DNA from: a virus
Reading direction: 5' to 3' (one strand)
DNA length: 64,000 nucleotides
IMG/VR virus record: IMGVR_UViG_3300027850_000003
Coordinates: 1 to 64,000 of that record
In this document: piece by piece, positions 1 to 64,000 of the stretch
Numbering within the stretch: the stretch's first letter is position 1
Layout of the letters: every line of letters begins with the position of its first letter
Program-made: the position numbers and the translations under genes
Notes under the pieces: generated by a model
Databases searched by the model: none
The model's input: the letters and a program-made list of their open reading frames with translations, nothing else
Told to the model about the DNA's origin: nothing

Positions 1-138
1 AGACAATGGTTGCCCACTTGCCCAAAAATGAAGGCTTCTGCGTGAAACATTGAATAATTTAGCAAGCTGTTCCCAGGTTAACCCGCTTAATCTTCTCAAT
101 TCGCTAAGAGATTTCTGCGTTGCTTCTTGATTGAGCAT
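1..138 (-). CDS. Xre/Cro-type helix-turn-helix protein, N-terminal part
   Basis: Open frame reading leftwards from the ATG at 136-138 to the window edge, 46 codons without a stop, so the C-terminus lies outside the window. Residues about 12-45 fit a Cro/CI-like helix-turn-helix: a TWEQLAKLF helix followed by a recognition helix NVSRRSLHFW. Proteins with this domain usually bind operators or act as antitoxins. The gene is divergent from the plus-strand gene at 235, so both promoters must lie in the 96-bp gap. Family role is established knowledge; its target here is unknown. Confidence 0.6.
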   Translation of the reverse strand, partial: MLNQEATQKSLSELRRLSGLTWEQLAKLFNVSRRSLHFWASGQPLS

Positions 139-198
139 TAGTATTCTCTTTAAATGTAAAGAAATGTTACGAAATGAAAATTAGTAATTGCCTTGTAC

Positions 199-204
199 TA
201 TAAT
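199..204 (+). promoter_or_regulatory. Probable -10 box (TATAAT) of the gene at 235
   Basis: A perfect TATAAT lies 30 bases upstream of the ATG at 235. A TTG at 193 would overlap this box and give 14 extra residues not shared with the paralogue at 3641, which supports the ATG at 235 as the start. No clear -35 hexamer is seen. Confidence 0.5.
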
Positions 205-234
205 AGAGTAGTAAAGTTAAAAAGAATAATTTTT

Positions 235-969
235 ATGGACTTCAATAAATCTACTATTCAAATTGGTTCAACCTCTGCTGATGTATTTGTATCTGAAACA
301 AATGATTACTTTTACTCATTGACCTCAACTGCTGCTTTAATCGGAAAACCTGATAATTCAGCCCTACGCTTTCTTACCTCTAAGTCCTTCAAAGCTATGT
401 ATGGAGAGAGTTTTCAGCCCTACACTTTTACAGAAAAAAATCAAGACTACAAATTACTTCCGTGCAAAGTAGTTTCAAGTTATCTTATGTATTGGTGTAC
501 TAAAGGTAATGGAGAAGCAGCTAAAGTAATCTCTTCTTTGATGCAGGAGTCTTTGGAACTCAGAGCAGCTAAAGCATTTAATCAATTAACAGTCGAGAAA
601 GTCATTCAAGTTCAAAAGCTATCTGATGAATATCTGGTTACTAAAGCTAGAAGAGAAGCTAAAGACGAGCATTGTGCATTTCAACGTTCTTGCTGGCAGT
701 TAGGTTTTGTACCTTCTACTGTTCACGACTATTTAACTAAGCTAGTATTCGGGTATACTGCTAAAGAAGCTAGAGAATTACCAGAAGTTAACTTTGAAGA
801 TGAGATTTGGGAAGATTCAGAAATAGGAATCAACCATCATGAAGAACCAATCCTAATGAATCTATATCAAGCTATTAAGAGAAGATTTATCTCCTATAGG
901 AAAGGAACTTATATTGATAGAATTAATAGAGCTTATTTGGAACTCACTGAAAATGTACAACTAGGTTAG
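235..969 (+). CDS. Conserved protein of unknown function, paralogue of the 3641-4375 gene
   Basis: 244 residues from the ATG at 235. It aligns along its whole length with the 3641-4375 product: both open with QIG and a FYSLTS segment, then FLTS.(S/A)FKA.Y, YLMYWC.KG, QESLELRA.KAF, and an identical KLVFGYTAKEARELP stretch; both end with a FSYRKGT/ISYRKGT motif and ELTEN/EATEN. I recall similar proteins in cyanobacterial genomes, without a known function. The N-terminal part loosely resembles phage antirepressor-like DNA-binding modules, but that is weak. The pair brackets the portal gene on the same strand, suggesting an old local duplication. Confidence 0.75.
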   Translation: MDFNKSTIQIGSTSADVFVSETNDYFYSLTSTAALIGKPDNSALRFLTSKSFKAMYGESFQPYTFTEKNQDYKLLPCKVVSSYLMYWCTKGNGEAAKVISSLMQESLELRAAKAFNQLTVEKVIQVQKLSDEYLVTKARREAKDEHCAFQRSCWQLGFVPSTVHDYLTKLVFGYTAKEARELPEVNFEDEIWEDSEIGINHHEEPILMNLYQAIKRRFISYRKGTYIDRINRAYLELTENVQLG

Positions 970-977
970 TAATAATT

Positions 978-1018
978 TATCCTCTAGGACTTAATTTAAA
1001 TCTTAGAGGATATTTTTT
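978..1018. terminator. Bidirectional terminator between convergent genes
   Basis: An 8-9 bp stem (ATCCTCTA / TAGAGGAT) with an AT-rich loop is followed on the plus strand by six T residues. It lies just after the stop of the plus-strand gene at 969 and overlaps the stop of the convergent minus-strand gene at 1017, so it probably ends both transcripts. Confidence 0.7.
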
Positions 1019-1352
1019 ACCCTAAATTAAAAGTTTTTTGACCTTCCCATTTTTCATCTCCAATATACCACTGATAATTCTCTTGATAAATACGAGGTAA
1101 CTTATAAGTAAATAGTATAGCATTTAATCTACTCTTAGTAGTCGCAGTCTGATATCTCGCGTCTTTTACTAATAATTCTTTTCCACTAAGTAGTTGGGCG
1201 ATAGTACGATCAAATAGGGTAATATATATGTCATCTACTGGATATTCCTTGTTTATAGGCTCATCTTTAATAACAATTACTCTGGTATTACTGTTTTTCC
1301 ACTCTTTCTTATTTTGAATAGCTTTAATCATTTGCTCTTCAATCTTTCTCAT
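1017..1352 (-). CDS. Hypothetical protein, 111 aa
   Basis: Not recognised. Lys-rich N-terminal half with KNSNTRVIVIKDEPI and YITLFDRTIAQLLSG segments, no transmembrane segment or signal peptide. A pronounced mixed alpha/beta composition suggests a small folded cytoplasmic protein. It lies 10 bp downstream of the 1363-1809 gene in the same orientation, so the two probably share one transcript ending at the 978-1018 terminator. Confidence 0.55.
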   Translation of the reverse strand: MRKIEEQMIKAIQNKKEWKNSNTRVIVIKDEPINKEYPVDDIYITLFDRTIAQLLSGKELLVKDARYQTATTKSRLNAILFTYKLPRIYQENYQWYIGDEKWEGQKTFNLG

Positions 1353-1362
1353 AGTAATTCTC

Positions 1363-1809
1363 CTAGCTAAATATTAAATCTTCTTTATTTTGGTAAGAAA
1401 GTCTTAACCCTTTTACAAATTTTTCAGTCTTCTCTATCCAATTCCATGAATATTCTGTCTCTCCTTCTTCTACTGGTAAGAGGTCAATTAAAAGTTCTAA
1501 GCAATCTGCTATTTTTTTACAATATTTCCAAGAAATTGTACCATCACAATCGGAATGACTTAATAGTAAATTTAAAGAAGAATGTCTAAGACACTCCCAT
1601 TTAATAGGTAAATTTTTATCTAACTCTTGTAATATTCTGTCTGGTGGTGAAGAAGTCCATAAAGTAGGCATACCAGTTTCCAAAGGTTTATAGAATCCTT
1701 CCATAAGTTCTAAAGGTGGTAATCCTGCTACTTGAGCTATTCTTTTCCTCCAAGCCATAAATGCTCCATAACTGCCAACCCAAGTTTTGTGACTAATATT
1801 AAGTCCCAT
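1363..1809 (-). CDS. Hypothetical protein, 148 aa
   Basis: Starts MGLNISHKTWVGSYGAFMAWR. Proteins with such an MGLN(I/L)SH.. W.G.Y..F..WR opening are, from memory, widespread small bacterial and phage proteins of unknown function; this family assignment is tentative. Conserved-looking aromatic and His/Cys residues (CLRHSSLNLLLSHSDCDG) could bind a metal, but this is inference. First gene of a two-gene minus-strand unit with the 1017-1352 gene; divergent from the portal gene at 1870. Confidence 0.65.
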   Translation of the reverse strand: MGLNISHKTWVGSYGAFMAWRKRIAQVAGLPPLELMEGFYKPLETGMPTLWTSSPPDRILQELDKNLPIKWECLRHSSLNLLLSHSDCDGTISWKYCKKIADCLELLIDLLPVEEGETEYSWNWIEKTEKFVKGLRLSYQNKEDLIFS

Positions 1810-1869
1810 AAAATAGTCTCCTATATATTATGTTAAAGTCTTAGTAGAATAATAAATCTTATCTTAGCA

Positions 1870-3165
1870 ATGAATAGTAGTTTTCAAGAATCACTTTATA
1901 CCACGAATCATAGTAGTAAAATCTCTCGTTTATCTCAAAATACTGTACAAGAAATTAGTAGAGTAGATGATGTATCTTTAGCTGAATATCTTAGGATGTT
2001 ACATTCTGACCCAGTAGTTAAAGCTTGTGTAGATATAAAATGTCTTAGAGCTTCTAACACTTTTGGAATTTATCAGCATACTAAACCTGAAATAACTGAG
2101 TTTATGCAGTCTATGTTTGCTAATATGAAAGACACTCTTAAAAAAAATGTAGGAGAGTTAGCTGTTTGTTCTGCATTAGGTTTCTCAGTAGCTGAAATTA
2201 ACTTTAAGATAGATAAGATGTTTTTAGTCTTAGATTCTATCTATGTTTTAGATTTAGAGAAAGTTAAATTTAAAGGTTGTAAGGGGAATATTGAACACGT
2301 TCTTTACCATGATGGAAATAACTCTAATATCTATGTCCCTTATAAAAAAGTTATTCACGTAACTAACTCCTCCTCCACTACTTTTAACGATCCTTTTGGT
2401 TCGGCAGAGTGTAAAAGAGCTTATAAATATTCTAGAGCTAAGCTTGCAATTTTATCTGATATGGTACTTTCGGGAAGAAATTTAGCTACTGGCATTTTAA
2501 TAGGTAAAGTAGATAGCAATGTGACTACTAATACTACTGTTACTGATGCTTATGGGAATCATCTTATGGGAAGTGACGGAAAACCTATTAGAAAGAATGC
2601 TGCTCAAGCCCTATTTGAGAAGTTAGTTGCTTTGGAAAATCATTCAGTCTTAGTAACAGATAAAGCTAATGATATTTTTCCTATTACTGTTCCTGATGGT
2701 TCTCAGTTCTGGAATAACGCACTTCAACAATTAGATAAATATATTATGAGAAGTTTCGGTATTCCTACTCTAGTATTCGAGGAAGGTTCAGGAGCATTAG
2801 GAGTAGCTACTTTATCAGCAAAACAGTCCACTTTGTTAGATGCTACAGTTGAAGTAATTGTAACTCAAATCCAAGACCAGATTATAGAAAAAGTATGTAA
2901 ACCAATTATCCTATTTAATTTTGGTAAACAGAAAGATTATGGTAGATTTACTATTGATTCTAGTTCCGATCCTGGAATTGAAATGCAACAGTTACAATCT
3001 ATATTTACTGCTATATCAATGGGAATTTTTACCCCTGATGACCCAATTATTAACAATAGAATTAGAGGATTTTTAGGACTTCCACTACAAACTGAGAAAG
3101 AGATTGAAGAAGCTAAAGCACTTAAGCAATTAGATCAACAATCTCAAATGCAACAAGAGCTTTAG
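1870..3165 (+). CDS. Phage portal protein (DUF935/Mu gp29-like)
   Basis: 431 residues, the usual size for a portal subunit. In the family twelve subunits form the ring at the capsid vertex through which DNA is packaged. Visible here: an N-terminal part with SLAEYLRMLHSDPVVKACVDIK (typical portal opening), a central wing region with VPYKKVIHVTN, an AILSDMVLSGRNLATGILIGK helix, the stretch LQQLDKYIMRSFGIPTLVFEEG, and a C-terminal alpha-helical crown rich in Gln (LKQLDQQSQMQQEL). The gene stands alone on the plus strand; terminase and head genes do not follow it within the window, which is unusual. The family is recognised from sequence pattern only. Confidence 0.8.
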   Translation: MNSSFQESLYTTNHSSKISRLSQNTVQEISRVDDVSLAEYLRMLHSDPVVKACVDIKCLRASNTFGIYQHTKPEITEFMQSMFANMKDTLKKNVGELAVCSALGFSVAEINFKIDKMFLVLDSIYVLDLEKVKFKGCKGNIEHVLYHDGNNSNIYVPYKKVIHVTNSSSTTFNDPFGSAECKRAYKYSRAKLAILSDMVLSGRNLATGILIGKVDSNVTTNTTVTDAYGNHLMGSDGKPIRKNAAQALFEKLVALENHSVLVTDKANDIFPITVPDGSQFWNNALQQLDKYIMRSFGIPTLVFEEGSGALGVATLSAKQSTLLDATVEVIVTQIQDQIIEKVCKPIILFNFGKQKDYGRFTIDSSSDPGIEMQQLQSIFTAISMGIFTPDDPIINNRIRGFLGLPLQTEKEIEEAKALKQLDQQSQMQQEL

Positions 3166-3192
3166 ATGTAGTTTACTTTCTACCCATAAACT

Positions 3193-3459
3193 TTACCAAT
3201 CTCCTAGTGATAGTAGCCAAGCTTTCATGTCATTATTCGGGATAAAACTACTTTCTTCAAAATTAATCATCTCTTCTAAAGCTTCAATAGTGTTTTCTTC
3301 TTTATAAACACATTCTTCTAATCTACTCAGTAACTCATCTACTAAATTAGAGTAATCTGTGACCGTAACTTGATAGTTATAATCGCTACTATTTTGTACT
3401 TTAGAGTTTAGTGTATTTGCCAATTCACGATATAGTTCTAGCTCTTCTTTAGTTATCAT
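3193..3459 (-). CDS. Hypothetical acidic protein, 88 aa
   Basis: Not recognised. Acidic, helical, with no membrane segment; the N-terminal MITKEELELYRELANTLNSK and ECVYKEENTIEALEEMI segments could form a helical hairpin. Convergent with the portal gene. The start ATG is preceded by a 17-bp leader repeat (see 3461-3533) that supplies an AAAGG-like ribosome site somewhat far from the ATG. Confidence 0.55.
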   Translation of the reverse strand: MITKEELELYRELANTLNSKVQNSSDYNYQVTVTDYSNLVDELLSRLEECVYKEENTIEALEEMINFEESSFIPNNDMKAWLLSLGDW

Positions 3460-3460
3460 C

Positions 3461-3533
3461 TGGACTCGTACCTTTTTATAATAAGAATGATTAAACTTCC
3501 ATCTCTATAAAGGTTTTGGACTCGTACCTTTTT
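3461..3533 (-). repeat. Duplicated 17-bp leader sequence upstream of the 3193-3459 gene
   Basis: TGGACTCGTACCTTTTT occurs at 3461-3477 and again at 3517-3533, exactly 56 bp apart. Read on the minus strand it is AAAAAGGTACGAGTCCA directly before the ATG of the 88-aa gene. The second copy, further upstream, could be the relic of a duplicated start region or an operator pair. No third copy was noticed. Confidence 0.6.
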
Positions 3534-3640
3534 CTTCATAACGTTTAATTATACTTTAGACGGGAATCATAAGAAATTTGTATTTGTTGTTTAGCAGCTA
3601 TAAAGTTAAACTATAAAGGTACTGAAGAGAAAAGCTAATT

Positions 3641-4375
3641 ATGTTCACTAAGACTTCTGCTCAAATTGGTGGTTTTAAGGCAACTGTATTTTTGGATAAT
3701 GACACTAACGAGTATTTTTACTCACTGACTTCTGTAGCTGAATTAGTAGCAAAACCTCCTTCTAGCCCCTCGGAATTTTTAACTTCTAGAGCCTTCAAAG
3801 CTAGTTATAGTAAGGCTTTTACCCCCTCGGAATTTTCCGATGAAACAGGCGCTAGATATAAATTGTTATCCTGTGACGTTGCCTTAGAATATCTGATGTA
3901 TTGGTGTCAGAAAGGTGATAAAAAAGCATCTGCTATTATTTTTGCATTGGCTCAAGAATCTTTAGAACTCAGAGCTAGAAAAGCATTTGGAACTCTCACT
4001 TTAGAAACCCTCTCAGATGTTCACAAATTGACTGATGACGCTCTTATTACAGCTTTAAGGATAAATGCTAAGGATGCTCACAACACCTTTCAAAGGGCGT
4101 GTTACGGCTCGAAAATGAATCCAAGTGCAGTCCATGATAGAGTGACAAAATTAGTATTCGGATATACTGCTAAAGAAGCTAGAGAACTCCCTATGACAGA
4201 TTTAGAAGACGATGTTTGGTTAAATCAAGCTATTGGTATTAATCATGAACACACTAAGGACAGAGCGTTAATGCAAACTTACCGAGACGTTAAGAATAAA
4301 ATTTTCTCCTATAGAAAAGGAACTTGGGAAGAGAAAGTAGATAGAGCTTATCAAGAAGCTACAGAAAATATTTAG
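3641..4375 (+). CDS. Conserved protein of unknown function, paralogue of the 235-969 gene
   Basis: 244 residues, colinear with the 235-969 product (shared FYSLTSV, FLTSRAFKASY, YLMYWCQKG, QESLELRARKAFG and KLVFGYTAKEARELP). A TATAAA-like box about 30 bp upstream of the ATG (around 3614) may be its promoter. The gene is monocistronic, ended by the hairpin at 4385-4428. A function in phage regulation is possible but nothing in the sequence proves it. Confidence 0.75.
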   Translation: MFTKTSAQIGGFKATVFLDNDTNEYFYSLTSVAELVAKPPSSPSEFLTSRAFKASYSKAFTPSEFSDETGARYKLLSCDVALEYLMYWCQKGDKKASAIIFALAQESLELRARKAFGTLTLETLSDVHKLTDDALITALRINAKDAHNTFQRACYGSKMNPSAVHDRVTKLVFGYTAKEARELPMTDLEDDVWLNQAIGINHEHTKDRALMQTYRDVKNKIFSYRKGTWEEKVDRAYQEATENI

Positions 4376-4384
4376 TAAATAATT

Positions 4385-4428
4385 AGAGGTAGAAATCAAC
4401 TAAGACTCTACCTCTTTCTTTTTATTTT
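4385..4428. terminator. Bidirectional terminator
   Basis: A 9-bp perfect stem AGAGGTAGA / TCTACCTCT with a 13-nt loop, followed by a T-rich run on the plus strand. It separates the stop of the plus-strand gene at 4375 from the stop of the minus-strand gene at 4422. Confidence 0.75.
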
Positions 4429-4841
4429 AGGAATTCTTCTTCTAAGATATCAGCTATTTGATTAAAGTCTAATTCCCAAACATCGTTTAACTCAGCTAAA
4501 CTATAATAACCCCACGTATTAACTCTATCTTCTTTTTTATAATTTTCTTCTAGTATTTCTATTAGTTTTGGATTTTCTAAGCTGATTTTAAAAAGATGTG
4601 TTCTTTCTTCTAAGTCCAATAAGTTTAGAATACTCTTAGGTAATACACTCTCTTCATTTAAAATAGTACAGCAATCATCTTCTTCAAGTAGCGCTTCCCA
4701 GTCTATCCTGTTAGTGAGGTCACAGAGAACTCCTAGACAACAAAACTTATTATCTCTACTCCTTAAATAGGATTGTCCCTGTTGATACTCTCCACTTCTA
4801 AGAGCTTCGATCCATTCTTTGATAAAAATTAAGTTAGTCAT
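4422..4841 (-). CDS. Hypothetical phage protein, 139 aa
   Basis: The N-terminal EWIEALRSGEYQQGQSYLRS and the following FCCLGVLCDL segment match a small protein family often annotated as hypothetical in phages and bacteria (W...LRSG.Y.Q....L......CCLGVLC.L). No function is known to me. The Cys-Cys pair and a later Cys pair (DDCCTIL) may bind metal or form disulfides. Last gene of the minus-strand operon that begins near 8.3 kb. Confidence 0.7.
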   Translation of the reverse strand: MTNLIFIKEWIEALRSGEYQQGQSYLRSRDNKFCCLGVLCDLTNRIDWEALLEEDDCCTILNEESVLPKSILNLLDLEERTHLFKISLENPKLIEILEENYKKEDRVNTWGYYSLAELNDVWELDFNQIADILEEEFLK

Positions 4842-4848
4842 ATTTTTT

Positions 4849-4905
4849 TTAAAATACCAACATTAACAGCATGAGAAGAAAGATAATCAACATAAGTTCC
4901 ATCAT
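4849..4905 (-). CDS. Possible tiny membrane peptide, 18 aa
   Basis: ATG at 4903-4905 reads MMELMLIIFLLMLLMLVF and stops, an almost pure hydrophobic helix. It begins 1 nt downstream of the thyX stop, so translational coupling is plausible. The same layout recurs at 9706-9868 with two other tiny membrane peptides. With only 18 codons the frame could be open by chance. Confidence 0.3.
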   Translation of the reverse strand: MMELMLIIFLLMLLMLVF

Positions 4906-4906
4906 A

Positions 4907-5638
4907 TTAAACCCACCCTAAAGCTTCAGAAATTACTGGAAATTGTTCTTTAAATATAGCTTGAATCTGTAATGCTATTTCTCTATGTTCTTTTTGTACT
5001 CCTTCTCCTAATGCACGTACTTGAATATAGTGAATCCAGTTTCTAAGGTTATTCTTCATATAAAGTCTAGTAGTCATTGTAGTAGGTAGAAGGAAGCGAA
5101 TAGTTTCTTTAGCTATTCCTTTTTTTAATAAGCGTTTATATAGTTTAAGACTATTACTTAAATGCTCTTGAACCTCATCAAATATTTCTTCTATTCTATC
5201 TGTATCATCATAACTGTCACTATTAATAAGATTTAAGAAATTTTCAGTGTATAGTTCAACACTTTCCTCACTCACACGAGCTATTCTATCTAAACTATTT
5301 TGTCTATTCTTGTCGTCTTGAAGTCTAAATTCTATTGGCTCTAAAGATTCTACCTCTGCATATCTTGCTGAAAACTGTTGAAATTTAGCTTGATGTCTCA
5401 ATAGTTGAGCAGAAATTGCCTGACTGGTAACTATCTCAACTGTCATGTCCACTTGTTCAAATATAGACCAATGAGACTTTCTCACACAGTAGTTAAGAAG
5501 CTTATTTGCAGTATCTAGATTATTTTGATTTTTGGGGTTTGACACACGAGCTATAAATACAATATATTGCTCAGGAGTAGGAATTTTACCTTCAATCTTT
5601 ATTACTGGTTGAGTTAAGCTAACTAATTTAACTGTCAT
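4907..5638 (-). CDS. thyX: Flavin-dependent thymidylate synthase ThyX
   Basis: 243 residues. ThyX converts dUMP to dTMP with FAD, NADPH and methylenetetrahydrofolate in the cytoplasm. The ThyX signature is present as R81-H-Q-A-K-F-Q-Q-F-S90-x-R92-Y93; the third signature residue is Gln instead of the common Arg of RHRx7S. HWSIFEQVDMTVEI before it and a C-terminal LLPTTMTTRLYMKNNLRNWIHY segment with R-x-x-x-x-x-Q-x-E-I-R-like FAD and substrate contacts complete the fold. Overlaps the upstream gene by 11 nt. With dUTPase, ribonucleotide reductase and dNMP kinase in the same window it forms a dTTP-supply module. Confidence 0.93.
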   Translation of the reverse strand: MTVKLVSLTQPVIKIEGKIPTPEQYIVFIARVSNPKNQNNLDTANKLLNYCVRKSHWSIFEQVDMTVEIVTSQAISAQLLRHQAKFQQFSARYAEVESLEPIEFRLQDDKNRQNSLDRIARVSEESVELYTENFLNLINSDSYDDTDRIEEIFDEVQEHLSNSLKLYKRLLKKGIAKETIRFLLPTTMTTRLYMKNNLRNWIHYIQVRALGEGVQKEHREIALQIQAIFKEQFPVISEALGWV

Positions 5639-5927
5639 ATAATAGTTCCTCTACCATTTGATAAGCCAAGTCATAGTAAGAACTCTCATTACAAGAGTAA
5701 TTATAAGTATCATACCGATTAAGATTTTCTAGCCAATACCTCCAACTAAAATCGCTTAACTGTTCCCAGCCTAAAAATTCTAAGGTTCTTAATACTTCTA
5801 ATTCACTAATGCTTAAAGGTAGTACAATATCTATACTTCCCTTATTAGCTAAGATTTTAGTATTAGGAATAATACTTAAGAATACAGATAAACCTTGACA
5901 AATATTTAGAGTGTTATTATTTTGCAT
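5628..5927 (-). CDS. Hypothetical protein, 99 aa
   Basis: Not recognised. A hydrophobic N-terminal half (LSVFLSIIPNTKILANKGSIDIVLPLS) and an aromatic, Tyr-rich C-terminal half (WRYWLENLNRYDTYNY). No convincing transmembrane helix. Overlaps thyX by 11 nt downstream and starts 3 nt after the stop of the HD gene, so it is co-translated in the operon. Confidence 0.6.
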   Translation of the reverse strand: MQNNNTLNICQGLSVFLSIIPNTKILANKGSIDIVLPLSISELEVLRTLEFLGWEQLSDFSWRYWLENLNRYDTYNYSCNESSYYDLAYQMVEELLYDS

Positions 5928-5930
5928 TGT

Positions 5931-6485
5931 TTATTCTTTTTTTACTCTTAGTTGAATATCTTCTAAGCTTAGCTCTTCTTCTTGAGTATATAAAGCTTCT
6001 AAATACTCCCACATATACAAAATAGTAAAATTATCCTCCATCTTATCTCTTAAGAGTTCAGAAAATAAAGGAAACTCTTTCTTATATATTTTATATAACT
6101 TAGGATTATCGTCTAAGCTACACTCTGTATTAACTATCCTATCTACCAATTTAACCATCAGAGCTTTTCTATTAGTCTTAATTTTCTCAGCAGTTTTCTT
6201 TAGACTTTCTACTCTATTCTTAGCTGGAGTATTAGTGACTGCATAAACTATATCTGCTACTTCTTTACCGAATTGAATCCTTAATGTCTCATGGCTAACC
6301 CAACAATCTTCTATTGAGTCATGTAACCAAGCAGATGCTAATATAACTTCATCTTTTACTTTAAATAAACCTTTAAGAGTAGAATAGACATCTCTTAAGT
6401 GAGAAATATAAGGTAGTTCTCCATACTTTTGATTTCTGTGAACTATACTGGCAAATTCCTTAGCTCTAGCAATTAAGTCTGACAT
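5931..6485 (-). CDS. HD-domain (p)ppGpp hydrolase-like protein (MESH1/SpoT-type)
   Basis: 184 residues, the size of single-domain small alarmone hydrolases. Metal-binding pattern: H16 in FASIVHRNQKYG, H29 in PYISHL, H55-D56 with E59-D60 in LHDSIED, and D115 in LVDRIVN. In this family these residues coordinate Mn2+ for removal of the 3'-pyrophosphate of (p)ppGpp. The later motif is usually K-x-x-D-R-x-x-N and here reads VKLVDRIVN, a reasonable match. A phage alarmone hydrolase could keep host metabolism active during infection (inference). Stop/start overlaps the methylase gene by 1 nt. Confidence 0.8.
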   Translation of the reverse strand: MSDLIARAKEFASIVHRNQKYGELPYISHLRDVYSTLKGLFKVKDEVILASAWLHDSIEDCWVSHETLRIQFGKEVADIVYAVTNTPAKNRVESLKKTAEKIKTNRKALMVKLVDRIVNTECSLDDNPKLYKIYKKEFPLFSELLRDKMEDNFTILYMWEYLEALYTQEEELSLEDIQLRVKKE

Positions 6486-7150
6486 TATTTTATTCCTAAA
6501 TTTTTAAGTTCATTAATATTAGATATCATAACTAATATAGTAAATAGGTCATTACCAGGATGTACTCTACCATACTTACTCATCACTTTATTCCATTTAT
6601 AATAGTTACTCCCTAAATAGAAAAGAGTAGTAGCAAATGGTGAAGAATCACTAAACTTTTTTAACTCGTACTCTTTAAGAAAAAATTGAGCTAATCTATA
6701 TAGTTTATAAGTAACTAATAAGTGAAAAGTAGCAATAAATAGCTCTACATTAGTTAAGTCTCCAGGGATAAATTTAACTCTCTTATTTAACTCGCAGAAG
6801 GGGTAAGGGTAAAGTAATTGGTAAGTTTTAGTCTCAACAGCAGATTTTAAAAGAATAACAGCTTCTCTAACTCTTCCTTCTTCATATTCACTAATTAGTT
6901 TAGGGACTGCTTTATCTATTAAAGAGAACGGAGGATTTAACCAAACTGTACCAAACCAAGCTAAAGATAAACCATCATTTTCTTTAGTAAAATATCTCTC
7001 AGCTTTTACTGTTTTATTAGCTGAATGATTAGACATAGGGTCTAAATTAATATGTCCTAGAACTTCTCTAGCTGCTTCTATTAGATATTCAGGAGTATTA
7101 TGCTCATCACTATTACTGGATGTTAATACCTTTAATTGAGAGCTTTTCAT
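6485..7150 (-). CDS. Phage N6-adenine DNA methyltransferase (Dam family)
   Basis: 221 residues. EHNTPEYLIEAAREVLG, then the INLDPMSN segment (residues 35-41) and the catalytic N72-P-P-F75 motif in TVWLNPPFS mark the phage DNA N-6-adenine-methyltransferase family. It transfers a methyl group from S-adenosylmethionine to adenine in DNA and typically protects phage DNA from restriction. A C-terminal FATTLFYLGSNYYKW segment is also typical. Overlaps both neighbours by 1 nt (shared stop/start), showing tight operon packing. Confidence 0.9.
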   Translation of the reverse strand: MKSSQLKVLTSSNSDEHNTPEYLIEAAREVLGHINLDPMSNHSANKTVKAERYFTKENDGLSLAWFGTVWLNPPFSLIDKAVPKLISEYEEGRVREAVILLKSAVETKTYQLLYPYPFCELNKRVKFIPGDLTNVELFIATFHLLVTYKLYRLAQFFLKEYELKKFSDSSPFATTLFYLGSNYYKWNKVMSKYGRVHPGNDLFTILVMISNINELKNLGIK

Positions 7151-7518
7151 TAGTACAGCACTACCTTTAAACCTAAATCATATTTCTTAGCATTGTTTAT
7201 CATATTTTGACTACCTTTACTACCCTCTTTCACCATAAATACTATGCAGTGAGTAGCATATTTAGCCATTTCTTGATTTCTTACCATACCTGCTCCTCTA
7301 CCAAGACCATTCCAATCAGGGGTAAAGTATTTAACAGGGTATTCTTTGTTATGAGCATAAGTTGAACCCATACTATCCGCTCCTCTAGCACCTCCAGAAA
7401 TTACTTCAATATTTTTATCATTCAGTAAAGAGAGGTATTCGTCTACTTCTTTATTCAGTAACTCCCAAGCTTCATCGCTATGAAATTCTCTGGAACCTGC
7501 AATTATTAATTTAATCAT
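7150..7518 (-). CDS. DUF2493/YspA-like SLOG-family protein
   Basis: 122 residues. IIAGSREF at the N-terminus, VISGGARGADSMGSTYA (residues about 39-55) and GAGMVRNQEMAKYA form the Rossmann-like SLOG core shared by YspA-like proteins, which are thought to bind nucleotides or nucleotide-derived ligands. The biochemical role in phages is unknown. The leader carries a conserved CATACCGTATT sequence just before the ATG instead of a clear Shine-Dalgarno, plus an 11-nt-loop hairpin at 7578-7597. Confidence 0.85.
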   Translation of the reverse strand: MIKLIIAGSREFHSDEAWELLNKEVDEYLSLLNDKNIEVISGGARGADSMGSTYAHNKEYPVKYFTPDWNGLGRGAGMVRNQEMAKYATHCIVFMVKEGSKGSQNMINNAKKYDLGLKVVLY

Positions 7519-7525
7519 AATAAGA

Positions 7526-7537
7526 AATACGGTATGT
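7526..7537 (-). promoter_or_regulatory. Leader motif ACATACCGTATT shared with 10182-10193
   Basis: The minus strand reads ACATACCGTATT 7 nt upstream of the ATG at 7518, and an identical 12-mer lies 6 nt upstream of the ATG at 10175 (10182-10193). Neither gene has a purine-rich Shine-Dalgarno, so the motif sits where the ribosome site should be. Function unknown. Confidence 0.45.
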
Positions 7538-7577
7538 GGGAAAATACTAAGAGTGTAAAATTAGTCTTTTAATGTGT

Positions 7578-7597
7578 AGGGGTTAGTCACCTCCCCT
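7578..7597 (-). promoter_or_regulatory. Leader hairpin of the 11-nt-loop family (copy A)
   Basis: On the minus strand AGGGG, then GAGGTGACTAA overlapping the stem by one base, then CCCCT. It lies 60 nt upstream of the ATG at 7518. Five other hairpins in the window share the loop GRRGTNACTAA with different stems (12036, 23532, 41168, 44930, 48602). It could also act as terminator for dut, but the conserved loop argues for a protein- or ribosome-binding role. Confidence 0.55.
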
Positions 7598-7605
7598 ATT
7601 TATTT

Positions 7606-8151
7606 TTACTTCAGTCCAGAACTTCCAAAGCCTTTTCCTCCTCTATCTTTCTTTGGTATAGAATCAATTACAGTAAAGTCAATATTTGCTCTTGATACAC
7701 ATTGAATTTGTGCTACTCTATCTCCAATCTCATAAGGCTTTAACTCTTCAATTAAATGATAGAAAATAAGTGAATATTCTCCTGTATATCCCTCATCACC
7801 AGTACCAATTCCATTAGAAAGTATTAGTCCAGTCTTATAAATAGAACTTCTAGCCCTTATCTGTAATTCAGCTTCTTGTGGAAGGTCTAAAGCAAATCCT
7901 AAACCATATTGATATCCATAAGGACTATTACCATAATACCCATCTAGTACGTCAGTATAAATAGCTTTTTTACTAACTGCAAAAACATCATAACAAGAGT
8001 CAGTATAATTAGCTTTTTCTGGTAATCTAGCTTCTGGATGAAGTAATTGAATTCCTACTTGATGAGTTAAACACTTCTTAGTAATATCTAAAATTATTTC
8101 CTCAGTATTTCCGTTAAAACTATCCCCAATATGAACATTATATTTATTCAT
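7606..8151 (-). CDS. dut: dUTP diphosphatase
   Basis: 181 residues, longer than the 140-150 aa of typical trimeric dUTPases because of an insertion around residues 60-80 (YTDVLDGYYGNSPYGYQYG). Conserved motifs: DSCYDVFA (motif 1, Asp), RARSSIYKTGLIL (motif 2), NGIGTGDEGYTGEYSLIFY (motif 3 with the GxxDxxYxGE pattern), GDRVAQIQ (motif 4) and the C-terminal Gly-rich RGGKGFGSSG arm (motif 5) that closes over the substrate. It hydrolyses dUTP to dUMP, feeding ThyX and keeping uracil out of DNA. Its start overlaps the stop of the small upstream gene (ATGA). Confidence 0.92.
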   Translation of the reverse strand: MNKYNVHIGDSFNGNTEEIILDITKKCLTHQVGIQLLHPEARLPEKANYTDSCYDVFAVSKKAIYTDVLDGYYGNSPYGYQYGLGFALDLPQEAELQIRARSSIYKTGLILSNGIGTGDEGYTGEYSLIFYHLIEELKPYEIGDRVAQIQCVSRANIDFTVIDSIPKKDRGGKGFGSSGLK

Positions 8152-8312
8152 TGTTTTAGTTCTCCATCAATTTTTTCTTCTAGTTCCTTAATAGTCTCAA
8201 TCATTTCTTCTACTAGAAATTTTAGAGATTCTACTATGTCTTCAGGTTTAATATCGTAACCCTTGAGCATTGAGGTATAGTCTTGCTGATACTCTTCTGC
8301 TTTATTGCTCAC
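8148..8312 (-). CDS. Small hypothetical protein, 54 aa
   Basis: GTG start at 8310-8312 with an AGGAG ribosome site 8 nt upstream; the stop TGA overlaps the dut ATG as ATGA. The product is acidic and helical, probably a coiled coil (SLKFLVEEMIETIKELEEKI). Good ribosome site and coupled overlap support it as a real gene. Function unknown. Confidence 0.65.
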   Translation of the reverse strand: MSNKAEEYQQDYTSMLKGYDIKPEDIVESLKFLVEEMIETIKELEEKIDGELKQ

Positions 8313-8349
8313 ACTCTGTACTCCTAAAAAGTATTTGGAAATATACGCT

Positions 8350-8724
8350 TTAATAAGTTAAAGTACATTCACTATTAAAACAATACCCTGTCTCTCCATC
8401 TTCTTCTTCTATTGTTTTTTTATAGAAATAACCATTAATATCCTCTATTACAACGTGAAAATCTTTATTAGTTATTTGTTTTTTAACTACTCTTGCTATT
8501 AGCTCATCTATTACTAAATATGTGCTTATGAGAATAACATCATTTTCTACTAAACCATAAAGCTCTAAAAAACTAACAGTGCTATCATAACCACTATCTA
8601 AAATTATATCTACAAAAGGAGAAATACTAAAATCAGATATAGCTTCTCCTCTTCTACAGTAAATAATTATTGGTTTTAAATCTTCTATCTCAGCTAGTAT
8701 TTTTGTGATACTTTTAACGTTCAT
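8350..8724 (-). CDS. Hypothetical protein, 124 aa
   Basis: Not recognised. Alternating hydrophobic segments (IIIYCRRG, ISPFVDIILDSG, DVILISTYLVIDELIARVV) suggest an alpha/beta fold; a C-terminal acidic linker ends with two Cys (GYCFNSECTLTY). It has no signal peptide. It lies 10 nt downstream of the PduO-like gene and shares its operon. Confidence 0.55.
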   Translation of the reverse strand: MNVKSITKILAEIEDLKPIIIYCRRGEAISDFSISPFVDIILDSGYDSTVSFLELYGLVENDVILISTYLVIDELIARVVKKQITNKDFHVVIEDINGYFYKKTIEEEDGETGYCFNSECTLTY

Positions 8725-8734
8725 ATCTAATCCC

Positions 8735-9373
8735 TTAAAACTTAGGTGGATTATAGTCTGTAACCTTAGCTTCCCAATATAGCTCGTTAATACCTAGTTT
8801 CTTAGTAGTATATCTAGTAACCCAGAATAAATAAGTAGAACTTCTATTTAATAGAGCAGAAGTCTCTTTCTTACTATTAGTGATAGGTGCTAATCCATAA
8901 AGAGTTGCATACCACTCAGAATAAGAACTTTCTAACTTTCTAAAACTAATACGAGCAAAGTCTAACCATAAGAGTCTAATATCTCTAAAGGATAAGAAGT
9001 CTCTGCAATCGTCTAAATCTAACTGAAGATAATTGATTCTGTTATCTAAGGTTTCTACTACTGTATTAGGAAAGATATGATTAATAGAATCGTCACTTCC
9101 CCAAGTAAAACAATAAGTACCTAATGAATGGAGATTTTCTATAAACCATTGAATCTGATATTCGTCAAACTTTTCTAAAAAAGGATCTTGCAAATGACAG
9201 ACTAACACCATTGATAAAGCCCATTTAGTCTTCTCAATTTCTCCGTAAACTCTATGAGCAGGAGAATGTTTCGGTAATCTGAGTCCTTTAATAAACTCAG
9301 AAGATAAATCATCCCCCTTACCGTAATGCTTAGTGCCTAGTTTAATTCTTGGTACTTTCTTACTAATATTCAC
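8735..9373 (-). CDS. PduO-type ATP:cob(I)alamin adenosyltransferase-like protein
   Basis: 212 residues, close to the 180-200 aa of PduO-type enzymes, which make adenosylcobalamin from ATP and cob(I)alamin. The order of segments matches: GTKHYGKGDDLSSEF (family TKTGD.G.TSL phosphate loop), RVYGEIEKTKWAL (family AYG..DELNA), a LLWLDFARISFRKLE helix (family LHLART.CRRAE with the catalytic Arg), and LLNRSSTYLFWVTRYTTKKLG (family LNRLSDLLF.LAR....). The usual Asp of D-E-L is Glu here, so it is divergent. The cofactor would serve the B12-dependent ribonucleotide reductase at 15730-19182. Recognition is by motif order only. Confidence 0.6.
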   Translation of the reverse strand: MNISKKVPRIKLGTKHYGKGDDLSSEFIKGLRLPKHSPAHRVYGEIEKTKWALSMVLVCHLQDPFLEKFDEYQIQWFIENLHSLGTYCFTWGSDDSINHIFPNTVVETLDNRINYLQLDLDDCRDFLSFRDIRLLWLDFARISFRKLESSYSEWYATLYGLAPITNSKKETSALLNRSSTYLFWVTRYTTKKLGINELYWEAKVTDYNPPKF

Positions 9374-9702
9374 GTAATACTATTCTCCCACTCTTCTAAT
9401 AGTTGAATAGACATTAGTAGTTTTTCTAATCCAACATGAATATCTAACTTTTCCCATTGAATAGCTTCTTCACCTAATAAAGTTACTTTAGTTATCTCTT
9501 CCTCTGTCTTATCTATTAAACACTTAAAATCAATAACAGGGATAGCATAGGGAAAAATATTAATAGATGTATCTGACCTATACTCATCTTTTAAATAGAA
9601 TATTAATTCAATACTTTTAGTAGAGGGAAAATATGTTACACCTTCTATCTTCCAGTGCATTTTTTTTATATTTTTGTTTCGCTGCTTCCATTTAGTAATC
9701 AT
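9370..9702 (-). CDS. Hypothetical protein, 110 aa
   Basis: Not recognised. Very basic N-terminus (ITKWKQRNKNIKKMHWK) followed by a beta-rich body (VTYFPSTKSIELIFYLKDE, INIFPYAIPVIDFK). No membrane segment. Its stop overlaps the PduO-like start by 4 nt, so the two are translationally coupled. Confidence 0.6.
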   Translation of the reverse strand: MITKWKQRNKNIKKMHWKIEGVTYFPSTKSIELIFYLKDEYRSDTSINIFPYAIPVIDFKCLIDKTEEEITKVTLLGEEAIQWEKLDIHVGLEKLLMSIQLLEEWENSIT

Positions 9703-9705
9703 AAA

Positions 9706-9786
9706 TTATCTCCCAAATTCCATGATAAAGAACGCAAACATATACAGAGCAATACCCCAAAACAAGATATCTATTATGAGTTCCAT
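9706..9786 (-). CDS. Possible tiny membrane peptide, 26 aa
   Basis: ATG at 9784-9786 gives 26 residues, MELIIDILFWGIALYMFAFF then IMEFGR, a single hydrophobic helix with a charged end on each side. It starts 4 nt after the stop of the 25-aa peptide upstream. Similar coupled tiny hydrophobic frames recur at 4849-4905. Real but unannotated micro-proteins are common in phages; proof is lacking here. Confidence 0.4.
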   Translation of the reverse strand: MELIIDILFWGIALYMFAFFIMEFGR

Positions 9787-9790
9787 ATTT

Positions 9791-9868
9791 CTAACCTTGT
9801 TCTGCTACCCATAAAAAGATAAAAATTGCAATGAAAATACATCCAACGGCAAAGAAAAAGTTTAACAT
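9791..9868 (-). CDS. Possible tiny membrane peptide, 25 aa
   Basis: ATG at 9866-9868, 25 residues with one uninterrupted hydrophobic stretch (FFFAVGCIFIAIFIFLWVA) and a polar end. No strong Shine-Dalgarno. Paired with the 26-aa frame directly downstream; between them they fill the gap between two clear genes. Confidence 0.4.
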   Translation of the reverse strand: MLNFFFAVGCIFIAIFIFLWVAEQG

Positions 9869-9884
9869 GATTAGTTTTATAATT

Positions 9885-10175
9885 TCATATTGTAATTTCC
9901 AAAATCATCTTTTGAAAGTCAGGACAACTAGCCCACTGACTCATTCTCATATCTTTAGTCATAGTTAACTCTAAGTCCTCATAGTGAGCTATTAGTGGTA
10001 AACTATGCAAGTGACAAAACCCTCTTACTACGTTAAATATTGAAGCAGCAGAGGTAGATATCTTATAAGACTCTTTCTCTGTATCCTTTAAGAACTTGTT
10101 AAGAGATTGAATTACCTTATACTCAGAATGAAGTAGACTGTCTCTCATATAGTAGAAGTAAATTGTCTTAGTCAT
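9885..10175 (-). CDS. Hypothetical protein, 96 aa
   Basis: Not recognised. A Tyr-rich start (IYFYYMRDSLLHSEYK), then a His/Cys cluster (FCHLHSLPLIAHYEDLE) and a late Cys (ASCPDF). Could bind a metal, by inference only. Its leader contains the CATACCGTATT motif 6 nt before the ATG and no purine-rich ribosome site. Confidence 0.55.
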   Translation of the reverse strand: MTKTIYFYYMRDSLLHSEYKVIQSLNKFLKDTEKESYKISTSAASIFNVVRGFCHLHSLPLIAHYEDLELTMTKDMRMSQWASCPDFQKMILEITI

Positions 10176-10181
10176 AAAAGT

Positions 10182-10193
10182 AATACGGTATGT
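10182..10193 (-). promoter_or_regulatory. Leader motif ACATACCGTATT shared with 7526-7537
   Basis: Second copy of the identical 12-mer, 6 nt before the ATG at 10175. Upstream of it both leaders continue with TTTTC and a pyrimidine-rich stretch. The coincidence of position and sequence in two otherwise unrelated leaders suggests a shared control element. Confidence 0.45.
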
Positions 10194-10217
10194 AGAAAAC
10201 TCAGTGGATTTAGTACA

Positions 10218-10970
10218 TTATCTAAGAATATTTTGAATAAAGTTTGAATAATCTTCTTTTATAGGTAAGTTTTCATCCACCTTTAATACTCTTCTAGTAG
10301 TTACAACTTCTTTTTCAGTAATTGGGTTATATCCTTTCTTTTCATAATTCTTCCAATAAATACCTGTACCTCTTCTCTGCCAAGTAGGAGTATCATTAAA
10401 GTTAATCCCGTTACTAAATAAAAGTTCATTTTTAAATTCTTTAGTTTGCTTATCTAGCATTGAAGTAGCTTTTCTAGCGCTATTACCTAGCTTTCTTAAT
10501 GTCCAATAAGACCATCCATTTAACGCACATCTGGTAGCATCCGCCTGTCTCCAGTTAAAATAATCTACTACTAAAGATTTATTAGCTAAAGAGCAAAGTC
10601 TGCTATCAAAACTAACTATCTTATTAGAAATGTAAGAAAAATTAGAGCTAGCGATACTAGCTGAGATAGATACTAGCTTTTCAACTGATTTGTCAAAAAG
10701 ATTCCAATTGTCAATAGGAAATAAAATAGATATTTCATCTGACTCAGTATAAGCATAAAGTCCTTCTAATTCAAGCATTAAAGCTTCAGTAGTCTCTACC
10801 ATGAAGTTATGAAATTTACAATCAAAAGGTTTGTTAAAATTCTCTAATTTAGTAAATTTAGAAAAAGAACGTCCATCAACTCTAATTATTGTATATGTTT
10901 CAGGTAGTAGTTTTAAACTGTGAAAATATTCAAAAGAACGCATCTTAGTCTCAAACATATCATTGTTCAT
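10218..10970 (-). CDS. Thg1-like 3'-5' RNA polymerase (tRNA-His guanylyltransferase family)
   Basis: 250 residues, typical of Thg1-like proteins (TLPs). The two-metal catalytic residues are visible as R30-V-D32-G33-R-S-F-S-K-F and YTESD78-E79-I; SFDSRLCSL and the YFNWRQADATRCALNGWSYW stretch with R-K-L-G downstream are family hallmarks. Eukaryotic Thg1 adds G-1 to tRNA-His; bacterial and phage TLPs add nucleotides 3'-to-5' to repair 5'-truncated tRNAs. Together with the RNA ligase at 36534-37649 this suggests RNA repair during infection (inference). Preceded by the DUF932 gene. Confidence 0.88.
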   Translation of the reverse strand: MNNDMFETKMRSFEYFHSLKLLPETYTIIRVDGRSFSKFTKLENFNKPFDCKFHNFMVETTEALMLELEGLYAYTESDEISILFPIDNWNLFDKSVEKLVSISASIASSNFSYISNKIVSFDSRLCSLANKSLVVDYFNWRQADATRCALNGWSYWTLRKLGNSARKATSMLDKQTKEFKNELLFSNGINFNDTPTWQRRGTGIYWKNYEKKGYNPITEKEVVTTRRVLKVDENLPIKEDYSNFIQNILR

Positions 10971-11003
10971 ATTAATACCTCTTACTATTTACTAATTCAT
11001 TCG

Positions 11004-12008
11004 TTATTTTCTCACTCCTTGAATAAATCTTTTGCTAATATTATTTACTTTCCCAAATACTGAATCGTATATCTTATTTACTCCTCTAGTAAAATGAACT
11101 ACCTCAGTTAAAGCATTAAATACTCTATAAGCTGAATACTTACCTTTTGATAACTCTGCTCCTTTCTGTTCTTCTAAGAGTCTCATAGTTTCCTTAAATA
11201 GGTAGTTACTATCATAGTGTTCTACATTCTCTAACTCTAATGAATATCTAACTAGCTCAGTAATCTCCTTAGAATTTAAATCTAAAGAGTTCCAATACTG
11301 GTATAACTTAACAGTCTCTTGGAATGAGAAATCTTCTATATCAAAAGAAGTAAGCAGACTCTTATAGGTTTGGCTAGCATTTCCTCTATGACTTATAGTA
11401 TATCTCTGGTCGAAGTTACTAAGAGACATTCTAAGAGTGTTATCGCATACTACTCTGGTAATAGTTGAGTAAATTGCATTAGCTCCCTTATGATTACTCA
11501 GAAACATAAGAGTTAGTAGTAAGTCATCTCCTTCTACTACTGATAAAGTATTTTGCTCTAATTGAACCCAGAACATTTTACCTTGAAATAAGACCCCTGA
11601 ACTGTAATATTGTAATTTATCAGGAAACTCACTTCTTAGTTTCTCTGCTTTATCTAATACTTCTTTATGTTGGATAATTTCGTAAATATCCGAAACTGAA
11701 GAATTTAAAATAGTATTAATATCAGGTCTAGTTAGATAATGAACATCTTCACTAGGACTGAACCTATAATATTCATGAGTAAAATACGGTTTCTTTTCTA
11801 CTATGATATTCGAGACATTAGTATGATATTCAATATCTTCCTTAGTTATATTTCTATCATTAATAACTGTTGGAACCATTTTGAAACTTTCACCAGTATA
11901 AATGTTTCGATTAGTAGTTCCTGACCACCAAGGGAGTTCCTTGCCAATAAAGGGAATTAAAAACTCGGAGTTATCATTGATAGCTTCAACTTCGATACCG
12001 TGTGTCAT
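11004..12008 (-). CDS. DUF932 family protein
   Basis: 334 residues, the usual length of the phage/plasmid DUF932 family, whose function is not established. Supporting segments: GIEVEAINDNSEFLIPFIGKELPWW at the N-terminus (split here in description), a central SSGVLFQGKMFWVQLEQN, NHKGANAIYSTITRVVCDNTL (family D...RVVCxNT pattern), and a C-terminal SAYRVFNALTEVVHFTRG. The leader carries 11-nt-loop hairpin B 28 nt upstream of the ATG. Confidence 0.8.
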   Translation of the reverse strand: MTHGIEVEAINDNSEFLIPFIGKELPWWSGTTNRNIYTGESFKMVPTVINDRNITKEDIEYHTNVSNIIVEKKPYFTHEYYRFSPSEDVHYLTRPDINTILNSSVSDIYEIIQHKEVLDKAEKLRSEFPDKLQYYSSGVLFQGKMFWVQLEQNTLSVVEGDDLLLTLMFLSNHKGANAIYSTITRVVCDNTLRMSLSNFDQRYTISHRGNASQTYKSLLTSFDIEDFSFQETVKLYQYWNSLDLNSKEITELVRYSLELENVEHYDSNYLFKETMRLLEEQKGAELSKGKYSAYRVFNALTEVVHFTRGVNKIYDSVFGKVNNISKRFIQGVRK

Positions 12009-12035
12009 AGGTTTTATCCTTTAGTTAAGTGAATG

Positions 12036-12056
12036 AGTAGTTAGTTACTCCCTACT
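12036..12056 (-). promoter_or_regulatory. Leader hairpin of the 11-nt-loop family (copy B)
   Basis: Minus strand: AGTAG - GGAGTAACTAA - CTACT, 28 nt upstream of the DUF932 start. Same loop as copies D, E and F but in a different flanking context. The 5-bp stem is perfect. Confidence 0.6.
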
Positions 12057-12097
12057 TTTCTATACTTTTACTTTCGTTTCTTATCTTACGAACGAGA

Positions 12098-12298
12098 CTA
12101 TTGTGATTTGGAGTTGGGGAAGAGAAGATTATTAGTCATAAAACAGAAGTTTGTATTATTTATTTTATCTTAAGGCTCCAGAATTAAAATTTAATACATT
12201 ATCGTTTCTATTTTTTCACTACTTTTTACTCTACTATCTTCTATTATTATATTTATTTTTAGAATTCATAAGTTTTACCTATTGTAATTTGGAGTTGG
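12098..12298. repeat. Imperfect 20-bp direct repeat straddling the left inverted repeat
   Basis: CTATTGTGATTTGGAGTTGG at 12098-12117 and CTATTGTAATTTGGAGTTGG at 12279-12298, 181 bp apart with one mismatch. One copy is outside and one inside the left 39-bp inverted repeat of the helicase-like island. Could be protein-binding sites or the trace of a duplication. Confidence 0.6.
12156..12194. repeat. Left 39-bp inverted repeat of the helicase-like island
   Basis: A perfect 39-bp inverted match to 14239-14277, with the GC-richest core CTTAAGGCTCCAG. Two further bases either side match with single mismatches. The pair encloses the 12475-14154 gene plus 280 bp of non-coding DNA on one side and 84 bp on the other. 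Hairpins 2 kb apart are not terminators, so end repeats of a mobile unit or recombination sites are more likely. Confidence 0.85.
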
Positions 12299-12474
12299 AT
12301 AGGAAATAGTGATGTTTTATTATCTAAAGTAGATAAATAGCGGGGAAAGATATATAAAATCGAGTAAGAACGCTTAAAAAAATATCTACTCAAAATGTAC
12401 TACTTTTAATTATAACCTTACTTTTTTTTGTACTATAATACTATTATAGCTCTTTATATACGAAAAAGTAATAG

Positions 12475-14154
12475 CTAAACTATCTCGTACCCTGCAACAG
12501 TTTTATTATTGACAGACTTTCTAGTAGCTTGAATATTAAAAATTCTCTCAATATCACTAGCTTTAGCTTTTTTCTCTAATCCAATATCCTCATAAAGTCT
12601 AGTTAAAATCACTTTTATATCCTTAGATAAGTAAAAACCAAGAGTGAAAAGATTCTTAACCTCTTTGTCTATAAACTCTTGTGATCTTAAGTTATTAAAT
12701 TCTTTTCTAATCTTATCCGGTTGAAATCCTAGTCTTTTATAATCTCTTTTAGATAAGACTCCAATAGTTTCTTTTATTAATGGACAAGCATTACTAGCAG
12801 CTTCTAAACTAATTTCGTCGTTGCAATAAGCTTTAATAATATTTCTTGCATTTTTACTAACTATAAAATCTAATTTGATGAAGGGGTTTTCTAAAATTTC
12901 AAATCTTTTACTTTCTTCATAAAAACAATTGATAGAAAGCCCATTCTTATAAACTTCAATGACATCTTTGTATCTCCTCTTCTCTAATAGGAGGAGTAGC
13001 TCATCAAAGTATACTTGTCCTTCTTCATTTCTAGCCAAATAACTATCTTCTGTGAATCCCTTAGCTGCTGCTTCTTTTTGCTTATCTGTTCCAGTATTAT
13101 AAAGACTTAACCAATCATTAGTAGTCTCAATTTTTGTTTCAATTATACTTTCAAATTCTTCTTTAGTAATACTTAAAGGATTTTCATTAAATATGTGGAT
13201 AATATAGTGCCTAAAAGGATTAGTTTCAGTTCTAATACGTCCAGCCACTTGAAAAATATCAGTGTCAATGGAAACTAATGTGTTTTTATTCCTGTTATTT
13301 GAGACAACAAAAGCTAAACCTGTATCTGAATAAATATCTACTCCTTTAAATGCACAGGAAATTATAAAATTGAACATTTTCTCTGGGTTATTAGCAGTAG
13401 AAATACCAAAATACCCTAATTTTTTCTTATTTTCTAATGTATTACTACAAATAACTCTACATTCACTTATTAATAGGTCACAAGATTCAATAATATCTCG
13501 AATCATAGTAACACTGTTGACATAAAAATAGGCAGCTTGAGGTTTTTTTCCGTCTATTTCAATGTCCAAGCATTCGTCTCTAAATTTAGCTACTATTTGC
13601 TTAACTTTATAAATCGGGTTAGTAGTTTTTAAGGGAGTAACTTTAACTTTTTCAATATTATCCCACTCTAATTCAGTATAAGGAAGGTTTTTTAATTGAG
13701 TAGGAAGAAACTCTTTCTCTATTGGAGTAGCTGAGATAAAACTTACTTTAGGAAAATTCTCAATTGTAGTTAGTAGAGTATTAATTGCTTTATTTCTATA
13801 AGCATAAGCGTCTAATAAGTCACTAAATTCATCAATAACAATGTGGTACAAAGGTGATATAAAAGAAGCTACTTTATGAAAAGAATCGTAAGTCACCATT
13901 ATTTTAGGTACTTCTGTATTCTCAATATAATCTTTTATTGTGACTTCAGTAACTCCTGAGTAAACCCCTAATATATCTTCTTTTCTTCTATTATTAGGGT
14001 ATTGAGCTACTTTATTATTTATCATAGCTACTGTAGGAACTACTAAGACTAGAGCATCTGAGTTCTCAAGAGCAAATGAACTACAACCACACCCTGTAAT
14101 TTTTTTGTCAACTATACCTAAAGGGATTTCTGAGTATTTGTCTGAATAATACAT
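12475..14154 (-). CDS. Degenerate SF2-helicase-like protein within an inverted-repeat island (paralogue of 60645-62477)
   Basis: 559 residues. Helicase-like motifs in order: a P-loop position reading TGCGCSSFALEN with no Lys (residues about 20-31), VLVVPT, motif Ia-like, a DEFS Walker B in HIVIDEFSDLLD, motif III FISATPI, a VNSVTMIRDII motif IV, and motif VI QVAGRIRTETNPFRH. This is the layout of replication-origin-binding/Bacteroides BT4734-like helicases with the K-T-I-T-G-x-G-A-T type P-loop. Motor core about 1-330; the C-terminal 65 residues (KDIKVILTRLYEDIGLEKKAKA, then DIERIFNIQATRKSVNNK) are shared with a GIY-YIG protein at 45064. Weak ribosome site. Whether it hydrolyses ATP is unknown. 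Confidence 0.7.
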   Translation of the reverse strand: MYYSDKYSEIPLGIVDKKITGCGCSSFALENSDALVLVVPTVAMINNKVAQYPNNRRKEDILGVYSGVTEVTIKDYIENTEVPKIMVTYDSFHKVASFISPLYHIVIDEFSDLLDAYAYRNKAINTLLTTIENFPKVSFISATPIEKEFLPTQLKNLPYTELEWDNIEKVKVTPLKTTNPIYKVKQIVAKFRDECLDIEIDGKKPQAAYFYVNSVTMIRDIIESCDLLISECRVICSNTLENKKKLGYFGISTANNPEKMFNFIISCAFKGVDIYSDTGLAFVVSNNRNKNTLVSIDTDIFQVAGRIRTETNPFRHYIIHIFNENPLSITKEEFESIIETKIETTNDWLSLYNTGTDKQKEAAAKGFTEDSYLARNEEGQVYFDELLLLLEKRRYKDVIEVYKNGLSINCFYEESKRFEILENPFIKLDFIVSKNARNIIKAYCNDEISLEAASNACPLIKETIGVLSKRDYKRLGFQPDKIRKEFNNLRSQEFIDKEVKNLFTLGFYLSKDIKVILTRLYEDIGLEKKAKASDIERIFNIQATRKSVNNKTVAGYEIV

Positions 14155-14192
14155 ACGCTGATTTAATTACTTTTTATGTTGTTTTATTTATT

Positions 14193-14216
14193 ATAACTCA
14201 CTTTATATATAAAAAA
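14193..14216 (-). promoter_or_regulatory. 24-bp box shared with the GIY-YIG gene upstream region (45941-45964)
   Basis: The minus strand contains TATATATAAAGTGAGTTAT preceded by Ts; 24 consecutive bases are identical at 45941-45964. In both cases the box lies 40-75 bp upstream of the gene start, where a promoter is expected. Two genes that also share a protein domain thus share a control sequence. Confidence 0.65.
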
Positions 14217-14238
14217 GTAAAAACCCACCTAGATTGTG

Positions 14239-14277
14239 TTAAATTTTAATTCTGGAGCCTTAAGATAAAATAAATAA
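14239..14277. repeat. Right 39-bp inverted repeat of the helicase-like island
   Basis: Exact reverse complement of 12156-12194. It lies upstream of the helicase-like gene, outside its promoter-like box. Flanking bases diverge apart from a short imperfect extension. Confidence 0.85.
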
Positions 14278-14468
14278 CACATAATCGTCATAATTATATA
14301 ATCTATTTCTTAATTTTCCCAGCATTATAGTAAGTGATTAGCTATTATTGTAGTTAAATTTAGAATTTCTAAAAATAGCTATAATAATAATCTTTCAGCT
14401 ACTAAAGATTTACTGAAAATTAGAAAGAATAGATAATTACCAGGGAGTTTTTAGGCTCCCTTTCTCAT

Positions 14469-14675
14469 TTACTCTTTCAACTCATAATCAGTACAATTCT
14501 CAGCGTGGTATATTTCAGAAGGGTTTACAGCACAAGGAAGATGCTCATTCCCATTATAAAATACACATTCTGAGCAAGTAGGAGGTAGTTCTTCTATTAT
14601 CTTATATAGCCAGTCAGGATCGAAATCTTCTGGTAAATCTTCTAGCTCTTCAAATCCATCTTTTTCAATAGTCAT
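14469..14675 (-). CDS. Hypothetical Cys-containing acidic protein, 68 aa
   Basis: Very acidic N-terminus, then CSECVFYNGNEHLPCAVNPSE and a last Cys in ENCTDYE: four Cys in a C-x2-C...C...C arrangement that could bind one zinc ion. Similar short Cys clusters are frequent in phage proteins of unknown function. AGGAG ribosome site lies inside the end of the upstream small gene. Confidence 0.6.
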   Translation of the reverse strand: MTIEKDGFEELEDLPEDFDPDWLYKIIEELPPTCSECVFYNGNEHLPCAVNPSEIYHAENCTDYELKE

Positions 14676-14677
14676 AA

Positions 14678-14815
14678 TTAACTCCTAGTAATAATTAAGT
14701 AGACCAATATTTCAGATAGTAGTAAGCAAGTGCCTAGTGAGTTGTTTTCTGTCATGATACTTATCTTTTTAAATGTTTCCCAAGTTTTTTCGGTCAACAC
14801 ATTATGAATTATCAT
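14678..14815 (-). CDS. Small hypothetical protein, 45 aa
   Basis: ATG at 14813-14815, 2 nt after the stop of the 63-aa gene, giving a 45-residue product with a hydrophobic C-terminal helix (LLLSEILVYLIITRS). Its last codons carry the AGGAG ribosome site of the next gene. Position and coupling support it; codon content is too short for certainty. Confidence 0.45.
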   Translation of the reverse strand: MIIHNVLTEKTWETFKKISIMTENNSLGTCLLLSEILVYLIITRS

Positions 14816-14817
14816 TG

Positions 14818-15009
14818 TTAGAGTTTTTCCAAATAGACCCAAATACTACCTCGCATCGCTACCGCCTCTTTAACATAGTGATATCCTAGTGCCAGCCAAT
14901 CTCTATTACCTAATGATGAAGCTAACTCGTCAAAAGTGTCAATAGCTACCCAACCATTAATGCCGTCAAACGGGTGTTCTGTTATGTCAACCGCTTCTTG
15001 AATTGTCAT
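14818..15009 (-). CDS. Hypothetical protein, 63 aa
   Basis: Not recognised. Trp- and Gly-containing alpha/beta sequence (GINGWVAIDTFDELASSLG, then DWLALGYHYVKEAVAMRG). The leader holds a 7-bp hairpin, AGAGGAG / CTCCTCT, ending about 13 nt before the ATG, which could regulate translation of this gene. Confidence 0.55.
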   Translation of the reverse strand: MTIQEAVDITEHPFDGINGWVAIDTFDELASSLGNRDWLALGYHYVKEAVAMRGSIWVYLEKL

Positions 15010-15066
15010 CTTTATTTCCTAAGTTAGTAAGAGGAGTTTTATAATAGCTCCTCTAGTTATTATTTG

Positions 15067-15231
15067 TTAATTTAATTTATCTTTTACTGATTTAGTATCG
15101 TCTGTAACTTCACGATCAATTTTTTCTCTAGCTTTACTTTTTTCTTCAGGAGTAGAAGCTTCACGTCTGGGTTCCATTAGCTTATCTATTTCTTCTCTAG
15201 ATTCAGGGGAAACGTAGTTAGGGATATTCAT
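15067..15231 (-). CDS. Small hypothetical charged protein, 54 aa
   Basis: ATG at 15229-15231. Highly charged and helical (SREEIDKLMEPRREAS, EEKSKAREKIDREVTDD), probably intrinsically flexible or coiled. No recognisable domain. Lies between two other small genes in the same operon. Confidence 0.5.
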   Translation of the reverse strand: MNIPNYVSPESREEIDKLMEPRREASTPEEKSKAREKIDREVTDDTKSVKDKLN

Positions 15232-15259
15232 ATTATTTTTTCTACTATTTTATAATAAT

Positions 15260-15433
15260 TTAGTTGTTTTCTTCTTCATTTAAAGGATAGTCATCTAGCG
15301 GAATAAATTCTGAGTCATCTTGTTTAGCTACCTCTACTGCCATTTCAAAAGCTTCAGGAATTTCTAGCTCCGTAGCAATCTGATAAACTTCTAGATCGAA
15401 CTCAGGTAAATTGAGGTCATTTGAAAAAGTCAT
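15260..15433 (-). CDS. Small hypothetical acidic protein, 57 aa
   Basis: ATG at 15431-15433, overlapping the end of the 85-aa gene by 17 nt. The product is strongly acidic and helical (FDLEVYQIATELEIPEAFEM, then an acidic tail). Acidic small phage proteins often mimic DNA or bind host enzymes; nothing specific can be said here. Confidence 0.5.
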   Translation of the reverse strand: MTFSNDLNLPEFDLEVYQIATELEIPEAFEMAVEVAKQDDSEFIPLDDYPLNEEENN

Positions 15434-15674
15434 AATTTTTACTCTCTACTTTTAGATAAATCATTACGTTTTCTACCATATCTTTAAAAGAACTAAAGTG
15501 ATTTATTTCTTCATCTCCTATAAACCAATAATACTGCTGTTCTAATTCATTTCCTTGTTCGTCATATTTTTCACTTAAATAGTCTTCTCCACTTTTATAA
15601 GTAAAATCATGTAAATTATCAATGAAATAGTCTAGTAGATTTTTATAGAAATTCTCGTGGTATTCAGTTTCCAT
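15417..15674 (-). CDS. Hypothetical protein, 85 aa
   Basis: Not recognised. Acidic and aromatic (NFYKNLLDYFIDNLHDFTYK, QQYYWFIGDEEINHF). No membrane helix. It is the first gene after the ribonucleotide reductase terminator, so it may have its own promoter within or just after that hairpin. Confidence 0.5.
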   Translation of the reverse strand: METEYHENFYKNLLDYFIDNLHDFTYKSGEDYLSEKYDEQGNELEQQYYWFIGDEEINHFSSFKDMVENVMIYLKVESKNYDFFK

Positions 15675-15687
15675 AGTTTTTCTGATT

Positions 15688-15720
15688 TAAAAAGGTCTAA
15701 GATATTTCACCTAGACCTAT
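15688..15720 (-). terminator. Terminator after nrdJ
   Basis: Minus strand: a 7-bp stem AGGTCTA / TAGACCT with a 12-nt loop followed by TTT. It lies 10 nt downstream of the ribonucleotide reductase stop codon. Confidence 0.7.
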
Positions 15721-15729
15721 AAAGGTTAA

Positions 15730-18700
15730 TTATTTACTTTTTTCTGGCATTAAACATTTATCTGAGTCACATCCTGTACTACCTGACTCCGCTACAAAGT
15801 CAAATCCTTTAGAATATTGGTTAACTAGAGTTACAAAGTCAGTAGAAATTTGTCTATTTTTTACTGCTTGCATTTCTTCTAAGTATTTCTCATGAGTAAT
15901 AGGTTCAAAAGGTAGTCTAGGAAACGTCTCTAGTGAGTCGAATTTCGCGAGTAAGGCAGCAGAGATGTAACCTTCATCATTTTGTATTAGGTTGTAGATA
16001 GCGGTTCCTAGTGGCTCGATTTCAGCTTCTGTGAGTTCGATAGTAGCTGAAACAGTATGAGTAGCATAGTATTTCTGAACTTGCATAAAAAAATCAAGTT
16101 GAGCTAGCACAGTGTTTTCGCTAGGGTTGTAATCTGCCTTATCCGCTATAGATGCCCAAGATACTTCTACTGGAATTTCTATTAACACTTCATTAACTCT
16201 TGGGTCATTTATGTCATTTAGTAGATTTCCATTTTCGTCTTTGCATGATTGAGAAGGAACAATATTATAGCCATAATCTTTACTAGCACTAACAATAGGA
16301 CTATTACTACTAAAAGTAATCCTACGAATATATCTAGTAGCTTTAGGAGCGTGCCAACCAGCCGAAGCATTAGTAAGTAAAGAAACGGAGCCTGAAGGTT
16401 GTACAACAGTATAACGATTAGGTTGTTTAATACTATGTCTTTTGCAATACTCTTCAACTGTTTCTCTTACACTATTTTTCCATAACTCTAAATAATAACG
16501 TTCAGTATCTAAGAAATATTGAGCTTCTGAAGAGTCTTTACTTCTTCCAGTTTTCCACCATAACAGCCAGTCAGCACCAAACTTATTGACAAAGAAATCG
16601 AATAATCCAGTAAAAGAAATTCCGATAATAGGATCAATTTCACGAGAATATTTAAAATCTTCAATATCAAATTCATGACTAAGTAAAGGTAAAGCTGCTA
16701 AGGTAGATGCTTTAAATGCTTCTACTTGTTCCAGTTCGTTATTTGGGTCTAAATTATTTAAATGTACTTGAGATAAGTTGCACAGAAATTTTTCACCTAA
16801 AACCTCAAAACAATTGTGAGTGACGATACCATTAGCAATAAAAGAGTTAGTTAATGGGACGTGTAAATCATAAACAGTTTCTTCTCCTACTTCTTTTACT
16901 GAAACTACATTAGAAGAATAACGTTTATTTACTGTCTCCTCTAAATAGTTTATTAAAGGTTTTTCTACCCATAAATCTGCTTGTTCTTGTTTAAGAGGAC
17001 AAAGAGGAAACCCAATTATTTCCACAAACCTATTAAAACTCTCAGCAAATATTGATAAAGTATAACTACCATTATTATTACTTATTTTTTTTGTACCATC
17101 TTTTAAAGTATACGGAACTCCTTTAGCTCCTGACTTTACAGCGCATCTAGTAGATGATATAATTCCTAAGTTTAAAAGTAAAATTTGTATTTGCTCTATA
17201 AATTTTTTTGATTTATTCACTAACAGTGCTTGACGAGCTACTGCTTTATTAATATTCCCTACTGAACCATCAGCAGAAAATAAACCTTGCAAAAAACCTA
17301 TAATAGTTTCTCTTCTCTCTTGAAAAAAGCTAACAGGTAACTCTTCTTTTGTTTGCACGTTTAATCTATCAAACCAATCACTTAACTTTAAAGAACAGGA
17401 TTTAAATTCATACACTCCTTTGTGTAGTCTAGGAATATATCTATGCTCAGTAATTGTCTCTAAAGCATAAAGAACTGTAGTTCCTGCTGTTAAATATTCT
17501 TTAGGATTAAATACGAATCCTTTAGCTAAATACTCCGCTCTATTTTTACTTCTGCTTTTCATTTTCACGTTATACCCATCACCATACCACCAACCTAGCA
17601 TTTGAGACTGTTCAGAATTAATATTATTCTTAGAATCTTCACCCCATTTTCCTTCTCCTTGTTGAAATAAAACTTTATGTTCGGAAGTTAAATTTTTAGT
17701 TTCTACCCAACCTTTATCCGTAAAATGTTGATGATTAGAAGTAGATTTAACAGACAAACCATTAGCTAGTTTTACTTCATAAATAGCTTTAACTCCTGTA
17801 GAAAATGCAATAGCCTGTGTTTGGATTACTCCAGAAAGACCAATAGTTCTTAAATCTACAGAAGTCTCAAAAGTTTTACCAGCTAAATCTTGAATAGGAA
17901 CTAAACCATTGGCAGTAGCAATTAGAGTATCCCCAATTAGGCAGGGGTTGGCAGAATACCGTTGCATTCGATGTTCTAGTTCTTTATTATCCATTTCTTT
18001 TAAAGATAGGAGATAGTTACTACCATCTCTTCTTGACTGACAATAGAGTGCAATAAACTCTAGCTTCTTTTCGCTTGTATTCAGTAAATCAACATTACCT
18101 CTAGCAATAGCTTCTGGAACATATTGAATTGCCCCTTCTCCTGAGTAGTATTGCTTTCTAACTGCTTCAATAATAGTTTCCAAATCAGGTTTATTATGGT
18201 AACAAAGAGTATGATTTCCAAATCTAAGCATATCTCGGTCAGGGTCAATTTTCCAGTTACCTTGATCATCCTGAACCCATAAATTATCTTTTGACTCAGA
18301 AAAGAATTTATCGCTTGGAGTTCCTTGATTAATTCTCGCACTTCTTCTGATGTTCCCGGAAACGGCTATTACCCCATGAATAGCTAAGATTTTACATATT
18401 TCTAAACTATTTAATTTTCTTCCTACTGAAGTGTTTAGTATTTTGATAATATTTTTAAGCCCTTCTTCTAGTCTCTCAGGGTTACTTAATCCTCCAAAAC
18501 CTTTAAGAATTTTCCCAGCAGGTCTTACTTCCGATAAATCTATATAAAGGTGAATTTTTTCATATTTTACATTTTCAAAGTTATAAGAGAAATCAAAGGA
18601 TGCAAATTTTAATAAGTCAGTAGCAATATCAACCCAACCTTCTTTAGAATCTCCTACTTTATATTTAATAACTAAAGCTTTAGAATCTGAGTCTAGTGAA

Positions 18701-19182
18701 CAAGTATAATTGCTACTCTCAAAGATATTATTCTCATTCCATTGAGAGCCTAGCTCAACTACTTCTTTTACTTCAATAGAGTAATTAATCTCGGGCAACT
18801 GACTAATAATATGCTCCTCAACTACTGTCCCAACTCCACATCCCATTAGTAAAGCTCTAAAGTTAAATCTAAACGCTTTCCAGCTATCTACTGGAACTGA
18901 GGCACAATTATATGCACCAATAAAGTTCTTCTGCTGTTTTACCCAGTCAGTACCTCCGATCCAAAACCATCTACCAGATACAAAGACAATGTTCTTATAA
19001 AAATACTCCCTAACTAACTCTAATTCTTTATCTGTCAACAATCCAAAATCTTGTAATCCTTTAATCGCTCTATCTTTAGCTTCTTGAGCTGTCTCCTTAG
19101 CCCCAGTTGCAGAAGTTCGAGAATAGCTACGAAGAAATAACGGGTAAGCAGTAGTAGCAGTGAAATCAGTATTCTGAGGCAT
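15730..19182 (-). CDS. nrdJ: Adenosylcobalamin-dependent (class II) ribonucleotide reductase with an intein
   Basis: 1150 residues, of which 377 are an intein, leaving a 773-residue enzyme like monomeric class II reductases. It reduces ribonucleotides to deoxyribonucleotides through a thiyl radical generated from adenosylcobalamin. Visible: FVSGRWFWIGGT near residue 67, the N-terminal redox Cys region YNCASVPVDSW (about 91-101), MGCGVGT at 113-119, the active-site NPC split by the intein so that Cys791 follows it (CFEVLGEKF), the PSGSVSLLTNASAGWHA substrate loop (about 929-945), and a C-terminal redox pair C1138/C1143 in GCDSDKC. Links to ThyX, dUTPase and the PduO-like enzyme by pathway. Confidence 0.93.
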   Translation of the reverse strand: MPQNTDFTATTAYPLFLRSYSRTSATGAKETAQEAKDRAIKGLQDFGLLTDKELELVREYFYKNIVFVSGRWFWIGGTDWVKQQKNFIGAYNCASVPVDSWKAFRFNFRALLMGCGVGTVVEEHIISQLPEINYSIEVKEVVELGSQWNENNIFESSNYTCSLDSDSKALVIKYKVGDSKEGWVDIATDLLKFASFDFSYNFENVKYEKIHLYIDLSEVRPAGKILKGFGGLSNPERLEEGLKNIIKILNTSVGRKLNSLEICKILAIHGVIAVSGNIRRSARINQGTPSDKFFSESKDNLWVQDDQGNWKIDPDRDMLRFGNHTLCYHNKPDLETIIEAVRKQYYSGEGAIQYVPEAIARGNVDLLNTSEKKLEFIALYCQSRRDGSNYLLSLKEMDNKELEHRMQRYSANPCLIGDTLIATANGLVPIQDLAGKTFETSVDLRTIGLSGVIQTQAIAFSTGVKAIYEVKLANGLSVKSTSNHQHFTDKGWVETKNLTSEHKVLFQQGEGKWGEDSKNNINSEQSQMLGWWYGDGYNVKMKSRSKNRAEYLAKGFVFNPKEYLTAGTTVLYALETITEHRYIPRLHKGVYEFKSCSLKLSDWFDRLNVQTKEELPVSFFQERRETIIGFLQGLFSADGSVGNINKAVARQALLVNKSKKFIEQIQILLLNLGIISSTRCAVKSGAKGVPYTLKDGTKKISNNNGSYTLSIFAESFNRFVEIIGFPLCPLKQEQADLWVEKPLINYLEETVNKRYSSNVVSVKEVGEETVYDLHVPLTNSFIANGIVTHNCFEVLGEKFLCNLSQVHLNNLDPNNELEQVEAFKASTLAALPLLSHEFDIEDFKYSREIDPIIGISFTGLFDFFVNKFGADWLLWWKTGRSKDSSEAQYFLDTERYYLELWKNSVRETVEEYCKRHSIKQPNRYTVVQPSGSVSLLTNASAGWHAPKATRYIRRITFSSNSPIVSASKDYGYNIVPSQSCKDENGNLLNDINDPRVNEVLIEIPVEVSWASIADKADYNPSENTVLAQLDFFMQVQKYYATHTVSATIELTEAEIEPLGTAIYNLIQNDEGYISAALLAKFDSLETFPRLPFEPITHEKYLEEMQAVKNRQISTDFVTLVNQYSKGFDFVAESGSTGCDSDKCLMPEKSK
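16813..17943 (-). other. Intein with LAGLIDADG homing endonuclease inside NrdJ
   Basis: Residues 414-790 of the reductase. Starts with Cys (CLIGDTLIATANG, splicing block A), continues with STSNHQHF (block B, TxxH-like) and ends with SFIANGIVTHN followed by Cys (blocks F and G). Between them lie two DOD-type motifs, MLGWWYGDG (about 528-536) and IIGFLQGLFSADGSVG (about 627-642), so it is a full homing intein of normal size. Insertion is directly before the active-site Cys, a highly conserved site that inteins favour. All splicing residues look intact, so active splicing is likely. Confidence 0.93.
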
Positions 19183-19275
19183 ATTTTTATTTAAGAACGT
19201 TTACCTATTTTAACTTTGAAAATAAAGAAGATGCACATTGATTAGTTTTTTTAAATTCTTTCTTTAAGTCTATTA

Positions 19276-19725
19276 CTAATCCATATCTTCCCCATCAAAC
19301 CAGTTAATTAAATATTTGATGTTTTCTCTAGTAAGCTTATAGCCTAGTATTTCTTTTTTTTCATCAAACCAGCACTTATAAATATTAGTTTCCCAATTTA
19401 AATATTGAATAATAAATTGAACATAAACTACAAATTGATACTCTAAATCATAAGGATAACAGACATAGTAATTAAGCGGTTTTATATTGGAATCTTGGCT
19501 AAATTGATAAGAGTTACAATAAATGTGCTTCAATATATCTACTACTTTTTCACCAATTTTAATACTATAATTCTCACAATAAGTAGTTAAATCTAAAACA
19601 TAATCTGTTAAAAATAATAATCTTCTATTTCTTTCATCAACTACCTCTTCTAATTCTTCGTTTAGTGTGTAGCTTCTAGTAATTAGAAAATTATGATATT
19701 CTTGTTCTAATTTAGTTTTATTCAT
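19276..19725 (-). CDS. Hypothetical protein, 149 aa
   Basis: Not recognised. Tyr-rich and helical, with YVCYPYDLEYQFVVYVQFII in the centre and a C-terminal YLINWFDGEDMD. No signal peptide. It sits between polymerase-side genes and nrdJ on the same strand, with short spacing to the 60-aa gene upstream (4 nt), so it is part of the replication operon. Confidence 0.55.
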   Translation of the reverse strand: MNKTKLEQEYHNFLITRSYTLNEELEEVVDERNRRLLFLTDYVLDLTTYCENYSIKIGEKVVDILKHIYCNSYQFSQDSNIKPLNYYVCYPYDLEYQFVVYVQFIIQYLNWETNIYKCWFDEKKEILGYKLTRENIKYLINWFDGEDMD

Positions 19726-19729
19726 TTTT

Positions 19730-19912
19730 TTAGAAATAGGTATTTAGTATAGCTTCTGTGTAGTCCTCTAAGTTCAATTTTTTAAGAATTTTAGTAGTAT
19801 TAATTTTGTTAACCTCCTTATTAGTCAACTTTAAAATTTCTTGTACTACGATCATTACTCCTTCCGTTTGTCCACTAAAATAAAAACTAGCTTCCATAAT
19901 ATTATTTATCAT
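19730..19912 (-). CDS. Hypothetical protein, 60 aa
   Basis: Not recognised. A short helical protein (GVMIVVQEILKLTNKEVNKI, then TTKILKKLNLEDYTEAILN). Its start overlaps the 3' end of the polymerase gene by 11 nt, so translation is probably coupled to the polymerase. Confidence 0.55.
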   Translation of the reverse strand: MINNIMEASFYFSGQTEGVMIVVQEILKLTNKEVNKINTTKILKKLNLEDYTEAILNTYF

Positions 19913-22031
19913 TCCAAGATTGATGAGTTAAACTATTAGGGTCAAATTCTGTGTCTACTGGAATACTTTTAATCCAGTATCTAAGTTCTTCATGTAAAAT
20001 GCTCATGACACAACTATTTATCTCATAGGAATAAGTTCTTAATCCTATCCAATCGAGTTCATCATAGCAATTATTACAGAACCTAGCTTGCCACTGTGGA
20101 TTCTTGAAAAATTCTATTTGAATCCTACCTTGAGCAAATTTAATAATATCTGCTTCTCCACATAACCAGATAAGAGATATTGAATCAGTATATGGAATTT
20201 CCCATTTAGTTCCCCAATCATTTATTTTTTCCTGCTTCTTTAGATGAACAGTTCTATTAGTAAATGTCTTACACTTCCCATAATTCCCGGTAGTAGGATT
20301 ACCATTAATATTATAAAAAGGAAACTTAATATTATAGCTATTAGAAGTTTTTACATAGGATTGAATAAAAGCATAGAGGACAGCATACGTTTCACGATAA
20401 GCCTTCTGAATTAACTTACATTGTTCAAGTGGTACATCAATACCATTCTTCTTAAACGAGGCTTGTATCCTTTTAGCTCCTGCCTGATTAAGACCGGAGT
20501 AATTAGCTGTCTTTCCCCAACTTCTATATTCTTTAACTAACTTACTGCCTTCTTCATGGTGCTTACAAAACTCTTCATAGCCTACTTCATAACCATTAAG
20601 TTTAGCAATAGTATGTCCCATAATTAAATGAGCATCTTTACCATTCTTATAAATTTCAAGTAAAACAGGGTCTTGTGTTAATTCTGTACAAATCCGATAA
20701 TGACTTGCAGATAAATCAATAACCCCAAGAAAATAATCATCAGGAGCTTTAAAGAACGTCCTAAAATCTGGTAAGTTTTCTTCCTTAAACCAAAAGGGAG
20801 TTTTAGCAGGGTTCTGAAGTTGAGTACCTATCGATATCTTCTTTCTATTGCCTCTAGAATTTCTATAACTCAAATCCCCAGTACAACTAGACCTCCCACT
20901 TCCACTAGCGGTCATCTGCCTATAATTGGTTCTTACACTATAAAAACTCTCTCCTTTATTTTTCCAAGCTACATCTTTAATCCCTTGTGCATATTGAATA
21001 AGTACATTAAGAGTTCTCATCTTCAATAATGCTTTAGCCTCTGGATACTCAACTCTCTTAAGAGCTTCTACATCTAAAGACTCTAAGCAGAGTTCTGACC
21101 ATTTTTCATTAAAGGCTTGTCTTAATAATTCAACTTGCCCCCAATTGATATTAGGAAAAGAAGTAACAAGTATTTTATTATATTCTTCTAATTTACTTCT
21201 ATATTTATTAATGTTCTCATCTAAGAGTTCTATGTCTAAAGGGAAGCCATAAACTTCCATCTGAATAAAGGCACTTAAAACTAAACACTCAGACATTACC
21301 GAGTAATACAAATCATTTTTAACTACTAAGTCTTGAATATAAGGAAGAAGTCTTAAAGGTAAAACGGAGTCATTACCTGAGTAGTTATACTTTGCATTTG
21401 ATACTCTCCATCCCCAATCTTCTTTCTGCTCAGTCTTATCTATTAAAAATTCTGTGTTATATAATATGTTTATTCTTTCTGTTATAGCTTTGAGAGAATG
21501 ACTTAAGAGACACCTATCAGCTCTATTTTTTGAAGCATTTCCTGGTATTACCTCTATCCCTGCCCATATCACTTGAGAGCAAAGCATTAAGTCTCTACAG
21601 TTTAGTAATTGAATACCAAAATGATATAGGAGAAAACATCCATCAAATTTGAGATTTTGACCTACTATAGGAATATCGGTATTTTCACATTTACTCTTAA
21701 GGATTAAAAAGAATTTAGAGTTAATAAATATAGCTTTCTTTTTCTCTATATCGTCTAAGTTACCCCCTAAATCATATATAAGAGCAAAATAATCATCCTC
21801 TACTTGAATAGAAATAGATATAAGACGAATAAGACCAAAGTGAAAATATAAAGCAGAATACTCCTCATCACCATGCGTTTCTAAATCTAGTCCTACTATC
21901 TTAGCTTTACTGAATAAGTCTAAATATTTATTCCACTCTTCTTCAGATACTTTTCCTTCAACTATTATATTTCTTTCTAGCTCAACATCTGGAGTTAGTA
22001 TATTTGACCACTTTAACTGTAATGTCTTCAT
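19902..22031 (-). CDS. Family A DNA polymerase with 3'-5' exonuclease domain
   Basis: 709 residues, the replicative polymerase of this phage. Exonuclease: D49-x-E51 in VGLDLETHG, GQNLKFD130 and YSGND221. Polymerase: motif A VID439LSASH444YR446, motif B R503-SWG-K507-TAN-Y511-SG, motif C CY656-D657-E658-L. Differences from the E. coli Pol I type are clear: the motif A Glu that acts as steric gate (DYSQIEL) is His444, and the motif C His is Tyr656. The O-helix Tyr511 is the T7-like residue. No 5'-nuclease domain. Downstream partners are helicase, primase and SSB to the right. Confidence 0.92.
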   Translation of the reverse strand: MKTLQLKWSNILTPDVELERNIIVEGKVSEEEWNKYLDLFSKAKIVGLDLETHGDEEYSALYFHFGLIRLISISIQVEDDYFALIYDLGGNLDDIEKKKAIFINSKFFLILKSKCENTDIPIVGQNLKFDGCFLLYHFGIQLLNCRDLMLCSQVIWAGIEVIPGNASKNRADRCLLSHSLKAITERINILYNTEFLIDKTEQKEDWGWRVSNAKYNYSGNDSVLPLRLLPYIQDLVVKNDLYYSVMSECLVLSAFIQMEVYGFPLDIELLDENINKYRSKLEEYNKILVTSFPNINWGQVELLRQAFNEKWSELCLESLDVEALKRVEYPEAKALLKMRTLNVLIQYAQGIKDVAWKNKGESFYSVRTNYRQMTASGSGRSSCTGDLSYRNSRGNRKKISIGTQLQNPAKTPFWFKEENLPDFRTFFKAPDDYFLGVIDLSASHYRICTELTQDPVLLEIYKNGKDAHLIMGHTIAKLNGYEVGYEEFCKHHEEGSKLVKEYRSWGKTANYSGLNQAGAKRIQASFKKNGIDVPLEQCKLIQKAYRETYAVLYAFIQSYVKTSNSYNIKFPFYNINGNPTTGNYGKCKTFTNRTVHLKKQEKINDWGTKWEIPYTDSISLIWLCGEADIIKFAQGRIQIEFFKNPQWQARFCNNCYDELDWIGLRTYSYEINSCVMSILHEELRYWIKSIPVDTEFDPNSLTHQSWNDK

Positions 22032-22050
22032 TTTTCTCCTGATAATAAAT

Positions 22051-22078
22051 CCTCTAAGAGTAACTAAGCCCTTAGAGG
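22051..22078. promoter_or_regulatory. Intergenic hairpin upstream of the polymerase
   Basis: A perfect 8-bp stem CCTCTAAG / CTTAGAGG with a 12-nt loop AGTAACTAAGCC on the plus strand. The loop contains AGTAACTAA, the sequence conserved in the minus-strand leader hairpins, but here in inverted orientation. It may be a terminator for the 22103 gene or a leader element of the polymerase mRNA. Confidence 0.5.
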
Positions 22079-22102
22079 AAAACTAATCAAATATTACTTA
22101 TT

Positions 22103-22390
22103 CTATAAACTGTCAATATAGTTAATAGCATCTCTTTCTGCCTCTCCTACACTATAATAAAACTCATCCTCTTCAGCTTTTACTAACTCTTCACCTTTAT
22201 AAACTTTCCAAGAAGAAATATAGTTCCCTTCTAGTTCTGATTTAACCTCTACTCTTAATCCTTTATAATTATTTGTATATGTTTCGTCTTCACTATAGTA
22301 TTGAAGTTTTTTACCTAGTTCTAAGTTAATTAGCGTCTTAAGTCTTTTTAACTGAGAAGCTGAAAGTAAACTTAGCAAATAATCAAACAT
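22103..22390 (-). CDS. Hypothetical protein, 95 aa, HicB-like C-terminal half
   Basis: The N-terminal half is helical (LLSLLSASQLKRLKTLINLE). The C-terminal half, YKGLRVEVKSELEGNYISSWKVYKG then a helix ending AINYIDSL, follows the beta-beta-beta-alpha outline of HicB-like modules also seen in the 278-aa neighbour and in 43427-43657. Weak similarity; function unknown. Ribosome site is a run of eight G. Confidence 0.5.
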   Translation of the reverse strand: MFDYLLSLLSASQLKRLKTLINLELGKKLQYYSEDETYTNNYKGLRVEVKSELEGNYISSWKVYKGEELVKAEEDEFYYSVGEAERDAINYIDSL

Positions 22391-22396
22391 AGTTGT

Positions 22397-22404
22397 CCCC
22401 CCCC
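22397..22404 (-). promoter_or_regulatory. G8 homopolymer as ribosome site of the 22390 gene
   Basis: The minus strand reads AAGGGGGGGG ACAACT ATG: eight G residues 6 nt before the start codon. Homopolymeric G runs slip easily in replication and sequencing and could tune translation by changing the ribosome site spacing. A G7 run at 38105-38111 is the only comparable tract noticed. Confidence 0.6.
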
Positions 22405-22405
22405 C

Positions 22406-22666
22406 TTATTGGTTTTTACACATCCAAGCATAAAACTTAATTATTTTTTCTTTTGTTAAGTTCAAATCCCCATAAGGGTCTTCTATACTTTTTATTTCCC
22501 TTAGTCTAGTAGCTACTTGATTTCTGAATTCAGTTCTCTTATACTTGTCCATTAAATATAAATACATAAATCTAGAAATATACTCATAGAACTTAGTAAC
22601 TAAGTTGCTAACAAGAATACTTAACTGAAACAGTGATACCTGAAACTCAAGTGATAATTTATTCAT
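22406..22666 (-). CDS. Hypothetical protein, 86 aa
   Basis: Not recognised. The N-terminal half is amphipathic to hydrophobic (LEFQVSLFQLSILVSNLVTKFYEYIS), the C-terminal half basic. Shares its first base with the stop of the upstream 278-aa gene. Could be membrane-associated, but a clear transmembrane segment is not evident. Confidence 0.5.
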   Translation of the reverse strand: MNKLSLEFQVSLFQLSILVSNLVTKFYEYISRFMYLYLMDKYKRTEFRNQVATRLREIKSIEDPYGDLNLTKEKIIKFYAWMCKNQ

Positions 22667-23502
22667 TAAAATTTAGGTCTATCTACAATACTACTAGGAG
22701 ATACTAAACTTATTTTTTTTCCTGTTAGTTGACAATATAGATTAGCTTGTTCTTCTAGTTTATTAATAAAAGTCTCAAACTCTTTTTTTATAGGGTCAAT
22801 CTTTGATCCATAAAAATATTTTGGATTTTTATAAGGATTATTTTGAACTTTTCCAATTAGCCATCCTTTCTGTAATCCTTCTTCATAATTAATAGTAATA
22901 GTGACCCCTTTATAAGTATATATTTCGTCTGTGCTTAGCATATCCAACTTTTCTTTCAATTTAGAGATTTCAACTTTAATTTTCGCAATTTTACATTCTT
23001 TATCTGTAAGTACGATTTTAGTTACATTAGACTGAGCCATTTCTGCTTTCCCTTTACCTTCAATTATTTTATCTACTCTCAGCTTAAATTTATTTTCTAT
23101 TTCTCTAATAGAACTACTAATACACTTAAAAGTAGAGTTCTTATGAATTACACAAATACCAAAGTAATTATCTGCTTTAGGTTCTTTCCCAAAAGTTAAT
23201 CCATAGCCTCTATAAGATATTTTAGGTACTCCAGGCCAATTAGTACAGTCTAACCAGTCAGCGCAATACTCATCTACAAACTTTTTAAATTTAGAAATTA
23301 TTTTCTCATAATGAACACTCTCAATACTTTTCCGACGTTTCTTATAATTCTTACTCTCAAACTCTCCTAGATACCAAGCTCCGTTATTTTTTGGGTTCCT
23401 CTTAAGAGTTATCAACAACGATCTCCCTTTATAATCAATGTCTTTATAAGTATTTCCTCCCCATTCATGACGGACTTTTTCATAGATCATTTGTTCACTC
23501 AT
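22666..23502 (-). CDS. Protein with three HicB-like repeats, 278 aa
   Basis: Three segments share one outline: YKGRSLLITLKRNPKNNGAW ending in KKFVDEYC (about 24-80), YRGYGLTFGKEPKADNYFGI ending in ENKFKLRVDKII (about 97-150), and YKGVTITINYEEGLQKGWLI ending in FETFINKLEEQANLYC (about 198-260). Each is Y-(K/R)-G, three strands, then a helix, like HicB antitoxin or partial HicB modules; the short 43427 protein has one such unit. No HicA-like toxin was seen nearby. So a tandem-repeat nucleic-acid- or protein-binding role is inferred. The leader has 11-nt-loop hairpin C. Confidence 0.5.
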   Translation of the reverse strand: MSEQMIYEKVRHEWGGNTYKDIDYKGRSLLITLKRNPKNNGAWYLGEFESKNYKKRRKSIESVHYEKIISKFKKFVDEYCADWLDCTNWPGVPKISYRGYGLTFGKEPKADNYFGICVIHKNSTFKCISSSIREIENKFKLRVDKIIEGKGKAEMAQSNVTKIVLTDKECKIAKIKVEISKLKEKLDMLSTDEIYTYKGVTITINYEEGLQKGWLIGKVQNNPYKNPKYFYGSKIDPIKKEFETFINKLEEQANLYCQLTGKKISLVSPSSIVDRPKF

Positions 23503-23531
23503 TTCTTTTCCCTTACTTAATTAGGTTTTCT

Positions 23532-23554
23532 ACTGAGTTAGTCACCTCCTCAGT
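23532..23554 (-). promoter_or_regulatory. Leader hairpin of the 11-nt-loop family (copy C)
   Basis: Minus strand: ACTGAG - GAGGTGACTAA - CTCAGT, a perfect 6-bp stem, 30 nt upstream of the ATG at 23502 and 10 nt after the stop of the annealing-protein gene. Confidence 0.6.
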
Positions 23555-23564
23555 CAAAAGCTAT

Positions 23565-24290
23565 TTATTCTGGATTAGCTTCATTATATAAATCGTCAGC
23601 TATTTTCTTTAAATCTGCTAATGACCTTCCTAAATGCACTACTGAAGAATCTACTTCACGTCCTAAAGCAGAAGATGTGCTGATAATATACTGAATACCT
23701 TTCCACTTGGGGGAATTTTCAATGAGTCCTTTTGGAGCAATATCTTCTCTCGTATATAAACGTAGTCCTATTCCAGTATAAAGAGCTATTGCTTTAACTC
23801 CTGCTCTTGCTTTAGCGTCATTAATATCTCTAGCATCAGGATTAATAATCGCGTTATTCTTATTATCCATTACTGGGAAGAACAATGATGGGGTTCTTAA
23901 ACTTGTTTCTCTATCTATTAACTGAGCTAAAACATACCAACCTCTATTGGCGTATAGTAATGTGTTAAGTAATGTGTTAAGCTCTTCTTCTAACTTAGCT
24001 TTTACTTTCCAATCTGTGACACTAAGTAATAGCTCTTTCTTTTCGTTAAGAAGTTTAGTAATATCTTCTTTTGCTTCTTTTTTAAAAGTATTTTCTATTT
24101 TATGTCCAAAAGAGTTATTCTCATCTCTTTCAAATTCAACCACTATCTCAGGGAAAAACTGGTTAAGTAGTTTATTAGCATTTGACCAAGAGAGGTATTC
24201 TAGCTCTACTTTCTTAGACACTCCTGGAATGAAAAGATAACTGTTATAAGCAGCGGTAAAACGTTCAGCAGAGATAGTTAGATAAGACAT
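23565..24290 (-). CDS. Sak-type single-strand annealing protein (DUF1071 family)
   Basis: 241 residues. The stretch LFFPVMDNKNNAIINPDARD followed by INDAKARAGVKAIALYTGIGLRLYTREDI matches the family signature (LPVMD..N.AI.NPDA.DIN.A..R..VKAIA...GLGL.IY..ED). N-terminal LEYLSWSNANKLLNQFFPEI also fits (LSW.....L...FP). Such proteins anneal complementary single strands in phage recombination and work with an exonuclease and SSB, both encoded downstream. A helical insertion (residues about 60-115) is longer than usual. Confidence 0.75.
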   Translation of the reverse strand: MSYLTISAERFTAAYNSYLFIPGVSKKVELEYLSWSNANKLLNQFFPEIVVEFERDENNSFGHKIENTFKKEAKEDITKLLNEKKELLLSVTDWKVKAKLEEELNTLLNTLLYANRGWYVLAQLIDRETSLRTPSLFFPVMDNKNNAIINPDARDINDAKARAGVKAIALYTGIGLRLYTREDIAPKGLIENSPKWKGIQYIISTSSALGREVDSSVVHLGRSLADLKKIADDLYNEANPE

Positions 24291-24291
24291 A

Positions 24292-25755
24292 TTATTTATC
24301 TTCTTTATAATTTAGAATTTCTTTTATACGATCTTGATGCTCTTGAGATAATAGTCCCCAAATAGTGTCCTGGTCAATTTTACTTAGACCTTTAAATGCG
24401 TGATTCACATCTTCCTTTGTGGATGCCTCTTGTAATAGAACTGAAACGTCTTGATGTTTAATCATTAACCTTTCAGATTTTCCTAATATTCCTAGTGAAC
24501 CATATAGGTCTAAGATATAGTCAGGAATATAGTAATAATCAATTCCCTTACTTCTATTAGATTCTATAAAAGAGGACTGTTGTAACCTCTCTAACGTTAT
24601 AGTCAGAGTATCGTTGTTTTCATGACTTAGTTTATTTGCTATCTCTTCAATAGTTAAACCAGTACAAACATTTTCTCTATACTCATTTTGTTTTAATAAG
24701 TTCACTATCTTGACTTCTAAAGATAAAATTTCTGATGATATACCTTCCTCTTCTAATAGTTCTAAAGACTCTTTACTTCCATCTCTCTTTCCCCTTACTA
24801 CAAAGGTCGCAGCTACCCCATCTCTAGGAGTAGTTTTTAATATAAGAGCATTATGAGGGTACTTAGCATTGATAAGTTTACCTTTCTCATCTACGTTCTT
24901 AAACACACTAATAAGTTGGTTAGCTTCCCCTTCAATTGCAGATGTACCTGCTGCTTTCCCTGACTTATTATGATGGTGAAGAAGTATAATTGACAAGTTA
25001 TTAGCAATACTAAATGCTTGTAAATCCCCTACAGGGCCCGCCCATTCTGCACTATTCTCTGATAATCCTGAACCTCTCATAGCTCTTCTAAGAGTATCAA
25101 TAATAACTAGGCTAACCTTATTCTCTTTACCATACCTCTTAATATCTTTTTCTAATTGTCTCAAACCATCGTATATCTTAAGAGTTCTTATAATTATAAT
25201 TTGGTCAGTCTCAAGAGCTTTTAAAATATCTGTATTATCTTCATTATCAAAATCAGAACTCATAAGTCTTGCTTGAACTAACTTAGTAGGTTCTTCTAAC
25301 TGATAAAAAAGAATAGTACCTACTCGCCTAGTTGGAAACCCTAAGAACTCTTTACTAATAATAAGAGATTGAAGTAAGAAGTACATAAATCGACTTTTAC
25401 CAGTTTTAGCATAAGCAGATAAAAGGTTAACTCCAGTAGTAAAAATTCTAGGAACAATATCCCCTGTCAATTCCGTGTTTTTATAGTTAAGTATCTCCTT
25501 TAAGGTGTAAGCTCTTACAGTATCTACTTTAGGGGTAGCCCTTTCAAAATAATGTTTCCTCACATCATCTAGTTTAAAGCCTAAAACGTCCACATAAAGC
25601 CTGTGAATATTTATTAAATCAGCCTCTACTTGTAACGCAGAATACTCATACTTTTCTACTGCTGAGTGGAGGCTATCTAGGTGATTGATGTATGCTTGGG
25701 TTACAGCGGTATCTTTAAACGGGATAACGTTATTTACTTGAGAATTCATTTTCAA
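24292..25755 (-). CDS. RecA-like replicative helicase (RepA/AAA_25 type)
   Basis: 487 residues. Walker A A116-K-T-G-K-S121 in LLSAYAKTGKSRF, Walker B VSLVIID220TLRR, and a sensor-like LSIILLHHHNKSGKAAGTSAIEG segment (about 254-275) define the RepA/DnaB-like RecA fold. The N-terminal 80 residues are helical and the C-terminal third looks like a winged-helix region. By analogy with plasmid RepA and phage replisomes it would be the hexameric helicase, with the neighbouring primase as partner. It overlaps that primase gene by up to 26 nt; a Met three codons in is an alternative start. Confidence 0.8.
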   Translation of the reverse strand: MKMNSQVNNVIPFKDTAVTQAYINHLDSLHSAVEKYEYSALQVEADLINIHRLYVDVLGFKLDDVRKHYFERATPKVDTVRAYTLKEILNYKNTELTGDIVPRIFTTGVNLLSAYAKTGKSRFMYFLLQSLIISKEFLGFPTRRVGTILFYQLEEPTKLVQARLMSSDFDNEDNTDILKALETDQIIIIRTLKIYDGLRQLEKDIKRYGKENKVSLVIIDTLRRAMRGSGLSENSAEWAGPVGDLQAFSIANNLSIILLHHHNKSGKAAGTSAIEGEANQLISVFKNVDEKGKLINAKYPHNALILKTTPRDGVAATFVVRGKRDGSKESLELLEEEGISSEILSLEVKIVNLLKQNEYRENVCTGLTIEEIANKLSHENNDTLTITLERLQQSSFIESNRSKGIDYYYIPDYILDLYGSLGILGKSERLMIKHQDVSVLLQEASTKEDVNHAFKGLSKIDQDTIWGLLSQEHQDRIKEILNYKEDK

Positions 25756-26614
25756 ATATTTCCTTTAAATTATTATTATGAATTTCTTCTATATAATCTG
25801 CTATATCATAACCTCTCTTAAAATAAAGTCCTTGCCCTAAAGGTTCCAGTAGTTTAGTTCTGATATCAAATATCTTAGTAGGAATATTTAAACTCCAAGA
25901 TGCCTGTTGAAATACAGTAGCTTTTTTTAGTCCTGGTACATCCAAGTCTGGAATATACAAAAATTGCTTGACATTAGGTATAAGAGATTTACTAAGCATT
26001 AAGACTTCTTTAATTTTCTCTAAAGAGTAAGAATAAGTAGTATGGTAAGTGAACGCTTCTATTCCTTGTGCGTTAAGATACTCAACACATTTTTCTCCTT
26101 CTACTACTAATATCAACTCTCCTATAAGAGGTCTTTGATTACTATATATAGGAAAAAGATTATCTCCTATACCATTTACCCAATCACTAGAAACTAACAC
26201 TTGAGGAAATATACTTTTCTTTCCACTACTTTTTACTTTGTTTATTCTTAAGGTTCTTTGTGTATTACTATAAGAGTAAATAATTTTAGCATTAGGGTTA
26301 GAGTACCCCTCATCTAAGTTATGGAGAGAAGGAGGATTAAATATAGGAGATAATTTAACGTTTAATAGATTTGATACTTCTTGGATAATTATTGGTAACT
26401 TCTTCACCTTTTTCTCATAAGGGATACTTGAATTTTTAAATATCTCGTAGGAGATAGATTGAATGTTACAAAGACACTTATAATTCTTATATTTTAGAGT
26501 ATTCTTATTTATTTTTAATCCTGTACTTTTACACTTAGGACATAAATATTCTATCCAAGTTGAATGCTCTTTAACTAATACTAACCGAGAAGCAAAGAGT
26601 TCTAAAATATCCAT
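25730..26614 (-). CDS. DnaG-like primase: zinc ribbon plus Toprim
   Basis: 294 residues. N-terminal zinc ribbon C25-P-K-C28 ... C47-L-C49, then a linker, and a Toprim core with ILVVEGEKCVEYLNAQG (catalytic Glu, about 165-181) and FLYIPDLDVPGLKKA (DxD-like Asp cluster, about 219-233). In this family these make RNA primers at the fork. It lacks the extra C-terminal helicase domain of T7-like proteins; the helicase is the separate downstream gene. Confidence 0.8.
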   Translation of the reverse strand: MDILELFASRLVLVKEHSTWIEYLCPKCKSTGLKINKNTLKYKNYKCLCNIQSISYEIFKNSSIPYEKKVKKLPIIIQEVSNLLNVKLSPIFNPPSLHNLDEGYSNPNAKIIYSYSNTQRTLRINKVKSSGKKSIFPQVLVSSDWVNGIGDNLFPIYSNQRPLIGELILVVEGEKCVEYLNAQGIEAFTYHTTYSYSLEKIKEVLMLSKSLIPNVKQFLYIPDLDVPGLKKATVFQQASWSLNIPTKIFDIRTKLLEPLGQGLYFKRGYDIADYIEEIHNNNLKEIFENEFSSK

Positions 26615-26634
26615 TGCTTAGTACCATAATAGAT

Positions 26635-27453
26635 TTATCCTTTAGTTTTAAGCTCTATTCGGTCAGGTAAAAAATTATTAGGAGCAATACGGGGATAACC
26701 TCTATCATCATCGTAAACTCCTAAACTTTCTTTCATCTTACTCCAATCACATTTTTTCTTATCGTAGTACCCTTGTAATAACTCTTTATAAATACTCCAA
26801 TATCTACCTAACTTCATAGGGTTAAGGTAATAGTAAGTTGTCATCTTAGGACTAACTATAACTAATAGAGCTTTATTTAATCCATAAGTGAGTTGAGTAG
26901 AAAAGTTAAAAGCAGCACAATAAGCAGATAGTTGAAGGCAATACCCTATTAAATGTACTGGTTGTTTAGCTTTATTAGGATTCTTGTAGTCTATAATAAA
27001 AAGCTCTTGAGGGTTCTTAAATACTGAGGTACTTGTTTTATAGTGAACAAAATCTGAAACATTGAGGCATGAGACATTATCCATTTTTCCTCCAAAACCT
27101 TTTCCTTCTTCAAGATAGGCTACTTTAGTCTCAAGAAATAAAGCAGAGGAAGTAATATCAATAAGGTCTTTATATCCATCTAGATACTTTTTCTCTTCAT
27201 TGCTAAACTTATCTACCATTTCAGTAAATTTAGCAGTATTAGTATGAAGATTATACAGCGCCTTATGAATATTAGTCCCCCTCATCCTAGCTGAAGAACA
27301 AGTAGTATCCGCTTTTAAAGGATTTCTACTCTTCCAATCGTTTAAGAATTTCTTATCTTCGTGATAGGAGATTATTTGGGTCACAGAGGGACACTTTTGG
27401 TCATTAACTTTATAGTATCTCTCGAATCCCTTATCTACTAGCTCAATTTTCAT
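26635..27453 (-). CDS. RecB/Cas4-like PD-(D/E)XK exonuclease
   Basis: 272 residues. Motif order: RGTNIHKALYNLH (about 58-70, the R-G-x-x-x-H of RecB-like nucleases), LFLETKVAY, FGGKMDNVS with the metal Asp (about 119-127), FIIDYKN (about 148-154, D-x-K) and QLSAYCAAFN (Q-x-x-x-Y). It likely degrades or trims DNA ends and would supply single strands to the Sak-like protein. Confidence 0.8.
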   Translation of the reverse strand: MKIELVDKGFERYYKVNDQKCPSVTQIISYHEDKKFLNDWKSRNPLKADTTCSSARMRGTNIHKALYNLHTNTAKFTEMVDKFSNEEKKYLDGYKDLIDITSSALFLETKVAYLEEGKGFGGKMDNVSCLNVSDFVHYKTSTSVFKNPQELFIIDYKNPNKAKQPVHLIGYCLQLSAYCAAFNFSTQLTYGLNKALLVIVSPKMTTYYYLNPMKLGRYWSIYKELLQGYYDKKKCDWSKMKESLGVYDDDRGYPRIAPNNFLPDRIELKTKG

Positions 27454-27466
27454 CAGTTTTTCATGT

Positions 27467-27805
27467 TCACTTCCCCTTTATTTTAACCTGATTCAGGATA
27501 GTATTTTCGCCAAATATCTCCTCTAACTTTTCTTCTAAATCTTTGGCTATTTCTACTAGAGAGTTATAAGGTTCCATTACTATCTCAATAATGTTTTTGT
27601 ATTCTAAGTGGGTATTGAATTCACTTTTATCAACGTGAACTATAAATTTAAGTTCTCTAAGTTTAGTTACTAATCCTTGAAAGCTTAAGAGATAGTTAGT
27701 ATTTTCAAACTCTAAAGGGTTAATTTCTATTTTTAAGAGATTCTGATATCTGGAAGGTACTAAAGATATTACTGCTTTTTTCTGGTATTTTTTAAGTTCT
27801 CTCAT
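27467..27805 (-). CDS. Hypothetical protein, 112 aa
   Basis: Not recognised. A basic start (MRELKKYQKKAVISLV) then an alpha/beta body (LLKIEINPLEFENTNYLLSF, IHVDKSEFNTHLEYKNIIEI). Located between SSB and the RecB-like nuclease, so a recombination or replication accessory role is possible. The leader has a perfect 7-bp hairpin at 27816-27844. Confidence 0.5.
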   Translation of the reverse strand: MRELKKYQKKAVISLVPSRYQNLLKIEINPLEFENTNYLLSFQGLVTKLRELKFIVHVDKSEFNTHLEYKNIIEIVMEPYNSLVEIAKDLEEKLEEIFGENTILNQVKIKGK

Positions 27806-27815
27806 TATATAAAAT

Positions 27816-27844
27816 GGGTCAACTAGCTCTTAACCAATTGACCC
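27816..27844 (-). promoter_or_regulatory. Hairpin between ssb and the 27805 gene
   Basis: Minus strand: GGGTCAA - 15 nt - TTGACCC, then ATTTT and the ATG at 27805. It may be a partial terminator lowering expression downstream of ssb, or a leader structure. Confidence 0.5.
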
Positions 27845-27870
27845 CTAATTAAATTAAACTACATTACTAC

Positions 27871-28326
27871 TTATCCGGCAAAAGATGGTCTTGAGGGCTT
27901 ATCTGAAGGAATAGAAAACTCTCCTTTTGGTACTAAGTTATCTTCTTTAAAGCTCTCAGGTGATTCTTTTCCTCCTTCAGGTTTCTTAGAATCGAATGTT
28001 CCCCGTGTTACTCCATAGGCATCAATAGCTAAGTTCAATGAACATTTACCTTCATTAGAATAGGATGCAGAGTATTGATTTAAAGTATAAGGCATCTTAC
28101 CTGCCACCATTACACAACTACCTTTTTTCAGAGTAGCCATAAACTTATCATCTGCTGAGACGTTATAGGATACTTTGTACCAGATGGTAGCATCTGATTT
28201 GGTTTCCTTATCCTTAGCATTTTGAGCTAAAGTGAATTTCCAAATAGCTCCTCCATCGGGGAAATGGTGGACAGTTGGGTCGTTGATTAGATTACCATTG
28301 AGAGTAATAACGCAAAAAGTAGCCAT
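27871..28326 (-). CDS. ssb: Single-stranded DNA-binding protein
   Basis: 151 residues. An OB fold is recognised from FCVITLNGNLINDPTVHHFP at the N-terminus, IWKFTLAQNAKD (family V..F.LA.N), TIWYKVSYN (family W..V..F) and LKKGSCVMVAGKMPY (family K.G..V.V.G.L). The tail is short and ends GKPSRPSFAG-like rather than with an acidic DIPF tip. It protects single strands during replication. In the order of genes it precedes nuclease, primase and helicase. Confidence 0.85.
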   Translation of the reverse strand: MATFCVITLNGNLINDPTVHHFPDGGAIWKFTLAQNAKDKETKSDATIWYKVSYNVSADDKFMATLKKGSCVMVAGKMPYTLNQYSASYSNEGKCSLNLAIDAYGVTRGTFDSKKPEGGKESPESFKEDNLVPKGEFSIPSDKPSRPSFAG

Positions 28327-28436
28327 AGATTTAGTTTCCTGTGTTAGTTGTTATATTGTAACGTAAAATTGAACTTAGTGACCAGCATTGAAAGAAGCTA
28401 GTATCACTTTTTAAATCTTCTAATGAATCTGGTCAA

Positions 28437-28967
28437 TCATTTAGGGATTTTAAAACTACTATCAGCTTCATCTTCAAAAGAATTCTCAGTAGATAGTTCT
28501 TTACCTCCTGCTTTTAAGTAGCTTACCATTGTTTTTCCAGCCTCTGATAAGGTCAGAACCTTAGCGAATACTCCCAATAGAGTTTCATATCTAATCTTAT
28601 CAGACTTTCCTTGTAGATGAGGTTGAATTTGTAGTGACCAATCATTTTCTAATTCTTCATCTATAGCCTCTTCTAAGTCTTTAGAGAGTTCGTAAAGCTT
28701 ATTTAGTAGGAATCTTTGAATGTTTAGTAGATTAATTTTCTTACGTTCTAAGGCTCTACGAATAACCTTATGACTTCTCCTACAAATCGCAGCTCCACTA
28801 AGCTTTTCTTCTTTCTTAGTTTTATCTAGATACTCCCCATCTACTTTCTCAAGAGGCATTGCGGATAATAATACATCTCTAAATTGTTCAAAGTCTTCAT
28901 TATCTGGAGACTCATAAGACTTATCAGGGTAAGCAGAAATAAACATGAATTGAGCAAGTGTTGTCAT
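28437..28967 (-). CDS. Hypothetical helical protein, 176 aa
   Basis: Not recognised. Largely alpha-helical and charged (KVIRRALERKKINLLNIQRF, then LYELSKDLEEAIDEELENDW), with a C-terminal TMVSYLKAGGKELS and an acidic tail. Encoded directly upstream of ssb, so a replication accessory role is possible. The tail (EDEADSSFKIPK) resembles acidic protein-interaction tails. Confidence 0.5.
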   Translation of the reverse strand: MTTLAQFMFISAYPDKSYESPDNEDFEQFRDVLLSAMPLEKVDGEYLDKTKKEEKLSGAAICRRSHKVIRRALERKKINLLNIQRFLLNKLYELSKDLEEAIDEELENDWSLQIQPHLQGKSDKIRYETLLGVFAKVLTLSEAGKTMVSYLKAGGKELSTENSFEDEADSSFKIPK

Positions 28968-28994
28968 ATTAGTTTTTATTAAAGAGTAAAGGAA

Positions 28995-29024
28995 AACTAC
29001 TTAATATTACGCTACTAAGTAGTT
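28995..29024 (-). promoter_or_regulatory. Perfect 9-bp leader hairpin
   Basis: AACTACTTA and TAAGTAGTT flank a 12-nt loop. It lies 28 nt upstream of the ATG at 28967, a distance like that of the 11-nt-loop hairpins, though its loop is different. It is 9 nt after the stop of the 103-aa gene. Confidence 0.5.
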
Positions 29025-29033
29025 CCAAGTTGA

Positions 29034-29345
29034 TTAGTACCACTCAGCAGTAGACTCAGATACTTGAGAAGTAGGATGTTTAATGATAGGTACTTTATCA
29101 CTATTACACTGTTCAAGATAAAGCTTGTTCTCTTTTTCAATCTTACACTGGACTTTTCCTAAATGAGCAGCAACTACTATAAGAGGATCGTGTCCTGGAA
29201 TAGCAAGATCAAGAGTTTTAGAGAGAAAGTGAGCAGAATAACCTAAATAGTAAGCAGAAAATAAATAAGCTTCCTCTTTTTCAGGGTAAACTTCTTTAAA
29301 TTTCTTTTTGATTTCTGGAATATTTAGATTGATAGGAGTATTCAT
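29034..29345 (-). CDS. Hypothetical protein, 103 aa
   Basis: Not recognised. Helical N-terminus (IPEIKKKFKEVYPEKEEAYL), a central GHDPLIVVAAHLGKVQCKIE and a Ser/Glu-rich end. The AHL... stretch faintly recalls DUF4054 head-adaptor proteins but the match is not convincing. Confidence 0.5.
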   Translation of the reverse strand: MNTPINLNIPEIKKKFKEVYPEKEEAYLFSAYYLGYSAHFLSKTLDLAIPGHDPLIVVAAHLGKVQCKIEKENKLYLEQCNSDKVPIIKHPTSQVSESTAEWY

Positions 29346-29369
29346 TTAGCTTACTTCAATGATATATCT

Positions 29370-29621
29370 TTATTCTACATCATTATCAGTATCTTCATTA
29401 TTATAATATTCCGACACTAACGCCATAAACTTCACCATTGATTTCTCGTCTAAGTCTCCTAAAAATAAAAGATTCCCTAAATCCCTCAAGTACACTCCTA
29501 ATGTTTTAGGATATAGTCTGTCTTGTGGTAATAGCTCTTCAACTACTTCCTTGAGAACATCTCTAAACCTCCTATACAACTCTGGAGGTAAATCAAATTT
29601 GTTACTTTTTAATATTGACAT
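29370..29621 (-). CDS. Hypothetical protein, 83 aa
   Basis: Not recognised. Helical, with LPPELYRRFRDVLKEVVEEL and a C-terminal MVKFMALVSEYYNNEDTDND. Overlaps the next upstream gene by 13 nt, which indicates coupled translation. Confidence 0.5.
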   Translation of the reverse strand: MSILKSNKFDLPPELYRRFRDVLKEVVEELLPQDRLYPKTLGVYLRDLGNLLFLGDLDEKSMVKFMALVSEYYNNEDTDNDVE

Positions 29622-29854
29622 AGCAGTTCTATATATGCTAACTCATGTGCTTTCAGTATTCTTACTATATGTTGAACCCCCCTTGTCATAGGAAGTTCAT
29701 AAGACTCATTCTCGTAAGGTACAAGCATTAAGGAATTTTTGTATTTATCTATCCCTAGCAGTAGCCACAAATCATCCTCTGTAGTTATATCTCTATAGAC
29801 GTGGAGGAGAGATATTGCCATTAAAAGGGTAGCTAAATCTGGCTCTTTATTCAT
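29609..29854 (-). CDS. Hypothetical protein, 81 aa
   Basis: Not recognised. Helical (LATLLMAISLLHVYRDITTE, MTRGVQHIVRILKAHELAYI). No membrane segment. The leader contains a GGGGA / TCCCC hairpin around 29866-29894. Confidence 0.5.
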   Translation of the reverse strand: MNKEPDLATLLMAISLLHVYRDITTEDDLWLLLGIDKYKNSLMLVPYENESYELPMTRGVQHIVRILKAHELAYIELLCQY

Positions 29855-29907
29855 TTTTTTAAGTATAGGGGGGACACAGATTACTCTATATCCCCAAGAA
29901 CAACTAT

Positions 29908-30354
29908 TTAGTTAAAGGCTACTACATATTTCCTCATGTTGGTTTTCTTTTTTTCTAAGTTATGAGGAACGTAAGAAAGTGCAGTAGTTCTTACAAATTC
30001 TCTAAACTGACTATTCTTAACCAACAAGAGCAAACCTAACATCTTAGGAGTAAATTGATAGCTTATCTTTGTCAATCCTTTACCTTCTACCGATATCTGT
30101 GCTAAGTTTTTATCCATTAAAGTTAAATTCTCCACTTTGAGGTCTTCTTGAAACTTTAAGACAAAATACCTAGTACGTTGGTAGTTGTCAGGGTACTTAT
30201 CTCCAAAGGTATAGATAGATAGTTCAGGAAGACTTAATTTATCCCCTAAGCTAGATGATAGAAACTCTTCAACTAAATTTATTACTGCTCTTTTGTCTTG
30301 CTCATCGTCACTAAGAAAAGTGTTGACGATCGTAGAGTTAGGAAGGTTCATCAT
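29908..30354 (-). CDS. Hypothetical protein, 148 aa
   Basis: Not recognised. Alpha/beta composition with a basic C-terminal tail (SYVPHNLEKKKTNMRKYVVAFN) that could contact nucleic acid. Starts with two Met codons; the first overlaps the stop of the 55-aa gene (ATGA type). Confidence 0.5.
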   Translation of the reverse strand: MMNLPNSTIVNTFLSDDEQDKRAVINLVEEFLSSSLGDKLSLPELSIYTFGDKYPDNYQRTRYFVLKFQEDLKVENLTLMDKNLAQISVEGKGLTKISYQFTPKMLGLLLLVKNSQFREFVRTTALSYVPHNLEKKKTNMRKYVVAFN

Positions 30355-30518
30355 CTAATTATGCTCCAAGTAGTAGGTCGATTATTTCCGAGGTCTGCAA
30401 TAGCTTGTTCTAGAGAGGTTAATTCTTGAGTTTTCCCATTATAAATAGGAATGACTTGTTCAGAACTAACCTTTTCACTAGGCCTTGGTTTTTTGTCTTT
30501 GTCTGTTGATAGAAACAT
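30351..30518 (-). CDS. Small hypothetical protein, 55 aa
   Basis: ATG at 30516-30518 inside the 3' end of the nuclease-like gene (41-nt overlap), preceded by GGAAG 7 nt upstream. Reads MFLSTDKDKKPRPSEKVSSE, then QVIPIYNGKTQELTSLEQAI and ADLGNNRPTTWSIIR. Its stop overlaps the next ATG. Amino-acid composition and overlaps support a real gene missed by length cut-offs. Confidence 0.6.
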   Translation of the reverse strand: MFLSTDKDKKPRPSEKVSSEQVIPIYNGKTQELTSLEQAIADLGNNRPTTWSIIR

Positions 30519-31185
30519 ACTGGTTCTTCCATTGAATAGGAAATATAGTTTTAGCTTGTGCTACTAAATGTACTATTTCTCTGCTATCTGTGTTTAGAAT
30601 CCTCCTTAACGTATCTATGGAATATAAGTCACCAGGTCTTCTCCTTAGTAACGTAATTAGGTCAACGTATTCTCTCTTTACTGGTATTTTTAACCACTTA
30701 GAAAGATTAGATAAGTATTGAGAAACGTGAGACTCCCCTTTAATATTTAAATAGCTAACCCCAGGAGCCTCAAATTCATTGCTAGTAAGGTCAACCTTAT
30801 ACTTTTTTCCTTTAACACAGTAGAACGGGTCAAGCTTTTTGTTTTCATACTTAGTCAAGTAGTTAGTACAATTTTTTGCACTCGATTTAGCTTGAAAACC
30901 CCAAACATCATCTCCTTTTCTGAGAAGAACATCTATTTTAAGATTAATGTTGAACACAGAGTTCACTCCTGTCTCATACACTTCTGCATCTAAAAACCTA
31001 CAAACATTTACTATTTTCAGCTCATTGCTCCTATTAGGAGTATTATTTTGAACAGGTAGAACATAGTAATCGTTATGGTAATTAATACCAATCGCTTTAT
31101 TCTCTTGAAATCCTAAATGTCTCAGAACTTCAAAATCAGAGAGTTCAATTTTTACAGCCTTTCCATAAAATCCAAAGCTAACCAT
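30478..31185 (-). CDS. Putative PD-(D/E)XK-type endonuclease-like protein, 235 aa
   Basis: Central core CRFLDAEVYETGVNSVFNIN followed by LKIDVLLRKGDDVWGFQAKSS resembles E...(10-20)...D-V-L ... G-x-Q-x-K of restriction-endonuclease-like folds with the Q-x-K variant (residues about 85-125). The C-terminal 80 residues look like a winged-helix (VDLITLLRRRPGDLYSIDTL, then RRILNTDSREIVHLVAQAK). A nuclease with a DNA-binding tail is therefore a reasonable guess. The 11-nt-loop motif is absent from its leader. Confidence 0.45.
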   Translation of the reverse strand: MVSFGFYGKAVKIELSDFEVLRHLGFQENKAIGINYHNDYYVLPVQNNTPNRSNELKIVNVCRFLDAEVYETGVNSVFNINLKIDVLLRKGDDVWGFQAKSSAKNCTNYLTKYENKKLDPFYCVKGKKYKVDLTSNEFEAPGVSYLNIKGESHVSQYLSNLSKWLKIPVKREYVDLITLLRRRPGDLYSIDTLRRILNTDSREIVHLVAQAKTIFPIQWKNQYVSINRQRQKTKA

Positions 31186-31204
31186 TTGTTCCTCCTAAAT
31201 TTAC

Positions 31205-31237
31205 AAAAAAAGACCTAGCATTTCTACTAAGTCTTTT
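31205..31237 (-). terminator. Terminator after the 31261 gene
   Basis: Minus strand: AAAGAC - 16-nt loop - GTCTTT followed by TTTT. It closes the transcript of the 187-aa gene and stands 20 nt before the start of the nuclease-like gene at 31185. Confidence 0.75.
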
Positions 31238-31260
31238 GACAACTACTAAAGTGGAATCAA

Positions 31261-31824
31261 TTAGATAGGTTGCTCTAAATATTGATTATAGAATTTAGAG
31301 GAAACTGCTTTCCCCTTTAAATCAGGAACCAGACTCTCAGGAGCTAAATCACTTCCATAATTCATCATGAAAGACTCATAAATTTTGTACTCTGGGTGAT
31401 TTTGCATAGGAGCCTTTGTGTCCTGTATTGGCTGAAGTTCCAATAGCACAGACATTAGGGAGTCGCGAATTGCTGCTACTTCAATATCATCCCAATCCTC
31501 ACGAGGCTCATAATACTCCAAAATCTCTTGATATAGTGCTTGTTCCTCATCTGATACAATCACAACCCAAATCTGTAAATTCTCAAAGAAAGATTGAATT
31601 CCTTGAGAGGTATTAGAAACTGGGTCTAACAAGAAAAAGATAACCTGTTTCGTCAACCCTTTTGCAGGTAAGTATTTTTTCAGAAAACGATACTCACTGC
31701 AAGCTTTCCGAATTGCACTCTTGATGTTTTCTCCTAAACCGTAAGATAGCTGAGAACGAAGAAGATTTTCAAGAGAAAAAAGGTCTTCATCATTAAATAC
31801 GATTGCATGGTTCAAGATGGACAT
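31261..31824 (-). CDS. Hypothetical protein, 187 aa
   Basis: Not recognised. Helical and acidic in the middle (ILEYYEPREDWDDIEVAAIR), with PVSNTSQGIQSFFENLQIWV before it. No catalytic motif seen. Base composition is slightly richer in G+C than the neighbours. Confidence 0.5.
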   Translation of the reverse strand: MSILNHAIVFNDEDLFSLENLLRSQLSYGLGENIKSAIRKACSEYRFLKKYLPAKGLTKQVIFFLLDPVSNTSQGIQSFFENLQIWVVIVSDEEQALYQEILEYYEPREDWDDIEVAAIRDSLMSVLLELQPIQDTKAPMQNHPEYKIYESFMMNYGSDLAPESLVPDLKGKAVSSKFYNQYLEQPI

Positions 31825-31895
31825 ATGTTTAGCCTCGTGAGGATTGGTAAATGCTACTTAAAAGGTTAACTCAGTAGCTTAGTTTGACCTAAGAT

Positions 31896-32075
31896 TTATT
31901 CTTCAAACGTACCTATTAAGCCTTCTCTCATAAACTTAAGAAGCATTTCCTTAGCAGACATATTTTGGTCGTATAAATTTAGTGCTATACTCTTAAGCAA
32001 TTCAAATTGTTCTACAGTTATATTGGAAAGTATAACTCTATTTTTTACGTTTTCAAAGTCTTTCTCAAGATTCAT
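31896..32075 (-). CDS. Small hypothetical protein, 59 aa
   Basis: ATG at 32073-32075; helical product MNLEKDFENVKNRVILSNIT, then VEQFELLKSIALNLYDQNMS and AKEMLLKFMREGLIGTFEE. It resembles short ribbon-helix or coiled-coil regulators in size but no motif is decisive. Its start overlaps the stop of the upstream open frame (TAATG), consistent with coupling. Confidence 0.55.
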   Translation of the reverse strand: MNLEKDFENVKNRVILSNITVEQFELLKSIALNLYDQNMSAKEMLLKFMREGLIGTFEE

Positions 32076-32182
32076 TAATCTAATCCTAATACAGTTTTTA
32101 AAGCTTGGTTAAGGTAGCTGATATCGTTACTAGATATAGTCTCCACCGATCTGTGGAGTTCAAAATTAACCCCTTCAACGTT
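32075..32182 (-). pseudogene. Coding-like open frame without a normal start, possible gene remnant
   Basis: 35 sense codons ending in TAATG over the next start. The C-terminal part reads ISSNDISYLNQALKTVLGLD, which looks protein-like. There is no ATG; only a GTG at 32144-32146 without a ribosome site. It may be the tail of a decayed gene or a 23-residue GTG-started peptide. Confidence 0.3.
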
Positions 32183-32207
32183 TCAGAGCGCACTTCGGCT
32201 GAGTTAT

Positions 32208-32588
32208 TTAGCGGAGAATTAAATTGTAATCATTATCAAACAATGGAACAAACTCATCCCAGTAAATTAATGGATCTAGTCTGCCCCATAAAAGCTTCTC
32301 CCAATTCTTCTCAGTTCTATAATAATTAATTTCAGAGTAAAATTTAGCTTCTCTCACTGCAAGATTAAAACTAAACTTACAATCTTCTTTCCATTCTTTT
32401 ACTTGCTTAGTATTATTGATTCTCCTCATTGCTGTTAATCGCCCTTCAGTAAAATAAGGAGCTTCCAAATATTGAATTTGACATACTTCAGGAATATCTG
32501 AATTTGGATATAGCTCTACTAAAGCTAATGTGTTGGAATTGAGTCTTAAGAATCGGTACTTAACTGGTACTATCATAAAAACCTCCAA
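32208..32588 (-). CDS. Hypothetical protein, 126 aa
   Basis: Not recognised. Beta-rich N-terminus (VPVKYRFLRLNSNTLALVEL) and an aromatic C-terminus (YYRTEKNWEKLLWGRLDPLI). Good GGAGG ribosome site before the ATG at 32588. Confidence 0.55.
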   Translation of the reverse strand: MEVFMIVPVKYRFLRLNSNTLALVELYPNSDIPEVCQIQYLEAPYFTEGRLTAMRRINNTKQVKEWKEDCKFSFNLAVREAKFYSEINYYRTEKNWEKLLWGRLDPLIYWDEFVPLFDNDYNLILR

Positions 32589-32610
32589 AGAGAAAAGAAA
32601 TTTAACGAGA

Positions 32611-32979
32611 CTATACTTTTTCCTTAATTACTCTAATTTTTCCATCAGAACCTAAATAACTAAAAACCTCCCATTGTGAAGTAGAAGAGCAGTTTACCAA
32701 TACTCCTAAGTTGTTTAAAACTCTTTCTTCCCAATCAGAGTACAAATCATTAAGAGAAATAGTAAGACTGTCATTAACTGAAATATCACTAACATCCTCT
32801 AACGGTGCTACATACACCTTTTCAGTAAAAATAATAGTAATATTGACACTAATATCTTGCTCTATTAGGGGATAAATGTCTCTTGGACTTTCCACTACTG
32901 CATCCCATCCTCCTGTTATCCAATGCCCTTGTAGTATCCTAGACTCATCTAAAGCTTTCTGGACATTAATTAAGGTCAT
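32611..32979 (-). CDS. Hypothetical protein, 122 aa
   Basis: Not recognised. Beta-rich, acidic (SVNITIIFTEKVYVAPLEDV, ISLNDLYSDWEERVLNNLG). No membrane segment. Precedes the 126-aa gene with 22 nt between them. Confidence 0.5.
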   Translation of the reverse strand: MTLINVQKALDESRILQGHWITGGWDAVVESPRDIYPLIEQDISVNITIIFTEKVYVAPLEDVSDISVNDSLTISLNDLYSDWEERVLNNLGVLVNCSSTSQWEVFSYLGSDGKIRVIKEKV

Positions 32980-33045
32980 AATTTTCTTTGATAGTAAGAG
33001 TGAGCTTTCATTGTTCTAATAATCTGCACATCTAAATAAAAGAAT

Positions 33046-33094
33046 ACTCGTACTAATTGTTTCTAACTAATACGAGCAAATTTTATTTTTTTTC
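33046..33094. terminator. Hairpin terminator between 32979 and 33110 genes
   Basis: CTCGTA / TACGAG stem (33047-33052 and 33071-33076) with an imperfect inner extension; a strong T-rich run follows on the plus strand and a weaker one on the minus strand. For the minus-strand gene 33110-33478 it lies 30 nt after the stop. Confidence 0.55.
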
Positions 33095-33109
33095 TTTAAA
33101 CCTTAAGAG

Positions 33110-33478
33110 CTAAGAACCAAATCCTAACTCAATTGCATTCTCAATAATAGGGAGAAAGTCTAGAGGATACGCAGCAACATGAGCGGTTTGTTGTTTTCCA
33201 CTTTTATCAACATAGCGTTTAATAGCTTGAGCAGGTTTTTTACCAGTTAGATTTCTATATCCTACTGCAATGTCCGGTACACCATTTTCAAAAGTACGCC
33301 GATCGTCCTCAAACCCAAGCTCTGTAAGCATTTCAACTAGCTTTTTTGACATCTGCTGAACGTCCAAATTACTTCGAGAAATACCTAGTAGCTGACACAA
33401 TCCGTATTTTGTAATACTTCCTTTTCCTTCTTTATCTACTGATATTTCTGACCGAATACCTTTAAGCACTTCTACCAT
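33110..33478 (-). CDS. Hypothetical protein with helix-turn-helix-like N-terminus, 122 aa
   Basis: The segment GSITKYGLCQLLGISRSNLD (about 19-38) is consistent with a helix-turn-helix, followed by a helical MSKKLVEMLTELGFE and a basic stretch KKPAQAIKRYVDKSGKQQ. The C-terminal part is hydrophobic (PLDFLPIIENAIELGFG). A transcription or replication regulator is possible. Base composition is richer in G+C than neighbours. Confidence 0.45.
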   Translation of the reverse strand: MVEVLKGIRSEISVDKEGKGSITKYGLCQLLGISRSNLDVQQMSKKLVEMLTELGFEDDRRTFENGVPDIAVGYRNLTGKKPAQAIKRYVDKSGKQQTAHVAAYPLDFLPIIENAIELGFGS

Positions 33479-33592
33479 TTGAGAATTTAAATTAGAAAGT
33501 CATTATTTTTATTTGTTTTAATTGTTCTACTTTATTCTAATTGATAACAGCAGATTTGTCAAGCAACTTCTAAAAAATACCTATTAAATCTA

Positions 33593-33982
33593 CTACCAAT
33601 CACAATCATCTCTACTACACTTAATACCTTCAGGATTATACTTATTACACTTAGTACAAATATAAAGGTTATTAATAACTTCTAAGGCTTGAGTAGCAGT
33701 AATAGATGCGTTCATTTCACCTTGTTTTAAAGGGATTATTTGTCTATCATCTACTTTATTAATAAATTTTTTTACCCAATCAGGGTTATCTATCGCCTTA
33801 AATATTTTAGTATTCAAAAAATGAGTACACCCAAAATCTAAGGAAAATATATCATCTCTTTTACCTTTAATACAGTTAAAGATAGGGCAACCTACAAGTC
33901 TGCGTTGCTCCCCTACTATCTCATCTTCACTTTTACTTTTCAACCAAGATTTGAACTCGTCTAATGTCAAGGGATAGCTCAT
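33593..33982 (-). CDS. Hypothetical zinc-ribbon-containing protein, 129 aa
   Basis: C-terminal CTKCNKYNPEGIKCSRDDC: a C-x2-C ... C-x4-C arrangement (about 108-126), likely a zinc ribbon. Two more Cys pairs in VGCPIFNC may bind a second metal or an iron-sulfur cluster. Function unknown. Confidence 0.55.
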   Translation of the reverse strand: MSYPLTLDEFKSWLKSKSEDEIVGEQRRLVGCPIFNCIKGKRDDIFSLDFGCTHFLNTKIFKAIDNPDWVKKFINKVDDRQIIPLKQGEMNASITATQALEVINNLYICTKCNKYNPEGIKCSRDDCDW

Positions 33983-34001
33983 AGTATTTTTCCTCTAAGA
34001 G

Positions 34002-34475
34002 TTAAACGTAAACTTCTATGTCAAATAAGCAATCTTTAAATGTATCTGTAATTACTTCAATAACTTTTTCTCTATTCAATCCGCCTTGTCCACATCCTAT
34101 AAGAGGTACAGCTAACAAAGGAGACGGGTACTCATTATTAGGGAATATACTTATAATATCTATTACTAGCTGGGCTAATCCTTTTTCTATCCAATCTATT
34201 TTTGAGGGCTTCCTCCAATCTTCTTTAGTACAAAAATTAATGATACGTCTATCTCCTTTTAAGTAGTCTTCTACTTTAGGATAATAAAATAATAAATCAC
34301 CTCCTTTAGGACTAGAAGAGGAACAGAAAGACTTATAAAATTTAAAGTTCTCAGGAAATCGTTGTTTCATCTCAAGAGCTAACCCTTTTCCCATAACCCC
34401 TTTAGTATTAACTGGGTTAATTAAATAGTTAGCCGTCGAACTAAATATGTCTTGATCTTTCTTAAATATAATCAT
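34002..34475 (-). CDS. Macrodomain protein (DarG/TARG1-like)
   Basis: 157 residues, a lone macrodomain. Family features: YLINPVNTKGVMGKGLALEM (about 17-36) with the ADP-ribose-binding Asn and Lys-Gly loop, FPENFKFYKSFC, and LLAVPLIGCGQGGLN (about 118-132), the second ligand loop. DarG-type macrodomains remove ADP-ribose from DNA; TARG1 types act on proteins. In a phage this could undo DarT-like or other ADP-ribosylating defence, by inference. Overlaps the upstream gene by 14 nt. Confidence 0.85.
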   Translation of the reverse strand: MIIFKKDQDIFSSTANYLINPVNTKGVMGKGLALEMKQRFPENFKFYKSFCSSSSPKGGDLLFYYPKVEDYLKGDRRIINFCTKEDWRKPSKIDWIEKGLAQLVIDIISIFPNNEYPSPLLAVPLIGCGQGGLNREKVIEVITDTFKDCLFDIEVYV

Positions 34476-34743
34476 AGAAGTAATCCTCCATTAATTCTTT
34501 AGTAGTTATCTCGTTTACAAGACTCTCAATTTTATAACTTCCTGCTTTACTATCCTTGCTTATGAAGTTACTAGGATTATTCTTAAACAATCTATTATTA
34601 AGAGCTTGAGTCCCATTTTTGTATAACATATCAAGGGATAAGTTTTTCCCGGTCTCTACTCCTAATAGTGGTCTGTTTCTCTTAAGACTTTTGATTGTCT
34701 CGGAGATTTTATTGATTCTTTTTTCTGGTACTTTATGTCTCAT
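34462..34743 (-). CDS. Hypothet. basic protein, 93 aa
   Basis: Not recognised. Basic, Asn- and Lys-rich (KISETIKSLKRNRPLLGVET, NNRLFKNNPSNFISKDSKAG). It ends inside the start of the macrodomain gene (14-nt overlap), so the two are co-translated and may act together. Confidence 0.5.
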   Translation of the reverse strand: MRHKVPEKRINKISETIKSLKRNRPLLGVETGKNLSLDMLYKNGTQALNNRLFKNNPSNFISKDSKAGSYKIESLVNEITTKELMEDYFYDYI

Positions 34744-34795
34744 GAGTTTTCTCCTAGAGTTTAGTAGCTAAAGTGTCAATTAATTAGATATAGTC

Positions 34796-34966
34796 TCAAT
34801 GATTGTAAGGGTAAAGTTGATTAACTAATAGGAGTAAAATTGCGCCTACCAATATTTGAGATAAACTACTAATCGAATAATTTCTAATGATAGAGTTAAT
34901 GGTTCTATCACTTATTCCAAAAGTTAATAAAAATACAACTAACCACCAGCATTGAAGCTTACTCAT
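34796..34966 (-). CDS. Small membrane protein, 56 aa
   Basis: ATG at 34964-34966 overlaps the end of the 103-aa gene by 8 nt (ATGAGTAA). Two hydrophobic segments, LQCWWLVVFLLTFGI and SSLSQILVGAILLLLVNQLY, separated by a polar basic loop, predict a two-helix membrane protein. A holin-like role cannot be shown; it is too far from any lysis gene seen. Confidence 0.6.
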   Translation of the reverse strand: MSKLQCWWLVVFLLTFGISDRTINSIIRNYSISSLSQILVGAILLLLVNQLYPYNH

Positions 34967-35270
34967 ACAAACCTACTTTATTAGGAAAGATTATTTCTAA
35001 TTGATTATATAAATTTTTTGCTACTTCTTCTATTGCTACTGTTCTAGAAAGTTCAAAATTCCAATCTTGTAGATGTTTGCTATTCTCTGCTAAAAAAGTG
35101 CCTTCTACTTCCCAACTATATTCCCACAAAAATTTTGCTAAGAGATTAAGCTCCTCTTTAGTAAGTCTTAGCTTCCCTCCTATAGATACTTGGATATAAT
35201 ATTCTTCAAGTTGAATATCGTCATGAATCTTAATTAATATTTTGTTGTACTTATCCATAAGATTATTCAT
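34959..35270 (-). CDS. Hypothetical protein, 103 aa
   Basis: Not recognised. Helical with acidic and aromatic residues (LLAKFLWEYSWEVEGTFLAE). Overlaps ruvC-like gene by 8 nt upstream and the 56-aa membrane gene downstream. A Met four codons in (MDKYNK) is an alternative start. Confidence 0.5.
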   Translation of the reverse strand: MNNLMDKYNKILIKIHDDIQLEEYYIQVSIGGKLRLTKEELNLLAKFLWEYSWEVEGTFLAENSKHLQDWNFELSRTVAIEEVAKNLYNQLEIIFPNKVGLYE

Positions 35271-35724
35271 CTTTAGTATCCACTAAATAAAGACCAATCG
35301 CATCAATAGTATCTAACTCTTTTTTAGGAATTTTAGATACATCCATTTTTTTAGCTACCCAAAACCTAACCTCATCTTTACTAGCATTTCCTTTTCCGGT
35401 TAACCTAAGTTTCATAGTCTTGGGGGAAATAGTTCGATAAATAGAATTAGTTAGGTAACATTCAAGCTCTACTATACCAACTACCTTAGATAGATTAGAA
35501 CCATTAAGTCCAGCTAATACGGGTAATTCAACTAAACAATCTTCTATCTTATGTTCAGAAAACAGATTAGATAGAAAAACCTTAATAGAATTTAATCTTT
35601 CACCATTACTTTCTTTAGGAGTAGTAGTGAATGTTCCGTATTTGATTAGTTCGTTATTACTGGATATTGCCCAACCTAATCGAGTAAATCCTATATCGAG
35701 GTAAATATTTGAGATATCAGTCAT
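35263..35724 (-). CDS. RuvC-like Holliday junction resolvase
   Basis: 153 residues, the length of RuvC and of phage resolvases. Catalytic carboxylates: D10 in IYLDIGFTRLGWA, E66 in LVELPV, and D138 with D141 in KELDTIDAIGL. The LTGKGNASKDEVRFWV helix matches the family (GKGRASKEEV). It cuts four-way DNA junctions during recombination and before packaging. Its start codon and ribosome site are inside a perfect inverted repeat (35719-35756). Confidence 0.85.
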   Translation of the reverse strand: MTDISNIYLDIGFTRLGWAISSNNELIKYGTFTTTPKESNGERLNSIKVFLSNLFSEHKIEDCLVELPVLAGLNGSNLSKVVGIVELECYLTNSIYRTISPKTMKLRLTGKGNASKDEVRFWVAKKMDVSKIPKKELDTIDAIGLYLVDTKDE

Positions 35725-35756
35725 GCTACAACCTTTTTTCTTATCATAGCATGACT
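35719..35756 (-). promoter_or_regulatory. Inverted repeat that locks the resolvase start codon
   Basis: AGTCATGCTA at 35719-35728 and its exact complement TAGCATGACT at 35747-35756 form a 10-bp stem. On the minus strand the second arm carries the ATG of the resolvase gene (TAGC ATG ACT) and the 18-nt loop carries its AAAAAAGG Shine-Dalgarno. So the leader can fold into a hairpin that blocks initiation; it may be a target for a temperature, protein or autoregulatory switch. Confidence 0.7.
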
Positions 35757-35793
35757 TAAAAATCTACTAGCTATCACTTAAATGAAACAGACT

Positions 35794-35822
35794 GTAAACC
35801 TGTTATTGTCGTTAAGGTTTAC
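35794..35822 (-). promoter_or_regulatory. Intergenic 7-bp hairpin
   Basis: GTAAACC and GGTTTAC flank a 15-nt loop, 2 nt after the stop of the 35825 gene. It lacks a T run on the minus strand, so it could be an mRNA-stabilising end or weak terminator. Confidence 0.5.
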
Positions 35823-35824
35823 TA

Positions 35825-36478
35825 TTAGAAATGGAACTCTCTTTCAAACTTTTCTCCTGTCTTTAAGTTCATTACTCTTTTAATTTTTGGTTTAGTTTTT
35901 TGTTTGCTAATAAGGGTAACTTCCATTGTTTCCCTATAAACACATTTAGGTACTTCCTCAAAAAAGAGTCTGTTTTTACCTCTACCTAGATATTCATTAG
36001 ACTTTATGGTATAAGTTCCTTTGCATCCTGGAAAAACTACTACATCCCCTGTTTCTAAATTTCTTACTAATTTAGTCTCAGGAAATTCTTCAACCTTAGA
36101 CTCTACTGAACTCATCTTCCTCTCAAAATATAGCTTTTTTACATCATTGAGACTAATATCGAAAACCCCATAGAACAGAGCATGAGCCTCAACTAACTGC
36201 TGTCTTAGTTCAAGCGGACTCCAATCATTCTTCTCTTCTTTTCCTGCTAAGTCATCAAGATAAACACAAAGTTGGTCTAACATATTATCCTCTTTTTTAC
36301 TACCTAAATATGTGAATTGCTCTGTATCACCATAAAGCCTAGAAGCATTCATACCTTCATAATAAATTTCAGTTGCTGCATCTGCATACATCTTCACGCT
36401 CCTTACTGTACAAACACTTTTACTATATGGAGGATTTACTACATCTCCTACTTTCAATTCACTAGCTCTTATAGTCAT
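35825..36478 (-). CDS. Hypothetical protein with two small-barrel-like repeats, 217 aa
   Basis: Residues 5-50 (LKVGDVVNPPYSKSVCTVRS then an aromatic tail) and 135-180 (LETGDVVVFPGCKGTYTIKS) share the L.(V/T)GDVV.PP..K outline of SH3/KOW-like barrels. A helical linker lies between. The end is basic (KTKPKIKRVMNLKTGEKFER). RNA binding is possible. The leader carries the conserved TTAAAC motif at 36504-36526. Confidence 0.5.
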   Translation of the reverse strand: MTIRASELKVGDVVNPPYSKSVCTVRSVKMYADAATEIYYEGMNASRLYGDTEQFTYLGSKKEDNMLDQLCVYLDDLAGKEEKNDWSPLELRQQLVEAHALFYGVFDISLNDVKKLYFERKMSSVESKVEEFPETKLVRNLETGDVVVFPGCKGTYTIKSNEYLGRGKNRLFFEEVPKCVYRETMEVTLISKQKTKPKIKRVMNLKTGEKFEREFHF

Positions 36479-36503
36479 TGTGATTTCTCCTAAGTAAATT
36501 GGT

Positions 36504-36526
36504 AATAGTTTAACGTCATTACGGAC
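36504..36526 (-). promoter_or_regulatory. Conserved leader sequence with possible MTLNY leader peptide (copy 1)
   Basis: GTCCGTAATGACGTTAAACT plus three more bases are shared with 49024-49046 with one mismatch. Read from its ATG it gives MTLNYYQFT and a stop overlapping the ribosome site of the next gene. The other copy starts MTLNYSVHLPLRRII in frame with its gene. The two genes are otherwise unrelated, so the block may be a leader-peptide regulator or promoter-proximal repeat. Confidence 0.5.
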
Positions 36527-36533
36527 AAAGAAC

Positions 36534-37649
36534 TTACTTTTTGCTATCGTAATGTTGATTCATTACTTTACAACTAAGATTATTACTATCTAACGTTCTT
36601 ACTATTATACCTTCCACTGCCCAGTTATCATTTATCTCATAATCATTAAAAATACCTTCAGCAATTTCTACTAAATGATTGTAGTCTTTAGGGAAAATTT
36701 GAGTATAAGTGACGTACTCTAGTTCTAATTCTTTACAGATGGATTCTACTTCTTTAGGTAGTAGTTTAGTAGCATAGCCACCACTTAAATCTAAATCATC
36801 TATTCCAAATATTGATAATCCTGATTTTAGTTTAGAGTGTGGATTTTGTTTATTACCAGAACCTTTAGTTACTTCCGACCCATATATCTCACCTCTAAAA
36901 GCTAACTGTCTGTTATACCTTAAGGCTTTTTCGTATAGCCCTGTAGAATGTGCAAGTTTGACCCATCTATCTTCATTACTTGGATTATCTGCATCTTTCT
37001 TTTCTAATACTCTACTGCACACACCTACTGTTAGCCCACTTTCTTTCTCTTTAACATACAGAGAAAAACTAGAACCATCTATCTTTAAGGAATAACCAAT
37101 AGACTCCCCCGATTCAATAAGCCTATTAATATAAGATTTGAGATTTGCGCTGTTTTCTTCGTCAGTTTTATATAGAAATCCTGGTAGATTACCTTTAGTA
37201 TTACCAGTACCAAATTTTTCAGGTTCTTCATACTTAGTAATATTTAAAAACTCAGCTAAGTCATTCACATCTTCAGGAATATCTACTTCATTTTCAGGTA
37301 AAAGAATACCATTTGAATAAATAACGTCGCTACTATTCTCCTTAGTAAAGTTAAATTTAATAGCTCTAATCCTATTATTTCTGCCTAGTTTAGATTTTTT
37401 AGGATCACCATTAGGAGTTATAAAGCTACTAAATAGTTTCGTATCAGGAACACAGTAGTCAGGTTGAATATATAGCGCTTTATCTCCAATCTGATATAAA
37501 TCTTTTTGAGACACTACATTGAACCCACATTCCTCCCCATTAAGGAATGAGAAATTAATTAGTTCTATATTTGTAGCTTCTTCTCCCGTTCCTTTCTTAA
37601 TTAGTGGGTATTTAACAGTGATAGTTACAATTTCTACTGGATTAATCAT
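36534..37649 (-). CDS. RNA ligase (Rnl5/DraRnl-type)
   Basis: 371 residues, larger than T4 Rnl2-type cores because of an N-terminal OB-like module (residues about 1-120), a hallmark of the Deinococcus DraRnl/Rnl5 group. Nucleotidyl-transferase motifs: motif I K189-I-D-G-S in YSLKIDGSS, motif Ia GVCSR, motif IIIa RGEIYGSE, IFGIDDL (motif III region), motif IV AVEGIIVR, motif V LSCKVMN. It joins 3'-OH/5'-phosphate RNA ends using ATP. With the Thg1-like enzyme it suggests RNA repair. Overlaps the 95-aa gene by 4 nt. Confidence 0.85.
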   Translation of the reverse strand: MINPVEIVTITVKYPLIKKGTGEEATNIELINFSFLNGEECGFNVVSQKDLYQIGDKALYIQPDYCVPDTKLFSSFITPNGDPKKSKLGRNNRIRAIKFNFTKENSSDVIYSNGILLPENEVDIPEDVNDLAEFLNITKYEEPEKFGTGNTKGNLPGFLYKTDEENSANLKSYINRLIESGESIGYSLKIDGSSFSLYVKEKESGLTVGVCSRVLEKKDADNPSNEDRWVKLAHSTGLYEKALRYNRQLAFRGEIYGSEVTKGSGNKQNPHSKLKSGLSIFGIDDLDLSGGYATKLLPKEVESICKELELEYVTYTQIFPKDYNHLVEIAEGIFNDYEINDNWAVEGIIVRTLDSNNLSCKVMNQHYDSKK

Positions 37650-37933
37650 TTTTTGTACTCAGTTCTTAATCTAAAAAACTCTTCTAACTCCTCAATATAA
37701 TTCACTACACTAAACAAGAATAATGAATTAAGAGCCTCATCTTCTCCATGTCTGTCTTCTGATAACTTCCATGCTAAACATATAGTAGCTAATGAAACAT
37801 CTCGGTATAATAGATCATCATAAAATCTAACTTTGAGTTTATCAATTAGTCCTGCTTTCTTCTCTAGTGGAGTAGGTTCTTCTAAATCAACTTCATAAGC
37901 ACCCGACTCGATTAAGTCTTTTACTGTCAACAT
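37646..37933 (-). CDS. Hypothetical protein, 95 aa
   Basis: Not recognised. Acidic helical protein with VKDLIESGAYEVDLEEPTPL and ATICLAWKLSEDRHGEDEAL. Overlaps the RNA ligase start by 4 nt, so it is translationally coupled to the ligase. Confidence 0.55.
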   Translation of the reverse strand: MLTVKDLIESGAYEVDLEEPTPLEKKAGLIDKLKVRFYDDLLYRDVSLATICLAWKLSEDRHGEDEALNSLFLFSVVNYIEELEEFFRLRTEYKK

Positions 37934-37963
37934 AATAGTAAATTAAGAATTGAATAGTTTATT

Positions 37964-38152
37964 TCAAGGTAACTCTGAAGAAATTACTTTAGCATTGTCT
38001 TTGTTGGTGGTGGCTTCTAAAAGCTTAAAAACCTTACCAGTAAAGAGTTGTAGATTTTTAAGTAGCTCTCTATTGGTAGGCTCGTTAACTCGGAGTAATT
38101 AAACTACCCCCCCACGTAAATCTGATGGTAATTTTTTTTCTATTATTGGCAT
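37964..38152 (-). pseudogene. Small gene split by one in-frame TAA
   Basis: The frame from ATG 38150-38152 reads MPIIEKKLPSDLRGGVV, then TAA at 38099-38101, then 44 further codons (LLRVNEPTNRELLKNLQLF, TGKVFKLLEATTNKDNAKVI, SSELP) and TGA. Both parts look protein-like and lie in the same frame without any indel. A G7 tract (38105-38111) precedes the TAA. So this is a recent nonsense mutation, a readthrough site or a sequence error. No proper ribosome site precedes the ATG. Confidence 0.45.
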
Positions 38153-38232
38153 CCTATAAACGAGTAAAACTCTTACCTACAGAAGGTTCTAGACTTTTAA
38201 ATATACTTTTATTGGCAGGGCTTCAAGTCGTT

Positions 38233-39114
38233 TTAATCTTCTTCTTCAAAAACATTGTCTACTGACTCGCTTAGCTTTAAAAGTTCATCTACCTCTTCTT
38301 CTTCTTCTTCTTCTGAGTAATCATTTGACTCCACTACTCTTTCCTCAATAAAACTATTGCCTACTATAATAGGAAATTCAATAATATTTATAGTTAGAGT
38401 CTTATTACAAGAGATAACTGAGTAATTAAAATCTCCGTAGTCATCGTAATACCCATAAGTAGCGTGAAGAATCCTATAAAAAGAGTCTTGAGAGTTATAT
38501 TTAATTGATATAGGTATATTGAAAGGTTCAGTATCCTCAGCACTGTTTACATCTATTTTCTCTACAAACTCTAATATAGTTTTATCTAGTTCTTGTAAAT
38601 CTCTTAAGGGTAATTCTAAGATATACTTCTTAGCTACTGGTTTCTCTTTCTTTTGTCTTTTCTTAGGGGTGGGTTTTTCAGTTTCTTCTATATCAATATT
38701 CTTGATAGGTTTAGAGATAGTATCTTCAAAAATTATATGAAGTTTATCTATAAATATGTTAAGTTCAATAGGAGCTTTTTTAGCACTTAATACTCTCAGG
38801 AAATCTATAGTAGCTAATGGTAATTCTTTTGTTACCTCTATAGGTTGAAATTTACACCTAAGAGTAATAGAAATAAGTGCTGAATCTAGCAAGTAATATA
38901 GCTCACACTCACTATTTTTTACTTCAATCGCACAAGCCTTAAGAGATTTATTAATACCTAAATCATCTAGTCGGAAGAATTCTTTATAATCTCTAGGGTC
39001 TAAGAGTTCAACAATGCTGTTATCAGGAGTCTCATTACCTAATAGATAGTCTGTAACTTGACCTACTTCTAATTCTTCAATCTTCTTAGTTATGGATTCC
39101 AGTACAGTAGCCAT
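38233..39114 (-). CDS. Hypothetical protein with acidic tail, 293 aa
   Basis: Not recognised. Two similar-looking alpha/beta halves (about 1-125 and 165-265) around a basic linker KPTPKKRQKKEKPVAKK, and a strongly acidic C-terminus (EEEEEEEVDEL). An acidic tail and a two-part layout recall single-strand-binding or clamp-like phage proteins, but this is speculation. Confidence 0.5.
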   Translation of the reverse strand: MATVLESITKKIEELEVGQVTDYLLGNETPDNSIVELLDPRDYKEFFRLDDLGINKSLKACAIEVKNSECELYYLLDSALISITLRCKFQPIEVTKELPLATIDFLRVLSAKKAPIELNIFIDKLHIIFEDTISKPIKNIDIEETEKPTPKKRQKKEKPVAKKYILELPLRDLQELDKTILEFVEKIDVNSAEDTEPFNIPISIKYNSQDSFYRILHATYGYYDDYGDFNYSVISCNKTLTINIIEFPIIVGNSFIEERVVESNDYSEEEEEEEVDELLKLSESVDNVFEEED

Positions 39115-39115
39115 A

Positions 39116-39535
39116 TTAGCAGATTATAAATTTACTGACGTGTTCAAAATTAATATCAACTTTACTTAGAACTAATTTTTGATATTTAACAGGAAGTTCT
39201 GAATAATCTCTAGTCCTAATAATCGCACTAAGAAGATTAAAAGGAAAAAATAAGTGCTTTGTAGGTTGCTGAGTAGCTTTAAATTTTTCATCTTCAAAAT
39301 AGAGTTTAATATAACTTTCAAACGTAACTTTCCATTCTAGTTCTATTCCCTCTTTCATAATATATTGCCAAATCATCTTATCAATTTGAACAAACACGAA
39401 CCTAGTAAGAATATCTTCAGGTAAAAAGTCAGCAGTTAAATTTATGCAAGTACCTGTTTTAGCGAATACTCTTTGATTAGGAGTTAAAAATTGCCAGAGC
39501 TGTCTATCTTGTTTAGTTTTTAGTTTTAGACTCAT
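39116..39535 (-). CDS. Hypothetical protein, 139 aa
   Basis: Not recognised. Basic start (LKLKTKQDRQLWQFLTPNQR), aromatic and hydrophobic body (FVFVQIDKMIWQYIMKEGIE). It overlaps the end of the GIY-YIG gene by 23 nt, so the endonuclease may have inserted just upstream of it. Confidence 0.5.
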   Translation of the reverse strand: MSLKLKTKQDRQLWQFLTPNQRVFAKTGTCINLTADFLPEDILTRFVFVQIDKMIWQYIMKEGIELEWKVTFESYIKLYFEDEKFKATQQPTKHLFFPFNLLSAIIRTRDYSELPVKYQKLVLSKVDINFEHVSKFIIC

Positions 39536-40220
39536 TTTTTCCGATAATTAGTGACCAACCTTTGTGACTTTTTTGCTTACCTATAACTAAAGTAGAAACC
39601 CCAGCAGCAGCTAAATTAAACTTAGTTACAAATTCACATTGTAAGAGAGTATGTGTTCCATGTTCTTTATGGGTAAGCGTCACACTATTACCTCTATTAT
39701 TTATGTTAAGTACATTGCTACATTTATTTTCTGCTAGTACCCAATCTCCAACTCTGTTTCGTTTTTTACTAACTAAATCACATACACGATCTAGTTCTGG
39801 ATATTTTATTCTCAGTTCTAATCTGGTTCCAGTAACTACTCCGTATTTAGGGTTATACAAGTTAACAATTTCAGGGTTATATGTTAGATTATTTTCCCCA
39901 TCTATTCCACCTCCTTTGGCTGTATTATACCCTTTAGCAGTATTACAAGTGTCTAAATCAGCGATAAAAAATCTTTCATATTCGTATACCTTTTCATGTT
40001 CAACTTTTGCTAAAATATACCATTGCCAACTCTCAGGAGGATAAAATTTAAGTGCATTAGCAAAATGATGGGAGTATTTTACAGTATTTTTGAAATGATC
40101 TTTTTTTCTAATTGCTAAAGTTCTAGTCGTAAATCCAATATATTTCTTGCCACTAATACTATTTTCAGCACAGTAGATAGTAGCTAAAGGTTTTCTAGTA
40201 TCAGTAGCAAGAGAAGACAT
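39513..40220 (-). CDS. GIY-YIG homing endonuclease
   Basis: 235 residues. The catalytic domain is seen in TIYCAENSISGKKYIGFT (G-x-Y / Y-I-G), with a catalytic Arg in FTTRTLAIRKKDHF and Glu in KVYEYERFFI, followed by NTAKGGGIDG. The C-terminal part (NNRGNSVTLTHKEHGTHTLL, then LAAAGVSTLVIGKQKSHKGW) is a NUMOD-like DNA-binding region typical of free-standing homing enzymes. It cuts a specific DNA site to spread its own gene. It differs from the other two GIY-YIG proteins in this window. Confidence 0.85.
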   Translation of the reverse strand: MSSLATDTRKPLATIYCAENSISGKKYIGFTTRTLAIRKKDHFKNTVKYSHHFANALKFYPPESWQWYILAKVEHEKVYEYERFFIADLDTCNTAKGYNTAKGGGIDGENNLTYNPEIVNLYNPKYGVVTGTRLELRIKYPELDRVCDLVSKKRNRVGDWVLAENKCSNVLNINNRGNSVTLTHKEHGTHTLLQCEFVTKFNLAAAGVSTLVIGKQKSHKGWSLIIGKNESKTKN

Positions 40221-40233
40221 AAGACTTAACTCC

Positions 40234-40788
40234 TTAGATAAATTTAATTAACTGATTAACTAGAGATTCATTCTCTCTATCGTATCTTTGAGATTGATTA
40301 TTGATTACTATTCCGTCACTATTTGGTTTGAGGTAGGACTCATAATTAGATTCAGAATCTGCTTTACTATTATTTATTAAATCACTTTGAACGTACAGAG
40401 ACTTATAGTTGACTGTATAATCTTTAAAACATCTACCTAATTTTTTAAAATATAAGGACTCATACGGGTAGCGACAATCTGACACCACTATTTTAGTATT
40501 TTTAGGTAGGTTAAAAAGAATCTGATTATAAACATATTTACAGTGAATATAAATATCTACTTCTTTCATCTTTTCTCCCAACTCAATTAGGTAAGGTCTA
40601 GCGACTTCTTTTCTTTCCCTCTCCTCTAATTGCTTTAAAGTAATACCATGAATAAGACAGTAGTTTAACTTAATCAATCCTGCTAATTTCAAGTGAAGAT
40701 ATCCAAATCGTTCTTCTAGAATCTTAGCAATATGGTCTTTCCCAGACCCAATAAAGCCTGACAATGCTAGAATTTTTATTTCTTTCAT
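40234..40788 (-). CDS. Deoxynucleoside monophosphate kinase-like protein
   Basis: 184 residues. Walker A in ALSGFIGSGKDHIAK (G-F-I-G-S-G-K17-D), then a helical lid with RKEVARPYLIELGEKMKE, and VVSDCRYPYESLYFKKLG, the family D-x-R motif for nucleotide specificity. Phage enzymes of this kind phosphorylate dNMPs to dNDPs and complement the dNTP module. Confidence 0.8.
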   Translation of the reverse strand: MKEIKILALSGFIGSGKDHIAKILEERFGYLHLKLAGLIKLNYCLIHGITLKQLEERERKEVARPYLIELGEKMKEVDIYIHCKYVYNQILFNLPKNTKIVVSDCRYPYESLYFKKLGRCFKDYTVNYKSLYVQSDLINNSKADSESNYESYLKPNSDGIVINNQSQRYDRENESLVNQLIKFI

Positions 40789-40845
40789 CTTTTCTCTTTT
40801 TTATTAACTACTAAAAAGGGAGATAAGAACTACCTCCCAATATTT

Positions 40846-41145
40846 CTAATACAATTCTTTCTCTAGTTCTAACTGTTCTTTAGCCGTAGTACAATTAGAT
40901 AGCCACTCTTCATTTTGTCTTCTCAATTCCTCTAAATTTAAATTCTTTGGGAATCCATAAAGGAAATATTGAGTCTCTGAAATAACTTGTTTACCTACAT
41001 CTTCTAACTTCCAAGAATGTGTATTAGAGTAAGGGGAATGCAGTAGATGACAATGACTTGCCACAGAATAATAGCGACAACCAAAGCAACTTTCAGTTAG
41101 TTTTGTAGCAAATGGGCATTGAATAGACTCACAGATATTAATCAT
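40846..41145 (-). CDS. Hypothetical Cys-rich protein, 99 aa
   Basis: Cys at 5, 10, 20, 23 and 32 with His residues (NICESIQCPFATKLTESCFG, CRYYSVASHCHLLHSP) could bind zinc or an iron-sulfur centre. C-terminal half helical. Function unknown. Leader hairpin D lies 23 nt upstream of the ATG. Confidence 0.5.
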   Translation of the reverse strand: MINICESIQCPFATKLTESCFGCRYYSVASHCHLLHSPYSNTHSWKLEDVGKQVISETQYFLYGFPKNLNLEELRRQNEEWLSNCTTAKEQLELEKELY

Positions 41146-41167
41146 TTTTTCTCCTTAGTTAATTGAG

Positions 41168-41192
41168 TTAGTAGTTAGTTACTTCCTACTAA
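41168..41192 (-). promoter_or_regulatory. Leader hairpin of the 11-nt-loop family (copy D)
   Basis: Minus strand: TTAGTAG - GAAGTAACTAA - CTACTAA, the longest stem of the family (7 bp), 23 nt upstream of the ATG at 41145 with an AAGGAG ribosome site between. Confidence 0.6.
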
Positions 41193-41207
41193 TTAAACTA
41201 TTAGCTC

Positions 41208-41414
41208 TTACTTAGAACTGGAACCAGGATATGAGCGGAACAAAGCGGAACATAAGATAACTAGCCAACAGGCTTGCCAAAAGTCAATTACAGTAAGTCC
41301 AAAAATCACAGGAATCACTGCATTCCAGGCTACCATCACAATCAAACCTGATAGAAAAGATAGAAGAATTAAACCAATGACAAGTTCGAGAAATGTCCAA
41401 GTTGTTGAATTCAT
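41208..41414 (-). CDS. Small membrane protein, 68 aa
   Basis: Two hydrophobic segments, FLELVIGLILLSFLSGLIVM and VIPVIFGLTVIDFWQACWLV, continuing into ILCSALF, predict two to three transmembrane helices and a polar C-terminus (RSYPGSSSK). No known family. A host-envelope role is possible. Confidence 0.6.
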   Translation of the reverse strand: MNSTTWTFLELVIGLILLSFLSGLIVMVAWNAVIPVIFGLTVIDFWQACWLVILCSALFRSYPGSSSK

Positions 41415-41463
41415 GTGTTTTTTCTTGTAATTTTTCTAGTTTTATGACATCTCGGTCAAAAAT

Positions 41464-41553
41464 CTATTTCTTTGAAGTCTTACAACGTAGAATTTTCCGA
41501 AGCCATTTAATAGGAATAGCTACAAAAACGTACAGAAACTCTCGTCTACTCAT
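41464..41553 (-). CDS. Small basic peptide, 29 aa
   Basis: ATG at 41551-41553 overlaps the stop of the 113-aa gene as ATGAGTAG. Reads MSRREFLYVFVAIPIKWLRK then ILRCKTSKK: a short hydrophobic stretch between basic ends. Overlap type matches other coupled genes of this phage. Function unknown. Confidence 0.45.
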   Translation of the reverse strand: MSRREFLYVFVAIPIKWLRKILRCKTSKK

Positions 41554-41887
41554 TTTCTTCTATCTCACAACTATAAGGATAAAATTCAATTGATTCAGTA
41601 ATATTATTATCTGAAACTTCTAAAGTATTAATCCAAGGAAGATTACTTTTAATACCTCTATTTTTCTGATAAATAATAGCCTTAGTAACTTCTTTAGGAT
41701 TAGGTACTTGATCTAAAAAACTAAGAGAAAGAATATAACTCCAAAAAATAAAGAAATTATGATCCAAAACTAAGTTATAAGTGTTCTCCCAAGCTATTCC
41801 TCCTGACTCAATTGAATTATTAGAAATCAAGTCTAGTGGAAATACTCTTTTTTTACTTCCTACTATAAATTCAATTTTCATTTTCAT
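41546..41887 (-). CDS. Hypothetical protein, 113 aa
   Basis: Not recognised. Beta-rich start (MKIEFIVGSKKRVFPLDLIS), a hydrophobic centre with FFIFWSYILSLSFLDQVP and an acidic end. Abuts the next gene with no gap. Confidence 0.55.
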   Translation of the reverse strand: MKMKIEFIVGSKKRVFPLDLISNNSIESGGIAWENTYNLVLDHNFFIFWSYILSLSFLDQVPNPKEVTKAIIYQKNRGIKSNLPWINTLEVSDNNITESIEFYPYSCEIEENE

Positions 41888-42250
41888 CTAAAACACTTGA
41901 AATATAACACTGCTATCTGTAAAGCCTACTATGGAAGTTCTATCTTCTAAATAGTCTTGTAATATCTCTTTTAGCTCCTTCTCTTCAATATCCTCCCAAT
42001 TAATTACCTCATCATTATAAACAAAATCATTAATATCTAAACTATATTCCTCAATAAACTCGTCAAAAATTAGTTCATTGAAATCACAACAAAAGCCAAT
42101 AACATCTAGCTCTATTTCTTCCCCTATATCTTCTTCCAAATATTCTAAATAATCAAAAAGTAATCGTAAACCAGAAGGACTAAAATTATCTTCTCGATTG
42201 TAATCTTTAAATTCTTTAATAAAATCATCTACATCAACTGTCTTTTTCAT
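41888..42250 (-). CDS. Hypothetical very acidic protein, 120 aa
   Basis: Highly acidic (many D/E in KEFKDYNREDNFSPSG, YLEYLEEDIGEEIELDVI, VINWEDIEEKELKEILQDYL). Such proteins often mimic nucleic acid, for example anti-restriction proteins; no specific family was recognised. Confidence 0.55.
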   Translation of the reverse strand: MKKTVDVDDFIKEFKDYNREDNFSPSGLRLLFDYLEYLEEDIGEEIELDVIGFCCDFNELIFDEFIEEYSLDINDFVYNDEVINWEDIEEKELKEILQDYLEDRTSIVGFTDSSVIFQVF

Positions 42251-42296
42251 AAATTCTCCTTACCATCTAAGAGCTAAAGAATAAAGTCTAAAGAGA

Positions 42297-42848
42297 TTAT
42301 TCAAAAGTTATCTTACACCCGGGTAAGCTCCCTCTTAAAGAATTTATTTGAGCTAAGTCTAAAGGATTACCAAACAAATTGAGTTCAACTAACCCCGTAA
42401 GAGATTTTAAACTATTTATATCTTTTATCTGATTACTTTTTAGTCCTAAGAGCTTAAGGTTTCTCATATTAGTTAGAGGAGAAATATCAGTAATTTGATT
42501 GAAACCTAAGAATAATTCTCTTAGTCCTACGAGTTCTTCAATTCCGTCAAGAAACCTAATATTGTTTCCAATTAGGTTTAGATGTACTAGACTTTCCATA
42601 TTACAAATAGGAGTAATATCAGTAATTCGGTTATTAAATAAGACCAAATACTCAGGTCTTAGAGATTTAATAGGCTCTAAGGATAAAATATCTGATTCAT
42701 TAAGAGTTACTTGTTTTTGATTTTTCCAGTACCAGGCTGTATCCTCTAAGAAGAATGCCCCGGATTTCTTTTTTAGAACATCAATAGTAAATCTATCTTC
42801 TGGAGATAAATTGTCATAATTCTTCAAATAGTCGAGTAATGTGTTCAT
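42297..42848 (-). CDS. Leucine-rich repeat protein
   Basis: 183 residues. About five 22-residue internalin-type repeats (L..L.L..N.I.DI..L), for example LVHLNLIGNNIRFLDGIEEL, LRELFLGFNQITDISPLTNM, LKLLGLKSNQIKDINSLKSL (about 85-160). The N-terminal 65 residues are a helical cap. LRR proteins bind proteins; this one may bind a host factor. No signal peptide. Such short internalin-like proteins are common in cyanobacteria. Confidence 0.85.
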   Translation of the reverse strand: MNTLLDYLKNYDNLSPEDRFTIDVLKKKSGAFFLEDTAWYWKNQKQVTLNESDILSLEPIKSLRPEYLVLFNNRITDITPICNMESLVHLNLIGNNIRFLDGIEELVGLRELFLGFNQITDISPLTNMRNLKLLGLKSNQIKDINSLKSLTGLVELNLFGNPLDLAQINSLRGSLPGCKITFE

Positions 42849-42899
42849 TATTTTAATATAAATTTACTGGAAACTGTTTTTTTTGATTCTACTATTCAA

Positions 42900-43094
42900 T
42901 CACTGTTTTACCTCATATTTATACCCGAGACTCAAGTATTTCTGAGCAGTGGCAAATCCTGATTGAGACGACATCTTAACATCTGGAACATAAAATCGAG
43001 ATTGTTTATAGTTTATCCATTTATCTTTCTCAAACACTTCAAGGGATAGGGGAGAGTCCTCAGATACTCTTGTCCATCTTAATAGTTTATTCAT
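42900..43094 (-). CDS. Hypothetical protein, 64 aa
   Basis: Not recognised. Basic and aromatic (NKLLRWTRVSEDSPLSLEVF, then KWINYKQSRFYVPDVKMSSQ). No membrane segment. Confidence 0.5.
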   Translation of the reverse strand: MNKLLRWTRVSEDSPLSLEVFEKDKWINYKQSRFYVPDVKMSSQSGFATAQKYLSLGYKYEVKQ

Positions 43095-43149
43095 CGTTTA
43101 ATTGTCCTATTATAGTAATCAGATTAATAATAAGGAGTATATCTTAGTC

Positions 43150-43458
43150 TTAATTATCTCCTAAAATATTCACAGCATCAACTATTGATAGTAAAGTGAC
43201 CTTAATCTTCTTACTTATCATTTTATTGAAAAGAGTAGAGATTCTTAAAGCTTCTCTTTCACTATCAACTCCATAGATGGAAATAATAGTATCTAAATCT
43301 ATCTCATCGGTGTTCTGTAACGAGTAAGAGATAGGTCTAGCTACTAAGACATTTTCCTCTTCTTGAACGATTCTTACAGCATAGAACCTTTTTAATATAG
43401 GGGCAGTATCTTCTTTTACCCAAGTCTTAAGTAGCACTACTCCTCCAATTAGACTCAT
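43150..43458 (-). CDS. Hypothetical protein, 102 aa
   Basis: Not recognised. Beta-rich with basic stretches (LLKTWVKEDTAPILKRFYAV, RIVQEEENVLVARPISYSLQ). Overlaps the HicB-like gene by 32 nt, so the pair is co-translated. Confidence 0.5.
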   Translation of the reverse strand: MSLIGGVVLLKTWVKEDTAPILKRFYAVRIVQEEENVLVARPISYSLQNTDEIDLDTIISIYGVDSEREALRISTLFNKMISKKIKVTLLSIVDAVNILGDN

Positions 43459-43657
43459 AAGGTTTATCCGGTTCCTGTCCTAATTCTTTGCAAAATTCTA
43501 GATAATCGTCGATTGAATTTTGAAATTCTTGCTGAGCTTCTTCAATGGTTTTTGCTTTAAAGGTCACTACGTCATTAATGTCAAGCACTAGACCAAACAG
43601 AATACCAGCTTCTAAATCAACTTCAATGCTTGCACTGTAACCTTTGTAAGTCATCAT
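43427..43657 (-). CDS. HicB-like antitoxin-fold protein, 76 aa
   Basis: MMTYKGYSASIEVDLEAGIL, FGLVLDINDVVTFKAKTIEE and AQQEFQNSIDDYLEFCKELG follow the partial RNase-H fold of HicB antitoxins (Y.GY.a.....E.....G.V......v.f....eea...f...iddYl..C). No HicA toxin gene adjoins it. A free-standing HicB-like protein may neutralise a host HicA or act as regulator. Confidence 0.7.
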   Translation of the reverse strand: MMTYKGYSASIEVDLEAGILFGLVLDINDVVTFKAKTIEEAQQEFQNSIDDYLEFCKELGQEPDKPYESNWRSSAT

Positions 43658-43711
43658 GCCTGTAATATTATCCCTTTTTGAATAAGTTAAACTAAGGTAA
43701 TTTCTGCTAAC

Positions 43712-43903
43712 TCAATCATTCTCTACTTTCCATAATAAATAAGCAGTTATTAGTAAAGGGATTACCACTGCTCCCATACAAATCAATACTTCTGTGTTTG
43801 ACAGGAGAACCTCGCTAACAGGAATTTTCTTCGTTGAGTAATCGGAATAATAAAGATACGTTTGAACAAGTAATTTATTCGTAATCATAATCATCCCAAG
43901 CAT
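43712..43903 (-). CDS. Small membrane protein, 63 aa
   Basis: One C-terminal transmembrane segment, TEVLICMGAVVIPLLITAYL then LWKVEND. The start is uncertain: ATG at 43901 overlaps the previous gene by 29 nt, and in-frame ATGs 3 and 5 codons on are alternatives. Function unknown. Confidence 0.55.
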   Translation of the reverse strand: MLGMIMITNKLLVQTYLYYSDYSTKKIPVSEVLLSNTEVLICMGAVVIPLLITAYLLWKVEND

Positions 43904-44117
43904 TAGGGTTATATACTAATCTATCCCACTCAACATTTTTCAAAAATTCTGTAACTGCTAAATTCTTTAAGAAATCAGTAGCGTTTATTTCAACTACATT
44001 TCTAACCAATAACTTAGATTCTACTCCCTCTTGTATTTTCTCAACATCTTCTCTTAAAAGACTTGACATTTCTGTATCATTCAACCAATCTTTTACTACT
44101 TTAGTTTCCCAGTTCAT
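43875..44117 (-). CDS. Hypothetical protein, 80 aa
   Basis: Not recognised. Acidic and helical (NWETKVVKDWLNDTEMSSLL, NATDFLKNLAVTEFLKNVEW). Overlaps the membrane-protein gene. Confidence 0.5.
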   Translation of the reverse strand: MNWETKVVKDWLNDTEMSSLLREDVEKIQEGVESKLLVRNVVEINATDFLKNLAVTEFLKNVEWDRLVYNPNAWDDYDYE

Positions 44118-44150
44118 AATATCCTCTCAGTTGGTTCTACTTACTTATTT

Positions 44151-44206
44151 AAGACACTCTACAGCTAAAAACGATGGATTGTACGTCCAGAGATGCAAAG
44201 TGCCTT
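44151..44206 (-). ncRNA. Possible structured RNA element
   Basis: In the 112-bp gap upstream of the 44117 gene the minus strand reads AAGGCACT ... AGTGTCTT, closing an 8-bp stem (one G-T pair) over 40 nt that contains an inner TGGA / TCCA hairpin with a 7-nt loop. It resembles the tRNA-like elements at 47-58 kb in layout but its 7-nt loop lacks the T-loop pattern. Confidence 0.3.
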
Positions 44207-44229
44207 AAAACTCAAAATATGATGGCTAA

Positions 44230-44703
44230 TCAGATATCCCCATAATCCCAAGGTCTAGGTGGAAACTTAGAGTAGAAATCTTGGTATCCTTCTTCTGAAT
44301 CTGCAAAAACTTCATGTTCAAAATCACCTCTGACTTTACCTAACTTAGGATGTTCAGCTTTAAATTCATTTACCCAACGGAAATAATCTTCATGAACCCG
44401 GGCTGAAATAGTCCAACCATTCTCATGAGTCTTAGAGTATTCTCCTATCTTCCTACAACCTGCATCCCAATAACCTACATCCTCAGAACTTAAAGTTAAA
44501 GCTCCTCCCTTAGAGTCAAAATCGATTCCAAATTTCTTAGTAATCATTGTTTTGTTCTCTTTTTTTTCATTGTCTTCCATTATTTCTACCCATTCAGTCA
44601 TATTAGTGATAATAGCTTTTTCTACATCACTAAACTTTGAGATTCTGTCGTAAAGCTCTTTGGGGATATCTATTTCTTCTAGAACGTACTCCCAGTCAGT
44701 CAT
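44230..44703 (-). CDS. Hypothetical protein, 157 aa
   Basis: Not recognised. Acidic helical N-terminus with VEIMEDNEKKENKTMITKKF, then a beta-rich Trp/Gly-containing half (GYWDAGCRKIGEYSKTHENG, WTISARVHEDYFRWVNEF). No catalytic motif obvious. Confidence 0.55.
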   Translation of the reverse strand: MTDWEYVLEEIDIPKELYDRISKFSDVEKAIITNMTEWVEIMEDNEKKENKTMITKKFGIDFDSKGGALTLSSEDVGYWDAGCRKIGEYSKTHENGWTISARVHEDYFRWVNEFKAEHPKLGKVRGDFEHEVFADSEEGYQDFYSKFPPRPWDYGDI

Positions 44704-44736
44704 TGTTTTTTCCTCCTAAGAAATAAGTGGACTTAA

Positions 44737-44901
44737 CTATCTCCCTTCTCCTCTTTCTGGTGGTTTTTCTTCTTTTTCTTCTTTATTCTTTTTCTTAGGA
44801 AGAATTACCGAAGATTTATAAGTTACCTCTTGTGAGGCATATTTAATAGAAGGAGAAGGAGAAGTAGTGATAATTTGTAGCATGATAGGAAAATAAAGCA
44901 T
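44737..44901 (-). CDS. Small hypothetical protein, 54 aa
   Basis: ATG at 44899-44901 with AAGGAG 8 nt upstream. Reads MLYFPIMLQIITTSPSPSIK and a very charged C-terminus (KKKNKEEKEEKPPERGEGR). Hydrophobic start and polar tail could be a membrane-anchored peptide. Leader hairpin E is 29 nt upstream. Confidence 0.6.
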   Translation of the reverse strand: MLYFPIMLQIITTSPSPSIKYASQEVTYKSSVILPKKKNKEEKEEKPPERGEGR

Positions 44902-44929
44902 GGAAAACTCCTTATTGGTGATTATTGGA

Positions 44930-44950
44930 AGTAGTTAGTAACTCCCTACT
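44930..44950 (-). promoter_or_regulatory. Leader hairpin of the 11-nt-loop family (copy E)
   Basis: Minus strand: AGTAG - GGAGTTACTAA - CTACT, 5-bp stem, 29 nt upstream of the ATG at 44901. Confidence 0.6.
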
Positions 44951-45063
44951 AGAAACATTTTATTTCTCAGTGTCTAGATTTTTCTTGCAAAAACTACTAA
45001 ATTACACTTTTATTTGTTGATATAAGAATTATTTCGGTATTTTTACCGATATTCTATCTAACA

Positions 45064-45867
45064 TTAACAATTAATAATTTTAAGCATTGCAACTTTTTTA
45101 CCTTGCACTCTTTTATCATGTTCTTTGATAGTGTACCATTGAGACAAATCAGTCGCCTTAGCAATTTTGTTAATGCCTAAAATAGTATAAATGTTCTGTA
45201 GTTCTTTTTTAATAAGTGTTCTATCCACTAATTGACCTACTTTCAAGTCAAGAATACTGACAATCTTACTTTCCATACTAAGAGTAATTTTCAAGTTAAG
45301 TAATACAGCAGTGAAATTACTTGCTCTGTAATTTAAAGCTTTCATTTTCTCAACTCCTAATTTTTTATAAGCTTCTTCTATTAAAGGAAAACTAATCTCA
45401 ATTTCTTTAATTACTTCTTGATTATTATCTTCTTTAGCTTGGATATATTCTAAACATAGCTTCTTAAAACTAGGTTTTTTAGCCAATCTCAGCCTATTTA
45501 AAGTAGAAGATGAAGTTATATTAGCCTCTACTTCTTCCAGACAATATTTAGTAGGTAAGTTACTAACAATTAAAGATAATGTATCGGGATAAACTTTATC
45601 AATATTATACTTAGGTTTTAGGACGCTAATTAAGTATGTTTCAAGTAACTCACAATCTACTAAAGAGTTACAAAAGTAGTATTCTATTTTACTAATTTCT
45701 GTTTTCCAAGATTCTGTAATACTATTCTTTTTAAGTTCAAAATTTAAATGTCGTTGCAACCTATTAATTAGATTAGAACTTTTTCCTATATAGGCTAGTT
45801 GAGTTCCAACATAGAATAGATAAACTCCTTTTTTGTTCTTAACTGGTCTGAGGTTAAAATATTTCAT
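45064..45867 (-). CDS. GIY-YIG endonuclease fused to the C-terminal domain of the helicase-like proteins
   Basis: 267 residues from the ATG at 45865-45867; the TTG 12 nt upstream is less likely because both GIY-YIG paralogues begin M(K/T)YFNL(R/K)PV. Catalytic N-terminus: KKGVYLFYVGTQLAYIGKSS, then RLQRHL and LETYLISVLKPKYNIDK. Residues about 130-267 are a domain related to the end of both helicase-like proteins: LGVEKMKALNYRASNF against VGTKRIRTLNYAKVAI, and ELQNIYTILGINKIAKATDL against QVLGKIYKDFKIEKTPKAVEL. Not flanked by an obvious inverted repeat but it carries the 24-bp upstream box. Likely a homing-type nuclease of the same element family. Confidence 0.8.
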   Translation of the reverse strand: MKYFNLRPVKNKKGVYLFYVGTQLAYIGKSSNLINRLQRHLNFELKKNSITESWKTEISKIEYYFCNSLVDCELLETYLISVLKPKYNIDKVYPDTLSLIVSNLPTKYCLEEVEANITSSSTLNRLRLAKKPSFKKLCLEYIQAKEDNNQEVIKEIEISFPLIEEAYKKLGVEKMKALNYRASNFTAVLLNLKITLSMESKIVSILDLKVGQLVDRTLIKKELQNIYTILGINKIAKATDLSQWYTIKEHDKRVQGKKVAMLKIINC

Positions 45868-45940
45868 AAGTGAAAACAACGACTTAAGTTATTAATATCA
45901 TTGTACACTATTTTTAATCTTAAGTATACTGTTTTATTAA

Positions 45941-45964
45941 ATAACTCACTTTATATATAAAAAA
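45941..45964 (-). promoter_or_regulatory. 24-bp box shared with the helicase-like gene upstream region
   Basis: Identical over 24 bp to 14193-14216, 74 bp upstream of the ATG. AT-rich with a TATATATAAAG core. The preceding GTTTTATT is also shared. Confidence 0.65.
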
Positions 45965-46079
45965 TACAGACATACCTGCAACAAAAAGTCCTAAATTATT
46001 CTATTACTCAAGATAGAAATACAATAAAAAGTTCAAGTAAAGAGGCTACCAAAATCAAGTAACCTCTTATCTTTATCTA

Positions 46080-46547
46080 CTATCCTAAGTCTCCACTAGG
46101 AAAACGTACAGGACAACCTTCTATTTCTCTCCAATATATATGATCCTCATAGCTTCCTTTTTCTTTTTCCTCAGAGATGTTACTCATTCTTTTTCTGTAA
46201 TTTTCGATCGCATCAATTAACTCTTTCTCCGCCTCAATAGCTATCCCCAAAGCAGCTAAATTTAAGTCACAAATACCAAATTCTCCTAGTTTGTACCAAG
46301 TAAATTTTTCAGAGAGAGGAGTAGTGTTTAAGTACCAAGAGTCTAATCTAGCTTCTACTTCATCATTTTGAAAGATAAGAGTAACGTCACCAAAATACTC
46401 TGCACCAACTCGTAACCCTTTAAATTCTCCTACATTAGGTAAAGTTCTTAGTTGAGTAGTGAATCGAAAAGTATTTAAAGCATCTACGTTAGCTTCCCAA
46501 ACAGAGTAGTAGTCAGTTGATTGGATATTATTGATGGTAATAGGCAT
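46080..46547 (-). CDS. Hypothetical protein, 155 aa
   Basis: Not recognised. Beta-rich first half (ITINNIQSTDYYSVWEANVD, NTFRFTTQLRTLPNVGEF), helical middle (LAALGIAIEAEKELIDAIEN), aromatic end. First of a long series of orphan genes separated by structured RNA elements. Confidence 0.5.
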   Translation of the reverse strand: MPITINNIQSTDYYSVWEANVDALNTFRFTTQLRTLPNVGEFKGLRVGAEYFGDVTLIFQNDEVEARLDSWYLNTTPLSEKFTWYKLGEFGICDLNLAALGIAIEAEKELIDAIENYRKRMSNISEEKEKGSYEDHIYWREIEGCPVRFPSGDLG

Positions 46548-46582
46548 GATTTTCTCCTTTTATTAGAGCTGAGGAAAGTTAA

Positions 46583-46615
46583 ATCCCCTACAGAATAGAA
46601 AAAACTATAGGGGAT
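46583..46615. terminator. Strong 8-bp hairpin between 46547 and 46637 genes
   Basis: ATCCCCTA / TAGGGGAT with a 17-nt loop, 21 nt after the stop of the 46637 gene on the minus strand. The T run is weak, so it may be a terminator or mRNA-stabilising element. Confidence 0.5.
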
Positions 46616-46636
46616 AGATGGCAATGATGTGTTCCT

Positions 46637-46984
46637 TTAGAGGACTGTTAATCCTTCTCTGGAAAGCCGGACACAACTATTTCTGTACTCCTGCAAATTA
46701 ACTGCTGGGAGAGGAAAGAAACCATCATCACCTTTTTTCATCGCTACCACCAACGGAAACCGCCCAGTCAAACCGTGTATAACAGTTACTACCAATACTG
46801 ATAGCGGAGCTAACCCCGGCGACACTATAGTTACATCTTCGCTTCCATCTCCCACTATAGGGGACAAATAGACTATGAGATTTGCCAGAAGATCCGGATC
46901 TTCCAATCTAACATGGAATTGGTGATTGACGTAACCCTCAGCTTCCAATACTGCATTAGGATGAGAAAAATTGATCTTGATCAT
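46637..46984 (-). CDS. Hypothetical protein, 115 aa
   Basis: Not recognised. Beta-rich and hydrophobic, less AT-rich than most genes here (GSEDVTIVSPGLAPLSVLVV, VIHGLTGRFPLVVAMKKGDD). No signal peptide. Its leader carries the tRNA-like element at 47027-47069. Confidence 0.5.
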   Translation of the reverse strand: MIKINFSHPNAVLEAEGYVNHQFHVRLEDPDLLANLIVYLSPIVGDGSEDVTIVSPGLAPLSVLVVTVIHGLTGRFPLVVAMKKGDDGFFPLPAVNLQEYRNSCVRLSREGLTVL

Positions 46985-47026
46985 GAGTTTATAGAATCCC
47001 TATTGGTAAAGATTTATAGGGGAAAA

Positions 47027-47069
47027 GCCTAAGAGGGAGTCGAACCCTCATCAGAGCAACCTGCTAGGC
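47027..47069 (-). ncRNA. tRNA-like element T1 (T-arm plus closing stem)
   Basis: Minus strand: GCCTAG - CAGGTTGCTCTGAT - GAGGG TTCGACT CCCTC - TTAGGC. The closing stem is 6 bp (one G-T) and the 7-nt loop has the T54, C56, A58 pattern of a tRNA T-loop. No room for an anticodon arm; a 3-bp D-arm-like hairpin with GG can form in the 14-nt middle. It begins 8 nt after a stop codon. Confidence 0.5.
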
Positions 47070-47077
47070 ATTAACCT

Positions 47078-47491
47078 TTAGAGCCCGTGGGCAAACTCTA
47101 AATATTGCTTTTCGATATCGCAAATATTCCCATTGACTACTTCTTTAACAAGGTCAACATTAACCTCCTCCCACGTCAAATCTTTCGACAATTGTACAAC
47201 GACTGGACGAGGGTTAGACATTATCTCCTGCCCTACTTCTGTTAGCGCTACAAAAGTGTTTTCGACAATAGCAAAGTGATAATCTACAATCTGCGAAGAA
47301 AGCTGTATATACTCCATTTCAGCACCTGAGATGTTCCCTTTGGCACACTCTAATTCGAGATCAACTTCAACTTCTGAGGAAATAAAGTCTTTTGAAAGTT
47401 TTAAGACGATTGGGCGAGGGGATTTCATAACTTCGACACCAAACCGAGAGTTTGCTACTAAGTCGTTGTCTAAGATTTTAAAGTGACGCAT
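47078..47491 (-). CDS. Hypothetical protein with internal tandem duplication, 137 aa
   Basis: Two halves match: VEVMKSPRPIVLKLSKDF with VEVDLELECAKGNISGAEMEYI (about 19-65) and QEIMSNPRPVVVQLSKDL with VNVDLVKEVVNGNICDIEKQYL (about 88-135). Each is a P-R-P-(I/V)-V strand-helix unit. Function unknown; the duplication suggests a repeat-type binding protein. Confidence 0.6.
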   Translation of the reverse strand: MRHFKILDNDLVANSRFGVEVMKSPRPIVLKLSKDFISSEVEVDLELECAKGNISGAEMEYIQLSSQIVDYHFAIVENTFVALTEVGQEIMSNPRPVVVQLSKDLTWEEVNVDLVKEVVNGNICDIEKQYLEFAHGL

Positions 47492-47544
47492 TTTCTTTAT
47501 CTTTCTAGTGTTAGATTACTACTGATTGCAGTAAAAACTAGAAT

Positions 47545-47594
47545 GCTCTAACTAAGACTTTCACTTAGTTGTAAGATATAAGAACCTATAGAGC
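47545..47594 (-). ncRNA. tRNA-like three-way junction T2
   Basis: Minus strand: GCTCTA - TAGG TTCTTATAT CTTA - CAA - CTAAG TGAAAGT CTTAG - T - TAGAGC. A 6-bp closing stem, a 4-bp D-arm-like hairpin (one G-T pair) and a 5-bp T-arm-like hairpin. Same plan as T8, T10 and T11 with different stem sequences. Confidence 0.6.
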
Positions 47595-47619
47595 GATTAG
47601 AATTAGGCGTTAAGTGTGA

Positions 47620-47991
47620 TTAATACCAGAGATTGTAATAGAACGACGCGTCTATACCAGCCTTCTCTGGATCGAAGTCAATATCTTGCCACTCCAACGC
47701 AGCGATACTAGGATGAACGAGCCACCAAACCCCATCAATTATCTCTCCGTAGCTACAGGTGCTTTCGACATAAAATTCTTTCCAATCTTCTTGTTCGATT
47801 AAGTTCTTGGCGAAGGATATCTTCTCGGAACTTTCTTCCGATCTCAGTAAATGTAATGCTTGCTCGGTAGCAATCAATTCTCGTTCTTTACTAAATACAA
47901 AATCCATTATTTTCTCCTGCGTTTTTTTACTAGCATCGTCAGTGATAAAGTAGTAATCTTTACCAGACACCTCCTTTAGGTGTTTCAGCAA
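47620..47991 (-). CDS. Hypothetical protein, 123 aa
   Basis: Not recognised. Helical first half (EKIMDFVFSKERELIATEQA, LHLLRSEESSEKISFAKNLI), aromatic second half (IIDGVWWLVHPSIAALEWQD). Part of the 46-58 kb orphan operon. Confidence 0.5.
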   Translation of the reverse strand: MLKHLKEVSGKDYYFITDDASKKTQEKIMDFVFSKERELIATEQALHLLRSEESSEKISFAKNLIEQEDWKEFYVESTCSYGEIIDGVWWLVHPSIAALEWQDIDFDPEKAGIDASFYYNLWY

Positions 47992-48084
47992 TTATTAGTA
48001 CAGCGATCTACAAGCCCTTTTAATGTTCTCGCTGATAGTGAGCAATGTAGTCAAATTTAGAGGTTGTAAAGCTGGTGAGATTGT

Positions 48085-48267
48085 TTATCCTAGCACGTTA
48101 GAGTCGATTATTAACTCACGGGTTATCAATTTGAATTGTCGCCGTCCAGTACGGGAGGCATCACGCTTTACCCAACACATTGTACGCGATTTTTTGGTTG
48201 ATATTTTAGCGTCTGAGATGCTGTAGTTACGTCCGTTTAATAATTTGTGATAGTTCCCCTTCATCAT
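48085..48267 (-). CDS. Hypothetical basic protein, 60 aa
   Basis: Start taken at ATG 48265-48267 because AAGGAG lies 9 nt upstream; a longer frame to 48330 would run into the tRNA-like element T3. Basic (MMKGNYHKLLNGRNYSISDA, KISTKKSRTMCWVKRDASRT, GRRQFKLITRELIIDSNVLG); could bind nucleic acid. Confidence 0.55.
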   Translation of the reverse strand: MMKGNYHKLLNGRNYSISDAKISTKKSRTMCWVKRDASRTGRRQFKLITRELIIDSNVLG

Positions 48268-48319
48268 AGTTAGTCTCCTTTGAAGTAGATAATCCCTTAA
48301 CTGAGTTGTTAAGAGGAAG

Positions 48320-48370
48320 AGTCTAGCCAAGAATCGAACTTGGTTGTTAAATTACCATTAACTCTAGACT
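48320..48370 (-). ncRNA. tRNA-like three-way junction T3
   Basis: Minus strand: AGTCTAG - A - GTTAA TGGTAAT TTAAC - AA - CCAAG TTCGATT CTTGG - CTAGACT. The 7-bp closing stem is perfect, the D-arm-like hairpin has 5 bp and a GG-containing loop, and the T-arm matches a canonical tRNA T-arm. Only the anticodon arm is missing. The best single example in the window. Confidence 0.65.
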
Positions 48371-48381
48371 TATGAGATAGA

Positions 48382-48579
48382 TTAAGTAGTCATGTTTGTG
48401 CTAATTTTGCCTAACTTAAATTTTACATGAAGATAGAATCCATCATCAAAATGTCCAATGCAGAAAATATTAGACCCAAAATACATAGTGGTTTGTACTT
48501 CAGAATCGCAGTAAACTCCTAGTCTTAATTTGTCAACGCAAAAATGGAAAGAACCGTCATTTTTTACAGTGAGTTTCAT
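48382..48579 (-). CDS. Hypothetical beta-rich protein, 65 aa, paralogue of 55985-56191
   Basis: MKLTVKNDGSFHFCVDKLRL and YCDSEVQTTMYFGSNIFCIG align with MTLIVTANGSIDLFSDALNV and MYTDDGRFNVYYKSNFVDVG of the 55985 gene. Small all-beta protein; function unknown. Leader hairpin F is 23 nt upstream. Confidence 0.55.
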   Translation of the reverse strand: MKLTVKNDGSFHFCVDKLRLGVYCDSEVQTTMYFGSNIFCIGHFDDGFYLHVKFKLGKISTNMTT

Positions 48580-48601
48580 TGTGACTCCTAAGTGGTAGAT
48601 A

Positions 48602-48624
48602 ACTAGGTTAGTTACTTCCCTAGT
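48602..48624 (-). promoter_or_regulatory. Leader hairpin of the 11-nt-loop family (copy F)
   Basis: Minus strand: ACTAGG - GAAGTAACTAA - CCTAGT, 6-bp stem, 23 nt upstream of the ATG at 48579 with TTAGGAG between. Confidence 0.6.
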
Positions 48625-48664
48625 ATTTCTTATCTCAACTAATTGATGCGGGGATAACCTCTTT

Positions 48665-48994
48665 TCATGTATTAGATAATGGTTTATACCTTAATTCAAA
48701 CCTTTGGACAGCCTCAAATAAAGGGATGTTAAACCTGCTATCACTATTCCATCCTGCTACAACCTGATTATTTCTGATATAGATATTAAACGATTGAAAT
48801 GTATCAGGAAGCGAACCAAAATTTAAGCAAAGAGGGAGAATTTCTAATGCTTTTTTAGTAGGTTTTGTCAGACTCCCAGTATCTATCAAGCTTTTAATCA
48901 GTTTAATTCTTTCGATAGAGAAAACTTGAAATCCAGTGTCAATCAGAGCAGGAAATAATTGCGCGTGAAGTCCAGTGAGTTTTTGAGTAGACAT
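48665..48994 (-). CDS. Hypothetical protein, 109 aa
   Basis: Start taken at ATG 48992-48994 with AAGGAG 7 nt upstream. A longer in-frame start at 49037-49039 would add MTLNYSVHLPLRRII from the conserved leader block. Helical/aromatic (LHAQLFPALIDTGFQVFSIE, FNIYIRNNQVVAGWNSDSRF). Not recognised. Confidence 0.55.
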   Translation of the reverse strand: MSTQKLTGLHAQLFPALIDTGFQVFSIERIKLIKSLIDTGSLTKPTKKALEILPLCLNFGSLPDTFQSFNIYIRNNQVVAGWNSDSRFNIPLFEAVQRFELRYKPLSNT

Positions 48995-49023
48995 GATAAT
49001 TCTCCTTAGTGGTAAATGAACAG

Positions 49024-49046
49024 AATAGTTTAACGTCATTGCGGAC
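49024..49046 (-). promoter_or_regulatory. Conserved leader sequence with possible MTLNY leader peptide (copy 2)
   Basis: Differs from 36504-36526 at one of 23 positions. Here the ATG inside the block is in frame with the 48665-48994 gene, so it could add 15 residues or act as an upstream start. Both copies are about 30-45 nt before the AAGGAG- or TAGGAG-led start. Confidence 0.5.
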
Positions 49047-49075
49047 TAAATATTCTCGAAGCAAGGCTCTACGAG

Positions 49076-49465
49076 CTAAATCTCTCTTATCTCAACTAAT
49101 TGATATGGAGATAAGCCTTCCTCAGTTAGCCAGTCTCCGTTCAACTGTTTCTCTGCACAATCTAACGCAGAAGAGAGCGAGTCGAACTCCTCATCTTCCA
49201 CATAATATTTCTGCACTCCCACAAAGGAATGTTCTAAATAGACTACATATTCTCCGGCTCTCCTTAGACTTAAATTTGCATTTAAGACCAACTCAAAAAT
49301 CTTGTCTAAGTCGTCATCTTCCCAAAACTCTTGGTTAGTTGTTAACTGAAAATCAAACCAGTTACTGTTATCTTTAACTTCCACTTTGACGATATGTGGG
49401 GAGTTAAGCAAGTCTATTTCTAAACAAGCCACTATTTCTGGAATTATTTCTGAGTAGTTTAACAC
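49076..49465 (-). CDS. Hypothetical acidic protein, 129 aa
   Basis: Not recognised. Acidic, alternating beta and helical segments (VEVKDNSNWFDFQLTTNQEF, GEYVVYLEHSFVGVQKYYVE, SLSSALDCAEKQLNGDWLTE). Ribosome site is poor. Confidence 0.5.
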   Translation of the reverse strand: MLNYSEIIPEIVACLEIDLLNSPHIVKVEVKDNSNWFDFQLTTNQEFWEDDDLDKIFELVLNANLSLRRAGEYVVYLEHSFVGVQKYYVEDEEFDSLSSALDCAEKQLNGDWLTEEGLSPYQLVEIREI

Positions 49466-49504
49466 GTACAGAAGAAGTCATAGTGAATAAGAATTTATGA
49501 CTAA

Positions 49505-49575
49505 ACACTCTCTAGGGATTGCACCTAGTAACTGAGAAGAAATTATCCTCTAGCAGTTAGCTGATTTTAGAGTGT
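49505..49575 (-). ncRNA. tRNA-like element T4, nearly full cloverleaf
   Basis: Minus strand: closing stem ACACTCT / AGAGTGT (7 bp, perfect), a weak D-arm region, a 5-bp hairpin AGAGG ATAATTT CTTCT in the anticodon-arm position, and T-arm CTAGG TGCAATC CCTAG. Length 71 nt is tRNA-like. Against a working tRNA: no GG in the D region, G instead of T at position 55 and T at 37. Probably a relic or a non-tRNA structure. Confidence 0.5.
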
Positions 49576-49580
49576 GAATA

Positions 49581-49630
49581 AATACTCACTAAGACTTGCA
49601 CTTAGTTGATAGCTTAGAACTAAGAGGTAA
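49581..49630 (-). ncRNA. tRNA-like element T5 (T-arm and D-arm-like hairpins)
   Basis: T-arm-like CTAAG TGCAAGT CTTAG (49589-49605) and a CTTAGTTCTAAG hairpin (49613-49624). A closing stem is not evident. It directly precedes T4 on the minus-strand transcript. Confidence 0.35.
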
Positions 49631-49634
49631 ATTA

Positions 49635-49991
49635 TTAGCTTTTTTTTGCTTTTGCTACTTTTTCATCTAGAGAATCTAAGAAACGTTCTTTTTCTTCATC
49701 TGTCATGAGATAATATAAAGTGTCTCGAATTACTTTGTTTTCTTCATTTCTTATTTTTTGTCTTTCTAAGCCTTCAACAATTCTTACTTCCTTGATTCTT
49801 TGATTAACTAGATTCTTTATTTCTTCCTCCTCATTGCAAATTGACCTCATAGTATTAGGCATATTTTCATAAGAAACTAGACTATAAGATGCCATTTTCA
49901 CTGCTAATGAACTATCTACTTCCCTCATCACTAATGTAAAAGCACTCACCAGTTCTGAATCAGTAGCCACAGAGATGTAGTTGTAAGACAT
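49635..49991 (-). CDS. Hypothetical helical protein, 118 aa
   Basis: Not recognised. Helical and charged (VSAFTLVMREVDSSLAVKMA, IKNLVNQRIKEVRIVEGLER, YLMTDEEKERFLDSLDEKVA). The end is basic. No membrane segment. Confidence 0.5.
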   Translation of the reverse strand: MSYNYISVATDSELVSAFTLVMREVDSSLAVKMASYSLVSYENMPNTMRSICNEEEEIKNLVNQRIKEVRIVEGLERQKIRNEENKVIRDTLYYLMTDEEKERFLDSLDEKVAKAKKS

Positions 49992-50054
49992 TTGAGTTTT
50001 CCTTTCACTAAGTAAGTAATTAGCCAGTTTTAAGACATAGCTAAGTCATAAGAG

Positions 50055-50645
50055 TTAATCAATAACTTCGATAAACTCTACATTAAATTTTGTCATATTC
50101 TCAAGAAACTTCTCTTGTAAATAAGGAAGTCTTGCCTCTAACCAGATTTTAAGCTCATCAACCTCTAATTTAAGAATAGTTTCTAATGAGTCCACATCAA
50201 AACTTAAGTCTAGTAAAGTATTGCTACAGAAGTATGACCTGTATTCTTCTTTTTCCGTATCACTGTGTTGCTTAGGTTCTGAGTTCTTAAAAACTCGATA
50301 CTCATTCCGATAGCACTCATAGAAATGCATAGTATTAGCTATGTAGTGCATAGGAGTTCCATCTTGACCGCATCCATGAAAAGGTATCAATGCTTTGAGT
50401 TCAGGTTTTCTTTCAACTATTAAGTCATGAATACATCCACAAGAGTCTTCTACCCATCTCTCTTTATCGTTTTCTCTTCGATAAGTTTCCCCAGTAATAT
50501 AAAAATATGGGTTAGAGTTCCCATAGATATAGTGCATCCCAAATTCAGCTGTTCCTTTATACTGAAAATAATCATCATCTTCCCAAGTACCTAAGTCTAT
50601 TAGCTGTTTAGTTTCAATACTCTTTGTTCTTTTTGTAGTGACCAT
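50055..50645 (-). CDS. Hypothetical protein, 196 aa
   Basis: Not recognised. Beta-rich with aromatic and His/Cys residues (YIYGNSNPYFYITGETYRRE, SCGCIHDLIVERKPELKALI, MHYIANTMHFYECYRNEYRV). The CGC-H and H-Y-E-C stretch may bind metal. C-terminal third helical. Confidence 0.5.
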   Translation of the reverse strand: MVTTKRTKSIETKQLIDLGTWEDDDYFQYKGTAEFGMHYIYGNSNPYFYITGETYRRENDKERWVEDSCGCIHDLIVERKPELKALIPFHGCGQDGTPMHYIANTMHFYECYRNEYRVFKNSEPKQHSDTEKEEYRSYFCSNTLLDLSFDVDSLETILKLEVDELKIWLEARLPYLQEKFLENMTKFNVEFIEVID

Positions 50646-50690
50646 GATAATTCTCCTTAAAATACCTATAAGAGCTAGGGTAAAAACTAA

Positions 50691-50709
50691 CTTAGGAGTT
50701 GCACCTAAG
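50691..50709 (-). ncRNA. T-arm-like hairpin T6
   Basis: Minus strand: CTTAGG TGCAACT CCTAAG, a perfect 6-bp stem and the T54/C56/A58 loop pattern. No closing stem recognised. Lies between the 50756 and 50645 genes. Confidence 0.4.
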
Positions 50710-50755
50710 CTTTCCAGACATATAGCCTAAAAAGAATCTCATTTAGCTGAAGTAA

Positions 50756-51046
50756 CTAAGCTAGTTTTACTAATCTATATAGGAAACTGGCAGCCTCATG
50801 AGTAATAACTTTTTCAAAAATTGAGTCATCTTCTAATTTTTCTAACGGGGATAAGCTATTTTCTACTAAGACATCAATTGATTCAAGAATTTTATTAATA
50901 TAAGCATCTTTAACTAGATTTACTACTATCTCGATAGAAGATTCTGAGTTTAGTAACCGCAATAAATCCTCAAACTCATCCTCAAAATCTTGATTTGAGA
51001 GACTAGAACAAAGCAGAGATAAAGTGATTTGGCGAATATAAGTCAT
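50756..51046 (-). CDS. Hypothetical acidic protein, 96 aa
   Basis: Not recognised. Helical (TLSLLCSSLSNQDFEDEFED, LVKDAYINKILESIDVLVEN). It sits after a possible acetyltransferase remnant. Confidence 0.5.
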   Translation of the reverse strand: MTYIRQITLSLLCSSLSNQDFEDEFEDLLRLLNSESSIEIVVNLVKDAYINKILESIDVLVENSLSPLEKLEDDSIFEKVITHEAASFLYRLVKLA

Positions 51047-51062
51047 AATAATTTTCTCTTTT

Positions 51063-51168
51063 TTAACGATAAACGTATCTTCTGCTATCTTCTTCTTGAA
51101 TGAAACCTAACCTCTCATACAAAGACTTTCTCTTATGTCCGAAACCGTCTGCATTATAGACATAAAAA
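51063..51168 (-). pseudogene. Coding-like fragment, possibly the end of a GNAT-type acetyltransferase
   Basis: A frame without a start codon reads YVYNADGFGHKRKSLYERLG, FIQEEDSRRYVYR and stops at 51063-51065. The LYERLGF pattern is typical of the end of GNAT acetyltransferases. Its 5' end runs into the T run of the terminator at 51163-51201, so only a tail is left. A TATAAT at about 51154 (minus strand) may be a promoter instead. Confidence 0.35.
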
Positions 51169-51201
51169 AATCCCCTACTCCTAATTAAAGGAATAGAGGA
51201 T
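51163..51201 (-). terminator. Strong terminator after the 51229 gene
   Basis: Minus strand: a 13-bp stem (a few G-T pairs) with a 6-nt TTAATT loop, followed by six further T. It lies 27 nt after the stop of the 266-aa gene and is the strongest terminator seen in the window. Confidence 0.8.
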
Positions 51202-51228
51202 AGGAAGATTATGAAAGGTGAGAGAGAG

Positions 51229-52029
51229 TTATGTGCTAGGTTCCTCTGTATCTGTGCTAGTGATATCGACTATCGGAGCATCGACTGCACTCTTACTCTC
51301 AGTTGTAGACTCTTCTGAAATATTTTGGTCTACTGTCTCGGATTCTATTGGTTTCTCCGTTACAGTTTCCGATGGTGGGAGAGCAGGTAAACCCTGATAA
51401 TGACGGGATAAATGCCCCAAATCAGTTTTAACTGCTAAATCAAGCTTATACTGATAGGTTTCTATCACTTCTTCGGTGCTTACTTCTAAGTTAGGAGAAG
51501 CATCACCAGTTCCTTTCTCACCTGAGATAAGGTTTGTGCGGGTTTCCAGATATGATATGTAGAAGAGGATCATCTTCACTAATCCCACTGTATAGCCGTT
51601 TGTTGCAGCGCTAGATGTTAAATGTGTATAGAAAGCATCCCCGAATACCCATTGGGCAAACAAGTCTTCTAATGAGGTAGACTCAAACTCATCATAATTT
51701 GAGTTGATAGGAAGATGGATGCGATCCACCTTATCTATATATGATGGCTCAAACGATAGCTTAACAGTAGCATTAGAGTTAACCTCAAACGTTGCTACGG
51801 TTCTTGGGATTTGATCGACCGCACTCTGATAACTGAATTTTAACAACTTTGATGTTTTGCTGGCAGTCAAAGAAATCTGTAAATATTCAGTCTTGCTATC
51901 TTTTTTTGGCTTGAAGACCTTGAAGACCTTTCCTGTTTTTTTATCTTCTTTCTTTACCATAGTCGCTGGTAGAATCGATAAACGAACGTATTCGATAGAT
52001 TGAATAGATGCGATTTTTTGGTAAGACAT
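51229..52029 (-). CDS. Hypothetical protein with disordered C-terminus, 266 aa
   Basis: N-terminal 190 residues are beta/alpha (LQISLTASKTSKLLKFSYQS, VATFEVNSNATVKLSFEPSY); the last 60 are Ser/Thr/Glu-rich and probably disordered (ETVTEKPIESETVDQNISEE). No family recognised. Higher G+C than most neighbours. Possibly co-expressed with the 972-aa gene upstream. Confidence 0.55.
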   Translation of the reverse strand: MSYQKIASIQSIEYVRLSILPATMVKKEDKKTGKVFKVFKPKKDSKTEYLQISLTASKTSKLLKFSYQSAVDQIPRTVATFEVNSNATVKLSFEPSYIDKVDRIHLPINSNYDEFESTSLEDLFAQWVFGDAFYTHLTSSAATNGYTVGLVKMILFYISYLETRTNLISGEKGTGDASPNLEVSTEEVIETYQYKLDLAVKTDLGHLSRHYQGLPALPPSETVTEKPIESETVDQNISEESTTESKSAVDAPIVDITSTDTEEPST

Positions 52030-52076
52030 AATTAGTATCCTTTGTTGATGGTTGACGGTTTACAATCCTGATATTA

Positions 52077-52113
52077 CTTAGTAGTTAGGTAGATCGTTAG
52101 ATCCGTTACTAAG
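52077..52113. promoter_or_regulatory. Intergenic hairpin between 51229 and 52162 genes
   Basis: CTTAGTA / TACTAAG, a 7-bp stem with a 23-nt loop that can form an inner GATC/GATC pairing. It lies in the leader of the 51229 gene. Confidence 0.4.
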
Positions 52114-52161
52114 CTATTAGGAATGGCTAGGATAATTTACCAGAATACCCCAGCCTATGAA

Positions 52162-55080
52162 TTAGCAGTGATTCAAAGCGTATTCTAACGCCTCTAGATG
52201 GTTAGTTAGGTTTTGGCTTATTGACTCTCTCCAGCTAGGTATGACTGTATCAAGTTTATGCTCTAGAGTGTCAATTGATAGCTGTAACAAACTCTCTATT
52301 CCCACGTTAGGCTGATAACTTTGGAAGATATCTATTAGCTGAATCTTGACTCGATAGTTCCAAGTCTGAGCTGAAGTATCTAATAAACTCCACGGTGTTA
52401 GAAGTACACCATCTGAAGTTCTAAAACCTATCTTGAGATTAGATAAAATATGTAGCTCATCAATGAATGCCCCCCAAACTATTTGCGAGTGATGTCCTCT
52501 AGTTTTGTAGTGAATACTAGCCAGTAGATCCCCAGGGTTTTTACAACTGAGAACTACTCCAGCTAACTCTAACTCTGCCTCTGATTTTGCCCATACTTTC
52601 CAGTTTTTGATCATTGCATCGAATAAAATCTGATTATCGTGTTGATCGTAAACCTCAAGAGTTAAGAGATTGACCAATTTTCCTATATTTACCTCCGAGT
52701 TTGAAGTATAAGGAATTGTGAACTTTTTAAACTCTTTTAGAACTTGTGGCAACCCTTTTGAGTTACCCGTGAACCCTAATAGATCCTTAGTAGACACTGT
52801 TTGAGTCGTTTTGTTTTCTCTCTCTCTTGAGAATAGTCGAACATTATTGTTGATAAACTTTTGACAAATAGCGTTTAGATCGCTTTGTGTTTTTTGAAGT
52901 AGATCAAAGTCTTTTCTCTCATTAGTACACTTAAGGAATGACTGCAAGTTATCCAGAGAAAAACCTAGAGATGATGAGACTTTGACTGGTATCTTACCTT
53001 GCCGTTCCTTATCTCCTATAGGTTTAGTGATTGAGATTAATTGGCGTGTTTGAATATCTCCGTTGAGATATATTTCAACTACTAGCCGTTTGTCAGTCCT
53101 AACAATCATCTCTGACTCGGAGTTAGTAAATGATTTGTCTACTTTCTCACCTTCCTTTAACCTCTTTTTGTAGAATGGGTATACAGACATTAGATGCGCT
53201 TTAATCTCATCATTAGTAGGATAATCTTCCTTAAAGTGCTTTGAGAGTATTTGTGGGATACGTCTCAACCAATTTATCACTAAAGGAATACTAGATCGCC
53301 GAGTAACTCTCTCATCCCCTAAGACTGTCATCGAATAGGTGGGCTTCTCAGTTTCTACTGTCTCAACTATCTTGATGTTGCCGAGTACATGGTATCGGTA
53401 GTAATTATCAGAGTAGCTAGATTCATGCTTTATGTAGTTCTCATTAAGCACAGATCGTATTGATTGTGTTGCTCCTAGAACATCTGTTTTATCAGGTTTT
53501 ATTCCTGATTTGATGTTAGACGTTAGTTGGTCTAATTGAGAGATGATTAGATTGACATTAGTATTAGTGTTTTTTAACTGCACTAATTCAGTTATCTGCT
53601 TAGCTATATGCTCTAACAAATCCCTAGATGGGAGTTTATCAGAAAGATAAATGGTTAAGTCTAATGGATTAGTCCTTATTGGCAGTGCGATTAGTTGCCA
53701 TTGTTGATTAGACTTCTGTACTGTTAAGATACATGGGACGTTTCCTAAGATTGTTCTTAACTGCAATTCGTGATTGTTAGTCCGGGAACCATCGATCTTG
53801 ACTGGTTTAGGTTCTACTCTCTCTGTGATTGTGGCAGGTTTGGGGGGTGATGCGGGTAAATTAGGATGATCAAAACCTTTAAACCATACCGGGGAAACTA
53901 GAAATTTTTCTTGTACTTTGTTTGCAGAAGATACATCCACTTTCTGATTTACACTATCAAGGTATCTCAGAGACTTTGAGGTTTCCCAATGATTAGAATC
54001 TTTATCCATTGGGGATAGGTGTTCTAGACCTATTTTCCACACAGAGAGATCCGGGAATATTTCAGGATCAGAAACTATTGGGTGTAAGTTATGCTCGTTA
54101 GAATCTTTGTTGAAATATGCTAAATGTCTACTCTCCGGGTCAAAGTATGCTATTTTACTCATCCCCTGCACCCACCTACTATCCACTTTCTTGAGATAGG
54201 TTTGGCACAAAAAAGTTTTTTCTTTCTCCTGCACTTTGATAATAGACGGCTCTAATAATGATGCATAGATAGGAGCCGACTCTCTCCCATTTCTTTCTAT
54301 TATCGAACCTTTGCGGTTTTTGATTTCTGCGATTTTCTGTGAGCGATGCACTACTTTTCTCAAATTGCCATCTTGATTGACTTCATAACTTACCGCCGGA
54401 TAGCAGTAAAGAGTCACGGCGTTATATTTTCCGGTTTCTAACTCCCTAATAAAATCTGACTTTTGCCCGGTGGCAGACAGTAAAGCGTTAAGGAATGGCT
54501 CGATGTCCTCATACTTTAAGATTGTTGGGATCTTGACGATCCTGTTTTCTGAATCTTTTTGCCCCATGAAGATAGGGATAGAAAGAGCTAAGTCTTCATC
54601 ATCATCATCATCAGAATTACCAGTTACTGGATCTGAAATCGTTGATTGCTCGACTATCTCAGGTGGATCAATAGGTTCCGAGTCAAAATCATCACTATCA
54701 CCATCATCATCTGAGAATAAATCACTAATCAGTCCGGAGGATACTTTTTCAGTAAACGGGGCAACAGGTGTAGTCTGATTAACCTCTGCTACTTTTTGCG
54801 GTTCATTTATACCTCCGAATAGACCAGTCTCAACACTAAACTCAACATCAACCTCAGCACCATAAATTTGTAATAGCTTTACGTCAGGCAATCTCCCTAA
54901 CGCAGTTCTTAGCTCAGAAATTTTAATCACTCTGCAAGTATCAAAAACTCTTAAAGCTTGACGATCCCATTCATAAACAACACTCTCAATCGTGAAGGTG
55001 AGTAATAGAGGATACTCCGTAAATGCAGATTTCAGAAGATTAAAACCTTCAATCTTATCTTTGATTTTGGGATTGTACAT
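52162..55080 (-). CDS. Large protein of unknown function, 972 aa
   Basis: The largest unrecognised gene. An N-terminal domain of about 100 residues, then acidic low-complexity linkers (SDLFSDDDGDSDDFDSEP, DPVTGNSDDDDDEDLALSI), a middle region with AEIKNRKGSIIERNG, a Pro-rich linker near 400 (ASPPKPATITERVEPKPVK), and two long alpha/beta regions (about 430-560 and 570-950). No Walker, polymerase or protease motif was found. In size and position it might be a tail, structural or internal protein, but this is a guess. Base composition is less AT-rich than neighbours. Confidence 0.6.
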   Translation of the reverse strand: MYNPKIKDKIEGFNLLKSAFTEYPLLLTFTIESVVYEWDRQALRVFDTCRVIKISELRTALGRLPDVKLLQIYGAEVDVEFSVETGLFGGINEPQKVAEVNQTTPVAPFTEKVSSGLISDLFSDDDGDSDDFDSEPIDPPEIVEQSTISDPVTGNSDDDDDEDLALSIPIFMGQKDSENRIVKIPTILKYEDIEPFLNALLSATGQKSDFIRELETGKYNAVTLYCYPAVSYEVNQDGNLRKVVHRSQKIAEIKNRKGSIIERNGRESAPIYASLLEPSIIKVQEKEKTFLCQTYLKKVDSRWVQGMSKIAYFDPESRHLAYFNKDSNEHNLHPIVSDPEIFPDLSVWKIGLEHLSPMDKDSNHWETSKSLRYLDSVNQKVDVSSANKVQEKFLVSPVWFKGFDHPNLPASPPKPATITERVEPKPVKIDGSRTNNHELQLRTILGNVPCILTVQKSNQQWQLIALPIRTNPLDLTIYLSDKLPSRDLLEHIAKQITELVQLKNTNTNVNLIISQLDQLTSNIKSGIKPDKTDVLGATQSIRSVLNENYIKHESSYSDNYYRYHVLGNIKIVETVETEKPTYSMTVLGDERVTRRSSIPLVINWLRRIPQILSKHFKEDYPTNDEIKAHLMSVYPFYKKRLKEGEKVDKSFTNSESEMIVRTDKRLVVEIYLNGDIQTRQLISITKPIGDKERQGKIPVKVSSSLGFSLDNLQSFLKCTNERKDFDLLQKTQSDLNAICQKFINNNVRLFSRERENKTTQTVSTKDLLGFTGNSKGLPQVLKEFKKFTIPYTSNSEVNIGKLVNLLTLEVYDQHDNQILFDAMIKNWKVWAKSEAELELAGVVLSCKNPGDLLASIHYKTRGHHSQIVWGAFIDELHILSNLKIGFRTSDGVLLTPWSLLDTSAQTWNYRVKIQLIDIFQSYQPNVGIESLLQLSIDTLEHKLDTVIPSWRESISQNLTNHLEALEYALNHC

Positions 55081-55109
55081 TTTTCTCCGATGCCTTAGTA
55101 ACAGGCTAT

Positions 55110-55164
55110 GGCTAACTAGGGAATTGCACCTTAGTGATGGGCTTTATTTATTTACCTAATAGCC
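55110..55164 (-). ncRNA. tRNA-like element T7
   Basis: Minus strand: GGCTA ... TAGCC closes 45 nt containing ACTAAGG TGCAATT CCCTAGT, a T-arm-like hairpin with one A-C mismatch. The middle is AT-rich without a clear second hairpin. It lies just after the stop of the 55171 gene, in the leader of the 972-aa gene. Confidence 0.4.
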
Positions 55165-55170
55165 GTTAGA

Positions 55171-55494
55171 CTACAAGCCTTTGATTTGTTCTAAGTAGAT
55201 CGAAAAATCATCCTGTTGTGCTTTGTTTTTCTCTATTAGCTCTTTCAAAGATGCTAGAAGACCATCAATAAAATTACACCTTTCAGAGATAGGGAGCAGG
55301 TCTCCGTTATCCACCAGCCACGGTAAATTTACTATACCGTCATCAGCTTTATAGTATATTCCAACTTTCCCATCGTACTCTAATAAAAAATCTCCCTCTA
55401 AGCTATCTCGTATGTAACTCTCGACTTCTGTGTAAAGGATCTTTTCGATGACTAAATCAACTAATTTCTCAAACTGATTTTTGGTTAGTGACAT
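55171..55494 (-). CDS. Hypothetical acidic protein, 107 aa
   Basis: Not recognised. Helical ends (LTKNQFEKLVDLVIEKILYT, GLLASLKELIEKNKAQQDDF) with a beta-rich centre (DFLLEYDGKVGIYYKADDGI). First gene after element T7. Confidence 0.5.
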   Translation of the reverse strand: MSLTKNQFEKLVDLVIEKILYTEVESYIRDSLEGDFLLEYDGKVGIYYKADDGIVNLPWLVDNGDLLPISERCNFIDGLLASLKELIEKNKAQQDDFSIYLEQIKGL

Positions 55495-55595
55495 GATTTT
55501 CTTTATCTTTCTAACGTGTTTTCTCAGTCAGTATAGATCACTTTTTAAGTAACCTATATTTGATGAGATGTCCTTAGTTACCTCGGACGATTGAG

Positions 55596-55883
55596 TTATG
55601 GGAATAGTCTATTTGACTCTGCAATTAAAGAGATAAGCTCAACAGTTTCAAATGTCCTTTGAGATTTTTCACTTCCTAGTGAGATATAATTGAAATCTCT
55701 GTCACATATCAAATCTAAATACTGAATAGAATTAGCACGTATTCCGACTTTACTCATTGTTACTATCTGATAAGCGTTCCCATTGGTGAAGTGTTCAGTG
55801 AATGTCACAACGTCCCAATCGCGGAATAAATCAGGTGCATCTTTAACTGTGGAAGCTACTGTGTACTGTGTTTGAGTAGTCAT
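55596..55883 (-). CDS. Hypothetical protein, 95 aa, paralogue of 56800-57393
   Basis: Begins MTTQTQYTVASTVKDAPDLF and contains YLDLICDRDFNYISL; the 56800 gene begins MTTQTQPTVASTVKGDVPEL and contains FTDLICDRDFNYLSA. So the two are a recent duplicate pair, this one ending earlier. Leader hairpin at 55904-55923 and element T8 lie upstream. Function unknown. Confidence 0.6.
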   Translation of the reverse strand: MTTQTQYTVASTVKDAPDLFRDWDVVTFTEHFTNGNAYQIVTMSKVGIRANSIQYLDLICDRDFNYISLGSEKSQRTFETVELISLIAESNRLFP

Positions 55884-55903
55884 TGTGTATCCTTTGTGTA
55901 AAA

Positions 55904-55923
55904 GTCACCCGGAATTAGGTAAC
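55904..55923 (-). promoter_or_regulatory. CCGG leader hairpin (copy 1)
   Basis: Minus strand: GTTAC - CTAATTCCGG - GTGAC, a 5-bp stem (one G-T), 20 nt before the ATG at 55883. Same sequence plan at 57410-57429 and 57898-57917, each time just downstream of a T-arm-like element. Confidence 0.55.
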
Positions 55924-55926
55924 AAA

Positions 55927-55976
55927 GCTCTAATCAAGACTTTCACTTGATAGTAAGATATAAGAACCTATAGAGC
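55927..55976 (-). ncRNA. tRNA-like three-way junction T8
   Basis: Minus strand: GCTCTA - TAGG TTCTTATAT CTTA - CT - ATCAAG TGAAAGT CTTGAT - TAGAGC. Compared with T2, T-arm bases differ on both sides of the stem yet pairing is kept. Confidence 0.6.
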
Positions 55977-55984
55977 AGTTAGAC

Positions 55985-56191
55985 TTAGTAATTTTCCGTT
56001 TCTACGGTAATCTTGAATCCCACTACCTTTAGATACATTTTGAAGTGCGATTTCTCAACACCTTTACCTCCTACATCTACAAAATTACTCTTATAGTAGA
56101 CGTTGAACCGCCCATCATCAGTGTACATTCCCACATTCAGTGCATCAGAAAACAAGTCGATAGAACCGTTAGCAGTTACGATTAATGTCAT
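55985..56191 (-). CDS. Hypothetical beta-rich protein, 68 aa, paralogue of 48382-48579
   Basis: Start taken at ATG 56189-56191, the position that aligns with the start of the 48382 paralogue; a GTG at 56228-56230 would overlap element T9. Reads MTLIVTANGSIDLFSDALNV, then GMYTDDGRFNVYYKSNFVDV. Function unknown. Confidence 0.55.
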   Translation of the reverse strand: MTLIVTANGSIDLFSDALNVGMYTDDGRFNVYYKSNFVDVGGKGVEKSHFKMYLKVVGFKITVETENY

Positions 56192-56229
56192 GGTCTTAGC
56201 AGCTAGTCGGTAAAGAATTACTAGCAACA

Positions 56230-56290
56230 CTCTTTCTAGGAGTCGAACCTAGATCAAGCTAACCCGATTATTTAATCGTATAGCAAAGAG
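56230..56290 (-). ncRNA. tRNA-like element T9
   Basis: Minus strand: CTCTTT - GCTATACGATTAAATAATCG - GGTTAGC TTGAT - CTAGG TTCGACT CCTAG - AAAGAG. A 6-bp closing stem, a long single arm (GCTA / TAGC around CGATT / AATCG) and a canonical-looking T-arm. It fills the gap between two small genes. Confidence 0.55.
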
Positions 56291-56296
56291 AAGAAA

Positions 56297-56695
56297 TTAG
56301 ATGCGGGGATAATTTTGTATATCCGTCTCGCAGAACTCTAGGTATTCTACACTATTTAGCTCCACCTGCTCGTTGTAAGCAGCGTTTGTATCCGAGATAT
56401 GCTCAGGTTGTTTAGTAACAGGTTTTACTAATTTAGCTTTGGGATTGCGTGTGCGTTGTGTCGCTAGGTTTCCCCAGCTTACTACCTCAAAGTTTGGTTC
56501 GATCCAGTTCCCCCAGTCACTTTTATTAGTAGAGCCAATTGGAAAGTGAGCCGGACTTTGACTCGCCCACAGTTTAGCTTGACCTATTGCCTTTACCTCC
56601 GACAGGAAGAAGCTAACAGTGATCCCGCCTGGATTAGGTACACTCCAGAACTCATTAAGATTGACAGAAGTGTTAATTGTGTTAGTGGTAATCAT
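56297..56695 (-). CDS. Hypothetical protein, 132 aa
   Basis: Not recognised. Beta-rich with many Trp (NEFWSVPNPGGITVSFFLSE, AKLWASQSPAHFPIGSTNKS, DWGNWIEPNFEVVSWGNLAT). Ends with an acidic stretch. Part of the orphan operon. Confidence 0.5.
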   Translation of the reverse strand: MITTNTINTSVNLNEFWSVPNPGGITVSFFLSEVKAIGQAKLWASQSPAHFPIGSTNKSDWGNWIEPNFEVVSWGNLATQRTRNPKAKLVKPVTKQPEHISDTNAAYNEQVELNSVEYLEFCETDIQNYPRI

Positions 56696-56743
56696 GGTAC
56701 AAGATAAGCTACATGGAATAAGAAATTTCTCATATAGCTAATT

Positions 56744-56791
56744 CCCCAAATAAGACTTTCACTTAAAAGACAGATATAAGAACTGTTAGGG
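56744..56791 (-). ncRNA. tRNA-like three-way junction T10
   Basis: Minus strand: CCCTAA - CAG TTCTTATAT CTG - TCTTT - TAAG TGAAAGT CTTA - TTTGGGG region. The closing stem is CCCTAA / TTGGGG with one T-G pair; both the closing stem and the D-arm-like stem differ from T2, T8 and T11 but still pair, and the TTCTTATAT and TGAAAGT loops are identical. Confidence 0.55.
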
Positions 56792-56799
56792 CGGTTGAG

Positions 56800-57393
56800 T
56801 TAGATGATAAAACAGAACACGTTACGGATGAACTCAACACTTTTCATTTTCTCTCCGTCAATTTTCCCGTAGTGGAATAAAGCAGAACATAACCTATCAT
56901 CAATTTCACCTACACTTCCTCTGAACGCTCCTAGTATTCGCCAAAAGCAGATACTTACTACACAATCATCATCACATTGAATGTGGATTATAGCATCTGA
57001 TATTGGGTGCAAACCTTCTGCACGGAATACCAAGTTACCTAGTGAATATTGCAAGATTTTGGCTGATGAGTCTAAGACTTGTTCCTTCAAGGATTGACTT
57101 TTGATCGTACCCGTAGCTGACAAGGTTTTTACCTCATAATCCAGTTCCCGTTGCCTGATGCTTTCTAGTGCGTTATCTGATGCTGAGAGATAATTGAAAT
57201 CTCTGTCACATATTAAGTCAGTAAAGTGATTAGAGCTGGCGCTCAGTTCATTTTTACTCGTCACTACTATCTGGTAGATACCTCCGTAATTAGCAACATA
57301 TTCAGTCGATGTTACAACGTGCCAACTCGAAAATAGCTCAGGTACGTCACCTTTAACTGTAGAAGCTACTGTAGGCTGTGTTTGAGTAGTCAT
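56800..57393 (-). CDS. Hypothetical protein, 197 aa, paralogue of 55596-55883
   Basis: Start taken at ATG 57391-57393 (MTTQTQPTVASTV), matching the paralogue and preceded by CGGAGAAAG; a GTG 21 nt upstream falls in the leader hairpin. N-terminal 85 residues match the paralogue; the remaining part (LQYSLGNLVFRAEGLHPISD, AIIHIQCDDDCVVSICFWRI) is unique. Function unknown. Confidence 0.6.
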   Translation of the reverse strand: MTTQTQPTVASTVKGDVPELFSSWHVVTSTEYVANYGGIYQIVVTSKNELSASSNHFTDLICDRDFNYLSASDNALESIRQRELDYEVKTLSATGTIKSQSLKEQVLDSSAKILQYSLGNLVFRAEGLHPISDAIIHIQCDDDCVVSICFWRILGAFRGSVGEIDDRLCSALFHYGKIDGEKMKSVEFIRNVFCFII

Positions 57394-57409
57394 GTGCTTT
57401 CTCCGATAA

Positions 57410-57429
57410 GTCACCCGGTATTAGGTAAC
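57410..57429 (-). promoter_or_regulatory. CCGG leader hairpin (copy 2)
   Basis: Minus strand: GTTAC - CTAATACCGG - GTGAC, 16 nt before the ATG at 57393. Confidence 0.55.
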
Positions 57430-57432
57430 GAT

Positions 57433-57483
57433 GCTCTAGTTAAGATTTTCACTTAACAGTTAGGATATAAGAACCTATAGAGC
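57433..57483 (-). ncRNA. tRNA-like three-way junction T11
   Basis: Minus strand: GCTCTA - TAGG TTCTTATAT CCTA - ACT - GTTAAG TGAAAAT CTTAAC - TAGAGC. All three stems are perfect Watson-Crick; relative to T8 the G-T pair of the D-arm-like stem has become G-C. Confidence 0.6.
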
Positions 57484-57490
57484 GGTTGAG

Positions 57491-57868
57491 TTAATCCTTT
57501 AGACGATCCATGATGTCATCTTTTGTCATCCAAGCTTGATACATTGAGTCTAACTTAGAATGAATTCGGCAACCTGTACTGATAAACTCTTCCCCGTCCT
57601 CATCAAGGTGAGACTGGAATGAGAAACCGCACGATGATTTAAAAATGCAATGTACCAGTTCCCCGACGATGTAGGGAGTGCCAACTACTTTTAACTGCCA
57701 CCGGATCGAGTTTGGATTACCGAGATAGTCAAGAGTCTCAAACTGAAAACCCGCATCGACTAAGTTGTGCTCAATCTTTAGTGCCTGTGAGACTTGGGTT
57801 AACAGTTCAGCAACCTCTGGGTTAGAAGAGAGATACTGTTGGCAGAATGCAGTTTGTGTAATAGCCAT
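57491..57868 (-). CDS. Hypothetical protein, 125 aa
   Basis: Not recognised. Helical N-terminus (AFCQQYLSSNPEVAELLTQV), beta middle (WQLKVVGTPYIVGELVHCIF), and a Cys-containing acidic end. First gene of the 46-58 kb minus-strand block, so its leader in the gene-free region may carry the main promoter. Confidence 0.5.
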   Translation of the reverse strand: MAITQTAFCQQYLSSNPEVAELLTQVSQALKIEHNLVDAGFQFETLDYLGNPNSIRWQLKVVGTPYIVGELVHCIFKSSCGFSFQSHLDEDGEEFISTGCRIHSKLDSMYQAWMTKDDIMDRLKD

Positions 57869-57897
57869 TTGATTTTCTCCGTTTGTTGTGTGTAAAA

Positions 57898-57917
57898 GTC
57901 ACCCGGTAGTGAGTGAC
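57898..57917 (-). promoter_or_regulatory. CCGG leader hairpin (copy 3)
   Basis: Minus strand: GTCAC - TCACTACCGG - GTGAC; compared with copies 1 and 2 the stem gains a perfect C-G in place of T-G. 29 nt before the ATG at 57868. Confidence 0.55.
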
Positions 57918-57927
57918 AAAGCTCATA

Positions 57928-57944
57928 GAAGGAATCGAACCTTC
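57928..57944 (-). ncRNA. T-arm-like hairpin T12
   Basis: Minus strand: GAAGG TTCGATT CCTTC, identical in form to a tRNA T-arm. No matching acceptor strand was found for the flanking TATGAGC. About 20 nt upstream is a TCTC / GAGA hairpin with a 7-nt loop, possibly a decayed anticodon arm. Confidence 0.45.
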
Positions 57945-58998
57945 TTCTCTTGATTTGAGATTGTCCCGCACACGATCGAGTAACTCCTAAGAGATTTTAG
58001 ACCGTGATTAGTAGGTGACTTATTTTCCCGGGCGGGCTAGATAACTATTATAGTAAGAACTTTTTAGCTCCTACCTAGCAACCTAGATCCGCGGGGATGA
58101 TTTGAGGTACGCAGGTAACTTAGCGATCTCTTATCTTTGATATCTCCTCCTGGTAACTTAGGAAGTGTGTTTCTTAACTCTTATAATCTATCTTTTATCT
58201 CTTAGAGTGTCAAGTCTTTTTAAACTTTTCTCTTATAAGATTTTCTGATGGACTAAAGGTTAGAAGTTCCTTTTAGGCTTATGAAAGCTTTAAAGGTTTG
58301 GCGCGGTTAGAGTGCTGTGTGTGTCCTCCCCGTTTCCATGTATTTAAGATAACAAGTCTTTAGGGATGTGTCAAGCCCTTAAGCGTGTTACTTTCAAACT
58401 ACTTTTCCACTACACGTCTCGGTATCTCTTAAGACTTCTAAGGTGGTCTATAGGGATATAGATAGATAGTACATTTAACGCTCCAGCATCGGTTGAGCAG
58501 GAAGATAGAGCCATCTGGTAGCATTCTGGTAAGGATTAATAGGGATAATATAAGCAATCCCATGTAGTAGTCTGATAATGGACTAGGGTTCCACTACTAA
58601 ATAGGGATAGGGCTTAGGTCTAGCTGAGATGGTAGCAGTCTATGGGAGTACAGGTATAGTAGACGCTCTCGAACCATTACACAGTCTATGGTCTAGGTTC
58701 ACAATCAATCGAACACCTATATATAAGGATCATAGGGTAGCAGATAGTTATCAGATGTCAAGTTAAAATATCTTATAGGTATAATGGATGGAATAGGGAA
58801 TGGTTATATGGAGGTATGTATATGATATATAAGTGAGAGTATACAATGTATAAGAGGCATATTTTGGGGATTTGTGAGTTATTACCCCCTTAACCCTATA
58901 ACAACTAAACCAAACCTAATAACAAATAACCACATTAAATATTAGTTTAAAATACCAAGTAGAATAAGAATAGAGAACATTAATAGTAGATATACAAT

Positions 58999-59673
58999 AT
59001 GGCATTTGAAAAGAAATGGGATTGGGAGTCAATCAGAATGGACTATATGATAGGAGAGATATACATTAATAAGAGTGGTTTAGAAACACATCGACCATTC
59101 ACCATCGCTCGACTATCTGAAAAACATGGAATTCCAAACCCTACAATAGCTGAAAGATGTAAAAAAGAAAAATGGGTTCATCAACGTAACCTATTAGACT
59201 CTCAACTAAAAAGAAGAATGACTGAAGGTAAAGTCACTTCTATATTAGGAGAAGCTAGTATGTTTGATAACTTAGCTCTTGCACAACTAGGTAAAACTAG
59301 CGAATTAGTAAACGCCTATTTTAAACAATATACTGATGTCTTAGCTAGGGACATTAACACTTATGAGTTAGAGTCAGAAGTATACGAACCTCCTAAGATT
59401 AATCCCAGAGACTTAAAGGATATAGTAGGAGTAATCAAAGAAATCCATACCTTATCCAAAGTAATAATGGGAACAGATACTCTCCAAGACAAACTAGAAG
59501 AGATACAAAATAAAAATAAGACTAAACAATTTAAACCCACTGAGATGAATGACAGGATCAAAAAACTCTTAGAGGAAAGACAACGAATGCAATCTATGAT
59601 GAGCCAAGAGAAACGAGCAGTTGAGGAAGTAAATATCTTCAACGTAAAAACAATAACTGAGATAGAATCTTAA
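58999..59673 (+). CDS. Putative terminase small subunit
   Basis: 224 residues. N-terminal WDWESIRMDYMIGEIYINKS then RPFTIARLSEKHGIPNPTIA ERCKKEKW matches the helix-turn-helix pattern (W..IR..Y..G........P.TL..LA..HG....T...R...E.W) of small terminases and related DNA-binding phage proteins. The C-terminal half is coiled-coil-like with LKDIVGVIKEIHTLSKVIMG and KKLLEERQRMQSMMSQEKR. In the family it recognises the packaging site and recruits the large subunit. No large terminase follows, so the assignment is only fair. Confidence 0.45.
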   Translation: MAFEKKWDWESIRMDYMIGEIYINKSGLETHRPFTIARLSEKHGIPNPTIAERCKKEKWVHQRNLLDSQLKRRMTEGKVTSILGEASMFDNLALAQLGKTSELVNAYFKQYTDVLARDINTYELESEVYEPPKINPRDLKDIVGVIKEIHTLSKVIMGTDTLQDKLEEIQNKNKTKQFKPTEMNDRIKKLLEERQRMQSMMSQEKRAVEEVNIFNVKTITEIES

Positions 59674-59689
59674 CCCTTAATATAAAAAG

Positions 59690-59720
59690 AACTCCTTAGC
59701 TAAATACTAGGGAGTTTTAT
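59690..59720 (+). terminator. Terminator after the 58999 gene
   Basis: AACTCC / GGAGTT stem with an inner TAG / CTA extension, then TTTT, 17 nt after the stop codon. Confidence 0.65.
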
Positions 59721-59763
59721 TACTATAAGAGTTAAAAAAGGAGCTTTGAAACTATCTTAACTC

Positions 59764-60345
59764 CTATACTTTCCAGTTATCTAAGTTAGTAATATCTAAA
59801 TCATTAGTAGCAAAATGTTCAACTGCTTTATCAGTAGCTTTAGTAAAGTCCTGGTCAATGAAAGCTTTTATTTTATAAGACTTCTCACTATGCTCAATAG
59901 TTAAATAATTATGCTTAGAGTCTAATAGTGAAAGAGTTAAGAGGTATTTATTACAGAAGCTAGGTAGCTGCTTAGGAATAGCCACATAGCATGAACCACA
60001 CTCTTCAACGTTTCCCATTAAATTATTATTGAGATCAATCCATTGACATTTAGAGACTTTAACAGTAGTGATAGAAGGTTTAATAGTAAATTCTTTTTTC
60101 TCCAATTGAGCTATTGACTTTTTACTTGCTAAGTCAGTTTTTTCTATTTTTTGTTCAGGTATTTGGTAGCAGTATTCATAACCAGAAGAGAAGAAGGAGT
60201 CTAAATAGTCTACTTGAGTAAACTTATCGAAGTAGGAATGATTATAGATAATAATAGTACCAAATTCAGTATCAATCCTTTTCTTAATGTGGATGATATC
60301 TTCTTTATTACGGATTAGGAAATTAGTAAGTATTTGCTGAATCAT
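59764..60345 (-). CDS. Hypothetical protein, 193 aa
   Basis: Not recognised. A Cys-containing centre (CQWIDLNNNLMGNVEECGSC) and an alpha/beta C-terminus (YLTIEHSEKSYKIKAFIDQD). Convergent with the 58999 gene. About 20 nt upstream of its ATG the leader contains GGAGTAACTAG, nearly the loop sequence of the hairpin family but without a stem. Confidence 0.5.
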   Translation of the reverse strand: MIQQILTNFLIRNKEDIIHIKKRIDTEFGTIIIYNHSYFDKFTQVDYLDSFFSSGYEYCYQIPEQKIEKTDLASKKSIAQLEKKEFTIKPSITTVKVSKCQWIDLNNNLMGNVEECGSCYVAIPKQLPSFCNKYLLTLSLLDSKHNYLTIEHSEKSYKIKAFIDQDFTKATDKAVEHFATNDLDITNLDNWKV

Positions 60346-60481
60346 TATTTTATTATTAATAGTTTTCTAGTTACTCCTTACATTATAGCAAGATAAGAGC
60401 TATTCTCCTAGCTACTAATATAGGAATGAGAGAACGAGTTCAGGCGAGAGAAAGAATGAGACTTAGTTACCTTGAGTTATT

Positions 60482-60507
60482 GGAAGAGTAGGATTCTTCC
60501 TTTTTTT
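60482..60507 (+). terminator. Plus-strand terminator upstream of the second island
   Basis: GGAAGA - GTAGGAT - TCTTCC followed by seven T. It would stop rightward transcription before the helicase-like island at 60580. Confidence 0.7.
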
Positions 60508-60579
60508 ACTGTAACTATACTTTTGGTTAGTCTATTATTTCAGATATTTTTGGAAAAACTTACAAAACTTATTTATTAG

Positions 60580-60610
60580 ATTCCATTTTTTACAGTAATT
60601 ATTCAGTATA
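60580..60610. repeat. Left 31-bp inverted repeat of the second helicase-like island
   Basis: Perfect inverted match to 62507-62537, containing TTTTTTACAGTAATTATTC. The repeat runs into a TATAAT (60607-60612) that may be the promoter of the gene. The sequence is unrelated to the 39-bp repeat of the first island although the enclosed genes are paralogues. Confidence 0.85.
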
Positions 60611-60644
60611 ATAGATATATAAACTAATAAAAAAGGTAATATCT

Positions 60645-62477
60645 GTGTCTGATATAATTAAAATCCAAGCTCCTGAGTCTGCTCTTTATATGAGTAACTT
60701 TATGACTGAGCTTCCTCACGGCATTATAAATAAAAAAGCTTGCGGAGTAGGAGGTAGTTTCATTGCTATTACTAATCCAGAGAATTATATTATTGCTGTA
60801 CCTACTACAGAATTAATAAAGAATAAATGTTTTCAACACTCTGATTTACTAGGTATTTACTCAATTAAAGATAGTGGAGTTACCTTCAAAATGTTTAAAG
60901 AGTATATTGAGACTCATAAAGTCTTTAAGATAATGACAACCTATGATTCTTTACCTAGAGTAGTCAAATGGTTAAAAGCTTTAAAATTAAATGTCTATGA
61001 AGACTTTAAACTTTTAATAGATGAGTACCATAAAATTCTTAGTGATTATAGTTATAGAGATAAAGCAATACAAGGGCTATTAGAAGAGTCATTAAAATTT
61101 AACTACTATACTTTCCTTTCTGCTACTCCGATTAACCCTAAGTTTATTCCTAAAGAATTAGTCGAATTACCTTACTATGAAATTGAATGGCATAGTACCA
61201 AAAGTATTAAACCTTATAGGAAAAAGACTGCTAAACCTTTACTTCATGCAGCTCATATCATTAGCAATTATAAAGCTAATAACTATTCCGCTGAACTTAA
61301 AGTAGACGGACAAATCTGTATTAGTAATGAAGCGTATTTCTTTGTAAACTCAGTTCATTCTATAGCAGATATCTTACACGCAACTAACTTAGTTCCAAGT
61401 GAAGTAAAAATTATCTGTGCTAATAATTCCACTAATAGAGATGTGTTAGACCCTTTTCCTATTTCATCAGTAACAGATACAAATAAACCTTTTACATTTG
61501 TTACTTCTAAATCTTTTTTAGGATGCGACTTCTACTCAGAAAGTGGGATAGTTTATATGATTAGTAATGTAAATAAGAAACATACTCTACTAGATATTTC
61601 AACTGATATTTTTCAGATTAGTGGGAGAATCAGAAATACTAATAATCCTTTTAGAAATATTCTTTTCCACATTTATAATACTGGAACTTCTGATTTAACT
61701 AAAGAAGAGTTTGAAACTATTTTAGAAGAGAAAGTAGCTAATACTAATGTTCAAATAGAAACTTTTAATGGACTAAGTGAACTAGCAAAGAAAGCTAATC
61801 TTAAAAGATACTCAATGGATTTAGAAGATGATTATAGTTATTACAATCCAGATACTAATCTCTTACAATTTAATGAACTAAAGAAACTAAATGAAGAGTT
61901 TCAGTTTAGTATTATCAATGATATTTATACTAATGGTTTCTCAGTTAGAAGTGCTTATGAAAATGCAGGATTTGATGTAAGTGAAGATCAAGAATATATT
62001 TCCTATGAAGAAGATTTCATTGAAAATATGACAAAGATTAGCTTCAAAGGTATCATGCTAGAGTATTGTAAGCTAGCAGATAATATTGAGAATTTAGATT
62101 TAGAATTTGTAAACAGTAGAAGATTTACTTTAGAAAAACTAGCTCAAGAAAATTTATCATTAGATATAAAAGAGATAGTAAAAAAAGTAGGAACTAAAAG
62201 AATCCGAACACTAAATTATGCTAAAGTAGCTATCAACAAAGAATTATATAGCAAGTGTGATGAGGTGAAAGATGCTATTAGTGAAGCGATCTACAACAAA
62301 CTAGAGAAGAATACTTTTTATTCTACAGCTCAAATTAAACAAGTTTTAGGAAAAATTTATAAAGATTTTAAGATTGAAAAAACACCTAAAGCAGTAGAAC
62401 TTGATAAATATTGTAGTATTCGCAAGGTAAGTAGAACTGTAGAAAATAAATTAGTTAAAGGAGTCTTTATAGTGTAA
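60645..62477 (+). CDS. Degenerate SF2-helicase-like protein within an inverted-repeat island (paralogue of 12475-14154)
   Basis: 610 residues from a GTG with an AAAGG site; an ATG at 60690 is a possible later start. Motif order as in the paralogue: CGVGGSFIAI at the P-loop position (no Lys), IIAVPT, LLIDEYHKILSD (Walker B), FLSATPI (motif III), VNSVHSIADIL, QISGRIRNTNNPFRN (motif VI). C-terminal domain about 470-610 with FYSTAQIKQVLGKIYKDFKI and a basic end RKVSRTVENKLVKGV is shared with the GIY-YIG fusion. Together with the following GIY-YIG gene it looks like a mobile unit. Confidence 0.7.
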   Translation: MSDIIKIQAPESALYMSNFMTELPHGIINKKACGVGGSFIAITNPENYIIAVPTTELIKNKCFQHSDLLGIYSIKDSGVTFKMFKEYIETHKVFKIMTTYDSLPRVVKWLKALKLNVYEDFKLLIDEYHKILSDYSYRDKAIQGLLEESLKFNYYTFLSATPINPKFIPKELVELPYYEIEWHSTKSIKPYRKKTAKPLLHAAHIISNYKANNYSAELKVDGQICISNEAYFFVNSVHSIADILHATNLVPSEVKIICANNSTNRDVLDPFPISSVTDTNKPFTFVTSKSFLGCDFYSESGIVYMISNVNKKHTLLDISTDIFQISGRIRNTNNPFRNILFHIYNTGTSDLTKEEFETILEEKVANTNVQIETFNGLSELAKKANLKRYSMDLEDDYSYYNPDTNLLQFNELKKLNEEFQFSIINDIYTNGFSVRSAYENAGFDVSEDQEYISYEEDFIENMTKISFKGIMLEYCKLADNIENLDLEFVNSRRFTLEKLAQENLSLDIKEIVKKVGTKRIRTLNYAKVAINKELYSKCDEVKDAISEAIYNKLEKNTFYSTAQIKQVLGKIYKDFKIEKTPKAVELDKYCSIRKVSRTVENKLVKGVFIV

Positions 62478-62506
62478 TTACCTTTTCTCTAAGTATTTTT
62501 ATCCTA

Positions 62507-62537
62507 TATACTGAATAATTACTGTAAAAAATGGAAT
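62507..62537. repeat. Right 31-bp inverted repeat of the second helicase-like island
   Basis: Exact reverse complement of 60580-60610, 30 nt after the stop codon. The following TTATAATAGAGG may be the promoter of the GIY-YIG gene downstream, which lies outside the repeat. Confidence 0.85.
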
Positions 62538-62598
62538 ACTAAGTTATAATAGAGGTAGTTAAGTGAGAACTCTCAGCATTAAATTACCTCTTTCTTTT

Positions 62599-62895
62599 AT
62601 GACCTATTTCAATTTAAAACCAGTCCAAGACCAGAAAGGAATCTATCTTCTATACGTTAAAGATGAGCTTGCTTATGTAGGTAAAAGCAATAATATTTTA
62701 ATAAGACCACAACAGCGTTTTTATATTACAGATAAAGAATCATCTACTAAAGATATAGATAGAATTGAATATTATGTTTGTAACTCCTTAACAGACTGTG
62801 AACGACTAGAGACTTATCTTATTAATACTTTTGCTCCTAAATATAATTTAGATGAAGTTTCTCCTGATAAATTAACTTTAGTAATTGGTAATTAG
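62599..62895 (+). CDS. Short GIY-YIG endonuclease-like protein, paralogue of the 45064 N-terminus
   Basis: 98 residues from ATG 62599; an upstream GTG at 62563 would add 12 residues absent from the paralogue. MTYFNLKPVQDQKGIYLLYV, DELAYVGKSN, IEYYVCNSLTDCERLETYLI and FAPKYNLDEVSPDKLTLVI match the 45064 product one to one, but the protein ends where that one enters its C-terminal domain. It is a lone catalytic domain, either truncated or working with the helicase-like protein upstream, which carries the missing domain. Confidence 0.75.
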   Translation: MTYFNLKPVQDQKGIYLLYVKDELAYVGKSNNILIRPQQRFYITDKESSTKDIDRIEYYVCNSLTDCERLETYLINTFAPKYNLDEVSPDKLTLVIGN

Positions 62896-63047
62896 TAATA
62901 GTCTATTTTGTTTTTTTTTATCCATAAATATCTCATAGTAGAGGTAATAAGTTAATATACTTAATTGAGAGATAGAAAGAATAAACTAACTCATTTATCT
63001 TTCTTCTCTTCAATAAAGTACACTAAATATAGTACATAAAAAATAAG

Positions 63048-63419
63048 ATGCAGTTACTAATTCCAAGACTTAAGTTAATAAAATTCGGTAGAAAACTAGG
63101 TAGTAAAGATAAAAAGAAGAGAAACTTAAAAGCTAAAAATGTTACTTATCAAGGAGTCAAATACAAGTTAGGAGCTAGTAAAATCAGTACCAATAAGAAT
63201 AAGAAAAGGGTTAGAGAAATTACTAACTTATCTACTGGAGCAACTAAGAAAGTACATTATGGTTATAAACCTATGGATAACTACGGTAATGGTCATAGAA
63301 GTGAGAAGAGAAGAAATAATTATTTATCGAGAAGTGCTGGTATAAGAGATGGACAAGGGAACCTAACTAAAGGTAATCCCATGTCTCCTAATTTTCTAAG
63401 TAGAGAAGATTTATGGTAG
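63048..63419 (+). CDS. Hypothetical basic protein, 123 aa
   Basis: Very basic (KFGRKLGSKDKKKRNLKAKN, ISTNKNKKRVREITNLSTG). The end, RRNNYLSRSAGIRDGQGNLT then KGNPMSPNFLSREDLW, follows the H..E.RR..YL.R..........T.G.P.SPN..SR..LW pattern that I recall from proteins in large DNA viruses and some phages (DUF5754-like). A DNA-binding or virion role is possible. Confidence 0.5.
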   Translation: MQLLIPRLKLIKFGRKLGSKDKKKRNLKAKNVTYQGVKYKLGASKISTNKNKKRVREITNLSTGATKKVHYGYKPMDNYGNGHRSEKRRNNYLSRSAGIRDGQGNLTKGNPMSPNFLSREDLW

Positions 63420-63429
63420 TGTAAATATT

Positions 63430-63612
63430 TTACTCATCTTCAAATAAAAGTTTAATTAGCCCATTATGTTCTTTTAGTAACTTACTATTATAGATAGTAA
63501 TCTTTGCATATATCTTTCCATTATCAGAAGGGGATATCATAGCTGTTCCTACTTGTTCTCCAGTGGAAACAATTACTACTGGAACTTTTTTCTCGTCTAC
63601 ACTTTTATTCAT
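63430..63612 (-). CDS. Hypothetical protein, 60 aa
   Basis: Not recognised. Beta-rich (VPVVIVSTGEQVGTAMISPS, GKIYAKITIYNSKLLKEHNG). Overlaps the 68-aa gene by 8 nt. Confidence 0.5.
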   Translation of the reverse strand: MNKSVDEKKVPVVIVSTGEQVGTAMISPSDNGKIYAKITIYNSKLLKEHNGLIKLLFEDE

Positions 63613-63811
63613 TATTTTCTTTTCTAGTTATTTGATTAGTAAAATACTCGTACACTTTATCTTTGTCTAAGAAGGAACAACTAGATATCCTAGTAGCATG
63701 AGTACATCCATTAGCGTATAAAGAATATTTGTTTTTCTCTTTAATTGCGTAGTAACCGAATTTTCCAAGATCCCATTCCCAAATGATACTAGATTTTTTT
63801 ATTTTTGACAT
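63605..63811 (-). CDS. Hypothetical protein, 68 aa
   Basis: Not recognised. Aromatic N-terminal half (IIWEWDLGKFGYYAIKEKNK), helical C-terminus (LDKDKVYEYFTNQITRKENN). Start overlaps the end of the gene that enters from the right edge. Confidence 0.5.
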   Translation of the reverse strand: MSKIKKSSIIWEWDLGKFGYYAIKEKNKYSLYANGCTHATRISSCSFLDKDKVYEYFTNQITRKENNE

Positions 63812-64000
63812 ATAGCTCTTTATATTTCTTAGTTACAAGCTTAGTAGCATCAATAAAATGATGACCACCAAATACAGCAAAGTTCAATTGAGTGAGCCTA
63901 GTATAACAATCTAAAGTGTTCCAGTTGAATCCTACTACACATTTATGATTAGGACTTTTAACTACCATGCTTCCATTATCATTCTCTACTAAATGACCTC
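63789..64000 (-). CDS. C-terminal part of an unknown protein (runs off window)
   Basis: Open frame from the right edge to the stop at 63789-63791, 69 codons visible: GHLVENDNGSMVVKSPNHKC, VVGFNWNTLDCYTRLTQLNF, AVFGGHHFIDATKLVTKKYK, ELYVKNKKI. It overlaps the start of the 68-aa gene by 23 nt, as other genes of this operon do. Not recognised; N-terminus outside the window. Confidence 0.55.
   Translation of the reverse strand, partial: GHLVENDNGSMVVKSPNHKCVVGFNWNTLDCYTRLTQLNFAVFGGHHFIDATKLVTKKYKELYVKNKKI

Follow-up and report, generated by a model that had tools for sequence, protein, structure and literature searches.

Mitochondria cut their long polycistronic transcripts at tRNAs, employing RNase P and RNase Z (ELAC2). 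In CCA-less pre-tRNA, RNase Z cuts between positions 73 and 74. The cut is reported to fall just 3' of the discriminator base, where a C suppresses it, and certain RNase Zs are reported to accept pre-tRNAs in which an arm is missing; in the same study, this tolerance was found for the archaeal enzyme but not for the Bacillus enzyme (PMC7479834). RNase Z, RNase P, RNase E, and RNase J are present in cyanobacteria (PMC10989914).

The elements described here are located in a cyanobacterial virus, for which no close DNA or protein matches were found among phages, plasmids, and genomes. The window (the whole stretch of 64,000 nucleotides analysed) harbors a minus-strand operon of 19 genes (46080-57868), mostly of unknown function. 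That it is read as a single transcript is suggested by the order of its genes and by promoter-like matches near its head: of the sigma-70-like matches in this region, the best two (TTGACA-17-TATCTT and TTGACA-17-TAGATT, consensus matches only) lie upstream of the operon on the same strand (58185-58374). Elsewhere, the phage encodes an RNA ligase. A sequence-only reading had noticed twelve tRNA-like elements, T1-T12, which coincide with our E1-E12, and had placed all of them in gene junctions. All twelve are indeed intergenic, even though intergenic DNA makes up just 16.6% of the operon, and 11 are situated between genes; E12, however, falls within the first gene's leader. Ten of the 18 operon junctions are occupied, E4 and E5 sharing one, and eight carry no element.

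Each element is built around a hairpin resembling the T-arm of tRNA. On the minus strand between 46500 and 58400, 11 strict T-arms (5 bp with G53, T54, A58, and C61) were observed versus 0.5 +/- 0.7 expected (maximum 3 in 200 shuffles). Together with those of related phages, 25 elements were tested, which are not independent, as orthologues and paralogues are among them. G53-C61, T54, and A58 occur in 25/25, bases that also served to select the sites, and several T-loop types are represented (TTCRA, TGCAA, and TGAAA). Most T-arms are closed by an acceptor-like stem, and both stems, stacked flush, usually measure 11-12 bp together, as in tRNA; as a rule, a D-like arm is present too. Under one scoring scheme, the sum is 11-13 bp in 19 of the 25, with weak or absent acceptor stems in E5, E12, and two elements of the contig G009; tested against shuffled upstream sequence, support for the acceptor stems is only moderate (Fisher p = 0.0009). 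A compact three-way junction without an anticodon arm is formed by 7-8 of the 12, including the six for which it had been described before (T1-T3, T8, T10, and T11; 43-51 nt); absence of the anticodon arm had been claimed for all twelve. The third arms of the remainder are non-canonical, and a canonical anticodon arm is absent there too. A putative switch in D-loop/T-loop pairing, GG with TTC and UUC with GAA, is suggestive. The elements are not canonical tRNA genes: neither ARAGORN (window and L047) nor Rfam (RF00005; three operons, E<=5) called a tRNA, and Rfam returned no other known family.

All elements and the hairpins following them are on the minus strand. E1 (47025-47069; T-stem 5' base 47049) combines an acceptor stem (GCCTAG/TTAGGC), a D-like hairpin, and the T-arm GAGGG-TTCGACT-CCCTC with T as discriminator (N73), and has a homologue in the contig G001; just after its U74-U75, a hairpin (CCCTAT...ATAGGG, 46998-47021) precedes the ATG at 46984. 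E2 (47544-47594; T-stem 5' base 47568) has the T-loop TGAAAGT and the constant D-loop TTCTTATAT, and is followed by a hairpin TCTAGT...ACTAGA (47504-47542). In E3 (48319-48370; T-stem 5' base 48343; D-loop TGGTAAT; hairpin 48293-48317), an acceptor of 7 bp and a T-stem of 5 bp add up to 12 bp. The same stem lengths are seen in E4 (49504-49575; T-stem 5' base 49528), which carries a single long non-canonical third arm and precedes a hairpin GTCATA...TATGAC (49476-49502). Its tandem partner E5 (49581-49605; T-stem 5' base 49605) comprises only a T-arm, a weakly pairing 3' acceptor strand, and N73-UA. E6 (50684-50748; T-stem 5' base 50708) joins the acceptor AGCTAA/TTAGTT to a 6-bp T-stem and an odd third arm, without a D-arm. 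E7 (55109-55164; T-stem 5' base 55133), 5' of a 972-aa gene, shows the acceptor GGCTA/TAGCC and a D-like arm; the same position is occupied in the contigs G002 and G009.

From E7 onward, the downstream hairpins begin 2 nt past N73: a short one after E7 (GCCT-7 nt-AGGC, 55092-55106), GTTACC...GGGTGAC after both E8 (55904-55923, exactly 2 nt) and E11 (57410-57429), GCTAGT...ACTAGC after E9 (56202-56225), AGCTATATG...CATGTAGCT after E10 (56707-56739), and GTCACTC...GGGTGAC after E12 (57898-57917). E8 (55926-55976; T-stem 5' base 55950) and E10 (56742-56791; T-stem 5' base 56766) belong to the TGAAAGT class, the former with a 12-bp coaxial helix, the latter with the acceptor CCCTAA/TTGGGG and the weakest fold of the class. 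E9 (56228-56290; T-stem 5' base 56252) displays the acceptor CTCTTT/AAAGAG, a long D-like arm, and the T-loop TTCGACT, and E11 (57432-57483; T-stem 5' base 57456) the T-loop TGAAAAT and again a 12-bp coaxial helix. In the operon leader, E12 (57920-57944; T-stem 5' base 57944) consists of the T-arm GAAGG-TTCGATT-CCTTC, a 3' acceptor strand, and N73, with no clear 5' acceptor strand.

Two features that played no part in selecting the elements point to a function. The base just past the discriminator, position 74, is U in all 25 elements and in a 26th, versus T in 40/84 after other T-arm-like matches; it persists in elements whose acceptor stem has been lost, and neither C nor CCA directly follows the discriminator in any of them. 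Position 75 is U in 21/25. Furthermore, a stem of 5 or more bp begins at position 76 in 12 of the 25 (shuffles 0.8, maximum 4 in 300), followed downstream by a ribosome site and then a start codon. The tRNA-Arg and tRNA-Tyr encoded by the phage itself likewise end in N73-TT.

Two related phage contigs carry the same elements in the corresponding operon, and a third contig holds two more, although the small genes that separate the elements are not related. Under a tRNA rule (T-arm plus flush acceptor, at least 11 bp), eight matches were found in the window operon, three elsewhere in the genome, five in the G002 operon, and 4/4 in the G009 stretch; six more distant control cyanophages yielded no clusters, only tRNAs and scattered matches. 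The stems are supported by compensatory changes. In the TGAAA class, seven of 16 pairs show double changes and 93.8% of cells are paired, a level reached by 0/500 shuffles (slid controls, 0-1). Between the window and G001, an acceptor pair of E1 changes compensatorily from C-G to A-T, and the elements at G002 24372 and G009 30624 differ within 62 nt by only three T-stem bases, namely a compensatory pair and a change from U-G to U-A. MAFFT misaligned the 5' acceptor strand in elements of mixed length. When only the 12 elements of the window served to train a model, 12 of the 14 elements of G001, G002, and G009 came within its top 13 matches.

Taken together, this anticodon-deficient family probably marks cut sites in a polycistronic phage mRNA, with host RNase Z, perhaps along with RNase P, as the candidate cutter. 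Each module would run from a stop codon through the tRNA-like element, the cut N73|UU, a 5'-terminal hairpin, and a ribosome site to the start codon. Host RNase Z would recognise the acceptor/T-arm half and cut between N73 and U74, and RNase P may add a cut at the 5' side. The downstream mRNA would then start with 5'-UU-hairpin, its 5'-monophosphate end shielded from RNase E or RNase J, and the upstream mRNA would be left with a tRNA-like 3' end, to which CCA might be added. As a result, one transcript would give rise to a separately stable mRNA for each gene. Several points speak against this reading: tolerance of a missing arm is reported for archaeal RNase Z and not for the Bacillus enzyme, a clear hairpin at position 76 is seen in roughly half the elements, eight of the 18 junctions are empty, and E5, E12, and two G009 elements lack a convincing acceptor stem.

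The earlier proposal of recognition by tRNA-processing enzymes is well supported, and it can be narrowed to the 3' side because of the invariant U74, U75 in 21/25, and the hairpin exactly at 76; no comparable RNase P signature was found at the 5' end. RNase P as the main enzyme, which would cut the 5' end of each element, the 3' features being a legacy of ancestral tRNAs, is accordingly judged unlikely. This enzyme measures the acceptor/T-arm stack (PMC4919913), which here usually totals 11-12 bp, and phage RNAs and polycistronic mRNAs are known substrates (PMC11143913); nevertheless, no constant base was seen by inspection at -1 or at the acceptor 5' end, U74 persists without an acceptor stem, and the downstream hairpin takes its position from the 3' cut site. 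It is less probable still that the elements stay uncut and stabilise or regulate the mRNA by binding a tRNA-binding protein or ligand, e.g. as a tRNA-nuclease decoy or translational switch. Many host proteins could be bound by a tRNA-like half, and the phage RNA ligase would be compatible with a conflict over tRNAs, yet the invariant U74 outside the fold and a second hairpin two bases past the discriminator would be left unexplained.

Decayed tRNA genes reused as punctuation had been suggested as well. As to how they arose, this fits: in the relatives, a few elements still come close to a complete cloverleaf, although their anticodon arms are odd. Remnants of a tRNA array, with small genes inserted and no present function, are very improbable; phages of this group do have tRNA arrays elsewhere, but neutral decay is not expected to yield compensatory changes, U74 in 25/25, strict junction placement, and a position-exact second hairpin. 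The intergenic repeats of halovirus HF2 carry promoters (PMC8707807), but a DNA-level signal of this kind is hardly credible here: sequence varies with pairing kept, the two best minus-strand promoter-like matches lie upstream of the operon, and such matches are rarer than in shuffles (19 vs 35.5), so that promoter repeats were rejected. Terminators were dismissed for want of a consistent T-run, although the T-arm of E6 does match the terminator scan. An interrupted or split tRNA was dismissed as well: what is inserted into E1 in G001 is not an anticodon arm but a HEARO/IscB omega RNA.

Beyond RNase Z cutting as such, there is about an even chance that this phage lineage possesses a dedicated modular RNA punctuation, as judged from sequence: a minimal tRNA mimic that lacks an anticodon, a fixed cut site N73|UU for host RNase Z, and a cut-dependent 5'-terminal stem-loop at most operon junctions, making each gene a separately protected mRNA and kept across phages whose small genes were wholly replaced. 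No earlier description of such elements was found in the literature searched. If true, tRNA punctuation, a hallmark of mitochondria, would also have evolved in bacteria with bacterial enzymes, separate mRNA stabilities for genes of one transcript would be explained, and minimal substrates of natural origin would be at hand for RNase Z (and RNase P). tRNA finders miss such RNAs, which may therefore be common in viral genomes.

As in mitochondrial punctuation, tRNA-shaped elements stand between the genes of a long transcript at proposed cut points; the phage elements, however, are not tRNAs, do not decode, and can carry a set 5' hairpin downstream, the enzymes would be bacterial, and cleavage is proposed from sequence. 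With CCA-less bacterial pre-tRNAs processed by RNase Z, they share the unpaired N73, the U after the discriminator (the phage tRNAs have the same N73-TT trailer), and, in most elements, the acceptor/T-arm stack, but they lack a canonical anticodon arm, reside inside mRNA, and use several T-loop types. To RNase P-cut tRNA-like structures (C4 RNA, M3 RNA, T4 gene 32 mRNA, polycistronic operon mRNAs) they are comparable as tRNA-like substrates inside non-tRNA transcripts; those are individual cases, whereas in the phage a whole family with a fixed 3' signature recurs at most junctions of a single operon. Plant viral tRNA-like structures are also viral mimics of tRNA, yet they are 3'-terminal, often pseudoknotted, and serve genome-end functions, in contrast to the internal elements of this DNA phage, with many per transcript.

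Along the minus strand of the operon at 47.0-58.0 kb, a strict T-arm criterion (5-bp T-stem plus G53, T54, A58 and C61 in tRNA numbering) yields 11 matches between 46500 and 58400, against 0.5 in dinucleotide shuffles, which bears out the twelve T-arm-like hairpins noticed in the sequence-only reading. Its twelve elements, E1-E12, are the strict matches minus one chance match, plus E7 and E10, which both fall one pair short of the criterion. All twelve lie outside genes, though intergenic DNA makes up only 16.6% of the operon. The acceptor starts a median of 7 nt downstream of the stop codon and the ATG follows a median of 40 nt downstream of U74, gene starts being our own ORF calls, of which 48665-49039 may begin further downstream. 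Acceptor strands are flush with the T-stem in most elements, the combined stems usually comprising 11 or 12 bp, and the acceptor test against shuffled upstream sequence is significant, with a modest effect (Fisher p = 0.0009). The proposed three-way junction without an anticodon arm holds for part of the set: constrained folds give it in compact form for E1, E2, E3, E7, E8, E10 and E11 and, with a long D-like arm, for E9, while E4 and E6 carry a single odd additional arm each and E5 and E12 show hardly anything apart from the T-arm. For E7 and E10, this shape is less stable than alternative folds.

The elements share a signature on their 3' side. Aligned by the T-stem, position 74 (the first base past the 7-nt acceptor strand and the discriminator N73) is T in 25 of 25 elements, which are not independent (some are orthologues or duplicates; about 14 look separate), and a 26th agrees; T follows 40 of 84 other T-arm-like matches. 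This T is present even where no acceptor stem is visible, and 21 of the 25 also have T at position 75. The phage's own tRNA-Arg and tRNA-Tyr likewise end in N73-TT. A stem of at least 5 bp starts exactly two bases past N73 in 12/25 elements (shuffles 0.8, maximum 4), with other offsets accounting for 0-3 elements.

Cleavage by host RNase Z between N73 and U74 is the parsimonious reading of these sequences. The upstream mRNA would thereby receive a tRNA-like 3' end, and the downstream mRNA would start 5'-UU-hairpin. A stem-loop at the 5' terminus shields mRNA from RNase E, as known from work on E. coli ompA. The cut made by RNase Z falls immediately 3' of the discriminator and is suppressed when a C stands there; in the same study, archaeal RNase Zs processed pre-tRNAs devoid of the D, T or anticodon arm, whereas the Bacillus enzyme did not (PMC7479834). 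Cyanobacteria possess RNases Z, P, E and J (PMC10989914). RNase P, which gauges the acceptor/T-arm stack (PMC4919913) and has several substrates among phage RNAs and mRNAs (PMC11143913), may also act on the elements, although no 5' signature for it is seen there. As for the transcript that RNase Z would cut, a single long one with cut sites would fit better than many promoters, since shuffled sequence gives more promoter-like matches than the real one does, and the minus strand's top two (58374 and 58213) lie upstream of the operon. One terminator-like site is found at 51201-51170.

Related phage contigs carry the elements as well. G001 (58,580 b), syntenic with window 46.6-48.0 kb, is the sole contig found with the TGAAA-class pattern (T-loop of TGAAAGT/TGAAAAT type; E2, E8, E10 and E11 in the window) and contains copies of E1 and E2. 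Its E1 copy is interrupted by an insertion of ~410 bases (L009 1324-1734, minus strand) containing a HEARO/IscB omega RNA (RF02033, 142 bits); with the flanks rejoined, the element is in register with window E1. An IS607-like recombinase, as judged from reading the sequence, lies near the contig end, and a 1.1-kb stretch (L005 14404-15543 in the phage, L009 17923-19062 in G001) is 90% identical in DNA, far exceeding the remainder, and likely represents a mobile element. Searching with the portal led to G003 and to G002 (151,199 b), whose portal is 83% identical. G002 encodes a homologue of the 972-aa protein and has five elements in the same operon; seven others are present in G009 (57,005 b), a third contig of phage origin. 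Comparison of window and G002 shows homology for the 972-aa, the 266-aa and the divergent 224-aa gene alone, the small genes between them being unrelated; the elements are therefore kept while the surrounding genes change. The leader between the 972-aa and 266-aa genes (window 52050-52160, minus strand; L045 6838-6944; L047 648-753) is well conserved in relatives (76-89%, blastn) and has the hairpins GGCTGGG...CCTAGCC and CTTAGTA...TACTAAG. A second recurrent hairpin, whose loop resembles GAAGTAACTAA and whose stems vary (CTAGG.../GTCC.../GAGAG...), occupies minus-strand junctions without a tRNA-like element (window ~48640 and ~55595; G002 ~15145 and ~14010).

T-stems of the whole set were left out of covariation tests because pairing had helped to select them. 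Within the TGAAA class (five members), both sides change in 7 of 16 pairs, and nothing near that level occurs in 500 shuffles or slid versions; E10 alone shows compensating changes, at two pairs of the D-stem and one of the acceptor, the D-loop TTCTTATAT being constant. E1 differs between window and G001 at 7 of 45 bases, including a C-G to A-T replacement in the acceptor; what looks like another compensation, in the D-stem, hinges on the choice between two possible D-stems. G002 24372 and G009 30624 differ at 3 of 62 bases, every one in the T-stem with pairing preserved.

A tRNA rule (T-arm plus flush acceptor, at least 11 bp) gives 8 matches in the window operon and 3 in the remainder of the genome; the G002 operon has 5, and the G009 stretch 4/4. 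Six more distant cyanophages yield tRNAs and scattered chance matches, nothing more. With no training data other than the 12 window elements, a 29-position model recovered, in G001, G002 and G009, 12 of 14 elements among its top 13 matches (E 7e-5 to 0.03), G002 24372 and 24841 not being recovered. The remaining match, G002 105098 (minus strand), is a solitary tRNA-like sequence near the portal gene with an anticodon loop of 6 nt, almost identical to that at G003 56701 (minus strand) and without an ARAGORN call. Three cyanophages show an apparent circularly permuted tRNA-like gene (L056 ~18650-18800, minus strand, in PA-SR01; L091 ~6085-6215 and L071 ~17800-17935, plus strand), in which the T-arm and 3' acceptor strand precede the 5' acceptor strand and D-arm; the closing arms are complementary and differ from phage to phage, and neither of the two tested matched Rfam tRNA/tmRNA.

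The virus, whose IMG/VR record comprises 129,969 bases with the window as its first 64 kb, is regarded as a cyanophage because its ribonucleotide reductase is closest to cyanophage enzymes and its portal to those of the Pseudanabaena phages PA-SR01 and Pam2 (28-29%). The only two tRNAs that ARAGORN calls, Arg and Tyr, lie beyond the window. The reductase gene (15730-19182, minus strand) encodes 1150 aa, with which phage relatives align in two pieces (~67% covered), and probably contains an intein or other insertion. A 115-aa protein (46637-46984, minus strand), 71% identical to a G001 protein, resembles CRISPR-associated Csx15 (NF040560; 32.6 bits, under the cut-off of 35) and is possibly an anti-CRISPR or ring-nuclease-like protein.

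In the open-access literature, with few subscription papers or preprints, nothing of this kind was found, whether for phage operons with tRNA-like elements, for RNase Z in connection with phage mRNA or for bacterial tRNA punctuation. As a principle, tRNA punctuation is already known, and the phage elements would thus be a variant of it.
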